Below, one piece after another: positions 1 through 64,000 of a stretch of DNA of 64,000 nt. The notes under the pieces are model-generated. The model did no database searches. It saw only the letters and a program-made list of their open reading frames with translations, and was not told the origin of the DNA. Position 1 is the stretch's first letter; every line of letters starts with the position of its first letter. Position numbers and translations under genes: made by a program. Origin of the DNA: Scilla litardierei (taxonomy: Eukaryota; Streptophyta; Magnoliopsida; Asparagales; Asparagaceae); assembly GCA_030789695.1 (NCBI GenBank), contig CM061130.1, positions 8,113,860 through 8,177,859 on the forward strand, given 5' to 3'.

Positions 1-590
1 AACTAATGGTAAGAAAAAGCATATAATTACGAGTGTTGTAGATATACTACTCCAAATTTGAAGTTTGAGCTTGTACAGTACTTGTCACAAAAATCCATTG
101 CACCCAATTTTGCACCTACGCAAATATCCATCGTCCATTGGGGCCCGCATCGTGGCTTGCTACGAGAAGTACAATTATGTATGGGATTAAATTCGAATTT
201 GAAGTTAATGAGAGTAATTATGTCTGGGAGTAAATGGAGGATATATGCATGGCTATTATTACAGTCACCTACTATGTACATGTATTACACATTCTTGGTT
301 TAGTGAGAAATATTAGCCTACTAATTATCGGTTAGCAGATGTATGTATTTATGCACATGGATTATAAGAACAATAATGGAATATGAGAAAACAAACCGAC
401 TCCGTGGGCAACTGTAATGTAGGGTCTCTGTCAGATTCGTTCTTGCAAGATTAAAGCAGTTTTTTGCTACCCAAGTTATTTCATGTTATTTCATGTTCTT
501 GTGGTTTTCTTGACCATATCATATCACATAATTCATGCCTCAGTAAATTGAGAGCACGCTAAATGTCTTATATGTTTATCAGCTTGTATT
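1..590. other. Left flank of the outer element, unassigned
   Basis: AT-rich sequence to the left of the outer retrotransposon. I see no convincing gene, LTR or RNA gene here. The two overlapping frames of about 80 codons in the first 300 bases run on opposite strands, have no recognisable motif, and are most likely chance. Confidence 0.5.
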
Positions 591-595
591 GTAAG
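591..595. repeat. Target site duplication GTAAG, left copy
   Basis: GTAAG directly precedes the TG of the outer 5' LTR and recurs at 61181-61185 directly after the CA of its 3' LTR. This 5-bp duplication proves that the two distant LTRs bound one insertion. Confidence 0.92.
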
Positions 596-921
596 TGATA
601 CGACTATTTTGGAGAAGCCCGAGAACAAGAGGCCCGAGCCCAAACCAAGGGCGGGAGGCCCACAAGTGGGATTTGGCCCAACCGACTAGGCCCACGAAAG
701 GACTTGGAGTTGGACCCGCCGCGACCCGGCATACGCGCGATTAGCCCATGCTCGCAGGAGAAAATCGTTCCCCTAAAATCGTGGCACCTTAATGACCATT
801 AAGGAACCAGTCAATCGACTCCCCCACGACGCAAGCAGGCGCCTCTATGGAGGCGGATCGCGGGGGCGTGAGTGGAGAGCAGTCAGGGGACGTGGATTGG
901 GGGCAATCGTGGGCCAAACCC

Positions 922-929
922 TATAAAAG
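922..929 (+). promoter_or_regulatory. TATA box of the outer LTR
   Basis: TATAAAAG in an otherwise GC-rich U3. The same box is kept in the 3' LTR at 32842-32849. Transcription would start about 30 bases downstream, placing the hairpin repeats in the transcript. Confidence 0.7.
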
Positions 930-1193
930 GACTACAGAAGCAACGAAGAAGAGGATCGAATCCCCGACATCTAGAACAGAGGTATTCCATTAAAAGACCT
1001 TGCTTTCCCAATTATCTCCCCTCCCCTAACTCGGTCTGAGGATACGTGTGCCGGCCACCTTTCGAGCCGTACCGATACCGACGAGCATCATTCAGATCCG
1101 TTCTGACTTAGGCATCGGAGGGGACTTGGCCGGAACCAAGGTCCGGCCCCCCTGACGAGTTTCTTCGTTTATCCAGGAAGAAGCGGAACCGAG

Positions 1194-1345
1194 GCGCCGA
1201 GGCTACCCCTCAGCGCGGAACGAGCCCGCCCGCCGCTAGCGAGTGCCGACCGAGACCGAGTGATAATTAGAGCTCCGAGGCTACCCCTCGGCACTTGATT
1301 GACCGAGGCCGAGCGTTCACCTAGGTGCCGAGGCTACCCCTCCGC
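1194..1345 (+). repeat. Three hairpin repeats in the transcribed part of the outer LTR
   Basis: Three copies of GAGGCTACCCCTC, each able to fold as GAGG-CTACC-CCTC. In copy 1 the arms extend with GCGC on both sides, in copy 3 with GGTGC and GCACC. In the 3' LTR the middle copy (about 60920) has ACCGAGG pairing with CCTCGGT. The core is fixed while the outer arms differ and still pair. Confidence 0.6.
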
Positions 1346-1530
1346 ACCCCGCTGACCGAGGCCCTCTACCGTCCAGGTGACCCGCTTCCCGAGCCGAAGA
1401 GGGGCTCCGCGCGACCGCCGTCGAGATTACGTAAGTTCGGAAGAACCAAGGGATCCCAATCGACCCCTTGACCACGTTGACCGTCAAGTCGTCAGTCAAC
1501 GATTCTGTGCTGAGAAAACACCCGTAAACA

Positions 1531-1550
1531 TCTGGCGCCGTCTATGGGAA
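1531..1550 (+). other. Primer binding site of the outer element
   Basis: TCTGGCGCCGTCTATGGGAA follows the LTR end directly. TGGCGCCGT matches the start of the tRNA-type primer sites used by plant Tat and Athila elements. Confidence 0.75.
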
Positions 1551-1585
1551 CGAACCAACGCCCACGTAAAGCAACCACACTAGCA

Positions 1586-2394
1586 ATGACGCGACCTCGC
1601 CCGTTGTAGCGAAAGAAGGCCGCAACACCGATGTTGGCACCAGGGCCTTATCATGATCGGCAGGGGGGAGAACCATGACTGCTTGACGCGTGTCTCGAAC
1701 CGGAGGTCCAGATAGACCCCGGGCTGGCCGCGCAGGGGACTACGACGTGGAAGCCAGAAACCCTTCCTCACCCCTCCCAGTCGGGGGGGGGGGGGGTGCC
1801 GCGAGGGAGAAGCCGCGGCCCGACGTAGCACTCGTAGTCTCCGCTGTCATCGACGCTGCCGTAGTGAGGCGACTGCTCGTTGATACTGGCAGCTCATATG
1901 ACATCCTCTTCATGTCGACCCTTGAGAGGATGGGGCTGCGAGACAAGGACCTGGAGCCGTGCTCGGAGCCCGTGATAGGCTTCACGGGTCACTCCACACC
2001 CATCGTCGGGGCGATCCGCCTCCCAGTCACACTCGGGAAGCCGCCCGACTCGGTGACCCTGACGATGGAGTTCGTGGCACTGAGGATCAGATCAGCATAC
2101 AATGGGATCATCGGTCGCCCGTTCCTCAACACTGTCGGAGCGGTGGTCTCGACTCTCTATCGGACGATCAGGTTCCAGACCCCGAGGGAGATCGGACAGG
2201 TTGAGGGTGACTCAGGAAAGCCGAAAATCTGCTACCAGCTGGCTAACAGGGAACACGCCGAGCGGTATGACGATCCGATGGCCTCACTTGACTTGAGTTA
2301 CGGACCGAGGCCCACTCCTGGGGAGGAGCCAGAGCTAATCCCTGTCACGGATGTCGAAGGAAGATTCGTCTCCATCGGGTCTGGACTGGCTTGA
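1586..2394 (+). pseudogene. Remnant gag start and aspartic protease of the outer element
   Basis: A start codon at 1586 opens a frame that stops after seven codons, so gag is nearly all deleted. From 1690 an open frame of 234 codons holds a retropepsin-like protease. The active-site motif LLVDTGSSYDILF lies near 1868-1906, and a later hydrophobic GIIGRPFLN segment matches the usual second motif. The protease normally matures the Gag-Pol polyprotein. It ends in a stop at 2392-2394 and is out of frame with the RT domain that follows. Confidence 0.8.
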
Positions 2395-2401
2395 GAGGCG
2401 A

Positions 2402-3310
2402 GCTGATCGAGTGCTTGGAGGCCAATCTAGACGTCTTCGCATGGTCGCCCGACGACATGCCCGGCATAGATCCCGAGTGATTATGCACCAGCTGAACGCC
2501 GACCCCAATTTCAGACCGGTCAGGCAGAAGAAGCGGAACCTGGGTGGCGAGTAGAGGAGGACAGCCTCCGAGGAAGTGGAACACCTTCTCGACGCCGGCT
2601 TCATCCGGGAAGTCTGGTACCCGAAGTGGCTGTCCAACGTCGTGAGGGTTAAAAAGTCCAGCGGGAAGTGGCGAATGTGTGTAGATTTCAACGAACTCAA
2701 CAAGGCTTGCCCCAAGGACAGCTACCCACTACCCCGCATCGGTCACCTCGTGGATAGCACCTCTGGCTACGAGATGCTTAGCTTCATAGATGCCTACTCC
2801 GGGTACAACCAGGTCCAAATGGACCATCGGGACGAAGAGAAGACGTCCTTCACCACGGACCGATGGACCTTCTGCTACAAGAAGATGCCCTTCGGCCCGA
2901 AGAATGCGGGGGCGACATACCAGAGAATGGTCAACAAGGTGTTCGATTCTCAGATAGGGAGGAACTTGGAGGTCTACGTAGACGACATGTTGGTCAAATC
3001 GAGAGGGCCAACTGACCACTTCGCCGACCTCAGGGAAACCTTCGAGCGGCAGTGGAAACACAACATCCGGCTCAATCCCACGAAGTGCACATTCGGGGTA
3101 AAATCCAGCAAGTTCCTGGGGTTCATAATCACTAATCGCGGTATTGAGGCTAACCCCAACAAGATCGAGGCGTTAATCAACATGCGGGAGTCGACGACAA
3201 TCAAAGAACTGCAAAGACTGAATGGACGCATCGCCGCTCTGGGGTGTTTTCTATCTAAATAGGCGGAGAGGTCCCTTCCTTTCTTCAAGACCCTGAGGAA
3301 TCGCTGAGCC
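2402..3310 (+). pseudogene. Reverse transcriptase domain of the outer element
   Basis: A degenerate RT. The connector segment ending in DVFAWSPDDMPGI lies near 2428-2472. A frameshift follows near 2478, and a TAG stop lies near 2551. The best open part, 2576-3262, has WRMCVDFNELNKACPKD, FIDAYSGYNQ, the MPFG block (proline kept, following residues altered) and the catalytic YVDDM near 2975. The frame is cut by TAG at 3260-3262 although the sequence continues with SLPFFKTLR. Core catalytic aspartates survive, but the frame is dead. Confidence 0.88.
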
Positions 3311-3329
3311 CGCCGACAAGAGGAAGACT

Positions 3330-3710
3330 GTGCCATGGGACGAGGACTGCTACCGAGCATTTGTCAAACTCAAGGAGTACATCCGCTGTCTGCTGTTCCT
3401 CTCCAAACCGCGAGAGGGGGAATCACTGAGCCTCTACCTAGCCTGTACGGGTGAGGCGGTGAGCTCGGTGCTGATCAGGGAGGACAATGGAGTGCGGAGG
3501 CCGGTGTATTATACCAGCCGAGTTTTGAAGGACGCAGAGGGACGGTACACGCCCATGGAGAATCTCATGTACGCCCTCGTGCTCTCGGCCCGAAGACTCC
3601 GACCCTACTTCCAAGCTCACATGATATTAGTCCTCCCTGATTCCCAACTCGAGCAGAACCTCAAGAGGTTCGACCGGATGTGGAGGATGCTGAATTGGGA
3701 GTGGAGCTGA
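3330..3710 (+). pseudogene. First RNase H (Ty3 type) of the outer element
   Basis: 127 codons in a different frame from RT. It shows the usual start with a lysine-containing block, then GEAVSSVLIRE, PVYYTSRVLKDAEGRYTPMEN and the start of the tether region. This is the Ty3-type RNase H that directly follows RT. The first catalytic aspartate position reads as glycine or glutamate, so it is probably inactive. The domain stops at 3708-3710. Confidence 0.78.
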
Positions 3711-3842
3711 GCGAGTTCGACCTTTGATTTAAGCCATGGACGGCCGTAAAGGGGCATGCCCTGCGGACTTCATCGCCGAATGCATCATAGAAGGAGGAAA
3801 CCCCTCTGAAGAAGAAGGCTCGGCTGTGATAACCCCCAACCC

Positions 3843-4469
3843 TTGTCTTTTCTTTCGACTGACATCATTCTTACCGACCGCCCAGGGGACCATGATACAT
3901 GGGTAGTCCATGTAGACGGATCAGCAACCCAGGTGGGGAATGGAGTCGGTATCGTAATTCGATCGACTGAGGGAAGCGTCGTCGAATTGGCGCTTCGGTT
4001 CGAGTTTTCGGCCACCAACAACATGGCCAAGTACGAAACCGCCATAAATGGTTTGAGGTTGGCCAGAGCACTTGGAGCCGAATCCGTACGCCTCCTCAGC
4101 GATTCGAAGCTCGTCATCAACCAGTTGCAGGGGGATTACGAGGCACGCGAAGAGACGATGCAGAACTACCTTGCCTCGTCCAAAATTAAGCTGTCCAAAT
4201 TCAAGCGAGCCGAGACACTCCACCTCCCACGGTCGAAGAACGCCCGCGCAGACGCCCTGTCCAAGCTGGCATCCTCTTCTTCCAAGGAGTTAAATCGTGC
4301 CATCTACGTGGAGAACCTCCAGTTCCCCAGTATGGAGGAGAGGGAAGTCATGGCCATCGACGAGGATCCCACTTGGATGGATCTGATCGTTCGATATCTC
4401 TCCATTGGGGAAGTACCGACGGACCAGGATGAGCGCCGTCCCTGGAGCGAAGGGCACTCCGGTACGTAA
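3843..4469 (+). pseudogene. Second, archaeal-like RNase H of the outer element
   Basis: A 208-codon open frame with VHVDGSAT, NNMAKYET, LLSDSKLVINQLQGDYEA and NARADALSKLAS. These give the D-E-D-D carboxylates of the additional RNase H that marks Tat-lineage elements. It would help remove RNA during reverse transcription. The domain itself looks complete, but it is out of frame with its neighbours, and its C-terminal tail ends by frameshift just before the integrase. Confidence 0.85.
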
Positions 4470-4689
4470 TCCATGAAGGGGCGCTGTCTAAAAGACGCTG
4501 GACGAAGACGGACGTCCTTCCCTACCTCAAGTTCCTCGGGCCCCGGGAGGCCGACTATGTCATCCGGGAGATGCACGAGGGGATCTGCGGGAATCACCAC
4601 GGGGGCAAGACGATCGCCCAGAAAATCTTGAGGCAAGGGTATTACTGGCCAACCTTGGTCAACGACGCTACTGAATGCATCCAAAGGTG
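4463..4689 (+). pseudogene. Integrase N-terminal zinc-binding part, broken by an insertion
   Basis: Translation gives RYVIHEGALSKRRW and then MHEGICGNHHGGKTIAQKIL followed by YYWPTL, the H-H half of the HHCC zinc domain. The reading frame is cut at 4690-4694 by the large-LTR element. The C-C half should follow at 15061 but is degraded. Confidence 0.8.
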
Positions 4690-4694
4690 ATATG
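4690..4694. repeat. Target site duplication ATATG, left copy
   Basis: ATATG before the element recurs at 15056-15060 after it, giving a perfect 5-bp duplication. Confidence 0.9.
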
Positions 4695-6649
4695 TGTCAT
4701 GCCCCGCTTCCCAAAAATATGGAGGCGAGACGTGAGTAGGTCCGCTCAGACTTGAAGCTGCAAAGCTGCATGTCCGATAAGCGTCAATAAACATTAAATG
4801 GCAGGTCCTTGCAATTGCGATACGGAACAAAGATAATAATAAAGGAAATGAGACAAATAGCAATCTCAGAATATCCATAAAATAAGTTTCAACATCACAG
4901 AAAAAGCCACCAGGCTGAAAAGAAAAAGGGTCTAAAGGCCCAAACATGGCCAACAAAAGTACAACGTACAAAGTAAAGGTGCCACGCACTGACAACTAAC
5001 AGAAATCCTAAAACAAATGGAAGCTCAGCAAGGTCACTAAGAATGATCACCGGTTTCCACAAAACTCCTCCTGGTAGACAAGGACTCAGGCTCAGCGTCA
5101 GCAACAACCACGTACTCAGCTATGGTCTCTGGCTCAGGGTCTAACATGTGACACCCAAACGAGCAAGGGGCACATGTCAGCAAGTCTACAAGAGACTTGT
5201 TCAAGGAAACTGAAAGTAAAGTGAACAACCTAGCAATTCTAGTATGATGCAATGACATGGCAGTTATAACAGGAGTGCGACAAGTAAGGTAAAGTAAAGT
5301 AAGGTACGAGCATGTCATTTGGAACATGGAATGGATGTCAAGTTTTACATGAACAAGCTCAAGTACAAAGACAAGTCTAGTAAGCACGTCCTGCACAGAG
5401 ATTATGCCTTTTGGCTAGAGTGGCTGATCGGGCCAACTCCTAAGCTCAAGTGATCGCTTATCCCTACCCCTCCACGTGTATATGGACTGGCGCCCATCTT
5501 CTGGATCACGCGTCAGGAAGTATTTTATCATGATGGTATAGGGGTGCACCTAGCCGGACAAGGAAGTACAAGTATAAGTATTGTAGCGTGGGCTACGAAT
5601 GCAACATTCAACTTGGATGACATGTAAGATGCAATGCATGTCAGTTAAAAGTGCGGACAGATAAGGAATTTAAACATGGCAGATATCAATGCATGAATGA
5701 CATGGCAGGGTGACAGATCTAGCGTCGTTGTCAAGCTAGATCTTAAAATTGCGTCTAGACAGCTATCATTTCGCTGTCTAGTCTCTTTTACGCTAAAAAC
5801 AAGGAAGTGGCCTAAAAACACGGCCCTAAAACAAAAGTTGGCAAGTTTCACTTGCCTGGAACACGTGCTGGTAACACAATCTCAAAGTCTAACTACATAT
5901 TCACCAAGTCCAGAGCTCCCACGCTCAGTCCAACAATAAGCCTACACTCCCGTATTATTAAGTTGGATTAGTGAGTTACAAAGCATTAAAACACAGTTTT
6001 TATCTTGTTAACATGTGGTGTGGGTTCCTACGGTGAGAGACTTACCTCCACACGACGCGAGAACTACTCTGACGTCGGGTAGCGACGCCACGGGTTGGAT
6101 TCTTGTAGTGCATACGGTATGGAAAGGCGGATACTCTGTGATAAAATCACGAGCATGAATGAGTTCGTTACGAAGGAACATGAAATTATTAGGAAACCTG
6201 GGACGTCTAATGATCCGTTTTTAATAAGTTCTCAATCCTACAACGGGGTTCACATCAATATTAATGAAGTTAACACTAACACATTAACTACATCAAGTTG
6301 CTAGTACGAAAAATACACAAAAATTATTATTAAGCAACTTAGGCTAACGTGTTAACTAAAAGTTATGTACAAGTTATCTATTCCATAGATTATCAATTTA
6401 ACGTCAAAAATAGAACGTTACTAGCATGCAACACCATATCATTAAGTTGCTAACTAGTTAACTGTGGTTGTCTTGCTGTTCATAATTCTACAACTAAGCT
6501 TACTAATTAAAATACTGCAACCTAACAATTAATACACTACAGTGCTGCGAGTTAACATGACTAAAGTTGGTCTAATAATATAAAAGATATATGTAACATA
6601 TATATATGCATGCTACACCTTAAGATCACAAGAGGGTACTCACCGCTTG

Positions 6650-7390
6650 ATGCCTATCAGGCGGGCATGAACTGGCGTCGGGGAAAGGTCACGGCGGGGC
6701 TCTGCAAGCGTGGTGACGCCATGGATAACAGCGGCACTGCTGTGTTCCGCTGCTCGCTGCAGCGGCTGCCGAGGAGAAACATCGACTAGGCGGTGATGTC
6801 GCGCATGCGACGGCCAAGGGAAACGCTGTCGCAGGAAGGGGATGCCACTGCAAAAAGCTGCGGCCAGCTACAGCGAAGGAGGGCCTGAGGCGCGAGAAGG
6901 CCAAGAGGGGTCGTCGGAAAGGCCACGGGGCGGCTGTCGCATGTGGACGGCGTCAGCAACACACTAAGCGGCGATCTGCAGCTCGTGACAGCGCCTGTGG
7001 AGGCGCCTCTGCCGCCTGGGCGACGTGCTCCGACTAGAGCTCGATGGGGGGCCTGCCGTCGCTGGGCAGCGCCTAGCGGCGCCGTGGGTTGTGCTGCCGC
7101 CGTGGCAGCCATGCAAGGGCGACGCTGCCGGGCGGAGCACGGGGCCACGGGTCCGATTTCACCGGAGAGAAGACCGGCGTCGCGAGGGAAGTCTACTTCG
7201 TGGGTGCCTGGGCGGGTTCGAATCACGCGGAGGAGAAGGACGCTTCGGCGATGGAGGATGCTGGCCGGCGACGTTGCCGGAGGTCAACGGTGGCTGAGGG
7301 AGGAAGCCGCTGCTGGGGTTTGCGTGCGAAAATCCATGGGCGGTGGCGGCTCAGGGGTTGAGAACGAAGATGAATGCGGCGGCTAAGCAT
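6650..7390 (-). other. GC-rich leader-like block in the left LTR
   Basis: A sharp GC-rich island in AT-rich DNA, repeated at 13605-14340. On the minus strand it lies just downstream of the ATTAAATAG box and so would be transcribed leader. It has a 146-codon frame in both LTR copies, but most differences between the copies change the amino acid, so I do not call it a gene. Confidence 0.55.
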
Positions 7391-7424
7391 CGATGCGTGC
7401 TGTGTAAAGAGAAATAGCCTAGGG

Positions 7425-7433
7425 CTATTTAAT
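7425..7433 (-). promoter_or_regulatory. TATA-like box in the left LTR
   Basis: Minus-strand ATTAAATAG inside a near-palindrome, read on + as AAATAGCCTAGGGCTATTT. The other LTR has it at 14377-14385. Because the surroundings are nearly palindromic, promoter activity on either strand is possible. Confidence 0.5.
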
Positions 7434-8101
7434 GGGTTAGGGCTGGGAAAACGTGGGTAGGGCTGCACTCACATGGGCTATAGTGTTAGTCTAGAGTTTG
7501 GGTTTATTAATATATAACAGGTGTTTCATACCTTTTTTATATAAAAGATTTGAAAGCCCAAATGAAAAACTGTGTGTGAGAGATGTAGTGTGCGTGAGTT
7601 AAAATGTGTTGGGCCAAGGTTAAAAAGTGGGCTAGGTCAACATGATAAGGCTAGTAACAAAATAGAGTAAGATAATAAGGACAATTAGTGGGTTATACAT
7701 CTTAAAACTTAGGGTTAAATATATAAGAGATTGGGCAAAATAGTGAAAGTGGGTCAAACGATGCTCAAAAATCGTAAGATAAATACTGGGGTGACCGGGG
7801 CGACGAGAGAAGGAAGACAGAGAAGACGGATCACAATTTCGACAACGAGGAACGAAATTAAAAATAGAAAGGCCTTACGACAAAAGTGAAAATCCTGACG
7901 TCTCGTCAAATAAGGTCAAATCGTGTGAGAACGACCCGTGAAATGACGTTCCCAATTAACACCACAATTTTAATACTCTCTGAGAGGGTCACAACGGCAG
8001 ATTGCACTATAGGGTTCAAAAGCAAGCAAAGTCTAAAACAAACACGTGCACGGTCAACAGCACGTGCACGAAGAAGATACGATCGAAAAGCGACCGTTAC
8101 A

Positions 8102-8114
8102 TCCTCCCCACCTT
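8102..8114 (-). other. Polypurine tract of the large non-coding element
   Basis: Minus-strand AAGGTGGGGAGGA abuts the TGTAACGG start of the LTR. This tract is the main reason for assigning minus orientation. Confidence 0.65.
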
Positions 8115-11100
8115 AGAATAAAGTCCGTCCTCGGACTTTCTAACTATAAATATAACTCTAGCTAGACTAGTAGCTATCACAATCACATCACACCATAATT
8201 CACTCAGGTATAGTCATTACAAGTGCTTATATATGCACTATGTAGTCAACCAATAACTCTGCTATCCTGTATATATCCACGCATAAAATTCAATCATCTG
8301 TATACATCCCTTATATAACTACTACTTACCTAGCACAAACAATAGTTCAGATACTCCAATAAGATTAGTCTCACTCTAGCAAATACAGTCATTGCTTTAC
8401 GTATAGATAGCTATCTATGCACAAAAACAAACATGGGTATACTACTCCCTAATATTTCCTAGTATACATCCAATACCAAACACATCAACTCATGTAGTCA
8501 CACCACACCATAATTAAATCAGTTTCACTATATCTAATATGCATCCACCACTACTATAATTTCACAATACATACCCATTTAAATGCATGCAAATATTTCA
8601 CCATATATTCTCATCACATACGGTCCTATAACTGGATTTACGACTCGCCACATATACCATAGTTACCCATACCTATAACTAAGCACATACTTACCCGTGC
8701 ATGGTGCACAACCATACACGCTAACATTTCATTCATATATACCAATCATGCCATTATATATCCAGCACATCTACACACCTAGTTTAGCTAGCACACATAC
8801 GTTCACACAGGCAAGTCCTTAGTAAATAACTATACCACAAGACCAACACCTATAACTGTATACTGGTATAGCGACCCACAATCATGTGTGTAACACAACC
8901 AGGCACTAACACTCCTATCACTATACATACGTCAAACATCGCTATATGCAACTACAAACGCACGTATCAATATACTTAGAGTATACCCACTCAAGCTTGA
9001 GTGAGACTCGAAACACATATCAGAATGCTCTATATACGTAACAGGATATCTATACTTATACCAATACCACTCCAATGTATACACATCCACCAATATAACC
9101 ATATACATACCATATGTCAATCACACTTAATATTTAGTCAGGTAACACCCACATAGTTCAACCACTTTATATACCATAATAATAATACAGACCTCAACAC
9201 ACGTATAATTATAATACCCTCCCTAATACATGCATTCACCGTATAGTCACGCACATGTAACTCATATATTCACACCATATCCTACTACTTATAATTAGTA
9301 TACTAATACATCTACTTCATACATAGTTAAGATATGCAATAGTCGTGTATACCTCTAGGAATACACTCATACAACATCATGTAAAGCAAGCAATACCAAT
9401 CAAAATTATAATCCTACTACCATATGTATATCACATATATACTCATGCAGCAAATATATAACTACTTACGTATAAGCACATTACATATCTACGTATGAGC
9501 ACACACTCACACGTACTAACACATAGGTCATATAATAGGCCTACTCACTTAACTATACGCACACCTATTATCATCACACCTATCAAACACATAGCTTTAC
9601 CAACATATTATTTCAAACATTATAAGTATCTCCAACTACATACACCCCATTAGATATACCAACACTGATTCATGTATACACAGACGCCCCTAGAGTGGTA
9701 TAGCTATCTCCACACACACCTATAAATACTAACACACAACAGCTTCATAATATCACGAATAACTCTGAGTATGTATATATCACACAATAGGCAAACATTA
9801 ATATACTATAGGGGAGCACACTCATTCAAGCCCACATACACAACTTAGATACATGCACCATGACAACATCACAAGGTCCAAGGCCTACTAACAAATTAGA
9901 GTTGACACAGTCATTGACGAGCACTAAAGCCTAAGCAATAGAGGAAGGTCGTTGTCGAAAGCGTGACGAGGGAAGAATCGATAAGCACGAGTTCAGGTAG
10001 GATGAATACAAGGAGACAGCTTGGTTAGGTGAAACAGCGATTCACTTGCGAATGTTTAGGTAGAGGAAAGGGAGATGTAATGATACTCTTATAGGATACA
10101 GAAAGAAAATGGTGTAAATAACATAAGCTAAAATACGTGAAATTTGAAAATTGTTGTACTTCAAAGGTTGGAGTCCTCGTCTGTATAAAATATTTAGAGA
10201 CCGATAAAATGAGTTGTTCAAAATAAGTTTGAGTCGAATATACATAATAAGAAAAATGGTTTATTGGCTTATATAAAATTATCAGGAGGGAGGTAAATCA
10301 TTCATACGAACATTAAGGACGTAGTTTAGAAAATATTATACGACAGAAATTTTAATATAATTTCGGTAAAAATCTTGAAACTCAAAGAATGAAATTAAAT
10401 TGACTGAAGAATTTAAGCTCATGTTAATTGCTTTCAAGGTCTTTAAGCTAGGGATAAATTTAAAGTAATCAACATTGAAACTACTTTTAAAGGAATCAGG
10501 ATTTGCCAAAAAGAAACCGATTTACACAAGGTCTTAACATATGAGCACAACGAGCCTGATACGGATATATAAAAAAATATTTGAAATTCTATTTGGTTTA
10601 GAAATTATTCTAAAAGTATATGGTGAACGGAACAACAATAATAACTTAGTAATAGAATTATCAAAATTGGTAATAAAGCCTTAAAACCGAATTATGGAGG
10701 GTCCAGATTAGGAAATGGTTATGAAATAGAAATTTTACAAAAATCTGAAATAGGGAAAACGATGAGCATAAAGTCGACTTGCTGAAAGCTGAAGTCCCAT
10801 GTGACTTGAAAAGTATATTAAAAGTAAGCGCGATGTGTCGTTGAATGGCATAAATAAGGAAAGAAAATTATAAATCGAATTGGGCAAAATAAAAGTACGG
10901 TTCGGAATAAAATTGGTATATGAAGGGACAAGGTATTTACATAGGTACGTAAAGTATATGCTGGAAAAATATCTTAAGCAAGTATTCAAAAATCTCGACA
11001 AAAATAAAAAAATTTAAGTCAACGGGAAAGTATGAAGTCTAAGTATATATATTAAAAATTTTCGAACAAATTTAAACTTAGGGAAGAGGAAGTTGAAAAA

Positions 11101-11662
11101 TACTTTCAGAAGATTCAAGATTTGTAACGTAGGGATTCGAAAATTGACGACGATCGTCATGAGGCGATCTCGTGAATCGAGGCAAGGAAAATGGTCGGAT
11201 GATCAAAACATACATACACATAGGATGTGGCCCAGGAGAATCTACGGGGAAACTCCTACGGTCGACCAACTAAGGATTAAGAAACTTGAAGCTAAGATTC
11301 CCTAAGGAACAAGACTGTAATGGAATGCGTTCAGCTTGGCCCGAAATCGATGAACCCAAGCGAACGACTAACGAAATTCTGAAAGTCTAATATAGTCAGA
11401 GTTAGGCAAGAACCACTAGGGTAACTCCTAAGATGATTAAATCAATTCCTAGCGGGGAGTCTAACTAACAATCAGGGACCTCTAACTAGCAAGCTCAGAT
11501 GTCTAACTAAGTCTCCTTACCACCTAGTGACATAGGAAAACGACAAGGCTCAAGGCTTATGACTCGGATGTTGCAATTTATTTAATGGACATTCCATAGT
11601 TGTTATCATTGTTCTGATAATTCGCAGTTGCAAGACGACCTGCATGGGCCACCAACAAAACC
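8115..11662 (-). other. Non-coding internal region with opposite base skew in its two halves
   Basis: About 3.5 kb without a credible reading frame. From about 8130 to 9870 the + strand is strikingly poor in G (A, C and T dominate, many ACATA/CACAT runs). From about 9900 to 11450 it flips to G over C. I found no protein motif and no recognisable primer site next to 11662. Confidence 0.7.
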
Positions 11663-14600
11663 TATCACGCCCCGCTTCCCAAAAATATGGAGGCGAGACG
11701 TGAGTAGGTCCGCTCAGACTTGCAGCTGCAAAGCTGCAAGTCCGATAAGCGTCAATAAACATTAAATGACAGGTCCTTGCAATTGCGATACAGAACAAAG
11801 ATAATAATAAAGGAAATGATACAAATAGCAATCTCAGAATATCTATAAAATAAGTTTCAACATCACAGAAAAAGCCACCAGGCTGAAAAGAAAAAGGGTC
11901 TAAAGGCCCAAACATGGCCAACAAAAGTACAACGTACAAAGTAAAGGTGCCACGCACTGCCAACTAATAGAAATCCTAAAACAAAAGGAAGCTCCGCAAG
12001 GTCACTAAGAATGATCACCGGTGTGGTAGACAAGGACTCAGGCTCAGCGTCAGCAACAACCACGTACTCAGCTACGGTCTCTGGCTCAGGGTCTAACATG
12101 TGACACCCAAACGAGCAAGGGGCACATGTCAGCAAGTCTACAAGAGACTTGTGCAAGGAAACTGAAAGTAAAGTGAACAACCTAGCAATTCTAGCATGAT
12201 GCAATGACATGGCAGTTATGATAGAAGTGCGACAAGTAAGGTAAAGTAAAGTAAGGTACGAGCATGGCATTTGGAACATGGCATGGATGTCAAGTTTTAC
12301 ATGAACAAGCTCAAGTACAAAGACAAGTCTAGTAAGCACGTCGTGCACAGAGATTACGCCTTTTGGCTAGAGTGGCTGATCGGGCCAACTCCTAAGCTCA
12401 AGTGATCGCTTATCGCTACCCCTCCACGTGTATATGGACTGGTGCCCATCTTTTGGATCACGAGCCAGGAAGTGTTTTATCATGATGGCATAGGGGTGCA
12501 CCTAGCCGGACAAGGAAGTACAAGTACAAGTATTGTAGCGTGTGCTACGAATGCAACATTCAACTTGGATGACATGTACGATGCAATGCATGGCAGTTAA
12601 AAGTGCGTACAGATAAGGAATTTAAACATGGCAGATATCAATGCATGAATGACATGGCAGGGTGACAGATCTAGCTTCGTTGTCAAGCTAGATCTTAAAA
12701 TTGCGTCTAGACAGCTATCATTTCACTGTCTAGTCTCTTTTACGCTAAAAACAAGGAAGTGGCCTAAAAACACGGCCCTAAAACAAAAGTTGGCAAGTTT
12801 CACTTGCCTGGAACACGTGCTGGTAACACAATCTCAAAGTCCAACTACATATTCACCAAGTCCAGAGCTCCCACGCTCAGCCCAACAATCAGCCTACAGT
12901 CCTGTATTATTAAGTTGGATTTGTGAGTTACAAAGCATTAAAACACAGTTTTTATCTTGTTAACATGCGGTGTGGGTTCCCACGGTGAGAGACTTACCTC
13001 CACACGACGCGAGAGCTACTCTGACATCCGGTAGAGATGCCAGGGGTTGGATTCCTGTAGTGCGTACGGTATGGAAAGACAGATACTCTGTGATAAAATC
13101 ACGAGCATGAATGAGTTCGTTACGAAGGAACAAGAAATTATTAGGAAACCTGGGACGTCTAATGATCCGTTTTTAATAAGTTCTCAATCCTACAACGGGG
13201 TTCACATCAATATTAATGAAGTTAACACTAACACATTAACTACATCAAGTTGCTAGTACAAAAAATACACAACAATTATTATTAAGCAACTTAGGCTAAC
13301 GTGTTAACTAAAAGTTGTGTACAAGTTATCTATTCCATAGATTATCAATTTAACGTCAAAAATAGAACGTTACTAGCATGCAACACCATATCATTAAGTT
13401 GCTAACTAGTTAACTGGGGTTGTCTTACTGTTCATAATTCTACAACTAAGCTTACTAATTAAAATACTGCAACCTAACAATTAATACACTACAGTGCTGC
13501 GAGTTAACATGACTAAAGTTGGTCTAATAATATAAAAGATATCTGTAACATATATATATGCATGCTACACCTCAAGATCACAAGAGGGTACTCACTGCTT
13601 GATGCCTATCAGGCGGGCACGAACTGGCGTCGGGGAAAGGTCACGGCGGGGCTCTGCAAGCGTGGTGACGCCATGGATAGCAGCGGCACTGCTGTGTTCC
13701 GCTGCTCGCTGCAGTGGCTGCTGAGGAGAAACAACGACTAGGCCGCGATGTCGTGCATGCGATGGCCAAGGGAAATGCTGCCGCATGAAGGGGATGCCAC
13801 TGCGAAAAGCTGCGGCCAGCTGCAGCGAAGGAGGGCCTGAGGCACGAGAAGGCCAAGAGGGGTCGTCGGAAAGGCCACGGGGCGGCTGTCGCATGTGGAC
13901 GGCGTCAGCAACACACTAAGCGGCGATCTGCAGCTCGTGACAGCGCCTGTGGAGGCGCCTCTGCCGCCTGGGCGACGTGCTCCAACTAGAGCTCGATGGG
14001 GGGCCTGTTGTCGCTGGGCAGCGCCTAGCGGCGCTGTGGGCAGTGCTGTCGCCATGGCAGCCACGCAAGGGTGGTGCTGCCGGGCGGAGCACGGGGCCGC
14101 GGGTCTGATTTCACCGGAGAGAAGACCGGCATTGTGAGGGAAGTCTACTTCGTGGGTGCCTGGGCGGGTTCGAATCACGCGGAGGAGAAGGACGCTCCGG
14201 CGATGGAGGATGCTGGCCGGCGACGTTACCAGAGGTCAACGATGGCTGAGGGAGGAAGCCGCTGCTAGGGTTTGCGTGCAAAAATCCGTGGGAGGCGACG
14301 GCTCAGGGGTTGAGAACGAAGATGAATGCGGCGGCTAAGCATCGATGCGTGCTGTGTAAAGAGAAATAGCCTAGGGCTATTTAATGGGTTAGGGCTGGGA
14401 AAACGTGGGTAGGGCTGCACTCACATGGGCTATAGTGTTAGTCTAGAGTTTGGGTTTATTAATATATAACAGGTGTTTCATACCTTTTTTTAATATAAAA
14501 GATTTGAAAGCCCAAATGAAAAACTGTGTGTGAGAGATGTAGTGTGCGTGAGTTAAAATGTGTTGGGCCAAGGTTAAAAAGTGGGCTAGGTCAACATGAT

Positions 14601-15055
14601 AAGGCTGGTAACAAAATAGATTAAGATAATAAGGACAATTAGTGGGTTATACATCTTAAAACTTAGGGTTAAATATATAAGAGATTGGGCAAAATAGTGA
14701 AAGTGTGTCAAACGAGGCTCGAAAATCGTAAGATAAATACTGAGGTGACCGGGGCGACAAGAGAAGGAAGACAGAGAAGACGGATCACAATTTCGACGAC
14801 GAGGAACGAAATTAAAAATAGAAAGGCCTTACGACAAAAGTGAAAATCTTGACGTCTCGTCAAATAAGGTCAAATCGTGGGAGAACGACCCGTGAAATGA
14901 CGTTTCCAATTAACACCACAATTTTAATACTCTCAGAGAGGGTCACAACGACATATTGCACTATAGGGTTCAAAATAAAGCAAAGTCTAAAACAAACACG
15001 TGCACGGTCAACAGCACGTGCACGAAGAAGATACGATCGGAAAGCGACCGTTACA
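11663..15055 (-). repeat. Right LTR of the large non-coding element (5' LTR on the minus strand)
   Basis: 3393 bp. The + strand start reads TATCACGCC where the other copy has TGTCATGCC, so the terminal TG has mutated to TA. The other end, TTACA, abuts the TSD. Confidence 0.88.
14377..14385 (-). promoter_or_regulatory. TATA-like box of the 5' LTR of the large non-coding element
   Basis: Minus-strand ATTAAATAG about 670 bases from the LTR start, upstream of the GC-rich leader block at 13605-14340. Confidence 0.5.
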
Positions 15056-15060
15056 ATATG
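15056..15060. repeat. Target site duplication ATATG, right copy
   Basis: Matches 4690-4694 exactly. The integrase sequence of the outer element resumes immediately after it. Confidence 0.9.
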
Positions 15061-15655
15061 AATGCTAGAGATTCGCCAAACTCGGCTCATCCCCCCCGTC
15101 GGAGCTCGTCCCGATAGTCAGTCCTGTACCGTTTGCGAAATGGGGACTCGACATCCTCGGGCCTTTCACTCCTGGTCTGGGGCAGAGGAAGCACTTGATC
15201 ATGGTGGTGGACTACTTCACCAAGTGGATTGAGGTGGAACCCCTTGCTTCCATCACTTGGAAGAAGACGAAGAGCTTCGTGTGGAACTTCATCATCTCCA
15301 GGTTTAGAATTCCCCGAGCCATCGTTACGGACAATGGGAAGCAATTTGACTCCGTTGGGTTCAAAGATTTCTGTGCGGAATGGAAGATCAACTCCTTTTT
15401 GCTTCGGTGGCACACCCTCAGACCAATGGGATGGCAGAGGCCGCCAACAAATGCATCATTGAGCCCCTCCACAAGAAGGTGGCAGATGCTGAAGGGAGCT
15501 GGCTGGAGGAACTCTCGAGGATGGTCATACAAGACAACTCACAAGCAATCCACAGGCGAAACCCCTTTCATGCTCGCATATGACGCCGAGGCGGTGGTGC
15601 CTATGGAGGTGGGCGAGGAATCCCTCCGCATAAAACACTTCGATGAGGAGAGTAA
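15061..15655 (+). pseudogene. Integrase catalytic core of the outer element
   Basis: Continuation of the integrase after the first insertion. LDILGPF and KHLIMVVDYFTKWIE carry the first aspartate, AIVTDNGKQF the second. The frame then shifts near 15405, and the glutamate block continues in another frame (HPQTNGMAEAANKCI, near 15411-15455). A second shift near 15535 restores TPFMLAYDAEAVVPMEVGEES. Athila-A then cuts it at 15651-15655. DNA integration was its original role; two frameshifts plus the insertion make it dead. Confidence 0.87.
15651..15655. repeat. Target site duplication AGTAA, left copy
   Basis: AGTAA precedes the TGATCACT start of Athila-A and recurs at 28723-28727 after its GCGATCA end. 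Confidence 0.92.
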
Positions 15656-15948
15656 TGATCACTCCTCATTTTACACCTTTTTTCCGTGTATTCGCATGCC
15701 ATTTAGATCGCCCAAATCATGTTTTTCACGATATATCGACGATATTGCGATGCTTTTCACGATTTGTTGTTTTTGTCGCATTTCAGGTGATTTGGCACGA
15801 TTTGGAGTGATCTCGAGACGCGCTTACTCTAGACGGCCACCGACGACCTCCCCGAGGGATATTTTGCTGTTGGAGAGGAGAGGAAGAAGAATGGACGTCG
15901 CAGGAGCGACGAGGAGGCCAAAACAATCAGATTGGGCATCTTTTGTGT

Positions 15949-16340
15949 CCCACTCGGCCGAGTGGAGGAGCCACTCGGCCGACCAGCGAGACACTGCTCG
16001 GCCGACCCGTTCAGACACGATTTCCATGTGTACTCGGCCGAGCGTCGGAGTCCACATCGGCCGAGTGACGATACCACGTCCGCCCGAGTGGCGCCCAGAC
16101 GAAGCCCCTCCAAAATATCAAAGTTTCTGTTTTTCGGCCACCTGAGCTTCAGAAGACCCACTCAGCCGAGTGGCAAACCACGTCCGCCCGAGTGCAGTGA
16201 AGCCATCGGCCGAGTGACGACAACTCACTCGGCCGAGCCGCCTCCGAACTGAAGACCCCTGAAAGGCCCAACTTACTGGAAAATTACAGGGTTTTCACTC
16301 GGCCGAGCGACTTTTGTCACTCGGCCGAGTGCGATGCGCT
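15949..16340 (+). repeat. Array of CACTCGGCCGAGTG palindromes in U3
   Basis: About eleven full or partial copies of a 14-bp perfect palindrome (core CTCGGCCGAG), irregularly spaced and all upstream of the TATA box. Variants such as CATCGGCCGAGTG and CGCCCGAGTG lose part of one arm. The same array is in the 3' LTR (27196-27587), in Athila-B, and once more inside this element. The position suggests dimeric protein binding or another U3 control role; that is inference. Confidence 0.75.
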
Positions 16341-16414
16341 ACATGTAGCGAAATTTGCGGAAAACAGGCTGTGCAGGGGCGTTTTGGTCAGGATTTTTGG
16401 ACGATTTTTGGGGC

Positions 16415-16421
16415 TATTTAA
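16415..16421 (+). promoter_or_regulatory. TATA box of the Athila-A 5' LTR
   Basis: TATTTAA in GGGGCTATTTAAGCCC. It divides the palindrome array (upstream) from the hairpin array (downstream). Start of transcription is expected near 16450. Confidence 0.65.
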
Positions 16422-16812
16422 GCCCTGTTTTTACCCTAGTTTTGAGGAGCCATCTCTTAGATTTTTTGCAGCTTTTTGAGACTACTTTTTAGCTTTATTA
16501 TTTGTGATTGGAGAAGAGGAAAAACTTGGATTTTTGTTGGATTAATTAAAGAACTACATTGGTTTGCATCTCTCTTCCCCAAAAACTCTATTTTTATTGT
16601 TTATATCATTGTTGTGATGAATTCCATTGCCTATTTCATTGATTATTTTTGTGCTATTGCTATGATTTGTGAGTAGTCTCCACGTCTTGGGGCGTGGGGA
16701 TGAACCCTACAAGCCCAATTTCGTATTTGTGATAAATTGGTAGAAATTGTGCTAGAATCAATTATTAGGGATTAGATTGGGATCGAATTACTACGGATAG
16801 CTAGGTATTCAT

Positions 16813-17120
16813 ATCAATTGGGATTTGCAAGAGATTGGATCCCAATTTGATAGGAAGCCCTAGAAATCTGAATTGGGTTGGAGTCAGACTTTCGAAGTAT
16901 CGGTTTGCAAGAGATTGGACCGATACTAGGATCTCCGGTTGCAATTCCGTGCCGATACCCGTTTGCAAGAGATTGGACGGGTAGGAACTATCCTAATTTA
17001 GATTGTTGACCGAGTTTGCAAGAGATTGGGCTCGGTGCGCAATTGGACGATGATGTTGATCCTAATGCTAGCTTTCCTAGGCTAGGGTTTGCAAGAGATT
17101 GGACCCAAACCTAGGATAGC
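16813..17120 (+). repeat. Five hairpins with constant loop TTGCAAGAGATTGG and variable arms
   Basis: The 14-mer TTGCAAGAGATTGG occurs at 16825, 16905, 16963, 17016 and 17089. Each copy sits between a different pair of complementary arms: ATCAA-TTGGGAT/ATCCCAATTTGAT, AGTATCGGT/ACCGATACT (9 bp perfect), TACCCGT/ACGGGTA (7 bp perfect), ACCGAG/CTCGGT, and GGGT/ACCC extended by CCTAGG/CCTAGG. The array lies in the transcribed leader, between the TATA box and the primer site. Confidence 0.85.
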
Positions 17121-17481
17121 TATAGACCGACAACAGCGCGAGAGCGTGAGCTTGGTTCCACATTTAGTTGTAACTAGTTCATCCAAATTCTCATTCTAGC
17201 AATTTTGATACCGACAAACCACATTTATGAAATACGGTGAGTAGCGGGGATTCCCCATTCCCTAGACGTTCTTTATTTGATTTGATATTTCGCACATTTG
17301 TCTGACGATTGTGACAGGATCGCCCAAGGCAACTCTCTCTATTCTTAAATAGCCAGGTTGATTAGGAGCAAGCACGGTCATTCGTCCTCCCTGTGTTCGA
17401 TACCCGCTCGCCGCTATACCGTGCGCTTGCGGTAAAACTACAACCGTTCTTTTGGTGTACGTCCCGGAGCGATCAAGTTTT

Positions 17482-17499
17482 TGGCGCCGTTGCCGGGGA
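17482..17499 (+). other. Primer binding site, tRNA-Asp type
   Basis: TGGCGCCGTTGCCGGGGA is the complement of the 3' end of plant tRNA-Asp, the usual primer of Athila elements. It lies 6 bases after the LTR. Confidence 0.9.
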
Positions 17500-17645
17500 A
17501 GACGTTTTGACGGTGTTTGGCATCGACCACCCGGTTATTTCTTCTTTCTTTCTTTCTTCATCCTCCTCTATATCTTATTTTAACTTTATTCGCAGCCCTA
17601 TTTGCATATTCTCCCCGTATTTTGCATAAGATCTTAACAGGGAGA

Positions 17646-20600
17646 ATGGAGGATGCACTGCCAATAATGGAACTCAGTCGAGAAGACTATGACTCCTTCA
17701 CAGACCTCCTTAAGGAGCTTGTTGACGAGGCCCACGCTACCGGAGCATTTGCTATTGATATCAAAGACCCAGACGAACAACTATTTGCTAGTTTTGTGAT
17801 GGACCAAATCTCCCCGGAGGGGACTATCGGAGGCAATGTCAGAGTTGACGTGGTCGACGACAAATTGTATTTCGAAGACAATAGAGCGAGTGTCGAAGAA
17901 CACTATGCTCCCGAAGAACCCTTCGAGCAAACCGACATTCAGGGAGTTACACTCTATGACGCTCACTCTTGTTTTTATGAATCGTCTGATGTGTTTCTTG
18001 ATTCCAGGTACGAACTGGAGCAGAGTGAAGGTTTTGGCGATGCTAGCCCTGAATCGGAGGGCGCCTATTTCGATGCCTCATCCTCACTAAGTAGCGAGTC
18101 TGACTCGTCACAAGAAAGCATGCCACCTGAACATGAGTTAAACCCGGATGACAAGGAAAAAGTCGAACTCATGCGAGCCGATGAAGTGGAAGGAGCAGCG
18201 CCACCTGAGGTAGAGCTTAAACAATTACCGCCGAATCTAAGGTATGCCTTTTTGGGTAATAAATTGACTTTCCCGGTGATAGTCAATTCCCACCTCACAC
18301 AAGATCAAGTTGAAAAACTCCTAGACGTTCTTAGGAGCCACAAAGATGTCTTGGGATACACTATCTCCGATCTAAAAGGGATAAGCCCTAGGCTTTGCAC
18401 GCATTGGATCCATTTAGAGGATACCGAAGCCACCTCCATAGAGCCTCAAAGGCGGTTAAACCCGAACATGAAGGAGGTGGTTAAAAAGGAAATCCTAAAA
18501 TTGCTAGAAGCCGGTATAATTTATCCTATCTCTGACAGTAGATGGGTTAGCCCCGTTCACGTCGTCCCCAAGAAAGGGGGGATGACTGTCATAAAAAATG
18601 AAAAAGGTGAGCCAATATCTACGCGCACTGTCACAGGATGGCGAATGTGCATTGACTATAGGAAACTCAATAAAGCCACCCGAAAGGACCATTACCCATT
18701 GCCATTCATTGATCAAATGCTTGAACGCCTCGCGAACCATAAATACTTTTGCTATCTAGACGGGTATTCGGGTTTCTTCCAAATCCCTTTGCACGAAGAT
18801 GACCAAGAAAAGACAACTTTTACTTGTCCCTATGGCACCTATGCATACCGTAGGATGCCGTTCGGCCTTTGTAATGCTCCCGCCACTTTTCAAAGATGTA
18901 TGACATCCATATTTTCCGATTATATTGAAAACATTATGGAAGTTTTTATGGATGATTTCTCGGTTTACGGAAGTGAGTTTGACTCTTGCTTGGAAAATCT
19001 CACTAAAGTCCTAAAAAGGTGCCAACAAAACAATCTCACTCTCAATTGGGAGAAGTGTCACTTCATGGTAACGGAAGGTATAGTTCTCGGACATCTTGTT
19101 TCCTCAAGAGGAATCGAGGTAGATAAAGCAAAAATTGAGGTAATCGAAAAACTTCCTCCTCCTATTAATGTTAAGGGCATTAGAGGTTTCCTTGGTCACG
19201 CGGGGTTTTACCGCCGCTTCATCAAGGATTTCGCCTCGATTGCCCGGCCTCTTACTTCCTTGCTCGCTAAAGATGTTCCTTTTGACTTTTCAGGAGAATG
19301 CTTGCAAGCTTTCAACACCTTGAAGGAAGCACTAGTCTCAGCGCCTATCATACAACCGCCGGATTGGAGCCTCCCTTTTGAGCTAATGTGCGATGCTAGC
19401 GACCAAGCCATTGGAGCGGTATTGGGACAAAGGAAAGATAGGAAGCTTCATGCGATATACTACGCAAGCAAGACATTGGATGACGCGCAGAAAAACTACA
19501 CAACTACCGAGAAGGAGCTTCTAGCGGTCGTCTATTCTATAGAGAAGTTTCGCTCCTACCTCCTCGGTTCCAAGGTGATTGTCCACACCGACCATGCGGC
19601 ATTGAAGTATCTTTTAAACAAGAAGGAGGCCAAACCCCGGTTGATTAGGTGGATACTCTTGTTGCAAGAATTCTACCTAGAGATCAGAGATAAGAAGGGT
19701 ACAGACAATGTCGTGGCGGATCATTTATCTAGGCTCATTCGCGACAAGGAGGATGAGAGCTTACCTATTGATGACACATTTGTTGATGAGAGGCTATATG
19801 CGGTAAGGACCGGGGAAGTACCTTGGTACGCGGACTTCGTCAACTACTTGGCTTGCGGAATCAAACCGCATGGGATGTCCACGCAACAAAAGAGGAGATT
19901 TATGCATGAGGTCCGTAGCTACTTTTGGGAAGATCCTTACCTTTTTAAGATATGCAAAGATAGTGTCATTCGTAGGTGTGTTTCTAAAGAGGAGGCAACG
20001 TCTATCATTTTGCATTGCCACGGTCTACCATGCGGGGGACATCATGCCGCCTCTAAAACCACCGCTAAGATCTTGCAGAGCGGGTTCTTCTGGCCGACAA
20101 TGTTTAAAGACACCCACAACTTTGTAAAAGGGTGCGATAGATGCCAACGGACCGGGAATATCTCCAAGCGCAATGAAATGCCAATGAGGCCCATCCAAGA
20201 AATCGAGCTTTTTGATTGTTGGGGAGTAGACTTCATGGGACGATTTCCATCGAGCAATGGCAACAAATACATCCTATTGGCCGTCGACTACGTCTCCAAA
20301 TGGGTGGAGGCAATCGCCACTCCTACTAATGATGCAAGGGTCGTCTCCAAGTTCTTCAAGCAAAATATCTTCCCGCGCTTTGGAGTGCCGCGTACCTTGA
20401 TAAGCGACGGGGGAAGCCACTTCATAGAGAACAAGTTTGAAGCCATGCTAAAGAAGTACGGGGTAAATCATAGAGTTGGCATGGCTTATCACCCCCAGAC
20501 AAGCGGCCAAGTGGAAGTCTCAAATAGAGAGATCAAGCAAATTCTCGAGAAAACCGTGGATCGGTCTAGAAAGGATTGGTCAATGAAGTTAAACGATGCT

Positions 20601-21527
20601 CTATGGGCTTATCGCACGGCCTTTCGCACCCCCATCGGTACCACCCCGTTCCGTCTAGTTTATGGGAAGGCCTGCCACTTGCCGGTAGAGTTGGAGCACC
20701 GCGCATATTGGGCCATCAAGACCTTTAACTACGACTACAAGAGTGCGGCGGTGAGGCGACTCTTGGACATCAACGAGCTTGATGAAATAAGGAGAGACGC
20801 CTATGAGAGCTCGAGAATTTACAAGGAAAGGACCAAGATTTTCCACGATGCCCGCATAACCGTCACGGACTTCAAGGTAGGAGACAAAGTCTTGCTCTAC
20901 AATTTCCGGCTCCGACTATTTCCCGGTAAGTTGAGGTCACGTTGGTCCGGACCTTTCACCATCAAGCATATACAACCGGGAGGAGCTTTCGAGTTGGAGA
21001 GCAAGGACGGTTCCACGTTCAAAGTAAATGGTCAAAGGCTCAAGCACTATTCCGAAGGAATCCCGACGGGCGAAACCAATAGGGTATATTTGCTCAAGGA
21101 ACGGTCGGATGATCTCATGGACCTCCTTGACGAGGTTATAGAAGAAGCGATTCCTCACTCAATTGGCGCCCTTTTTGATGAAGAATTTGAAGAAGGCCCG
21201 GATTTAGGCCGAGATGAAAAGAATGAAGACGATTCCCCCGACTTCTCCGCTGATGAAGATGAAGGCGACGCTGATGTCGCAAGGATTCGAGAGCTCTGCA
21301 AGCTCTCGAAATTAAAGTCTCCAAAGAAAGCTCCGCCGGCACGGAGACCGGCATCACCGGTTAAGCCGTTGACCGGAGCAAACGCTAGCTTGGGGGAGCC
21401 TCCCCCCAACACTATTCGAGACGAGAGACCACCGCGGGAGAACTCGCCGCCGCCACATCCAAATCCAAGCGCGCTCCCCGGAAAGTTTGACGGGTGCATC
21501 CCGTATGCACCAAACATCCCGCATTGA
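17646..21527 (+). CDS. Athila-A polyprotein: acidic N-terminal domain, RT, RNase H, integrase
   Basis: An intact frame; I start it at the ATG at 17646 (1293 aa) because upstream codons overlap the leader, though the frame is open from 17517. Residues 1 to about 190 are acidic and unassigned. RT then follows with [27 protein letters not shown] and catalytic FMDD at residue 434. RNase H has its first aspartate at residue 583 (MCDASD), then [13 protein letters not shown] and [11 protein letters not shown]. Integrase has the zinc domain [11 protein letters not shown]...CDRCQ at about 790-832 and a full DD35E triad: D862, D921, E957. A GPF-type C-terminal domain (RWSGPFTI) and an acidic, proline-rich tail of about 150 aa finish it. 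It copies RNA into cDNA and inserts it in the nucleus. Gag and protease are missing, which is unusual for an element this young. Confidence 0.93.
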
Positions 21528-21572
21528 TTGAAAATTATAGGGGGTCGAGCTCACGACCTTAAACGAGCGCTT

Positions 21573-21590
21573 GTCGGGAGGCAACCCGAC
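21573..21590 (+). other. Hairpin just after the pol stop codon
   Basis: GTCGGG-AGGCAA-CCCGAC, a perfect 6-bp stem. A similar GGGAGGCAACCC element follows pol in many plant Athila-like elements, to my knowledge. Its function is not known to me; a role in 3' end formation or translation is possible. Confidence 0.6.
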
Positions 21591-21845
21591 GGTTTTTGCT
21601 TTATTTATACTTTTCTTTATTTTCGTTTTAGAAATTTTTAGTGTTTCGAGTCGTTCGCCCAAAAATTTTGTGATAACGGGTCCTATTTTTCTCGACAGGA
21701 GAGGAGATAGGTAGATACATCATGAGGAGGATGAACGAGACGACGAGGGGCGCCCCAAGAAGGCGTTCGACGCTTAGGAGGAGGATGAAATCGACTGGAG
21801 GAAGAAAGACGGAGTTTAGAGCCCAAACGAAGACAAACAGCAGAA

Positions 21846-22202
21846 AACAAGGCTCACTCGGCCGAGCATACTAGTCACTCGGCCGAGTACAGAAGTTCGT
21901 CCGACCGAGCCGCTCACGAACGAGGGAAGTCTGCTGTACCCAACTCTCTGTCTATTTTCCTCATTTCATTAGAACTGCTACTCGGCCGAGTATACATTAT
22001 CACTCGGCGGAGTAAAACGGATACCCTCCTAGGGCAAGTCATGCCGAGTAGCTTGAGTCACTCGGCCGAATGGACTTACTCCACTCGGCCGAAGCTGGCA
22101 AAGCCACTCGGCCGAAGCAATATCGGGGAGAAAATTTTTATTTGCCTCGCTCGGTCGAGTGAGCACGTCACTCGGCCGAGTCGTAACTTTTTTATATATA
22201 AG
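21846..22202 (+). promoter_or_regulatory. Internal promoter-like region: U3-type palindromes plus TATA box
   Basis: About nine CACTCGGCCGAG-type copies lie between pol and the downstream ORF, followed by TATATATAAG at 22193-22202 and then a GC-rich leader. The order is the same as in the LTR: palindromes, TATA, leader. The GC-rich stretch up to about 22400 could be a first exon, with a plausible intron from CCG/GTACCCC near 22408 to TGCGCAG near 22569 before the ATG at 22748. This suggests separate transcription of the downstream ORF. Confidence 0.6.
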
Positions 22203-22747
22203 TGGCGAAGGGGGCACGGATTTCGAAATCGCAAATCCCAAATCCGCCCGCGCCCCCTCAGCTCCCCTCGCCCGATCTCGCTTCACCCAGCCCCCACTCG
22301 CCCGGACGACCTCGCCCCGCCGCCGCTCGGTCCGCCACCGCCGGCCGAGCACACGCCGGTGCCTCGCCCGAGTCGCCGCCGGCGGCACGCCGTCCGACCA
22401 CCTCCGGTACCCCTATTTCGACTATTTTCTCCTCTTTTCGTGTATTTCTTGAGGATCCATGCGCTAAACGCCCCCCTAACCCAAATCAATTTCTATATCT
22501 ATCCATTATACCCCTATTGCTCCATACATTTTGATTATTACTCGCTGATATCGCTTTTTCATGCGCAGGTTGCTTTTTGGAGCTTAGGGGAGCTCAGGGG
22601 AGCTTCTACGGGCTGCTCAGGACTTCGTGGAGGCGCGGACTTCGCACGCTTCCACTGCTTAGCACTCGCGGCGTGTTTGGGTATACTCTTTCCATTCTTT
22701 TACACGCACTGCATTTTTTTTCATTTTTCGGCGCGCTCGGGGCCGAT

Positions 22748-24951
22748 ATGCCGCCCCGGACACGGTCGCGGTCGACAAGAGCTTCCGCCAAGCGGAAGCG
22801 GTCGGACGAGCCCGGCCCCTCCCACTTGGTGGAGGACTCTCCTCCGCCTTCTCCCACACACCCCGCACAGCCTGCAGGCCCCGCACACCCCGCATAGCCT
22901 GCAGCGCACCCACAGCCCGCACAGCCCGCACAGCCACTCCCCGCCGCTGCACAGCCACCACCACCGGCTCCACTGGTCGGGCCGCTCGGGATCACGTTCC
23001 GAGACGACGCACACCGCGCCGTCTTCGATCGTATCTCCCAGCGCTCGATCGTACCCTCCAGGTTTGCACACCTCGCTGACCTTGGATGCCTGGGGGTACT
23101 AGAGGGGATACTCACGTTGTACGACAACGTGGGTTGGCGCGACTTCCTTCAGGTGTCGGCGGACACGTTCACCCGCCCGACACTTGAGGTTTTGAGTTCG
23201 ATTACCCGGACCGATGAGGGATGCTCATTCAGGTTCATGGATCGAGAGTGTCAGGTCACTCTCGATATGATGAGAGTGTTCTTCTCATGGCCCGCAGTCC
23301 CCGGAGCCGATCGCGGTTACGGCCCTACCCACATCCCCCACCTTCCTTCGACGCCGGTGCCTTCTGGGCCCGGATTACAGGCCACCACGCCGCCTTTGAC
23401 CCTAGTAGGGCCAAGGCCTCGGCCATCGTACATCCCTGCCTTCGCATTGCTCAGCGCCTTATGGCGACGACATTTTTGGCGAGATATGAGCCGGGCACGA
23501 TGTCTACGCCAAAGCTCTACATGCTCTATACGATGACACGTCCCAGAGCTCTATCTAGGGATGGACACGAGCTTGTCCCCGCCGTCGTGATCGACATTGC
23601 GGCTTGGTTTTTAGACCGTATCATTGTGTCGGTGGGCGCTCGCTTACCAATATGCTGCGGCGGTCTGATCACCCTGCTTACCATGATGACCGGCGAGGAC
23701 TTACCTGACGACTTGCGACGCGTACCGGGCCCCACTTTCTTGTCGATAGACGTTATGGCCCGGATGAAGATGCTGCGTCCGCATGGTGAGCGTCACTGGG
23801 TCTGGTTGCACGGCCCTTTCGGTGCCGACTACATGATTCTCCCGAGCCCAGCTCGGACCCAGATTGCACCGGCCCACGTTGACTGGCTCCCAGCGATGGA
23901 TGTCCTCATCCCCGCTGCGTACGTGCTCGAGGCCGAGGAGGCCGAGCAGGCCCACACTGCCCACGCTGCCCAGGCTGCTCCCGTAGACCCTGCTGCACAC
24001 CCTGCCGAGCCTGCTGCCGACCCCGTCGACCCTGTGGCCCCTCAGCCTGTTCCTGACGTTTCCGCTGCTCCTGACACTTCTGTCCCCACTTCTGTCAGTG
24101 TCGAGAGTACTTTTGCTGAGCCCACTTCCACCACTGTCACCACTTCCGAGGCTGTCCCCACCACTCCCGCTGCCACCCCTGGCCCTCTGTCCGTGGAGCC
24201 TCTTTGCTCCACACTCCCCAAGCGCCCGTCGACCTTTGTCGAGAGTGGAGAGCCCTCGTTTGCCGCGGTCGTGGAGACCATGGCTAGCATGATCTCCGCT
24301 GGGATTGCGCCTTTTGGTCCATACAGTTCCGCCCCAGCGGTAGAGTCCTCTGTCTCCACAGCCGCCGTATTCTCCGAGAGCGTCGTGGCGTCTGTCCACA
24401 CTTCTGGGCCACTGACCTCTCTTGCCACCTCGTCGCCACTTTTGCACGCTTCCTTTGCTGCCGCTGCCTCTAATTCTCACCAGCCGGTGTCCCGGCCTCA
24501 CACTGAGGCCAGGACCACATTTGCTGGCGCGGCACCTTTTGTCCCCTTCCCTGCTGAGCCCGTTACATACTCCACTCGCGTACGCCAGCCCCGCCCTGCG
24601 CAGCCTAGACCGGTGCGTCCCTCTGCACCACCCCCGCCCGACACTGTACTGCAGAGCATACATGCTCTTGAGTTGGCGGTGAGTGGTCTTAGAGGTGACC
24701 TTAGGACCCTGTCCTCCACCGTCTCTACGATGGCTGGACGCTTTGACCTGATCCCTCAGATCCACTACTGCCTGACACAGATCTTAGAGCGTCTTCCGCG
24801 CGTACCCCCACCCACCCAGCAGGTTCCCACACACACTCCCACACACACTAGACCTGCTTCCACTTCCACGCCCACCCCAGCTCAGCAGCCTACACCACCA
24901 CCTCCTCCACCTCCGCCTCAGGACGGAGCCGGCGCAGCACCACCTTCCTAG
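22748..24951 (+). pseudogene. Athila downstream ORF (ORF1/env-like region), two lesions
   Basis: Starts MPPRTRSRSTRASAKRKRS, a basic, nuclear-signal-like start, then a proline/alanine linker. The folded part holds YDNVGWRDF, RPTLEVLSSI and GCSFRFMDRECQVTLDMMRVFF, the pattern I associate with Athila ORF1-type and 'putative plant transposon' proteins. The C-terminal half is Pro/Ser/Thr/Ala-rich with a short helix near LQSIHALELAVSGLRGDL and a poly-proline end. A TAG at 22895-22897 (probably once CAG) and a frameshift near 23340 break it into three pieces. The function of this family is unknown. No clear signal peptide or membrane span is visible, so an envelope role is not supported here. Confidence 0.7.
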
Positions 24952-25282
24952 GCACCTTTGATGCCATCGCTTCCTTTTGCCGTTGTGCTGCCCGTTTCTG
25001 CTGGGTCCTGATGCCTTTTTGTCCACCCCCCTCCCCTCACTCATTTTGGGATTCTCATTTTGCCGTATCTTTATATATCTTTTTTGGGAGAGAGGGAGAG
25101 CTTTTGGTGACCCATTTATACTCGTATCACTCATATCTGTGCATGCATCATATCCGCATCATATTTTCATTTTTCGTTTTATTATCTTTTTTCTTTCCAT
25201 CATGCATGCATCCTCACTTTCCCCTCTCATTACTTGTCTCTCTTTGTGCCACACTTTGCACATTGAGGACACTGTGCAGTTT

Positions 25283-25294
25283 AGCTTGGGGGAG
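25283..25294 (+). other. Extra polypurine-like tract 1
   Basis: AGCTTGGGGGAG, following CATTGAGGACA. It closely resembles the final polypurine tract at 26889. Confidence 0.6.
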
Positions 25295-26296
25295 TGAGTT
25301 CTCACGTTCTTTTTTGTTTTGCCACCTTTATTTTTAGTTTTTCACGCCACTTTCCGCTTTTGCACTTATTTTCACTTATCATTTTTTCTCATTTTACCAT
25401 GCATCACGTTTTTCTTATTTCTCTGCGTGCCGCATTGCATAGTTTTATTTTTCTTATCTTTATTTCTTCCTTTTTTCATCTCGTGCTAGAGATGAATTTT
25501 CTGTGATGATGTCTACGTGGAGTTAGCTTATTCTATATGCATGCTATATTTGTCATGTCTTAGATTTTATTTCTGATATCATATGCTATGACTTGCTTTG
25601 CATCTAGAATAGTAACCCACACTTTTTCCACATGAAAATGGATGAAGTTTTATTATTAGCTGAGCCTGAATATTCATATGTATGATATCACAGAAAACAC
25701 ACCAAGATTCACGCATTGAATGCCTATATCTGGAGTACTGATTTCTTTTCCTATATCACTTCTATATGCATGAATTGTACACTTCACTTCGGGATGATTG
25801 AATGATGTTAGCTATGATATATCTGGATTAGTTAGCTTTTTTGTGATCAAAACTGAGTAGATTAGATTACCCTGCTGAAGTTGTCGTGCATGTCTTATAG
25901 AGTGAACCGAGAGTTATATATATTTCTTTCTCCACAAATCTTGAACATCATTTCTCTACTTTTAAAAATCATTGGTGAATCTCCCCTTAGTGATTCTATT
26001 TTATGGCATTTCCCCCGCTATTAATTCCTAGCTCCAAATCCCTTCTTCCAAAAAAAAATAATAAAAGAGAGAAAAACATTCTTGTATATCATTATCTCTC
26101 TCTGAGTTGGGATCATTGTGTATATATTGCTTATCAAAAAAAAAAGAAAAAAAAACGGGAAAAAAAAGAGAAAAGAGGAAAAATCCTCAATAAAAGGTCC
26201 CATCTCACTTTCTTTCTTTCTTCTTTCTCTTCTTTGCTTTTGGAGCTATATAAAAATGGGGATGTAAATATTTTTGCGCCACCACGCTTATAGATA

Positions 26297-26311
26297 AGCT
26301 TGGGGGAGGGG
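26297..26311 (+). other. Extra polypurine-like tract 2
   Basis: AGCTTGGGGGAGGGG, again with the AGCTTGGGGGA core. Athila-B keeps several reverse-strand counterparts near 35932, 36893 and 37052. Confidence 0.6.
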
Positions 26312-26888
26312 ATCCATTGATGTGTGAGAGAGTGACTACTTGACATTGCACGACAACCTAGGCTAAGTAATATTCTATACTCGGTGAGATTGTTTCTAGC
26401 TTTACGAAATCCAGAAATCTAAGCCTAGCGTTCATTTCATGAAATCCAAACTTTTCTATTCTCTCTATTCTATAGTGTGATACTCTTATACTCCAGATAG
26501 AAAGCGTTTAATTGAAAAGTGTGTGATCTGTGATTTGTATACCGCTTTAAATGATTCAGGCAATGTTAATTTTAAAATCATTCCGTTCTTCATGATTATA
26601 TCGTTGTTCGTGGGTTTTCTATTTCTATTTGCACTATTATACTATGATATCAAAATAAGATTCTTTGACATGTATTTCTCATTCGGTGCATGCTATAAGA
26701 GTAAGTGAAACCCACGTCCTGAGAAAATGATCTAGCATCCTATCTCTTCGCTTCTTTCTTTCATCTTTATTTTCATTTGGTTTTCATTCTTCTTCGTTTT
26801 TCATTTTTTTTCGTTTTTCGCCGTTTTCGTTTTCCGAATCCACCGGGTTCGCCTTTTACTTATCTTCCTCGAGGACGAGTAAGAGGCA

Positions 26889-26902
26889 AGCTTGGGGGAT
26901 TT
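26889..26902 (+). other. Polypurine tract of Athila-A
   Basis: AGCTTGGGGGATTT lies directly before the TGATCACT of the 3' LTR, where plus-strand DNA synthesis is primed. Confidence 0.8.
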
Positions 26903-28722
26903 TGATCACTCCTCATTTTACACCTTTTTTCCGTGTATTCGCATGCCATTTAGATCTCCCAAATCATGTTTTTCACGATATATCGACGATATTGCGATGC
27001 TTTTCACGATTTGTTGTTTTTGTCGCATTTCAGGTGATTTGGCGCGATTTGGAGTGATCTCGAGACGCGCTTACTCTAGACGGCCACCGACGACCTCCCC
27101 GAGGGATATTTTGCTGTTGGAGAGGAGCGGAAGAAGAATGGACGTCGCAGGAGCGACGAGGAGGCCAAAACAATCAGATTGGGCATCTTTTGTGTCCCAC
27201 TCGGCCGAGTGGAGGAGCCACTCGGCCGACCAGCGAGACACTGCTCGGCCGACCCGTTCAGACACGATTTCCATGTGTACTCGGCCGAGCGTCGGAGTCC
27301 ACATCGGCCGAGTGACGATACCACGTCCGCCCGAGTGGCGCCCAGACGAAGCCCCTCCAAAATATCAAAGTTTCTGTTTTTCGGCCACCTGAGCTTCAGA
27401 AGACCCACTCGGCCGAGTGGCAAACCACGTCCGCCCGAGTGCAGTGAAGCCATCGGCCGAGTGACGACAACTCACTCGGCCGAGCCGCCTCCGAACTGAA
27501 GACCCCTGAAAGCCCCAACTTACTGGAAAATTACAGGGTTTTCACTCGGCCGAGCGACTTTTGTCACTCGGCCGAGTGCGATGCGCTACATGTAGCGAAA
27601 TTTGCGGAAAACAGGCTGTGCAGGGGCGTTTTGGTCAGGATTTTTGGACGATTTTTGGGGCTATTTAAGCCCTGTTTTTACCCTAGTTTTGAGGAGCCAT
27701 CTCTTAGATTTTTTGCAGCTTTTTGAGACTACTTTTTAGCTTTATTATTTGTGATTGGAGAAGAGGAAAAACTTGGATTTTTGTTGGATTAATTAAAGAA
27801 CTACATTGGTTTGCATCTCTCTTCCCCAAAAACTCTATTTTTATTGTTTATATCATTGTTGTGATGAATTCCATTGCCTATTTCATTGATTATTTTTGTG
27901 CTATTGCTATGATTTGTGAGTAGTCTCCACGTCTTGGGGCGTGGGGATGAACCCTACAAGCCCAATTTCGTATTTGTGATAAATTGGTAGAAATTGTGCT
28001 AGAATCAATTATTAGGGATTAGATTGGGATCGAATTACTACGGATAGCTAGGTATTCATATCAATTGGGATTTGCAAGAGATTGGATCCCAATTTGATAG
28101 GAAGCCCTAGAAATCCGAATTGGGTTGGAGTCGGACTTTCGAAGTATCGGTTTGCAAGAGATTGGACCGATACTAGGATCTCCGGTTGCAATTCCGTGCC
28201 GATACCCGTTTGCAAGAGATTGGACGGGTAGGAACTATCCTAATTTAGATTGTTGACCGAGTTTGCAAGAGATTGGGCTCGGTGCGCAATTGGACGATGA
28301 TGTTGATCCTAATGCTAGCTTTCCTAGGCTAGGGTTTGCAAGAGATTGGACCCAAACCTAGGATAGCTATAGACCGGCAACAGCGCGAGAGCGTGAGCTT
28401 GGTTCCACATTTAGTTGCAACTAGTTCATCCAAATTCTCATTCTAGCAATTTTGATACCGACAAACCACATTTATGAAATACGGTGAGTAGCGGGGATTC
28501 CCCATTCCCTAGACGTTCTTTATTTGATTTGATATTTCGCACATTTGTCTGACGATTGTGACAGGATCGCCCAAGGCAACTCTCTCTATTCTTAAATAGC
28601 CAGGTTGATTAGGAGCAAGCACGGTCATTCGTCCTCCCTGTGTTCGATACCCGCTCGCCGCTATACCGTGCGCTTGCGGTAAAACTACAACCGTTCTTTG
28701 GGTGTACGTCCCGGAGCGATCA
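26903..28722 (+). repeat. 3' LTR of Athila-A
   Basis: 1820 bp, the same length as the 5' LTR with no gap seen. It has the same palindrome array (27196-27587), TATA box (27662-27668) and hairpin array (28060-28367). By eye I count about ten substitutions between the two LTRs. Confidence 0.94.
28060..28367 (+). repeat. Second copy of the constant-loop hairpin array
   Basis: Offset by 11,247 bases from the 5' LTR copy. All five TTGCAAGAGATTGG loops and their arms are unchanged. Confidence 0.85.
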
Positions 28723-28727
28723 AGTAA
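28723..28727. repeat. Target site duplication AGTAA, right copy
   Basis: Exact match of 15651-15655. The outer integrase continues right after it. Confidence 0.92.
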
Positions 28728-29052
28728 CTCGGAAGGCTTGGAGCTCGGTCTGGAGCTCCTGGGTGAGCGATGGGAGCAGGCCTTGGCCACTATCATCTGG
28801 CAGAAGCAGAAGGTAGCTCGCTACTACAATTCCTGGGTTAGGGGAAGGGGCTTCCTCCAGGGGGATCTGGTCCTCAGAAAGGTGGCCTTCAGCTCGAAGA
28901 TCACCCGCAAAGGGAAGCTAGCGGCTAAGTGGGAAGGCCCCTACAAGGTCATCGAAGTCCTCGGACGCGCAACCTACCGACTAGCTAATTTGGAAGGGAA
29001 GGTCCTGATTCACACCTGGAACGCCGAGCACCTGCGCAAGTACTACCAGTGA
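28728..29052 (+). pseudogene. Integrase C-terminal domain of the outer element
   Basis: Last part of the outer polyprotein. It reads WEQALATIIWQKQKVARYYN, then GDLVLRKV and KWEGPYKVIEVLGRATYRLA, the GPY/F module of Ty3 integrases. It ends YYQ with a stop at 29050-29052. This stretch is open, but it is separated from its catalytic core by 13 kb of Athila-A. Confidence 0.88.
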
Positions 29053-29184
29053 GGTCATCCGTAAATGTATCTCCTTCTTCCCTTTATCCAAATGAATGCG
29101 TTGAAAAAAGAAGGAACAAATCTTCTTATCTTTATTCGCTCGATAGACTCCCTCGGGATAAGAGAAAACCTCATTAACTGAGCA

Positions 29185-29760
29185 TCTCAATGGAAGACCG
29201 CAAGACTGGGGAACAAACCCCCTAGCGGGTTGACTGCGTAACCGGCTGGTAGGATGGGGGTAACTTCCCCGACCAGCCAGTTAAGAGGATCGATCGTAAG
29301 GCTGGGGGCAACTCCCCCAGCAGGTCGGTCCGTCGTTTAGTCGTGAGACTGGGGTAGCTCTCCTAGCAGGCTGAACGACACCAACCTACCGTTAGGCTGG
29401 GGTCAACTCCCCCAGCAGGTCGGTTAACTAACCGACTGTAAGGCTGGGGGAACTCTCCCAGCGGGCCGGTTAACTGGCCGATCATAAGGCTGGGGCGACT
29501 CCCCCAGTGGGTCGGTCATGGGGCCGACTATAAGGCTGGGGCAAATCCCCTAGCGGGTGGGCCCCAATGATCAGTTGTAAGACAATGGGTCGCACCCTTG
29601 GTTGACTGACCGATCCAACTGACTGTAAGGCTGGGGGCAACTCTTCCAGCATGTCGGCGTATCGATCGTCATAAGCCTGAGGGATAGCTCCCCCCAGCTG
29701 GTCGACCGACCCAACCCGCCATAAGGCTGGGGCAACTCCCCCAGCAGGCGGGCCATCCGA
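29185..29760 (+). repeat. Hypervariable 3' UTR: about 12 hairpin repeat units
   Basis: Units of about 45-60 bases, each with a core like GGCTGGGGGCAACTCCCCCAGC that folds on itself. The sequences flanking the core differ between units but often pair: TAACCGGCTGGT with ACCAGCCAGTTA (29239/29272), TCGTTTAGTC with GGCTGAACGA using G-T pairs (29333/29369), TCATGGGGCC with GGCCCCAATGA (29516/29560), CCCGCC with GGCGGG (29715/29747). Repeat-rich, fast-evolving 3' UTRs are known in Tat elements (Macas and colleagues) and can seed satellite DNA. Confidence 0.85.
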
Positions 29761-30035
29761 TCACCTGTAGGACCCGGAACGAGACACTCCCCATACGTCG
29801 AGGCCGAAAGCGGAGCCTCGGCCACTTGAGCGGCTGAGGACCCTGGGGACTGGATCAGGGACTGGATCACTAAGGCAAACAAGAAAATCTCTTCGACCAG
29901 CCCATCAGGAATGCCCTGTCCCAGGCGGACAGAGGAAGACAGGCGGCCACAAGCAAAAGTGGAACTCTATTGCAAAAAACTGCGTATTACACATCAGCTG
30001 AATATGGATTTACAGAAGGCGATGAGGCTGAAGGA
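29761..30035. other. Spacer between the 3' UTR repeats and the antisense gene
   Basis: About 275 bases with no motif I recognise. It would hold the 3' end signals of the antisense gene, which converges on the sense 3' UTR. Confidence 0.4.
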
Positions 30036-32174
30036 CTAAGACCCCTCTTCCTCACCCGTGCCTGGAGCCTCTCTGGGAGCATCGACAGGCAGCTTAGGGG
30101 GTTCCTTCCGTGCATCCTCCTCGCCCTCAGAATCCAACCGGAGCTCCTCGAAACGAATCCCGGAGAGCGGGAATCTCTGTTGGATCTTGGACTGACAACG
30201 GACGAATCCCCTCTTGAATGCTTCGAACATCACCCTAGACACAAAAGACGTGGCATACTCCTCCACGGTGACCTGGGCAATCCGATCGGGATCCAATGCT
30301 CCCAACTCTTGAAGCCGACCCTCGAGGACGAAGACCTGGCGCTGATGCTCCGACCGCTCCTTTTCGGCCTCTCTGGAGCTCGTGTGGAGCATGGCCAGCA
30401 GAACCCGTTCTCTCTCTTCTGCCGCCTCCAGGAGGCTCGTGAGCTTCGTGGCGTCGACCACGACAATAGGATCGATACCCGCACCTACTTCGGCGGCCTC
30501 CATAATCTCGGCAATCCGATCCCTGGCCTTTGCCTTCTCAACTAAGGCCAGTGCCTTCTCCAACTCCGGTTTCTCCAATGTAGCAGAGAGCTCGGCCACC
30601 TGAGTCTCCAGAGACTTAATGCATGCCTCGGCTAATTGGCTCGCCTCTTCTCTGTCCCCCTCGGCCTCGGGCTTCCGCATCGAGTCGGCCTTGGCCTGCG
30701 AGAGAGTCGCAAATTGACGCCTTAACGAAAGCCCGACCGAGGATAACTGCATCAAGAGACGAGAATAAGTCGAGGATCATAACAAGGGACGGAATGAGCG
30801 AAAGTCCTCACCTGCTGGCCAGCCTAAACTACGAAGGCAGCCAGGAGATCACCTTTCACCCCATCCAGCACGGATTGGTCCATAAAGAGGCTGCTGTTTT
30901 CAGCCAACCGAGCCGCCGCTCCGCAATAGGAGAAAACAGGTTCCTCCAGCCCCACGAGGAAGCAAGGACGGGGTAAACCCTCACCTGACCGGGGAAGATC
31001 GGCCTGGGCTGAGCGGAACGCGCCCAGGTAATGCTCGTAAACCTCGGAGAGTGGCCCCAACAGGGGAGGTGAGGGCCCGGCCCAGGGCCAAGAGTCCTCT
31101 GTGGGGGAAGGCTGGGCCCGACCCTCAGACGGAGGGATGCCGACTGCCGTTGCTCGGACATGGGCCTTTTTCTGGTTTTCCTCCAATGACGGAGAGGGTA
31201 GAACTGGCTCCATCGCTCTCTTAGAACCGGCTCCGGAGGGACCGACCCGCTGTTTCTTCTGGACTTCTAACACATGATCCCTTCGCCGCGGGTTAGGATC
31301 CGGGACAATGGCTGGAAGAGAGGGCTGAGAAGAACCTGAGGTGAACCCACCTACATAAGAAGGCAGAAGAAAGATCAGAACCGGATAAATGGGCATTAAG
31401 CTTCGGACTTCGGCAAAACTCACCGATGGGCCATACGGTCTTCTGCAGATTAAGGTCGGAGAAGAGGACGTCAATTCTTCGATCCCCGGTAGGGACCGAC
31501 AATAGGGTGTCAACTGCCTGGAGCTCAGTGTCAGTCGAATTCCTGAGCTCGAGAACCAGCGTGCTTGCCGCACCCCATCAGACCGAGAAATCCACCTCGG
31601 ATGGGAAGCCGACGAAGACGTATTCCCCCTTCCAGTGTTTCAAAGAGCTTGGCATCCCCAATACCAAGCCCTTCTTTGGTCGAGCACTGATATAAAGCCA
31701 GGCCACTGACTGGTGATGGCTCAGGCGGTAGAATTGAGCAAAAATCCAGAGAGACGGCTCGACCCCCTTCAACCCGCAGATAACAAAAAACCCGACAATA
31801 CATCCAATGGCGTTGGGGTAGAATTGGCATAAGGCCACCCTATAAGCTCGCAGAAACTCGACGATAAAGGGGTGGAGAGGGAACCGAAGTCCAAAACGAA
31901 AACTTTGTTCGTACACCCCGATTTTCCGAGGACACGGGAAGCAGATCCGCTCGTCCATCTCATGAGCCCGGGCGGAGCATGGGGGAAGAAGATAGCTGGG
32001 GCGCAGATCCCTAATTGAGGCGGCACAGACAGATGATGGCCATCCCAGAACCTCGGGAGGCACCCCTGAGAGCACTCCCCCGTGACGGTGCACCACCGTG
32101 ATGAATCTGCCAGTCAAGTCGGGATCGGCAACAGCCTCCGGGCACCCCGAAACAGCGATAGAAGAGGACAACAT
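30036..32174 (-). pseudogene. Antisense extra gene of the Tat element (putative gypsy-type transposase family), three exons
   Basis: Runs on the strand opposite to pol. Exon 1 is 32174-31424, exon 2 is 31350-30812, exon 3 is 30746-30036. Inferred introns are 73 bases (31423-31351, GTGAGTTT...TATGTAG) and 65 bases (30811-30747, GTGAGGAC...GATGCAG). Joined exon length is 2001 bases, a multiple of three, about 666 codons. Exon 1 holds FGLRFPLHPFIVEFLRAYRV and FYPNAIG, typical of Pfam 'Transposase_28, putative gypsy type' proteins. Exon 3 is a charged coiled coil (SLETQVAELSATLEKPELEK). Two stops break it: TGA near 31578 (expected TGG) and TAG near 30824 (expected CAG). I chose the ATG at 32174 because it lies about 100 bases below a TATA box with no ATG between. 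Antisense extra ORFs are known in Tat elements; their role is unknown. Confidence 0.78.
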
Positions 32175-32270
32175 GAGGCAGAGCTTGAGCAAGACCCAGT
32201 TCGGTGGAGAGGGAAAGGAAGATGAGGATGTCGATTGGAAAAGCAAACCCTCGTCCGATGGACGACAGCC

Positions 32271-32280
32271 TCCTTTTATA
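32271..32280 (-). promoter_or_regulatory. TATA box of the antisense gene
   Basis: Minus-strand TATAAAAGGA, about 100 bases upstream of the ATG at 32174. It lies inside the element rather than in the LTR, so the gene has its own promoter. Confidence 0.65.
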
Positions 32281-32503
32281 TCGTCCCCTCGAGACCTTCC
32301 CTCGCGTTGCGAAGACGATCGCACAGGAGCACGTGGCAGCATCTGGAGGCCGACAGCGCTTCGAATCCCACGCCGAGAGAAGTTCAAACGGGCTGCATCA
32401 TGATGGCCTCCATTTAATGGATTGGCCTCGACTGACGTGCCTGTCAGAATCCACAAGAGTCACATCGCCCAAACCGAACCGGCAAAATCCAAACGGCTCG
32501 GAC

Positions 32504-32515
32504 GATGGGGGAAAT
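32504..32515 (+). other. Polypurine tract of the outer element
   Basis: GATGGGGGAAAT directly before the TGATTCG start of the 3' LTR. Confidence 0.75.
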
Positions 32516-33152
32516 TGATTCGATTATTTTGGAGAAGGCCGAGAACAAGAGGCCTGAGCCCAAACCAAGGGCAAGAGAACAACGAGTGGGATTTGGCCCA
32601 ACCGACGAGGCCCACGAAAGGACTCGGAGTCGGACCCGTCGCGACCCGACATACACGCGATTAGCCCATGCTCGTAGGAGATAACCGTTCCCCTAAAAGC
32701 ATGGCACCTTAATGACCATTCAGGAACCCGTCAATCGACTCCCCCACGACGCAAGCAGGCGCCTCTATAGAGGCAGATCGTGGAGGCATGAGAGGGGAGC
32801 AGTCAGGGGACGTGGATTGGGGGCAATCGTGGGCCAAACCCTATAAAAGGACTACAGAGGCAACCGAGAAGAGGATCGAATCCCCGACATCTAGAATGAA
32901 GGTATTCCATTAAAAGACCTTGCTTTTCCCATTATCTTCCCTCCCCTAGCTCGGTCTGAGGATACGTGTGCTGGCCACCTTTCAAGTCGTACCGATCCCG
33001 ACGAGCATCATTCAGATCCATTCTAACTTAGGCATCGGAGGGGACTTGGCCGGAACTAAGGTCCGGCCCCCTGACGAGTTTTTTTGTCTATCCAGGAAGA
33101 AGCAGAACCGAGGTGCCGAGGCTACCCCTCAGCGTAGAACGAGCCCGCCCAC
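32516..33152 (+). repeat. 3' LTR of the outer Tat element, left part
   Basis: Matches the 5' LTR from its first base to the GAGCCCGCCC segment, where Athila-B cuts in. TATA box at 32842-32849. Confidence 0.9.
33148..33152. repeat. Target site duplication of Athila-B, left copy (mutated)
   Basis: CCCAC here against CCCGC at 60879-60883. The uninterrupted 5' LTR of the outer element has CCCGC at this point, so the left copy carries one G-to-A change. Confidence 0.8.
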
Positions 33153-33549
33153 TGATCGACCTCGGATATACACCCGGAAAACGATTGTAGTTTTACTGCA
33201 AGCGCATGGTGTAGTGGCGAGCGGGTATCGAACACGAGGAGGTGGAGTTGGCTCCAATCTATCCTAGGTTGGTTCTACTACGAAGGTATTATTGGTGGAG
33301 ATGGGTATGGTATGATGTAATGACAATGGTGATGGATGTCGGTGTCGGTGATAGAGAAGTTAGATAAATATCGATTCAAATTTAATATAATAAAAGCATA
33401 TATGGCTAGGGAATCCCAACTAAAGATCGTCATGCATTTCTGTGAATCGTGAATCTCAATGTTACTAGACTTGGACTGAGGTGAACTAGTCATAACTGAA
33501 TAGAGAACCAAGCTCACACTCTCGCGCTATTGCCGGTCTATAACAACGT

Positions 33550-33850
33550 AGATTAGGGCCCACTCTTGTGCAAACCCTAATCTAAGCCACTAGCATGAAG
33601 ATCGACATCATCGTCCAATCGCTCCTCGAGCCCACTCTCATGCAAACTCGAGTTACGATCTAAGTTGTGATAGTTCGTATTCGCCCAATCTCTTACAAAC
33701 GAATATGGGTATATGTTTATAATAGAAATCCTAGCTTTGGTCAAATCTCTTGCAAACCAAGTCTAGTGGATCTCGATTATAAACCTAAATCGAATATCTA
33801 GGCCTTCCCATCGATCGGAATCCAATCTCTTGCAAACCCCAAATCGATGG
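33550..33850 (-). repeat. Five constant-loop hairpins of Athila-B, left copy
   Basis: Minus-strand loops are variants of TTTGCAAGAGATTGG. Arms on the + strand: AGATTAGGG/CCCTAATCT (33550/33575), CTCGAG/CTCGAG (33625/33647), TATTCG/CGAATA (33678/33700), TTGG/CCAA extended by CTAG/CTAG (33731-33766), CCATCGAT/ATCGATGG (33808/33843). Order and surroundings match the five Athila-A hairpins, but most arm sequences differ. Confidence 0.85.
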
Positions 33851-34217
33851 AAATTCCTATCTATCTGTAATAAATCAATCACAACCTAACCCCTTTATCA
33901 ATTCCAGCAACATAGAGATTCATTCATCACAAATCCGAAGTTAGATCCATAGGGTTCATTCCTTTGCCCTAGAACAGCGAATCTACTCAAGCATAACAAT
34001 AACGATGGAGAAATCAATAAAAAACATTACTTGCATATATAAAGATATCAAATCAAAGATTCAAATAATAAGTACGAAGATACTTAGCTTTGATGAAGAA
34101 CTTCAATCCCAATACAAGCTTTTAGATCCAAGAGGGGGACTAGGGCATGGCCTAACCTCAAAAAAGTCTATAAGAAAACTTAATGGAACCCCCCCTCTAA
34201 TGACAGCTACAAACCTC

Positions 34218-34224
34218 TTATATA
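34218..34224 (-). promoter_or_regulatory. TATA box of the left Athila-B LTR
   Basis: Minus-strand TATATAA within GGGGCTATATAAGAGG. Same place relative to palindromes and hairpins as in Athila-A. Confidence 0.65.
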
Positions 34225-34317
34225 GCCCCCTCAAAACCATAGCAAAAACCCCTAAAAATCCTCTGAAACCCGTGCCCAAAATCAGATCTGCGCATAACTT
34301 AAGTTCTGGGCCAGCAG

Positions 34318-35075
34318 CGACTCGGCCGAATGGAAAGCTCACTCGGCCGAGTGAGAATTCCTGTAGAAACTCCAAAAAAACAGCACTCTGTCAAAACTAT
34401 CAAAAACTGGTCACTCGACTGAGTGGAAAGCTCACTCGACCGAGTGAAAGTGTCACTCGGCCGAGTGACACTGATATGCGAATTCCACTGCAGCATCAAC
34501 TTGCAGAAAGTATCTAGATTTCATCCGACCTCCGATTGATGCGTTATTGGCATTGTTGGAACTGTCATGAAGTCTGCTATCCATAAAAAATATGAGAAAA
34601 ATAATTTGTCCACTGAAATGATAACAGATTTCAAAAGAGTGGGAGGCTGTCGGAAAATCTGGGCGCTCGTGTCATCGGCGTCACTCGGTCGAGTGGGATT
34701 CTTCACTCGGGTGAGTGGACTTCTCTACTCGGCCGAGTATGGTCTTCTGACGTTCTCCCAAAATTCCAGAGAGTCTGCTTCGAAGTCAGGGTTTGGGCAC
34801 TCTGACGCTCTGCGTCACTCGGCCGAGTGGGATTCATCACCCGGCCGAGTGGGTCTTCTGCTGTGCTCCCCAGAATTTCAGAGAGTCTGGTTCGATTTCC
34901 TTCAGAAGTTGAACTCACTCGAGCGAGTGGAGTTCTCTACTCGGTCGAATGGAATTCACCACTCGACTGAGTGCATTGTGGTACTCAGGTCAGGCAGATG
35001 TTCTTCGTATCAGTCATACTCGGGCGAGTACACTGCTTCACTCGGGTGAGTAACTAGCGTGACTCGGCCGAGTGG
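34318..35075 (-). repeat. Palindrome array in U3 of the left Athila-B LTR
   Basis: More than fifteen CACTCGGCCGAGTG-type copies, including variants whose centre changes symmetrically or nearly so (CTCGACCGAG, CTCGAGCGAG, CTCGACTGAG, CTCGGGCGAG). All lie upstream of the minus-strand TATA box. Confidence 0.75.
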
Positions 35076-35378
35076 CATGTTTCTGGAATCCTTCCTTCTC
35101 CTCCTCGCCTCCTCGACGATTCTATCGATCTTCTTCTTCTCCCGCTCATCGTCCAGCGCCGTTAGCTCTTCAATAAGGCCATGAGCGATGCTTCAATACG
35201 CGTATAAGTCATTTAGGCTCATTTTTGCTCCCGATTGCTCCATATTTCCTGAAATCAGACGAAAACAAGAAATATTGAAAAGTAACGAAATATCGTCGAA
35301 TAATAATGAAAATCGCAATATGAGCAATTGAAATGGCATGCAAATATTCAGAAAAAGGTGTAAAATATGGACCGATCA

Positions 35379-35393
35379 AAATCCCCCAAGTTT
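35379..35393 (-). other. Polypurine tract of Athila-B
   Basis: Minus-strand AAACTTGGGGGATTT directly before the LTR start. Confidence 0.78.
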
Positions 35394-37215
35394 ACCTATT
35401 TCTCGTCCTCGAGGAAGATAAGTAGAGAGACGAACTCGGGAAATGAAAAAAAGGAAATGAAATGAAAGAAAAAGAATACGAAGTGGAAGGGGTCGCTAGG
35501 TTATTTTCTCAGATCTCTATCCATTAGCTACACATCACGATAACTCGAAAAATACAAATCAAACGCTATAAAGATCTCATGTCTTACTTAAACATGGTAC
35601 TTGCAAGCTTTTAAGAACAACACAAGGGACTCTCTAAATTCGTACAATCAATTCATATCCACATCACGTATTTCATAGAATTTAATAAACAAATCATTGG
35701 CGACGCACTTTTCAATCAAGAGTTATAACAGAAGCATATAAAAATCACACCAAGCATGCAATAGAGAATGTAATAAGTGGCATGTCATTCACATTTTCAT
35801 ATCAATTCATAAGAAATCTCCATAACTAAAGTATTTTCCTAAGTTTCATCATTATCAAACTTCCCCATTCGTGCACTTCTCCACTCTAATGTCGCACTCA
35901 CTCATATGGTCAAGTGAATTCACCCCAAGCTTAGCTTGAGGCATTGCATCTAAAGAAATATGATAGTAGAAAATGAGATTTTACCTTAGTTTTTCCAAGT
36001 GTTTAGTGGCTCCAATAATAAGATAGAGAAATATCTTTCTTTTTCTTTTTGAACTTTTTGTTTCTCGTTTTTCTTTTTGGATTTTTGCAGGAGCTATATG
36101 ATTTGTATTTTTGGTTTTTGGCTCCTTTTTGGCTTTTGGACTTTTTGGAGCTAACTTTTCTTTTGTATGGAGTTTTGGAAAATAGATGCGATATAAGTAG
36201 CTTTAGGAGGTGAACTTAAGTGATATGTAGAGAATAAAAGATATTTGTGAAGAAAGAAATAATTTAACACTCGGTTCACTCTAAGATGTGCACAAATGGT
36301 TCAGTAAAATAATACATCAACTAAATTCATATGTAAGCTTAGATATTCTCAATCATTTCAGTAAATAGTGAAGTCAAGCAATAAAGGGTACAATCATATC
36401 AGGCATGCAAGAGAAGGTGAATAGGACAATAAGGCAGATGCTTTCGATATACAATTGATGCGTGAATCTTGGTGCACTTCCAACAAAAGCATACTAAACA
36501 CTAATCCATACATCCAGCTTCGATTAATATCATGCAATCACTTAGAGGAGTCATCAAGAGAAATAGATTTGCAAGCACTTGTGAATAACAAGACTATGGA
36601 ATGCTCTAGGTAGCTTGGCAAGGAATAATAAGCATCATGATGGTTGCTAAAGCAATAAGAGATATCGTCATACAAAATTCATCTAGCGGAAGAAGAGAAA
36701 AGGAAAATAAAGAAATAAAAGAAAAAGAGAGGAAAGAAAAGAAAAACAAGCACACAATATGCTGCATGAACACACATAGAAGAAAAATAAAATGGTAAAT
36801 TCAAAAAGATGATGCAAAATTTTTGAAAAATTCTAAAAATCCTAAAATAAAGTAAAAATGCAACTAATGCATCTAAATGGCATGGAAATGCACTCCCCCA
36901 AGCTTAAACTTCATATTGTCCTCAATGCGATCATAATGGAATAATATGAGGAACAACGATAAATGTGAGGGAGGTGAATGAAAAGTGATGAAATGAATGA
37001 CATGAAATCCTAATGCAACTACATGCTCATGCAATGATGCATGAGAGTGCCTTCCCCCAAACTTATACCAAACAATCCTATTCAAGTGACTTAATCAAAA
37101 ATGTCACAGCTTCACTAAGCGAGATCCAGTCAAATGAATAAGAAAGTAAGGTTTCACTTGAAAGAAATGCTCGATGGTGGTGAGCAAAAGGATGTAGCGT
37201 ATCAAAATATGAAGA
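35394..37215 (-). other. 3' untranslated region of Athila-B
   Basis: AT-rich and non-coding, with poly-purine/pyrimidine runs and reverse-strand AGCTTGGGG-like tracts near 35932, 36893 and 37052. It is the diverged counterpart of the Athila-A 3' UTR. Confidence 0.65.
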
Positions 37216-37235
37216 GGGATATATATATATATATA

Positions 37236-37613
37236 GGGCAATCTTCCATTGCGAAAAAATGGTGCGAAAGCCCGTGCGAAAACATTTTTTTTATTTTTTT
37301 GAATTTTTTTTTCAAAATTTCTTTTTTTGATGTTTAATCCATACAAATATATACCCCAGGGAAAATAATGGGTGAACCCGTTGGGCATTAGAGCACCCAT
37401 CCACCAGTTACAAATTTAACGGTCTCAAAACGTGCGAATTTGATGAAATGCCTTGATCGAAGGCCAAATGACATTATTTCTCAACCATTATTTTTTGAGG
37501 GGGGTATAACAACATATGATGAGGGTGGAAAAAAGAATTTTTGAAAAAAAAAATTTCAAAAAAAAGATAAAAACATTTTCGCACCGTGCGAAATGTTCTC
37601 ATTTGAAAATTTT

Positions 37614-37614
<1 letters not shown>
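37236..37614. mobile_element. MITE-like element in a TA-rich site
   Basis: About 379 bases with imperfect terminal inverted repeats of about 80-90 bases. The left end contains GTGCGAAAACATTTTTTTTA and the reversed right end GTGCGAAAATGTTTTTATC; both then run into long T tracts. TA repeats flank both sides, so the exact TSD cannot be told. No coding capacity. Confidence 0.6.

Positions 37615-37656
<42 letters not shown>
37615..37656. repeat. (TA)n microsatellite
   Basis: An almost pure TA run of about 40 bases. A shorter TA run lies at 50834-50847 on the far side of the Helitron, as expected if the Helitron inserted into one TA microsatellite. Confidence 0.85.
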
Positions 37657-37658
<2 letters not shown>

Positions 37659-38077
37659 TATAAAACAGGACCTTTTTTGAATCTTATCATACTAGGACAA
37701 ATATTTATCCTACGTGGCAAGCAAAAGCTGACTAGGATAAACTTAAATGATGACTAGGATGGGTTTGGGGGAATTTTGTAATTTAAAAACTCAAACATTT
37801 GAAAACTCAAAGCTTAACCAAACTTTAAGAGGGGGAAAACCAAATTGGGGAAAACCAAACTCGGTTCCCCAAAAAATTTGAAAACACCAGCAAACTTTAA
37901 GAGGGGGGAAACCAAAAAACTGGGGGGAAATTTTGTTTGCTTATTTCGGGCCACCAGCAAAATCATCCCGTTCTCCCCCCTCTCTCTTCCCCCCTCCATC
38001 TCTCCCTCCCTCCCCCAAAAACCTCATATCAAGGCCATACACAAACGCAACGACCTCCGGAGCTCAAAAGGCCGATG

Positions 38078-38400
38078 GTGAAGCAGCTGATGAGCTACGA
38101 TCCTGGGGAGTAGACGGAGGTGCTCCGCAGAGAGTATCTACTCCTCATCGATGGTTTCTTCTCCATCCCCTTCCCCTCCCTTCTCCGCTTCACCACTTAC
38201 GGCAGGGCCCCTCAGTTAATTATTCCCAATTGATCATTATCATTATTGGTATGGTTTTCCAATTGATCATTATTGGCTTTTGATCTGGTGTTCCAATTGA
38301 TCAATTCACTGCTAGGCCCGGAAGAAGGTGGCGAATGAGGACAGAAGAGAAAAAGAGGAGGATATGTTAAACGAAGGAGAAGGCGGAGGATATGTTAGGT
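38078..38400 (+). pseudogene. Captured cytochrome P450 fragment, CYP90A/CPD-like
   Basis: Translation gives MVKQLMSYDPGE, a stop where tryptophan is expected, then [20 protein letters not shown] and later ARKKVAN...REKEEDML. VKQLMS(F/Y)DPGEW and the following EGFFSLPLP-type segment are typical of CYP90A (CPD), a brassinosteroid-pathway P450 of the endoplasmic reticulum. Only a middle piece is present. It lacks the haem-binding cysteine region, has a stop and frame changes near 38190-38310, and cannot be functional. The family call rests on memory of the motif. Confidence 0.62.
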
Positions 38401-39118
38401 GACCCTTGCTGTCAAATTCCTAACGGAGACCCCTCCTGCTCTTGCTCTCCTCAAGGTTATCCTCCTCATCCTTCCCATTCCAGCATTTCTCTAAGCATGG
38501 CCATGTGATTAGAACTGAAAATCTCCTGAGCCCCTCACATTTCTCTAAGCATGACCATCATTTTGATTCTAAGCTTTTAACGATCATTGATTTTCAAGCA
38601 TTTACAGGTTGTTGGTTCTAGGCTCAGGCTCAGGCTCAGGCTCAGGATGTGGCTGGTTCACTTCTGCAGGTTATTGGTTCTGATTACTATGGTTCTGGTT
38701 GCCGACCCCAGCATTACCTTCAGATTGGTCGAAAATCATGGAAGAATGAAAAATTTGTCAGATATAATACTAATATGCTTAAAAACAAGTGTTTTTTATT
38801 CATGGATCTGGTAAAAAACAAGCAATTTTTATTCATGGATCTGGTAACAAGATCCTATCATCTTATAAGAATAGATACACGTATCTCTCTCATCCCAAAT
38901 TTGCTTCAATAAATACATGGTTGGCTGAATTAACATAAATTGATATTCGAGTTGTTGAATTTACACAAGTTTATAATAGTAGGGATCGTAGATAATTTGA
39001 GGATTCTGATTGCATCATATCAGCATGGATTTAGGCCATAAAAATTTTGATTGTCTTATGTGGCTCCAGCATTATGCTCAAGATTATATCAATAACTCTA
39101 ACAATTTACAATCAAGAA
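38190..39118. other. Helitron interior, P450 tail and unassigned sequence
   Basis: Beyond the P450 fragment I recognise no gene. There is a short tandem AGGCTC repeat near 38620-38646, and short direct repeats of a 38-base unit near 38788-38845. Confidence 0.4.
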
Positions 39119-39136
39119 TTATATTAGCTCAATTAT

Positions 39137-39332
39137 TTTCAGGTCAAATCCGTGGTTCTTGAGCTCTCTGTATTCTTGGCACATGGCGCAGAGCTCGCAG
39201 TAGCAATGGAGGAGACAGTCGATGCAAGGGCTCTCCGTCAAGTTGTACTGACCCCTCATCTTTGATCGATAAATGCACGAGTATATGCAGTGGCAGCATG
39301 TAAACCACTCCAGAAGTGCATACAGGGCTCCG
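39137..39332 (-). pseudogene. Captured PLAC8-family fragment (PCR/cell number regulator type)
   Basis: The minus-strand frame reads [50 protein letters not shown] and [10 protein letters not shown]. [19 protein letters not shown] is the signature of PLAC8 proteins of the plant cadmium resistance / fw2.2 type, small cysteine-rich membrane proteins. The exon seems to start after a TTCACAG acceptor near 39333. The N-terminal part with the CC...CPC motif is missing, so this is a fragment. It is the only captured piece found on the minus strand of the Helitron. Confidence 0.8.
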
Positions 39333-39429
39333 CTGTGAACATATGAGGATATTGCTTCAGTAAATTCATGTACCCTATCAAAGGCAGAGATAAATTTATC
39401 ATAATTATAGGGGCACTGCATCAAAAGGT

Positions 39430-41775
39430 TTTTTTAGCATGGTGAAGAAGCAAGGGAGGAAGAGGTATCTGCATACATATTTTTTTTTAATATCCATGGG
39501 ACAGACCTTATTTATTATACTGACAATGCATGCTTTACTGCTGGGAAGTCTATGTATTTTTGCTCTTCTAATGTCTATTATAGATATGTTATGCTCTTTG
39601 ATCGGTAAAAATCTTATGATTTTCTTTTAAGCACCAGTGAGTGCACCTTCCTTCTTCCTTTGTTTGAATGGACCTGGGGACATATTTTGTTTCACGAATC
39701 ATTACCAAAAAAGTAACAAAAACTAAAACCCAGTCATCAAACATTCATTATATAAGATGCTTTTCAACTACAACCTTGCATCATCTGCTACCCAAAACGA
39801 GCTCTTGAAACCAGCAACTTGCAACCTACGCTTCAAATGATGCATAACGTTTTGGTTTAAATCATGACTGATTTCTATATGGACCTGGGGACATATTTTG
39901 TTTCATGAATCATTACCAAATCATGACTGTATTAAGTGGTGCCTGCCTTGATCTTGGGGAAGAGCAGGTATGCTTTTTGAGTTTATGTTTTTCTTCATCT
40001 TGGTGTTCTAAAAACATGATTTTGTGTGTTGGGTAATCTTCTAAAAACATGATTTTGTGTGTTGTCTCTAATTGCCATGATCAGACATGAATTATTGTAT
40101 TTCTCGAATCAAACGTGAATATTGTACATTGATATATGTCATGTGTAAATGTCTCAAATTAGTTATTTTTAATCTTATAGATTTCAAAGATTTGTATGTT
40201 CTATGTTCTGAATCAAATTGAGTTGAATTTTGATTGGATGTGTGAGGTTTTAAAGGAGGAATTGTGTTGGAATTTGTGGTTGTTTAATTTCATAGAGAGC
40301 AAAGTAATTCTATGGAAAGTTTAATTACCAAGGTAGAATGACTTATATCTATGGAAAATGTAATTCTCAAGGTAGAATGATTTCATTTTTCCGTATGGTT
40401 AAAAGCATTACTACAGCCACCTCAATGTTTGTTTTATCTGAACATAAAAAAATAGTATGATTTTCCTTCAAATTTGGTACATTATCTGAACAATGATGTT
40501 TTTGTAACAACGGCAGCAATAGTATGATTTTCCTTCAAATTTTTCTCTCTCCAGGTTCTTTTCATCGTCTATTCTTATATTTGCTAGGAAAATTCTTGCA
40601 ACAGAAATATTTTTTTGTCTATTTAGTGTTCTGATTTGACTATCTCATTGATTTCTCCAGGTTATTTACACTTAAGATGCTATCCTTTATCCTTTGGAAT
40701 TGGCATGTTCTTATTTCTCATCTAATTGTTGATTATGCCAATTAGAGATGTGGTGTCATAAATCAATTTTTTACAACATCCACGGGCAGGTGGGTCGGTC
40801 AGCGAGTAGGTGGGTAAGTGAGGGAACTAAAGACAGAACTTTGTTTTCCATTTGATAACAATCTAATGTGAAAAACAAATTCAGATTAGAAAAATAAAAA
40901 TTATTGATTTTAACTAAATTAAATTAAATTATTTGTATTATAGCATTTGAAAAGCATATTCAGAAATTTAGCTAATACATTTTTGTGCTGGTAAGATGAA
41001 AAGGATTTAAATATAGAGACTGATTTTGATCATTGGAAGAGTTTCGACATATGTGTGACTTCATGGTCACTTTTTGTCCATTGGGTTGATTTGCTATGCT
41101 TGCTCAATTGTTTTGAATTTTACTATCTTAATTTGTTTCTCAATTGAAAACGATGAAAAAAATGGTCAATCAACAATAAATTGAATTGACGATTTTTCTT
41201 ATTTTCATCTTGCAGGCTTCACCTATAGAAAGTTCTGTCTCTAATTTACGACGATTCTTCCTGGCCTCAACAGTCTAAATCTGGAAAGTAAGCTCTCACC
41301 ATCTCTAAAATCTCTCCATCTCTATGCTATCAAGAAATATTTCCACTGTTCCCAAGAATTATAGCATATAGTTAAATCCACCCAATAAAAGAACTATTTT
41401 TACTGGAATTTGTCGATTTATCCTCATTGCTAAGATTAGAATTATTAATGGTTAGTCAGAATATAATGAGGGTTCATCACATTTATAATGATATGGATAC
41501 GTTCTAAATTAAATTTAAAAGTGTAGTATTGATTAGGAGCTGCCTTCAGGTTTTTATCAAATATTTGCATAAATTGAATGTATTAAATGAGAGTAACATA
41601 GATGAGCATCTCTTGCCCTAAAAAATTGAATTTTCCACTTCTTTTTACGATGATAGAAAAGAAGTTGGTTATAAGACCAAGTTGAAGAAAGTCATGGTAA
41701 TGTCTCAGTTTCATCATTCATTCTTTCTTTCTTTTAAGCCAATTACGCCTGATTTTTGTTTCTTAATAAAATTGG
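39430..41775. other. Helitron interior, unassigned intron-like sequence
   Basis: AT-rich, T-rich on the + strand, intron-like. A short possible exon lies at about 41221-41287 (acceptor TTGCAG, donor GTAAG), but its translation matches nothing I know. Confidence 0.4.
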
Positions 41776-41778
41776 AAG

Positions 41779-42280
41779 GTCGATCTGATGGTTAACAAAA
41801 TGAGAAGCAATGAAGATTTTGGGCCACTATTGCTGAAGCCTCTCCTTAGGGTGACTTTCTTCATCCCTTGCAACGTCCACGGCAATTCGAACAATAGCGA
41901 ATGCAACATGTACTGCTTGGATTGTACATGGAGTGCGCTCTGTACATATTGCACCATCCTCATAAAAATCTTCATGTTGTCCAGGTTGCTTGCTTTCTCA
42001 TTTTCTTCACAATTAAAATAGTTTTTGTTGGATTCTAACAATTGATGGTCATTGTCTGGTTCTTCGTTTAGATTTAGAGGTCATCTTACAACAATGTGAT
42101 TAAGGTCTCCAAGGTGTCAAAATTCATCGACATCTCCTGTGTTCAGACCTACATTATCAACACTCCAAGATCATGTTCCTCAACGAATAACCTAGGCTGG
42201 GCAAAGGTGTTACCAACAACCACAAGATTTGTTGCCGGAGTCTGCTCGATTCTTTCCAATTTTGTTCTCTGGGATGCAAG
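41779..42280 (+). pseudogene. Captured PLATZ transcription factor fragment
   Basis: Exon a (to about 41981) reads LLLKPLLRVTFFIPCNVHG, then SECNMYCLDCTWSALCTYC, then HPHKNLHVVQ after a frame change. Exon b (from about 42076) reads RSSYNNVIKVSKVSKFID, VQTYIIN, and after a second frame change FLNE...KGVTNNHKICCRSLL and FCSLGCK. These are the zinc-binding blocks of PLATZ proteins, plant-specific A/T-rich DNA-binding regulators. An intron-like gap of about 95 bases separates the exons. Two frameshifts make it non-functional. Confidence 0.85.
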
Positions 42281-42289
42281 GTTTGCAAT

Positions 42290-43085
42290 GCTACTATGTG
42301 TTTCAGGCATTGAGCTATTTGTTATTTTCTTTTTAGCAATGCTAAGCTAGCAAGGATTACAATTCTTTGTTGCCTATTTGTTAGTTATGAGTACTAATCG
42401 GTATAGTATCGTGTCAGATGTTATTTTAAATGTTGGTTATAACACTATTGTCACTATGAATCTATAAGTTAACCTGCTATGTATTGTAGAAAGTCAGAGC
42501 AATTGGTGCTAGGAAGATGAATCATCTGTAAACTTAGATATTGTTCTTGCCAATTTCTACTTCTTAGGTATTTCTTTCAATTTTTTGGTGCTTCATGGGA
42601 AATGATTGTTCTATATGTAGTACTTACATCATTAGATTATGGAACTCATTGTTGCTTATGGCACGTGATCTATTGTTGCTCAAGCACGCAATGGATCTCT
42701 CCATGAAGCAGGATTACCTTCACATGGAGCGCCATGTTTTTAAATTCTGCTCATTTATATATTTTTTGGGATTTATTGTTGAATACATATGATGTCTTAA
42801 ATCAATTATGTCAAGCTGATGGATGTTGCTTGGTGTGATTTGCAGTATATGCTTCAATGCAAACATGAAAAAATTTCTTATGTTTGGAGGAGAATAACGA
42901 TGATTAAGAAAAATATATTGTTGGCCATATTGAATAAATGACTTCGACCATTTTTTTTAAAAATAAAAATGCTCTCTTTTGGTTGTCTTTAGATCAATTT
43001 TGATGGATTTCGTTAATTGTGATTGAAAATTGAATTTTCCCATGTTGGTTTTAGGTGTTTGAATTGATGAAGAAGAAGGAATTTT
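42290..43085. other. Helitron interior between PLATZ and SnRK2 fragments
   Basis: AT-rich, no protein motif recognised. Confidence 0.4.
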
Positions 43086-43255
43086 GGGGTGGCCAAGTTG
43101 GTTGTGGCAGTTTTGGGGTGGCCAAATATTGAAGGAGATTGCTTTGGGCAAATCTGGGGTAGCCAAATTGGTCAGGGATCTGTGGTCCGAATAGATCTAT
43201 GCTGTCAAGTTCATTAAGAGATGAGAGAAGGTCTAAGCTCTTCTTGCAACTCTTT
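43086..43255 (+). pseudogene. Captured SnRK2 kinase fragment: glycine-rich loop exon
   Basis: Reads GKSGVAKLVRDLWSE, a stop, then IYAVKFIKR, a stop, then EK. This matches the SnRK2 start G-x-G-x-FGVAKLVRD...AVKYIERGEK with the ATP-binding lysine in VKFI. The TTTGGGGTGGCCAA block that encodes FGVAK is repeated twice just upstream (from about 43083). A plausible donor, GAAG/GTCTAAG, follows. Confidence 0.75.
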
Positions 43256-43572
43256 CGATCTGTTCTATTATGTGAACTGGGTTTTGGGTTGAGATTCTAC
43301 TTTTAAAACAAATTTTGGAATATTGGTTTTGTTTGTTTTTATTTTCATATTCAAGTCTGCTTAAAAATCAGCGCGATACGAATTCTATACAAGTTCTTGG
43401 TGGCTTAATGGTTTACTATTTGTTTTCAAAGTAAAAAATGGGTTTTCTAAATTCCCTATTGCAGTTTGGAATTTTTATTCAAAATCAAAGTTTGACAGTT
43501 GTTTGTTCTTGGGTTCATGACTATTAACATCAGTATTTGATTAATTTCTTTTTCTGAATTTTTTCCTGATAA

Positions 43573-43652
43573 GCAGATAGATGAGAATGTGCAGATGGAG
43601 ATCATGAATCATAAATTGTTGGGGCATCCAAATATAGTATGGTTTAAATAGG
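43573..43652 (+). pseudogene. SnRK2 exon 2, copy 1
   Basis: After an acceptor-like TAAGCAG it reads IDENVQMEIMNHKLLGHPNI and then VWFK, the SnRK2 ENVQREIxNHRSLRHPNIVRFKE block. A stop follows VWFK. Confidence 0.82.
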
Positions 43653-44057
43653 CAGGTCTAATTTTTACTTTGTTTCATGATATTTTACTCGAATATAGAA
43701 GAAACCTTTTGATTTTAAGCATTTTGTGGTTGTACTATGTTTTATTATTATTATTGAATAATTATTGTTGCTTACAATTATTGAAAGGTGATGTCCATTC
43801 TCATCTTTAGTTTTTAAGTCCATTATGCTTCCTATTTTCATTGCTTTCAGAATCTGGACATTTCTTGCTAAGTTTAATACTAACAACTCCCATCAATATT
43901 TAGATAGAAACTTTTTTCTTTGATTATTATTGATTTGTCATTTAAGACATTGATTTGAGCATCAGTAATATATAAAGGATCACTTTCAGTTGGCTTTTGG
44001 TTATTCACATCATTATTTGATTTTGATGTCTTTGTTTAATTTTTTTTCCCCTAATAA

Positions 44058-44145
44058 CAGATACATGAGCATGTCAGTGGGAGATCATGAACCATAGATC
44101 ACCAAGGCTTCCAAATATAGTAAGATTTAAGGAAGCAAGTCTATT
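44058..44145 (+). pseudogene. SnRK2 exon 2, copy 2
   Basis: The same exon again, about 490 bases later: IHEHVS, a frame change, then EIMNHRSPRLPNIVRFKEA. Introns on both sides are duplicated with it, so this is a tandem duplication inside the captured DNA. Confidence 0.8.
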
Positions 44146-44369
44146 TTTTGTCTGTTTCATGATATTTTAACTGAATATAAAAGAAACCTTTTGATTTTAA
44201 ACATTTGTGGTTATGCTCTATATTATTATTATTATTATTAAATAATTATTGTTGCTAACAATTATTGAAAGGCGACGTCCATTCTCATCTTCAGTTTTTA
44301 ATGCCATTAAATCTCCTATTTTCATTACTTTCAGAATCTGGACATTATCCGACTAAGTTTAACGTTCAC

Positions 44370-46955
44370 TTTTGGTTGGATGATGTGGGATGTGTTATAT
44401 ATAATGTTCAGATCAAATCATTGTTTCTGGTATAACTTGATTAAGAATATGAGAAATATTAAATTATATGTTATAAATTGTATTGGAGCACCAGTGAGGT
44501 CTGGATCAGTGCTCAAGACCTCATCTTTTCAAGGTATTTTGATTGATGAAGCAAAATGAGAAATACCCAACTTTTGGTTTTGATTATTTACATTTCTTTG
44601 ATGCTTTTTTTGGTTTAAGAGCTGCCATCATTAGATTATGGGGGCAAGGCTCTGGAATTTTTTGTGTTAATTTGCTCAATATATTTGTTTTGTAAAATTA
44701 GGATGCTAATGGTTTTGACTTTGTTTTGCTCTGGAGGAAGGAACTGGAGGAAGGAACAAAGGAATTTACCAGTGATTTCAAGATATTTATTGTGCTGAAA
44801 TATGTATTCTGTTTTTGCTAATCGGACTATAAGGTGTAGGACTGAATAATGATATGAAAATAAGGTCAATTAATGCTTAATTGGTAGCCTCTTCACACAA
44901 GAAGTCATTTGTATAGTTGTAATGTATAGTTGGCAGTTAAAGTTCATGGTAGCTGTGTATATTTTTCACAGTTCAAGATTTTGCTTTTAACTCATTATCT
45001 ACCAAGATATTAGATCACAATTACATTTCACCAAATGATAACATGTAATTTAAGGGGAAAGATAAAGGTAAACATACGTATAAAGTGGCAACAATAACTG
45101 AGACATAATTTTTAGCTCAAGTTGCTGCCATTTTTGGCTTAACCATCCATACTCAGCTCGGATGTGATGAGCTGACACAAAAGAGTTTTTGAGGCCATTT
45201 GACTAAACCAGCCATGCTCAAAGTTCTAATAAGATGAGTTAATAAGAGCTCACATCTATTTGCTGCCATTTAGATGTAAGTGTTTATGTGTTGTTCGGCT
45301 CGATGTATATTAGGCGTTAATGATCAAGATTCCCAGGGATAGTCTCATCATCATCATTATATTCGTCTAAAGATTAGATCTCCATCAATTGATTTATCCT
45401 CTGTGGAAGCACAGACATCTCCTGACTTTGCATAATATGACTTTACATATCTCCCGCATTACAATCATATGCTTAACAAGATATTATGATTACGATTCTT
45501 ATAAGAATAGGATCTCAGCACTCTAATTGTCACGATCTTCAACCAGCAGAATTCAGAAAATTTTGTAGAAAATTTATAATCTAAGGGTATGAAACTCTGG
45601 ATTTATTTTTGTGCAAAGTGTTATATCCTTGCAGTGGACATACTTGATTTCACAGTAATTCTATTTGTACTCCGATTTCTGAGATATCACTAAATTTACT
45701 ATGCTTATTGCTCATTAAAATACGCAGCCATTAAGGAGGTGAATGATTTGTTCTTTTTTCTCTGCTCATCCTTATTCATAAGTTGTTTTTTCAATTTTTT
45801 GTTAATTTTTTGGGGATTTTTGCAGTATATTTCCCAACTGAAACTCACATGTTATTTTTGCAGGACCTATGGTCATATGGTCGCATAGGTTGGGTATGCA
45901 TTGGACGTGATCCGGTTGTTTATCTAGACGAGGGGAGCATGGAAAGGAAACGTTTGAAAATTGAAAATGGGGGGAAATTAGTTAGGGGAAACCAAAAACT
46001 CTTGAGACATTTCAAAGTTAAGTTTGTTGGGGGGGGAACTCCAGCTTTCATCTCTATCATTCTCTCTCCCTCAGCCAAGAAAAATGCTTTTCGTGCTCTG
46101 CAATGAAGACACGGCCATGGTTCGTTCATCTCTCCATGAGGCAGTTCACCAATGTGAGTTTCTTTCTGAAACCCTCATTCAATATCAATTCAATTAAGAG
46201 ATATCCATTTGATCAAAATTCGATCTTTTTGAAATTTCAAAAGCACATCAAATAGAGGGAAGAGGGGGAGGCCTGATTCGAGTCCAATGTTGGAATCGGA
46301 GGAGGAAGTGAGTGGCAAGAGGAGTCATATATAAAGAAGTCTTCAGCAAGGGGGAGGATACAGATAAAAGATAGAAATAATGGGCATGTTATTTTCTGCT
46401 TTAATGAGCAGTAGCTTGGTGTTTCTAGCTTGGTGTTTTCTTATACGAGGAGAGACTGATTTTCTCTCTCTTTTATCGGGAGTCAAAGCTTGAGTTTAAG
46501 GTAATCACTTACTGCTAATAAGTTCTGGGGGATTGTGTTGTTTTGGTTTGTAGAACTGTATGTAATCAGAGGATTTACTATTGTTGTTAATTAATTTGGT
46601 AATAAAATGGAGATGATGTACCGGAATTTAATTGGAAGATTTTTGCTATTTCTTTATTTTCAACAAAGAATGAATATTTACTGTTAAGGTTTAGGAATTT
46701 CTGCGAAACTTTCTAATCATCTCCATTAAAAACTAAATGAGTACTTTTTAAAAAATATAGAAAAAAGCTGACTGTGGAAGTTCCTGCAAGAGGATGGTTT
46801 GGATTGCAAGAGGATAATCTGTGAGTTGCAATGTAGACTTGCAAGTTGCAATGTATGAGTTTAAATTGGATAATTAGCTTATAATTTGGACATTCCTTAT
46901 GCTCTGTTTTGTAATTTACCATTGGTGCTCTCTTCATAGTTTGCTATGCTTAATA
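44370..46955. other. Helitron interior between SnRK2 and TFIIE fragments
   Basis: Mostly AT-rich intron-like DNA. One possible exon at 45865-46106 follows a TTTTTGCAG acceptor and starts DLWSYGRIGWVCIGRDPVVY. DLWSYG recalls kinase subdomain IX, but the rest does not fit, so I leave it unassigned. Short GGGGGAAACCAAA-like runs near 45970-46040 resemble 37830-37930. Confidence 0.4.
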
Positions 46956-46960
46956 ACAGG

Positions 46961-47885
46961 TTGAGGTTGATCTATTCAGTGGAAAGTTAAAAGACGAGGC
47001 AAGAAATGATACCATGACTCAAGCCATGAAGGTTTTACCTCCTTGGATGATTAAGCAAGGCATGAATATTACAAGAGAGCAACGTGGAGAAGTCAAGCAT
47101 GGGTTAAAAATGGATGAAAGCTCAACCCTTCCAGATGATAAGAAACCAACAGTTGAGAAAGCGGATGAAAAGAGCATACGTGTAGCCAGCTAACTGAGAT
47201 TTTCCTAAAATTATGTTCACTATAGTAGTTGCGTGATTAATTGTTCATAACGATTTGAATAATGAATTAATATGACATTACTCTTGAAATTTGCAGAATG
47301 AGTATCTATAGGCTTATTATACTGCTTTGGTGAAAAGACAATAAGAGCAAGAAGAAGCCTCTAAGAGAATGTGAGATGAAGGTGAAGGGCATCGAGCATC
47401 CATTTCTGGCAATGCTCGAGATGCTTTTGAAGCACCAACTGAGTAACAAACTGGCATGAAATCAAAGCGGGAGGAAGATAGAAACGATGATGTGGTGAGG
47501 GAAGAGGCTCTACCCATAGGTATCTCGAACTTGCTAACAACATGCTCATTGGAATATTTGGTTCTGATTATATGTTTTCAGTTGTAGATTAAATGAGAAA
47601 TTGTAATCTGTCATATACTCGGTCTAATTGCTTTAGAAATTAACATAAAAGGCGACGTTCAAACGAGTTATAAACTACATTTTAAAAAGTGAGACAAATT
47701 TATTAGACAAAAGCAAACCACCCTTTTAAACAAGCCAAAATAGTATGTGAGCACACACCAAGCTCAGTTTTTCTTTCTTTTCACAGGCAATACAGGTCAA
47801 GCTTTCAAGCTTTCAGACCAGGTGATTCTGACATGCAGGCTAAGCAGTCTGATAACGAGAATGACATTGACTGGGAGGAAGGCTA
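46961..47885 (+). pseudogene. Captured TFIIE alpha subunit C-terminal exons
   Basis: Exon 1 (46961 to about 47192) reads MKVLPPWMIKQGMNITREQR followed by GEVKHGLKMD, the plant TFIIE-alpha block. Exon 2 (about 47297-47517) reads AYYTALVKRQ, a stop, EQEEASKRM. Exon 3 (47788-47885) ends QAKQSDNENDIDWEEG and a stop codon, the usual C-terminus. Intron borders are kept (AG acceptors near 46960, 47296 and 47787). TFIIE-alpha helps RNA polymerase II open promoters. Stops in exons 1 and 2 and the missing N-terminal half show a dead fragment. Confidence 0.85.
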
Positions 47886-47889
47886 ACCC

Positions 47890-48523
47890 TGGCTCATTCT
47901 TATGGTTATAATTTCATGCCTTGCTCGATTTTGTTACGCTGCCCAAGACTCCAAACTGAAACTGGCTTCATGCTCGAGCACATCATTGCCCCCCAAACAT
48001 GCATTTAAATGTTGTTCCAACCCTAACTTTTCAGAATATATACCATTTTGTGTGTGGCTGAGAATTAATTGTTATATTTGTGGTTGTTTATTATGTGTTT
48101 TTGGGGATATTACCTATGATCATTGGTAAAATTTTGAAATAGGTCATGCATTGTCGATGGATGTGCCGATAGACAAAAATCTTACAATGATATTATCATG
48201 ATTATTAATGTTTATATTTTAGAATGTCCATGGCCATTGATCAGGCTTGATTCGATCAATGTGCTGGTCTATTTGATTCTTTCTAATTCCATTGAAATTT
48301 TTAACTGAGTAATTTTAGGGAATTAGATTTCCAATGTGTTATGTGGTACTATTAGTTATGTGGTACCATTTCTGTCAAATTGAATAAGAAAGTTGGAGAC
48401 ATTGAAGGAGCGAACAGGCTGGAGTGGTGATCTAGAGCTTGAGTTTGTGAAATGGAAAGTGAGAATTTTTTAAACCAAAATTTTTGACTTTGAAGTTCAT
48501 TTTGTCTCTTTTATGTATTATAG
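47890..48523. other. Helitron interior between TFIIE and MYB fragments
   Basis: AT-rich, nothing recognised. Confidence 0.4.
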
Positions 48524-48825
48524 ATATCAGGCAAGGAAGCCATATACAATCACGAAGCAGCGAGAGAAATCGATTGAAGAGGCGCATAACCTGTTTATAG
48601 AAGATTTGAAATTGTATAGGAGGGATTGGCAATGGATTGAAGGTTGAGTTTGATTTTAATTTTTTAAGCGGTCACAAAATTACTAATCTGTGTAAAAATG
48701 GTATCAATTGAAGGTAGCTTATATCATTGGTATGTTTTGTGGTTTTGTAAACTACAGAGCATATTGATACAGAGATGGCAGCACAAATTAAGAGTCATGC
48801 ACAAAAGTTCTTCATAAATGTGGCT
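48524..48825 (+). pseudogene. Captured REVEILLE/LHY-type MYB fragment
   Basis: Exon a (48524-48642) reads RKPYTITKQREKSIEEAHNL then FIEDLKLYRRDWQWIE. Exon b (48758-48825) reads EHIDTEMAAQIKSHAQKFF. Splicing at the GT/AG borders joins them in frame across one codon. Together they form the SHAQKYF-class single MYB repeat of the RVE/CCA1/LHY clock family, here SHAQKFF. Conserved tryptophans are changed (RERWTEE to REKSIEE), and the rest of the gene is absent. The 115-base intron is preserved, so capture was at the DNA level. Confidence 0.86.
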
Positions 48826-48829
48826 CTTT

Positions 48830-50300
48830 CTCTTTCTTTATATGCTCTAGAGCTGTATATATGTGCTGCAAAAACTAGGCTCTTTAATGGATAAAGTGTA
48901 TCATAGATTTTGAAAATAGTTTTCTTTATCCCTTTTTCCACATGAGATGGGTATGTCAATGTCTAATTGCTGAAATTACGGTGCTATCTATGCTGGATGT
49001 GTATGAACACGCCCAAACGGTCACCGATATCATATCACAATACATCAAAGACAGATGTATCATGTAGATATGTGTGTTTGACACATGTCCAAAATGAGCC
49101 CAATATGACATGATTCACCGTTAGGCATGCCTTTTTTACATACCATGTTATTATGCTTTGATTTATGACATGGTATAATGCTTCATGCAATAAAGATGAA
49201 TTTTGTCTTTTTTCCTTTATAGTTGAGTCAATGATCGCTCTTCAATTTATCTAACCTGGATCTTCTCACTTTGGATGAGATAACAGTGTTGGACAATACT
49301 AACACCTCTGTCGATGCTTCTGGAAATTTACCCACTTCTTTTAAATATTGAATCCATAACCAATTTTTTAGTGTTGAAGAGGATGTTTTCTCCTCTTTTA
49401 CTTCTTTCTGCTGGATATAAGATGGTTAAAATCCATTACCAATTTAACAATTTTGCTCAAGGGCTTGCTCAGTGCAGAAGATGGTATGAAATCCTCACTC
49501 AGATATTTTCATCGTTGCCCCCTTTTGATGTCTTGGTCATTATTGGGAAATATGCAACATCTCATATAGTGCTAAAGCATGAAACAACTCGAAAATGCAG
49601 GAGTTTCTAGAATAATTGTATCCAATTATGGTGCATGACAGCTTGATTACTCATCGGCTATAATAGCATTACTTGAAGATGTAACTATTTGCTCGGTTGC
49701 TTTCATTTTCAGTTTTGTTTCCTAGCCATTAAACGATTTTTTATGACATAATGGTGCGGCTTTATGTAGGTATTGCATGTGTTTCAGGAGCAATTCCAGT
49801 TCAACTCGACGGATGTGTTTGTTGCATGACTAATGTTTACACGGCATTGACACTTGGTGGAAAGGCCGTAGTGGTAACCACTCCATTTCTCTGCAACTGC
49901 AATGCGTTGACTATCTTTTCAATCTCAATTCTTGATCGACTTTATTGAATTTATCGCAAGCTTTCATATATCCACGTATCTTTTCTCTTATGTTATATGG
50001 ATCGGATGACCAATGTTCTTTGGCTTAGCTGCAAAGGGAGAGCAAGGAGTGAGAAAATTTCATTGAAGTGCTCAAGAATGAGCTTGAGATCGCCATGTCC
50101 TTACCGGCTACCAACTATCTATCAGCATGCGCCAAGTTCGAACTCTTGCTGACAGGCTAAGATCCTCCATGTAACTAAATCACTAGAACTTAAGGAGGTG
50201 GGAGAAGAGAGAAGGAGAGAGACTTCTACTTTTGTAGGTGTTTTTTATATTTGATTCTAATAATTGTGTTTCACTTTAACCCAATGTTATCCCAATGTTT
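48830..50300. other. Helitron interior, unassigned
   Basis: AT-rich. A possible exon after TGTGTTTCAG at 49788 gives no recognisable protein. Confidence 0.4.
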
Positions 50301-50309
50301 CACTTAAAC

Positions 50310-50720
50310 CCGTCGTGCCCGCAACGGGCAGGGCACCCGCTAAATTTTTTTACGCTAATTTATTGTTCTGCGCCAAATGCGCCTGCGTCGAATTTGTTGT
50401 TCTGCCCCGAAGGAGCCCGCACCGAATTTGCTGTTTTGCGCTGAATTTATTTTTCCGTGTCGAAGGAACCCGCGCCAAATTTGGTGTTCCGCGCTGAACG
50501 TGCCCGCGCCAAATTTGTTGTTCTACACCCCGAATTTGTTGTTCCGCACCGAAGGTCCCACGTCGAATTTATTCTTTCGCGTCAAATTTGTTCCACGCCG
50601 AAGGCGCCATCACTGAATTTGTTGTTCTATGCCGAATTTGCTGAAGGCGCCAGCACCGAATTTGTTGTTCCAGGTCGAAGTCGCCCGTGCCGAAGTCACC
50701 CGTGCCGCTAAATATTTTTA
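50310..50720 (+). repeat. Degenerate tandem repeats near the Helitron 3' end
   Basis: About ten irregular copies of a unit close to GCGCCGAATTTGTTGTTC with CCGAAGG/GCCCGC spacers. GC-rich compared with the rest of the Helitron and directly upstream of its terminal hairpin. It gives several overlapping open frames that are repeat artefacts. Confidence 0.7.
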
Positions 50721-50805
50721 CGCTAATTTGATGTTCTTTTAAATTTTGGCTATGTAAATAATTTTTTGGGAAACAAAGATTTTGCGGGGGGAATCTAAAA
50801 TGAAT

Positions 50806-50833
50806 CGTGCCCGCGGGCACGGGTTATGACTAG
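50806..50833 (+). terminator. Helitron 3' terminal hairpin and CTAG end
   Basis: Perfect 16-base palindrome CGTGCCCGCGGGCACG, 8 bases, then CTAG. In Helitrons this hairpin marks the end of rolling-circle transfer. Confidence 0.82.
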
Positions 50834-51329
50834 TATATATATATATAATGGGGTTGGGATGTAAAAGATTTTCAATGCCATCATATGAGGTGATATTTAT
50901 TCAAGCAAATCTATATGGTCCTCTCACTGTCGAGAGGATTCGTGTTTATTGAAAGCATAAAATTTTACGATATTGCTACACTACTGGATTGATATCACCT
51001 ATAGCAAAAGGCGGATCCAGTATCTTTGTCGGTGTAGGCAACTGCTCCAACAGCTCTTTTCGTGCTCCGCCAAGCGCGTGTGTTCATGAATACCAACGAA
51101 CTCCAGCAATGCATCCTCCAGTATTCCCATAAGGACTCCACCTGTACCCTGCAGAGAATAAGATGCATCAGTTCGCTGCAAAAAAATTCACCCTTATAAT
51201 AAAAGTATTCCAAAGAGGATCGTCTATAGAAATATATGGAATAAATAATGGTGGACGATACTTCTCTGGAAATAATCCAATATCCTCCAGTGCTGTGATA
51301 GCTGTCTCCATGGTGTCCTCTCTAAGCTG
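50834..51329 (-). other. Athila-B internal sequence right of the Helitron
   Basis: Starts with a TA run and continues without a clear frame. A minus-strand open stretch at 50995-51213 continues the direction of the leader ORF but matches nothing I know. Confidence 0.45.
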
Positions 51330-52549
51330 CTCAGGTAAATCTAGTCATAGGTGTGGACCTCCTCGACAGGCTCGTCAAACTGTGACACGTCCAAGCATAC
51401 CTCCGATCCATAATCGTACGTGCATTACAAAAGGTACGACGTGTCAAAAATATCTGAATCAAAGTAAATATCAAATGGAATACATGATTCAGAAATAGGA
51501 TGTGTAAAAATATCTCCCTAAGTGGGAGCAGTAAGCTCTGTGGGATAGTCCTCGACGTCAGTGGAAGGATGAGGTGGCTGCGGGAGCTCCAATGGAGGAG
51601 GGTAGTGCTCGGAATCCTCATGAATGACTGTGTCCTCATTCCGGTGCACGACATCCTCGGTGATAAGTTCTGGCTCCGTGTGTAAGGCCTCCTTAAAAGC
51701 ATGCTCTGGCTCCGCATGTGAGGCCTCCTCGTCAATATGCTATGGCTCGACAGTGTGCTCTTTTGCCTTCTCATTAACTATCATTGTAGGCTCTATCTGG
51801 AATGGTGATGCTGGCTGCTCATGTGTGTCAACTTGTGGGGATGTATCATGTGGAGGGGAATTCCCACAAGCAATCCAAAAATACAGTCTATCCCCCTCAA
51901 GACTGACATGGATGTCCTCCTCAATTGTTCCTGCAGCTGAAACACGGTTCATAATAAAATCTGCAAATCGTAGCTCAAATGCATCACCTGCTGTAATGCT
52001 CTCTGAACCGACGAACCTCACTCACTGCAAGAGGCCCTCCAATAATCTCTGAAATGCGTCCTCCTCTGGCTGCGCATATGACTCAATTTTTGCTTCCTCC
52101 ACTGCATCTTCGTCCATCCATTCTTTATATGCAATAGTTGTATCGTAGGATGTGGGATCGACGACGGCACATTCTGCCTCTGGTAATATGACTGGCGATG
52201 CTTCTTGCCCATAATATGAAGAAGCAGAACTGATATCTTTGGAAATCTCTGCAACCTTAAGCATAAGCACATTCATTTTAAGTTCCCTCTTCGCCCATTC
52301 CAATTGAAGGTTGCTCTTATCAAGCCTGGCTTGCATTTCAACCTGTTGTGCAAGCATCTCATCAAGAAGGTGGTCTCCCATTTGAGCATTTTGATCAAAA
52401 TTTGTGGTCCACATGGAAGCATGCATCTCATCAAAAAAGTATTCTCCCGTCTGAGCACTCTGATCAAAATAGTACTCTCTCGTCTGAGCACTCTGATCAA
52501 AATAGTATTCTCCAGTCTGAGCACTCTGATCGAAATATGTTGTCCACAT
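51330..52549 (-). pseudogene. Athila-B leader ORF, same domain as the N-terminus of Athila-A pol
   Basis: The minus-strand frame starts MWTTYFDQSAQTGEYY with three 11-residue repeats, then a helical, charged stretch. A TGA at 52022-52024 (expected CGA) interrupts it, but the same frame continues with LRFADFIMNRVSAAGTIEED and GDRLYF. Athila-A has [19 protein letters not shown] and DDKLYF at about residues 43-79, so the two families share this domain. More stops (51740, about 51517 and beyond) end it. Function unknown. Neither family shows Gag or protease in front of it. Confidence 0.72.
52433..52546 (-). repeat. Three 33-base tandem repeats in the leader ORF
   Basis: Each unit encodes FDQSAQT(G/R)EYY or close. 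A weaker fourth copy (FDQNAQMGDHL) follows after a spacer. In-frame length keeps the reading frame open. Confidence 0.75.
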
Positions 52550-52723
52550 AGTATAATCAATAACACCTGATCAACAAAGATAAATACCTGAAGAAAAATA
52601 TCAGTGGCACAAAAGAATATAGAAATGATAATAATGGTGGCGGGGTGAAAATTTCCTTTTGTTAAATTTTTTTCGTAGTCTAATCAACCTAATTGTGACA
52701 AATTGGCTCCAACTGGAAACACC

Positions 52724-52741
52724 TCCCCGGCAACGGCGTCA
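52724..52741 (-). other. Primer binding site of Athila-B, tRNA-Asp type
   Basis: Minus-strand TGACGCCGTTGCCGGGGA. It differs from the Athila-A site by one base (TGGCGCC to TGACGCC). It lies 6 bases from the right LTR. Confidence 0.85.
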
Positions 52742-52747
52742 AAAACG

Positions 52748-52909
52748 TGATCGGCCCCGGATATACACCCGAAAAACGATTATAGTTTTACCGTAAGCGC
52801 ACAATGTAGTGGCGAGTGGGTATCTAACACGAGGAGGTGGAGTTGGCTCCAATCTATCCTAGGTTGGTTCTACTACGAAGGTATTATTGGTGGAGATGGG
52901 TATGGTATG
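52748..52909 (-). repeat. 5' LTR of Athila-B, part left of the copia insertion
   Basis: 162 bases matching 33153-33312, then interrupted at GTATG by the copia element. Confidence 0.85.
52905..52909. repeat. Target site duplication GTATG, left copy
   Basis: Precedes TGTTGGATCC and recurs at 58823-58827 after CCCATCA. Confidence 0.92.
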
Positions 52910-54798
52910 TGTTGGATCCTGTGGATGGCAAACAACACTAGAAGGGGGGTTGAATAGTGTTGTATAAAGATAAAACTTTTTCGTTCTTTAATCAATCAAC
53001 ACAAAACAAACCTTCTAATGTTGCCTAAGAAACCAAGTAGAGTGATCTACGCTTGGTTCTTAATCAACTTAATTAATCTTCAAAACAAGTCAGAGATAAA
53101 ACTCTTCTGGTAGTCGACTCCCTAAGAACAGTAGTCGACTCCCAGAGGGAAATTAAGCACATCTCAGTTAAATAAATACTTAATGAAGATATATAAGATT
53201 TCACAGAAGTATAAGAGAGAAGAAAATACAGAAATTGATCTTGCAATATATTATGAATGAGTTACAAATGTAATACTCAATGAATCAAGATAAACAAAGT
53301 AGAGATAAACAATCACAGAGAGAATCAAACGCAAACACAAGGATTTTTATCCTGGTTCCCCTGGGTACGTCCAGTCCCCGACCAATCCGGTACGAGATTT
53401 CCACTATTGCCTTAGCAATACAAATACCTAGCCTCACTAGGATTTCCGACCACCTAGACTTGTCTAAGATTTTACCCATGCCTCACAACCCGAGGACTTT
53501 ACCTTGCCTCACAATCCGAGGACTTTTCACAAACACATTGCCTACAACAAGGATTTACAACCACCCTTATCACCAAGGGACTACAAGTAAAATCAAATCC
53601 AATACACCACAATGAATTAGTGGAGATTGGTTTTTACACCCAATAATTCTATAGCCAAGATTAAATTTGCAATAGTGCTTAACGTGGCTAAAAGAATTTA
53701 AATCATTTGTAGATCACACAAAGAATATGAGTTTATTCAATGTGATCTAGAATCTAGATGTGTTCTTAGATCACACAAAGAATATGAAATTATTCGATGT
53801 GATCTAGAATCTAGATGTTTCAAAAATCCTTTGAGAATATAAAAAATCAAAGAGAAGGATTTTGAAAACCAATTTGCAATAGCCAAATAATAATAATGAT
53901 CTTAAAAAGAATTATAAAGAATATAAGCAATAAGATCAGAAATTGAAAAAACCGATTTGGCTATGAAGAACTTTGAGAGCGATGAGAACGTTGAGATCTT
54001 TTGAGAGAATACGAATTTTGCTCAAGAGTAAATTGGTGAGAAAAATGTTCTCATAGGGTCTCTATTTATAGAGCCAAAGGAGAATTCAAAATAATTCAAA
54101 TCAAGTTTGACTTCAGCCCAAAAATCAAGCAATGAATAAATGAGAGAGTGAATCAAGGAATTCTGGTCGCACAGCAGGTAGTCGACTCCCAGAGTGTCTC
54201 AGAGAAAATCTGCTACTACTGGTAGTCGACTCCCTAACTTAGGTAGTCGACTACCAGACTATCTTTTCTGGTAGAAGACAGAAATCAGTGTAGTGAACTA
54301 CTGGGTGTTTGTAGTTGACTACAAATTGAAACTTAGCTTCTATGAAAAGTATGCTCTCAAATAAGTTTAAAATGAGTTTTAAAAACATTTTAGAAAATCA
54401 TTTTATGTGTGTGCAAATTCTTCTTGGCTTTGACATAATCCTAAGAAAATGAAAAACAACTCACACACTAGACTCTATGAAGATCTTGAAGCCATGAATG
54501 AGCTTGAGCTAGTTGCATATGCTTCGCTTGAATTTGAGCTCCTCTTTAGCTTTAGCTTGAGCACATTCTTTGAGCTTCATCTTTGAACTTTTCTTGTGCT
54601 TGAGCTTTGAAGTTGCTAGCTAAATTCATCTTCATCTTCTATGTGTGTGGTTGAAGTTCTTCTTCTCGGAGTATGTTTCGAGCTTCAAGTAGCTTATTAC
54701 ACAACCTACACACTTAAGTAGTATGATTAGTAATTTAATAACATTTGGTGTGATCATCAACAAAACAAACCACTTGGGGTGGGACTAGATTCCCATCA
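52910..54798 (-). repeat. 3' LTR of the copia element (left copy)
   Basis: 1889 bp. It carries five copies of the GTAGTCGACTCCC/GTAGTCGACTACC motif and a minus-strand TATAAATAG at 54062-54070. It lacks a roughly 30-base stretch with one more motif copy that is present in the right LTR. Confidence 0.9.
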
Positions 54799-54812
54799 CT
54801 CTCCCCCTTTTT
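54799..54812 (-). other. Polypurine tract of the copia element
   Basis: Minus-strand AAAAAGGGGGAGAG directly before TGATGGGAATC. Confidence 0.82.
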
Positions 54813-55436
54813 GATGATGACACCCAAATGAAAAACATATGAATAATATGAAATGAAAACAATGAGTAAGTGTACTTACTCCCCCTGCTTAGATGCGGTT
54901 TATTATTCATTCATATTTTTGCTTGCTTCACTTTTTCTCCCCCTTGTCATCACAAAAAAAAACATAATCGTATACATACCAAGTGAAGAAAAAAATTTCA
55001 TAGGCTCCCCCTTAAAGTTTGCATCATTGCAGTTGGGTCTCCCCCTTAATGTATGCATGGATTTAGAAATTCATTGGGAGCTCTTCTACTAATCCCTTAT
55101 AGTTTTGGTACCTGAAAATCAAACAAATAATTTTGGTACCCTTTCTTTGTGGGTCCGTGGGATTAGTCATACATAATAATGTAATCATCAACCAAGAGGG
55201 AACCAAACCCAGTTGGGTTGAGATTTCCCATAAGTAAATTTATAATCTCTACAAAAATGAACATTGTTCATAAAACTAGAAATGTAATTGTCTTTCATTT
55301 GGACGGTTCCAATTTTGGGAATCCAAACTTTGACATATCCATTTTCAGTTTTAGGAACTCTAGCTTGATGATGAGAATTTCTAGCATTTTGATTGGTCAT
55401 GTTATAACCTAAGCCATGTTTGCTAGATTGGGGTCT
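54813..55436 (-). other. Non-coding region between gag and the polypurine tract
   Basis: About 620 bases where pol would be expected. There is no RT or integrase motif. The + strand holds repeated TCCCCCTT runs (at 54880, 54940, 55004 and 55040), meaning AAGGGGGA on the sense strand, which resemble polypurine tracts. Confidence 0.65.
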
Positions 55437-56879
55437 TTATGATCTAATCAAGCTATTTAATTTTTCTTTACCTTTATTGAACCTAGCAACATTATTAACC
55501 AAGTCCTCATGCTTTGCCTTAATGGCGGTCATGTTCTTTTCTAAGTCTCTAAACCTATTTCCTAGGTCTTTGAGTTCTACATTGAGCAACCTATTCTTTT
55601 CAATTAAATCCTTATTGTTGCTAATCAATTTTAGGTTCTCTTCTCTAATCTTTTCTAGCTCTTGATTAGTAGGATTAGAACCACAAGATTTATGCATCTT
55701 TTTGAGAGTTAAAAGCTCTTTGAGTTGGACCTCATATAATGCATAAATTTTATGAAATTCCTCCTCATAATCAATTTCATCATCATCGCTATTATCGCTA
55801 TCACTAGAGGTATGGTAGGAATTTACCTTGGGGTCTTCCCTTGCCATGAAGCACATGTAGGTCCGATCGTTCCTTTTGCTTGCTTTTCGTTCATTTTCGG
55901 ATGATGACGAGCTATCGGAATCCTCTTCATCATCGCTTCTATCCCAAGCCCCAAAAGCTTTTCTATTTGGCCTTTTGCCTTTGTATGAATTCGTTCTCTT
56001 ATCTCTTATTTTCTTTAGAGGACATTCATTCTTCATTTGGCCTGGCTTATTACATTCATAACAAATAACATCATTAGTGGAATTGAACTTACGGTTGTAG
56101 GACTTACGTGCTTTTAGGATTTTCTTGTATCCTTTGGAGATGAGTGCCATTTGTTTCTCCATCTCATCTTTGACTTCATTCTCGGACTCCTCCGTATCCG
56201 ATGTTGCTTTGAATGCAAGGTTCTTCTTCTTTTCAACGTGTTCCTTGGTCTTTCGCTCTTGCAGTTGGAGTTCATACGCCATTAGATTACCGATGAGCTC
56301 TTCCAAGGTTAGCTTTAAAGTGTCGTTGCCTTCTTCAATGGCCGAAGCTTTGGATTGCCATTCGGGAGTGAGGGATCTAAGGATCTTGCATACATGATCC
56401 TCTTGTGTGTACTTCTTTCCCAATCCCGCAAGTGTGTTGACGATCTCCGTAAATCTCGTGTACATCTCCGTTAAGTTCTCGTCTTTCTCCATCATAAATT
56501 TTTCATACCTGCAAGCATAAAGAGAAGATGTTGAAGATTTAACTTTTTGGTTACCTTCATGCGTTACCTCAAGAAGTTTCCATATTTGGTGCGCGGAGGT
56601 AGCCAAGGAGATGCGGTTGTACTCGGTTGTGTCAAGGCCGCAATATAGAGTGGACACCGCCTTGGCATTTAGAGATACTTTGTCCTTCTCCGTCTTGGTC
56701 CACTTTTCTTCCTCAAGAGTGGGTTCTGCATATGAATTCTCCACTATCTTCCATAGATCATAGGAGATAGAGAGAAGGTACATTCGCATCCGATTCTTCC
56801 AAGATCCATAATTTGATCCGTTGAGAAGTGGTGGTCTGCTGGAAGATTGTCCTTCGGGGAAATGATTGGTTGACGACAT
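55437..56879 (-). CDS. Gag protein of the non-autonomous copia element
   Basis: 480 codons, uninterrupted. The start ATG lies 11 bases after the primer site. N-terminal part reads PLLNGSNYGSWKNRMRMYL, then DENLTEMYTRFTEIVNTLAG and SLTPEWQSKASAIEE, the UBN2-type Gag of plant copia elements. A zinc knuckle follows at residues 273-286, CYECNKPGQMKNEC. The metal-binding histidine position (281) is glutamine, so the knuckle may bind zinc poorly. The rest is acidic/serine-rich, then a coiled coil (LEKIREENLKLISNNKDLIE). Gag forms the cytoplasmic particle that packages the RNA. With no pol here, a related element must supply enzymes. Confidence 0.92.
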   Translation of the reverse strand: MSSTNHFPEGQSSSRPPLLNGSNYGSWKNRMRMYLLSISYDLWKIVENSYAEPTLEEEKWTKTEKDKVSLNAKAVSTLYCGLDTTEYNRISLATSAHQIWKLLEVTHEGNQKVKSSTSSLYACRYEKFMMEKDENLTEMYTRFTEIVNTLAGLGKKYTQEDHVCKILRSLTPEWQSKASAIEEGNDTLKLTLEELIGNLMAYELQLQERKTKEHVEKKKNLAFKATSDTEESENEVKDEMEKQMALISKGYKKILKARKSYNRKFNSTNDVICYECNKPGQMKNECPLKKIRDKRTNSYKGKRPNRKAFGAWDRSDDEEDSDSSSSSENERKASKRNDRTYMCFMAREDPKVNSYHTSSDSDNSDDDEIDYEEEFHKIYALYEVQLKELLTLKKMHKSCGSNPTNQELEKIREENLKLISNNKDLIEKNRLLNVELKDLGNRFRDLEKNMTAIKAKHEDLVNNVARFNKGKEKLNSLIRS

Positions 56880-56889
56880 CTATAACCTC

Positions 56890-56901
56890 GCTCTGATACC
56901 A
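56890..56901 (-). other. Primer binding site, initiator tRNA-Met
   Basis: Minus-strand TGGTATCAGAGC, the standard plant copia primer site, two bases from the right LTR. Confidence 0.92.
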
Positions 56902-56903
56902 AG

Positions 56904-58822
56904 TATTGGATCCTGTGGATGGCAAACAACACTAGAAGGGGGGGTTGAATAGTGTTGTATAAAGATAAAACTTTTTCGTTCTTTAATCAATCAACACAAA
57001 ACAAAACCTTCTAATGTTGCCTAAGAAACCAAGTAGAGTGATCTACGCTTGGTTCTTAATCAACTTAATTAATCTTCAAAACAAGTCAGAGATAAAACTC
57101 TTCTGGTAGTCGACTCCCTAAGAACAGTAGTCGACTCCCAGAGGGAAATTAAGCACAGCTCAGTTAAATAAATACTTAATGAAGATATATAAGATTTCAC
57201 AGAAGTATAAGAGAGAAGAAAATACAGAAATTGATCTTGCAATATATTATGAATGAGTTACAAATGTAATACTCAATGAATCAAGATAAACAAAGTAGAG
57301 ATAAACAATCACAGAGAGAATCAAACGCAAACACAAGGATTTTTATCCTGGTTCCCCACAACCCTGGGTACGTCCAGTCCCCGACCAATCCGGTACGAGA
57401 TTTCCACTATTGCCTTAGCAATACAAATACCTAGCCTCACTAGGATTTCCGACCACCTAGACTTGTCTAGGATTTTACCCTTGCCTCACAACCCGAGGAC
57501 TTTACCTTGCCTCACAATCTGAGGACTTTTCACAAACACATTGCCTACAACAAGGATTTACAACCACCCTTATCACCAAGGGACTACAAGTAAAATCAAA
57601 TCCAATACACCACAATGAATTAGTGGAGATTGGTTTTTACACCCAATAATTCTATAGCCAAGATTAAATTTGCAATAGTGCTTAACGTGGCTAAAAGAAT
57701 TTAAATCATTTGTAGATCACACAAAGAATATGAGTTTATTCAATGTGATCTAGAATCTAGATGTGTTCTTAGATCACACAAAGAATATGAAATTATTCGA
57801 TGTGATCTAGAATCTAGATGTTTCAAAAATCCTTTGAGAATATAAAAAATCAAAGAGAAGGATTTTGAAAACCAATTTGCAATAGCCAAATAATAATAAT
57901 GATCTTAAAAAGAATTATAAAGAATATAAGCAATAAGATCAGAAATTGAAAAAACCGATTTGGCTATGAAGAACTTTGAGAGCGATGAGAACGTTGAGAT
58001 CTTTTGAGAGAATAAGAATTTTGCTCAAGAGTAAATTGGTGAGAAAAATGTTCTCATAGGGTCTCTATTTATAGAGCCAAAGGAGAATTAAAAATAATTC
58101 AAATCAAGTTTGACTTCAGCCCAAAAATCAAGCAATGAATAAATGAGAGAGTGAATCAAGGAATTCTGGTCGCACAGCAGGTAGTCGACTCCCTAACTGT
58201 GGTAGTCGACTCCCAGAGTGTCTCAGAGAAAATCTGCTACTACTGGTAGTCGACTCCCTAACTTAGGTAGTCGACTACCAGACTATCTTTTCTGGTAGAA
58301 GACAAAAATCAGTGTAGTGAACTACTGGGTGTTTGTAGTTGACTACAAATTGAAACTTAGCTTCTATGAAAAGTATGCTCTCAAATAAGTTTAAAATGAG
58401 TTTTAAAAATATTTTAGAAAATCATTTTGTGTGTGTGCAAATTCTTCTTGGCTTTGACATAATCCTAAGAAAATGAAAAACAACTCACACACTAGACTCT
58501 ATGAAGATCTTGAAGCCATGAATGAGCTTGAGCTAGTTGCATATCCTTCGCTTGAATTTGAGCTCCTCTTTAGCTTTAGCTTGAGCACATTCTTTGAGCT
58601 TCATCTTTGAACTCTTCTTGTGCTTGAGCTTTGAAGTTGCTAGCTAAATTAATCTTCATCTTCTATGTGTGTGGTTGAAGTTCTTCTTCTCAGAGTATGT
58701 TTCGAGCTTCAAGTAGCTTATTACACAACCTACACACTTAAGTAGTATGATTAGTAATTTAATAACATTTGGTGTGATCATCAACAAAACAAACCACTTA
58801 GGGTGGGACTAGATTCCCATCA
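56904..58822 (-). repeat. 5' LTR of the copia element (right copy)
   Basis: 1919 bp. Its left end reads TATTGG instead of TGTTGG, so one terminal base is mutated. It has six GTAGTCGACT motifs and a minus-strand TATA box at 58065-58073. Confidence 0.9.
58065..58073 (-). promoter_or_regulatory. TATA box of the copia 5' LTR
   Basis: Minus-strand TATAAATAG within CTCTATAAATAGAGACC. It would drive the gag transcript. Confidence 0.7.
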
Positions 58823-58827
58823 GTATG
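58823..58827. repeat. Target site duplication GTATG, right copy
   Basis: Exact match of 52905-52909. Confidence 0.92.
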
Positions 58828-59059
58828 ATGTAATGACAATGGTGATGGATGTCGGTGTCGGTGATAGAGAAGTTGGATAAATATCGATTCGAATTTAATA
58901 TAATAAAAGTGTCTAGGGCTAAGGAATCCACATTAAGGATCGTCATGCATTTCTGTGAATTGTGAATCTCAATATTACTAGACTTGGATTGAGGTGAACT
59001 AGTCGTAACTGAATAAAGAACCAAGCTCACGCTCTCGTGCTATTGCCGGTCTATAGCAA

Positions 59060-59362
59060 CTTAGATTAGGGCCCACTCTCGTGCAAACCCTAATCTAAGC
59101 CACTAGCATGAAGATCGACATCATCTTCCAATCGCTACTCGAGCCCACTCTCGTGCAAACTCGAGTTACGATCTAAGTTGTGATAGTTCGTATTCGTCCA
59201 ATCTCTTGCAAACGAATATGGGTATATGTTTATAATAAAAATCTTAGCTTTGGTCCAATATCTTGCAAACTAAGTCTAGTGGATCTCAATTATAAACCTA
59301 AATCGAATATCTAGGCCTTACCATCGATCGGAATCCAATCTCTTGCTAACCCCAATCGATGG
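59060..59362 (-). repeat. Five constant-loop hairpins of Athila-B, right copy
   Basis: The first has a perfect 12-bp stem, CTTAGATTAGGG with CCCTAATCTAAG; the left LTR copy has lost part of it. The fifth keeps CCATCGAT/ATCGATGG. Confidence 0.82.
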
Positions 59363-59727
59363 AAATTCGTAGCTATCCGTAATAAATCAATCACAACCTA
59401 ACCCCTTTAGCAATTCCAGCAACATAGAGATTCATTCATCGCAAATCTGAAATTAGATCCATAGGGTTCATCCCATTGCCCTAGAGCAACGAATCTACTC
59501 AAGCATAACAATAACGATAGAGAAATCGATAAAAAACAGTACTTGCATATATAAAGATATCAAATCAAAGATTCAAATAATAAGAACAAAGATACTTAGC
59601 TTTGATGAAGAACTTCAATCCCAATACAAGCTTTTAGATCCGAGAGGGGGACTAGGGCATGGCCTAACCTCTAAAAAGTCTCTAAGAAAACATAATGGAA
59701 CCCCCTCTAATGACGGCTACAAACCTC

Positions 59728-59734
59728 TTATATA
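59728..59734 (-). promoter_or_regulatory. TATA box of the right Athila-B LTR
   Basis: Minus-strand TATATAA, located between palindromes (upstream) and hairpins (downstream). Confidence 0.65.
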
Positions 59735-59829
59735 GCCCCCTCAAAACCCTAGCAAAAACCCCTAAAACCCCTCTGAAACCCATGCCCAAAATTAGATATG
59801 CGTGTAACTTAAGTTCTGGGCCAGCAGCA

Positions 59830-60578
59830 ACTCGGCCGAGTGGAAAGCTCACTCGGCCGAGTGAGCTTTCCTGCAGAAACTCCAAAAACAGCACTCTGTC
59901 AAAAACTGGTCACTCGACCGAGTGGAAATCTCACTCGACCGAGTGAAAGTGTCACTCGGCCAAGTGACACTGATATGCGAATTCCAACACTGTAGCATCA
60001 ACTTTCAAAAATTATCTAGATTTCATCCTACCTCCGATTGGCACGTTCTTGGCAGCGTTGGAACCATTATGAAGTTTACTATCCATAAAAAATATGAGAA
60101 AAATAATTTGTCTGCTAGAATGATAGAAAATTTCAAAAGGGTGGGAGGCTATCGGAAAATATGGGCGCTCGTGTCATCGGCATCACTCGGCCGAGTGGGA
60201 TTCTTCACTCGGGCGAGTGAACTTCTCTACTCGGCCGAGTATGGTGTTCTGACGTTCTCCCAAAATTCCAGAGAGTCTGCTTCGAAGTCGGGGTTTAGGC
60301 ACTTTGGCGCTCTGCGTCACTCGGCCGAGTGGGATTCATCACTCGGCTGAGTGGGTCTTCTGCTGTGCTCTTCAGAATTCCAGAGAGTCTGGATCGATTT
60401 CCTTTAGAAGTTGACCTCACTCGAGCGAGTGGAGTTCTCTACTCGGTCGAGTGGAATTCACCACTCGGCCGAGTGCATTGTGGCACTCAGGTCAGGCAGA
60501 TGTTCTTCGTATCAATCGTACTCGATCGAGTACACTGCTTCACTCAGGCGAGTAACTAGCATGACTCGACCGAGTGGC
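59830..60578 (-). repeat. Palindrome array in U3 of the right Athila-B LTR
   Basis: Same array of CACTCGGCCGAGTG-type sites as at 34318-35075. Several sites that are imperfect in one LTR are perfect in the other. Confidence 0.75.
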
Positions 60579-60878
60579 CTGTTTCTGGAATCCTTCCTTC
60601 TCCTCCTTGCCTCCTCGACGATTCTATCGATCTTCCTCTTCTCCTGCTCATCGTCCAGCGTCGTTAGCTCCTCAATAAGGCCATGAGCGATGCTCTGATA
60701 GGCGTATAAGTCCTTTAGGCTCATTTTGCTCCCAATTGCTCCATATTTTCTAAAATCAGACGAAAACAAGAAATAGTGAAAAATAACGAATATCGTCGAA
60801 TAATAATGAAAATCGCAATATGATCAATCGAAATGGCATGCACATATGCAGAAAAAGGTGTAAAATATGGACCGATCA

Positions 60879-60883
60879 CCCGC
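60879..60883. repeat. Target site duplication CCCGC of Athila-B, right copy
   Basis: Keeps the original sequence seen in the uninterrupted outer 5' LTR. Confidence 0.82.
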
Positions 60884-61180
60884 CGCTAGCGAGCATCGAT
60901 CGATACCGAGTGATAATCAGGGCACCGAGGCTACCCCTCGGTACTTGATTGACCGAGGCCGGGCGTTCACCTAGGTGCCGAGGCTACCCCTCCGCACCCC
61001 GCTGACTGAGGCCCTCTACCGTCCAGGTGACCCGCTTCCCGAGCTGAAGAGGGGCTTCGTGCGACCACCGTCGAGAATACGTAACTTCGAAAGAACCAAT
61101 GGATCCCAATCGACCCCTTGACCACGTTGACCGTCAAGTCGTCAGTCAACGGTTCTGTGGTGAGGAAACACCCGTAAACA
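60884..61180 (+). repeat. 3' LTR of the outer Tat element, right part
   Basis: Continues the LTR from GCTAGCGAG to CCCGTAAACA, with two of the three GAGGCTACCCCTC hairpins. Confidence 0.9.
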
Positions 61181-61185
61181 GTAAG
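61181..61185. repeat. Target site duplication GTAAG, right copy
   Basis: Exact match of 591-595. Confidence 0.92.
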
Positions 61186-62095
61186 GGCTTTATAATAGCC
61201 GTAACTCAATGCCTAAAGGATAATGGCATGACATCACCAATCAAATCTGCTCTTCCTGACCAAGATCGGGGAGCTCTTAGCAGAGACAACATTCACAAGG
61301 TCTGCTCTACTACGCTGGCAAGGATGACCTCCACAAGGTTTGTTCTTTCAGACAATGACAATTCACATAAGATGACCTCGACGAGGTCAGCTCCTTAGCA
61401 CCATTGCTTCTACATGGGTGATGTCTGCGAGGCTGGCTCCCTTAGTAGCGACGCTTCACAGGGACGACCTCTATGAGGTCGGCTTGGCTTGGCAACTATG
61501 CTCCACATGGATGGTCTCTATGAGATCTGCTCCTCTAGCAGCACGGCTCCTCAGTGTGATCTTAGCAGCACACGCCTGAAGTCAACTCCTTCAGCTACAT
61601 CATCCAAGGGTCCATCTGCCTGATAGCTCAGCTTATATAAATGCCTTAAGCTATATTTGACGATCCCCTCTTTAGACCATTGTGAGCGAAAAATCGTCCA
61701 AATGCATCCAACCGCATGATGAGAAGTTGTGCCTAACTTGAAAGTCTATGTGTTCCCTTATTCGTTCACCAGAGGGAGTGGTTACGTGTGAAGTTTTGGG
61801 ATCTCCATAACTCATGTTGCTGTGGTGTAACCAATAGTTAGCCTGTAATTCACCGGATCAATGCAATCATAGGTACGTGCACACAAACGATAAAACCCCT
61901 TGCATCTTTTCTCCTGCTTAGGACTAACTTAACAGAGGTGAATCGGAGGCCACCCCTTTGATCCGGTTTTCTCTCTGTTTCAAGTAAGTGATGAAGCATC
62001 TCAGCTTGACGAAACTTGCCTAAGCTTTTACTGGTGTGAGATCCTTGCATCCGACGACGTGTGAGTTTTTTGCATCAATATTTGGTGCTAGAAGC
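61186..62095 (+). other. Probable degenerate LTR next to the outer element
   Basis: A TATATAAATG box near 61635 and a long leader are followed by GCATCA and then TTTGGTGCTAGAAGC at 62081-62095. That last sequence recalls the TTTGGCGCTAGAAG primer site of some plant gypsy elements. No partner LTR is visible, so this is a tentative call. Confidence 0.4.
61265..61560 (+). repeat. Degenerate palindromic tandem repeats
   Basis: About six units of about 45-50 bases built on GACCTC(n)GAGGTC, such as TGACCTCGACGAGGTCA at 61374 and CGACCTCTATGAGGTCG at 61465. The base outside the core changes and still pairs. Confidence 0.55.
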
Positions 62096-62329
62096 TAGGC
62101 CTTGTGATGAATCTTATCGCATAAGATCCATCACTGCAATCTCTTCAGCCACATCATCATCGGCATACTATTTGTCTCCTCCCCGATGGTAAAAAGTAGG
62201 AAAACTGCAAACTATGAGCAAAGCATCACGACTAGAGTACATGCTACGAATGACAACTAGAAAAAAGTGCAAAATAAAGACGACAAAAAACTACGTCCCG
62301 CAAGGTAAAGGAAAGAACACACCTATTTA

Positions 62330-62744
62330 AGTACCACCTGAGGGTGGGTCAGTAAGCTCCATGATCGTATCCTCCTTAGTCCAAAGTTCTTGAAAGTGTT
62401 TCAGTTGTTATCCTTTAACTTTGAACTTGTTGCCGTCTTTCTCATTCACCAAAATCACCGCTCTATGTGGAAATACTTGTTTGACATAATAAGGGCCCAA
62501 CCACTTGGAACGTAGCTTTCCTGAAAATAAGTGTAGCCATGAGTTGTACGCAAGAACTTTTTCCCATTGTTTGTTTGAATTCATTCCTTTAGATCATTTT
62601 GTCATGTACTGCTTTCATTCGTTCTTTTGCCAATTTTGCATTTTCATATGCTTCTCTCCTTTATTCTTCAAGCTACAAAATCTGCAATTTACTAGAATCA
62701 TTTGATGAGTCATCAAGAAAATTTAATGATCAAATAGCCCAATA
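62330..62744 (-). pseudogene. Old Athila integrase C-terminal remnant
   Basis: Minus-strand translation gives REAYENAKLAKERMKAVHDK, then after a frame change [20 protein letters not shown] and [10 protein letters not shown], a stop, QLKHF. This is the end of an Athila-type integrase ([16 protein letters not shown]...[11 protein letters not shown]). It has several stops and at least one frameshift. It is cut at its N-terminal side by the CACTA-like transposon at 62745. Confidence 0.82.
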
Positions 62745-64000
62745 CACTACTACATAACAGGCCTTCGGCCACGGACAAATCTGTGGCTAAAAGCTGCAAA
62801 TCCGTGGTCGAAACGAATCTGCGATGGAAAAAAAATTCCGTGGCTGAAATCTCATGGCCAATTCTATAGTGGCTTGGAGATTTTGGCCAAAAACATGTGA
62901 TCCCGATAAGGAAAATAAAAAATTATTTTAAATATTGGCCATGGACAGATCCGTGGCCAATAATATTGTTTTGCCACGGTATAGTCCGTGGCCGAACGAC
63001 ATCAGCCACAGACTTTGTGCACCAAATAAGAGATTATTTTAAATATTGGCCATGGACGGATCCGTGGCCAATAATATTGTTTGGCCACGGTATAGTCTGT
63101 GGACGAACGGCATCGGCCACGGACTTTGTGCACCAACATGACGTATACCATGCACAAAATCCATGCTCAATGAGTAATGGCCACGTGCATTTCCATCGCA
63201 TTGGTTCTTATTTCAGCCACGGATATGTCTGTGGCTAAAACCTAATTGCCACAGTATTCGTGCATGAAAGTGTGCACAAATTCTGTGGCTGCTTCGTTTT
63301 ATCCATGGACAATTTCGTGGCCAAAAAATAATATTGGCCACGGTTACGTCCGTGACCAATATTTAAAATAGTTTTTTTAAAAATATTACAATAAAATCCC
63401 TGAATATAATACTAAAAATTACAAATAAAACTATCAAAAGTACATGTATACATCAAAATAAATCCACATATATATTTCCACAAATAGAAAAACACGAAAA
63501 TAATATAAATTAAATGAAAAAAACCCTTACATAGAACTAATAATGTATTCATATTACATTATTATACAGTCTCCAATATGGCCGAAATGTAAAAACAATA
63601 AAAAAACTCAATATCCTGTCATTGACTGCTGCACTCGCCATCGCCATAGTCCCCAAGCCCGCTACCCCGCTCCAAGTCGCCATCGCCCCTTGCCCGCCAC
63701 CGCACTTGCCATTTACCCCTCTCTCAGCCTCTGGTCCTGAAGGGCCGACATCGCCACGATGACTCTACCAATAAATAATATTAAGTTAGACGATAAAACA
63801 TTAAATATTGAACAAGTAAACACATGAAATTAAAGAGCACGAAAAGAAATACTTATATGTAGGTTTGGGTTTAGAAAAAACGAACATGTGCAAAAAAAAC
63901 CGAATCCAAACGTAACACAAGCGTGTGCACACATGACAACAAAGAACAGAATCAGCTGGGCAGACGTGCCGAGCAGCGCCGCTGCCTAGATTTTTAGGCA
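62745..64000. mobile_element. CACTA-like transposon end, runs to or past the window edge
   Basis: Starts CACTACTACATAACAGG, close to the CACTACTACAAAA ends of plant CACTA (En/Spm) elements. It is followed by dense direct and inverted copies of GGCCACGGA/TCCGTGGCC up to about 63360, typical of subterminal transposase binding sites. From 63360 the DNA is AT-rich, with a GC-rich patch at 63620-63760. No transposase and no second end are visible. Confidence 0.72.
62757..63360. repeat. Subterminal repeats of the CACTA-like element
   Basis: About fifteen copies of the 9-base motif GGCCACGGA or its reverse complement, many in facing pairs such as GGCCACGGA..AATCTGTGGCT. A longer unit near 62930-63010 is repeated at 63040-63125. 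Confidence 0.72.

Follow-up and report, generated by a model that had tools for sequence, protein, structure and literature searches.

The LTRs of two Athila-like elements in the window (the whole 64,000-nt stretch of Scilla litardierei DNA analyzed here) carry an array of five hairpins that share a near-identical tip. This five-hairpin structure is well supported. Many pairs are broken, though chiefly in copies undergoing decay, and the mismatches that are tolerated place the constraint on the sense RNA. Element A lies on the plus strand and element B on the minus strand, and the LTRs of both start with TGATC and end with GATCA. Their parts are as follows.

15656..17475, plus strand: Athila-A 5' LTR, from its LTR ends and 99.45% identity to the 3' LTR
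26903-28722, plus strand: Athila-A 3' LTR, 99.45% identical to the A 5' LTR
17479..17498, plus strand: PBS-like TTTTGGCGCCGTTGCCGGGG adjoining the A 5' LTR, from the sequence
17511..21527, plus strand: A pol-like frame (RT, RNase H, integrase), from Pfam
33153..35378, minus strand: Athila-B 3' LTR, 2226 bp, TGATC...GATCA, from its ends, the neighbouring repeat and 92% identity to the other B LTR
58823..60878, minus strand: main part of the Athila-B 5' LTR, from LTR comparison (92% identity to the B 3' LTR over this main part)
52748..52909, minus strand: last 162 bp of the Athila-B 5' LTR, then a PBS-like site, from LTR comparison

Pfam finds in A the domain set of an Athila/gypsy element, namely PF03078 (ATHILA ORF-1), RVT_1, RT_RNaseH and rve. 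With the Athila lineage of plant Ty3/gypsy it thus shares ATHILA ORF-1, RT/RNase H/integrase and the PBS-like site TTTTGGCGCCGTTGCCGGGG, which we take to be of the tRNA-Asp type used by Athila. Within 17511-24951, A has its ATHILA ORF-1 match 3' of pol. Among the frames of A and B tested with Pfam no Gag domain was recognised, and the CCHC motif is absent from the internal regions of both. B appears to be affiliated with Athila, judging from LTR similarity and its PBS-like site. The arrays that the sequence-only reading had described in B are real, but its picture of the element needs amending, as B is a single element with a 5' LTR interrupted by a different element. The latter (52909-58822) has LTRs of its own, 1.9 kb long and 97.7% identical, and matches a copia-type gag. 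The repeat that hosts B is found at 593-1530, 32513-33150 and 60879-61180, and the outer borders of B are readable because the copy at 593-1530 is uninterrupted.

The arrays and their hairpins have the following coordinates.

33544..33852, minus strand: five-hairpin array of the B 3' LTR (the interval of the original finding), from tip motif, alignment and RNAalifold
33806..33852, minus strand: B hairpin 1, RNAalifold helix 1, coordinates counted from the alignment
33712..33787, minus strand: B hairpin 2 with its long outer stem, inverted repeat, helices 2-4
33678..33705, minus strand: B hairpin 3, helix 5
33617..33660, minus strand: B hairpin 4 with outer stem, helix 6
33546..33587, minus strand: B hairpin 5, helices 7-8
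59057..59365, minus strand: five-hairpin array of the B 5' LTR, from the tip motif search
16808..17118, plus strand: five-hairpin array of the A 5' LTR, from tip motif, alignment and RNAalifold
16809..16855, plus strand: A hairpin 1, consensus structure
16874..16949, plus strand: A hairpin 2 with outer stem, consensus structure
16956..16983, plus strand: A hairpin 3, consensus structure
17001..17044, plus strand: A hairpin 4 with outer stem, consensus structure
17075..17116, plus strand: A hairpin 5, consensus structure
28055..28365, plus strand: five-hairpin array of the A 3' LTR, from the tip motif search

Searching with a single tip motif locates the five tips at 33560-33837 (minus strand) in B and at 16823-17102 (plus strand) in A. 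All four LTRs of the window have five copies of the motif, in identical order and at nearly the same spacing (80/58/53/73 in A, 80/57/53/72 in B), which bears out the claim that the hairpins of B are in register with those of A. The arm pairs said to have changed together were found as quoted for hairpin 3 (ACCCG/CGGGT in A, ATTCG/CGAAT in B), hairpin 1 (ATCAA/TTGAT and ATCGAT/ATCGAT) and hairpin 4 (ACCGAG/CTCGGT and CTCGAG/CTCGAG), as was the flank GGAACTATC/CGAACTATC after hairpin 3. When the A 5' LTR is compared with the B 3' LTR over 89 pairs of the structure, 55 are unchanged, 14 are kept by two-sided and 14 by one-sided changes, 4 are broken (3 one-sided, 1 two-sided) and 2 pass from unpaired to paired by two-sided change. 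Differences between the two B LTRs should be post-insertion, because both belong to the same element; from the 5' to the 3' LTR we count 3 kept, 3 broken and 3 unpaired-to-paired changes, none of them two-sided. The outer stem of hairpin 2 (33712-33787), overlooked in the sequence-only reading, also covaries, with a two-sided change in 6 of 14 pairs (helix 2). The minimum free energies have z-scores of -5.0 (A) and -7.2 (B), with none of 100 shuffles as good in either case. There are weak points: flush pairs number only 4-5 of 7 in A hairpin 5 and in B hairpin 2, the arms of B hairpins 1 and 5 are able to pair with each other at 6-7 of 7, and one fold of the B 3' LTR copy has other pairing in place of hairpin 3, which does form in longer folds.

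A wider sample was drawn from the genome at 63 places, to which the four LTRs of the window were added, 67 sources in all. Of the 63 places, 46 (16 loci and 30 others) were the first listed matches of a search for adjacent tip pairs, and 17 came from a search favouring copies near B. We found 68 arrays and kept the 66 with all five tips; two with four tips (in L065, and the second array of L069) were dropped. The covariation alignment contains 25 of the 66 copies. RNAalifold predicted 99 pairs, of which 89 were counted; we set aside the long-range pairing of columns 54-57 with 265-268 (four pairs) and a helix of six pairs in columns 242-258, none of which has a two-sided change. Standard pairs make up 97.4% of the pair cells, against 94.0% in shuffled alignments, 23 pairs have a two-sided change (12.6 shuffled) and there are 111 two-sided cells (39.4 shuffled); none of 500 shuffles reaches any of these values, which lean towards the counted structure since it was predicted from rows of the same copy set. 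Further pair types are 74 against 69.9, a value reached by 7 of 500 shuffles. When partners are slid by 1-3 bases, pairing falls to 21-51% and two-sided cells to 5-18. Hence, two-sided changes exceed both shuffled and slid controls, as expected of a conserved structured RNA. Over seven flush pairs, matched arms are 82% Watson-Crick (330 comparisons) and arms swapped within a copy 41% (1320 comparisons), and of 330 hairpins folded singly, 310 form four or more of the seven flush pairs.

The sequence-only reading had taken the paired changes as evidence for selection on structure, and had named single-sided, pair-breaking changes as frequent as paired ones in a wider alignment as the outcome that would speak against it. 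We ran this structure-aware count on a tree of the 66 copies, built from the non-stem columns, using parsimony on one tree and ignoring recombination. Changes on terminal branches are mostly post-insertion, and internal branches represent lineages that were replicating. On internal branches 77 changes keep and 16 break pairing, and 11 of the pairs are kept by two-sided change. On terminal branches 73 keep and 108 break, with 2 two-sided changes. The difference between the two classes of branches is highly significant (Fisher p ~1e-11). In a control where the same columns were re-paired at random (30 runs), internal branches have per run 27.2 keeping, 18.5 breaking and 0.2 two-sided changes, and terminal branches 37.0, 42.2 and 0.4. 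The adverse outcome is thus found on terminal branches, not on internal ones (77:16), and the selection reading survives the wider alignment provided that post-insertion decay is treated separately. These results support selection on structure, with pair keeping while lineages replicate and decay afterwards.

A stricter count, taking seven flush pairs per hairpin independently of the predicted structure, agrees in direction with a smaller margin. Kept and broken pairs are 25:7 on internal and 26:42 on terminal branches in the outer stems, 5:1 and 16:17 in the inner stem, and 63:43 and 73:110 in swapped arms, so that the internal excess of the outer stems over swapped arms is modest. Two-sided kept changes on internal branches number 7 (4 outer, 3 inner), against 0 in swapped arms. 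The pattern is found in both main clades: the B clade (35 copies) has 25:6 on internal and 37:68 on terminal branches, and the A clade (27 copies) 33-36:10 and 22-23:30.

The sequence-only reading had also called the loop nearly unchanged. The tip 15-mer is indeed highly conserved, but the loop contains a paired switch between CAA/UUG and CAC/GUG. The reading had also overlooked that most tips fold further, and that the shared loop is mostly closed, as seen in the minimum-energy fold of A and in the alignment fold. From the stem upward, the fold consists of a U-U, a two-base UG bulge, a 3-bp CAA/UUG stem, a GAGA tetraloop and a G. Among 330 hairpins there are 220 CAA/UUG and 73 CAC/GUG tips, one CAA/GUG, no CAC/UUG and 36 others, and the GAGA tetraloop is found in 313. 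Tip positions 7 and 12 have four internal-branch changes each, in both cases one in hairpin 4 and three in hairpin 5. The bulged GAGA form is obtained in 197 of the 220 CAA/UUG tips when single tips are folded. It is obtained in only 7 of the 73 CAC/GUG tips, 66 of which adopt a C5-G12 register with a six-base loop. The bulged form of the CAC/GUG tips would then rest on covariation, because single-sequence folding favours the other register; their fold is ambiguous, and it is not certain that the two types have one tip shape.

Conservation within the array is highest in the apical 15-mer. Its ratio of internal to terminal changes is 0.22, a conservation partly selected for by the search that supplied 46 of the places, which demanded exact tips in one adjacent pair; the ratio is 0.80 in the upstream flank, 0.59 in the downstream flank, 0.74 in the outer stems and 1.52 in those columns of the array that are unpaired. 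Third pairs of other kinds do exist in the tip (K/M pattern), but they are rare beside A-U: there are 57 genome-wide (27 U-A, 9 G-C, 12 G/A and 9 U/C), and 2 in the backward control.

The abundance of this motif had been overlooked as well. The exact CAA/UUG tip 15-mer occurs 166,684 times in this genome and the single-sided CAC/UUG tip 242 times, these being the two types covered by the genome-wide counts. Adjacent tip pairs number 100,783 genome-wide and 0 in the control. Since the usual spacing gives at most three such pairs per array, about 33,600 or more LTRs carry the array. The tip and tip-pair counts amount to a very strong evolutionary trace of the signal, with a built-in neutral control, as copies decay post-insertion.

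In most of the sampled LTRs the array has a similar position relative to a TATA-like box. Two TATA-like motifs are found in the window, both by motif match only.

34217..34225, minus strand: TATA-like CTATATAAG of B, ~390 nt upstream of the hairpin 1 tip
16414..16422, plus strand: TATA-like CTATTTAAG of A

Such a motif lies upstream of the array in 55 of the 66 copies, mostly at a distance of 386-415 nt from the hairpin 1 tip; in the other 11, none was found at up to 2 mismatches. A motif near the LTR end lies 578-636 nt after the hairpin 1 tip in 62 of 66 copies. Long alignments between the A and B LTRs cover their first 140 nt, a 527-nt block with the array and their last 90 nt; the remaining matches are of 17-47 nt. 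Lying ~390-410 nt downstream of the TATA-like box and upstream of the PBS, the array probably belongs to the genomic-RNA leader (R/U5), with start site and R/U5 boundary placed by the TATA-like motif, and full-length genomic RNA would therefore carry it.

Some carriers of the array seem to lack the means of their own mobilization. A B-type internal region read as a whole (L087, ~3.5 kb) matches the B of the window in two parts. A tblastn search of it with the A pol frame detected no RT, RNase H or integrase, the only significant match being a 61-residue stretch near the start of the frame. Its two longest forward pieces have no Pfam match, and a protein search with one open piece gave 617 candidates, none at E <= 0.001. 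We dropped this open piece as a candidate gag, which neither Pfam nor CCHC supports. The B of the window contains a 13.6-kb stretch (37234-50838) absent from L087, probably a nested insertion judging from this comparison. LTR pairs of other likely B-type copies are 4.7-5.9 kb apart and those of A-type copies ~10-11 kb, some being wider, with pairing inferred from spacing. B-type copies are thus probably non-autonomous in general, as far as one complete B internal region and these distances indicate. The B arrays stay constrained (25:6 on internal branches) despite the pol undetected in that region, and an array kept in a family without detectable pol should therefore act in cis for machinery from elsewhere.

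On function the sequence-only reading was silent. Our preferred reading, weaker than the structural result and put forward tentatively, with somewhat less than even confidence, takes the array for a cis-acting element of the Athila-type genomic RNA leader, most likely a packaging signal, with a Gag-directed step inferred. The sense RNA of the LTR would fold into five hairpins within the leader of the genomic transcript, and a near-identical tip on interchangeable stems could be recognised by an RNA-binding protein specific for sequence and shape, to which five copies of the tip would offer multivalent binding. Such a protein, supplied in trans, would land on the tips, so that genomic RNA would be selected into Gag particles, and partner elements would be recognised by way of this tip. 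We did not find the proposed binding partner, as the Gag domain and CCHC went unrecognised in the tested frames and the internal regions of A and B. Third-pair variation in the tip is not free, and this counts against the packaging reading. A bolder version, for which our confidence is lower, makes the array a possible packaging badge of the whole Athila network, where elements with pol and elements without it share five bulged-GAGA tips on drifting stems. If true, the trans-mobilization of tens of thousands of copies ran via the recognition of one tip, and the array would be, as far as our literature search shows, the first covariation-defined packaging element in plant Ty3/gypsy.

The strongest competitor, which we consider rather unlikely, is a sense-RNA element serving a host-factor step, such as the suppression or promotion of poly(A) site use in a long R, the nuclear export of unspliced RNA, or translation. 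Long structured R regions occur in some retroviruses, e.g. HTLV RxRE. If R is long, the array would be near both transcript ends, the constraint is found in A and B clades alike, and all the structural evidence fits this explanation equally. What speaks against it is that the array is kept in a B-type copy lacking detectable pol, where translation, or export for splicing control, might matter less. This argument is weak, as L087 retains two long open pieces.

Known systems offer analogies for packaging rather than tests. Retroviral packaging signals (HIV-1 psi, the MLV GACG hairpin pair, the MMTV purine loop) resemble the array in lying in the leader upstream of coding sequence and in having several stem-loops with short exposed purine loops. 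They differ in that here five hairpins have a near-identical tip, the array lies inside the LTR upstream of the PBS, and its binding by Gag is a proposal. According to excerpts of the respective papers, a purine loop in a stem-loop is a Gag site in MMTV (PMC8096270) and a GGAG tetraloop binds NC in HIV-1 (PMC7599994). GAGA alone would not be a generic NC site because, in the excerpt of PMC7599994, a non-native GAGA tetraloop in RSV SL-C lowers infectivity and GAGA was substituted for the dimer loop of HIV-1. Closer to plants, barley BARE2 is unable to make Gag and retains packaging and dimerization signals (excerpt of PMC3735527). The Gag-less partner of the BARE1/BARE2 couple thus keeps its signals, as B keeps the array without detectable pol, but these are Ty1/copia elements, of another superfamily, and a five-hairpin array is unmentioned in the excerpt of PMC3735527.

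A structured retroelement leader is a known kind of object; a five-fold shared tip is unusual. In the titles and abstract beginnings returned for Athila with hairpins we found no description of the array, and the literature search gave no direct precedent for such an array or packaging element in plant Ty3/gypsy. In the excerpts seen, two pepper-genome papers mention Athila and not hairpins (PMC7076952, PMC5664825), and a review of plant LTR elements mentions packaging and no such element (PMC12786077). Rfam 15 has no match in the 64-kb window at gathering thresholds, and IMG/VR none to two adjacent tips. The RNA signals choosing which plant retrotransposon transcripts get copied are poorly known, and non-autonomous families depend on them; for LTR elements other than BARE little is known of the packaged RNA (excerpt of PMC3735527). 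A defined RNA of ~310 nt and a 15-nt tip are directly testable, and the array offers a route to ask which partner mobilizes pol-less copies.

That the hairpins are dimerization (kissing-loop) sites, acting through the self-complementary TTGCAA of the tip, seems very unlikely to us, even if most tips contain TTGCAA or its TGCA core. The bulged fold ties up CAA in pairing with UUG and exposes GAGA, which lacks self-complementarity; GAGA is moreover the loop used to abolish dimerization in HIV-1 constructs (excerpt of PMC7599994). An exposed TTGCAA is not what folding gives, since CAA is paired in the 197 of 220 CAA/UUG tips mentioned above, and the common CAC/GUG tips (73 of 330) have no TTGCAA at all.

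The last two explanations dispense with selection on a sense-RNA structure, and we find both extremely improbable. The first has the arms as DNA palindromes (cruciforms or dimeric transcription-factor sites) or as an antisense RNA structure, on the ground that LTRs are regulatory DNA. A change that gives G·U in the sense RNA gives A·C in the antisense RNA. New mismatches on internal branches are 37 G·U and 7 A·C (14.7 and 8.7 per run in the re-paired control), against 55 and 47 on terminal branches (control 17.9 and 13.6), a significant difference (p ~7e-4), and standing cells contain 1137 G·U and 72 A·C. G·U is thus tolerated and A·C is not, therefore the constraint is on the sense RNA and not on DNA palindromes, and this asymmetry largely refutes the palindrome and antisense readings. 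In addition, the arms differ among the five hairpins, though not fully (41% Watson-Crick when swapped), unlike a fixed protein site. The comparison of internal with terminal branches and of G·U with A·C is applicable to other high-copy retroelements. U3 does carry a repeated palindrome that fits a regulatory DNA role, the 14-bp CACTCGGCCGAGTG, which, with up to 2 mismatches allowed, recurs on the upstream side of the TATA region in A and B LTRs, for example at 34300-34500 and 15900-16400; at least 2 copies per LTR are present in 64 of the 66 sampled, and 6-12 in 52 of 66.

The second explanation, an inherited ancestral array without structural selection, where block exchange among subfamilies or hairpins makes the paired changes, can appeal to subfamilies that look mosaic (e.g. 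L054), to a 15-mer near-identical among hairpins and to recombination, which could inflate paired-change counts under single-tree parsimony, but it has to face the 11 internal changes that keep pairing from both sides, where a re-paired run gives 0.2, and terminal branches that lose pairing as expected of neutral decay. Nor is the array homogenised, because CAC/GUG tips are found in 0 of 198 hairpins 1-3 and are frequent in hairpins 4 and 5. Gene conversion of the tip we likewise judge improbable. Finally, CGCGAGAGYGTGAGC at ~33510-33530 (minus strand) follows the hairpin 5 tip at a distance of 33-34 nt; at up to 4 mismatches it is present in all 66 copies, and it may represent a sixth GAGA hairpin.
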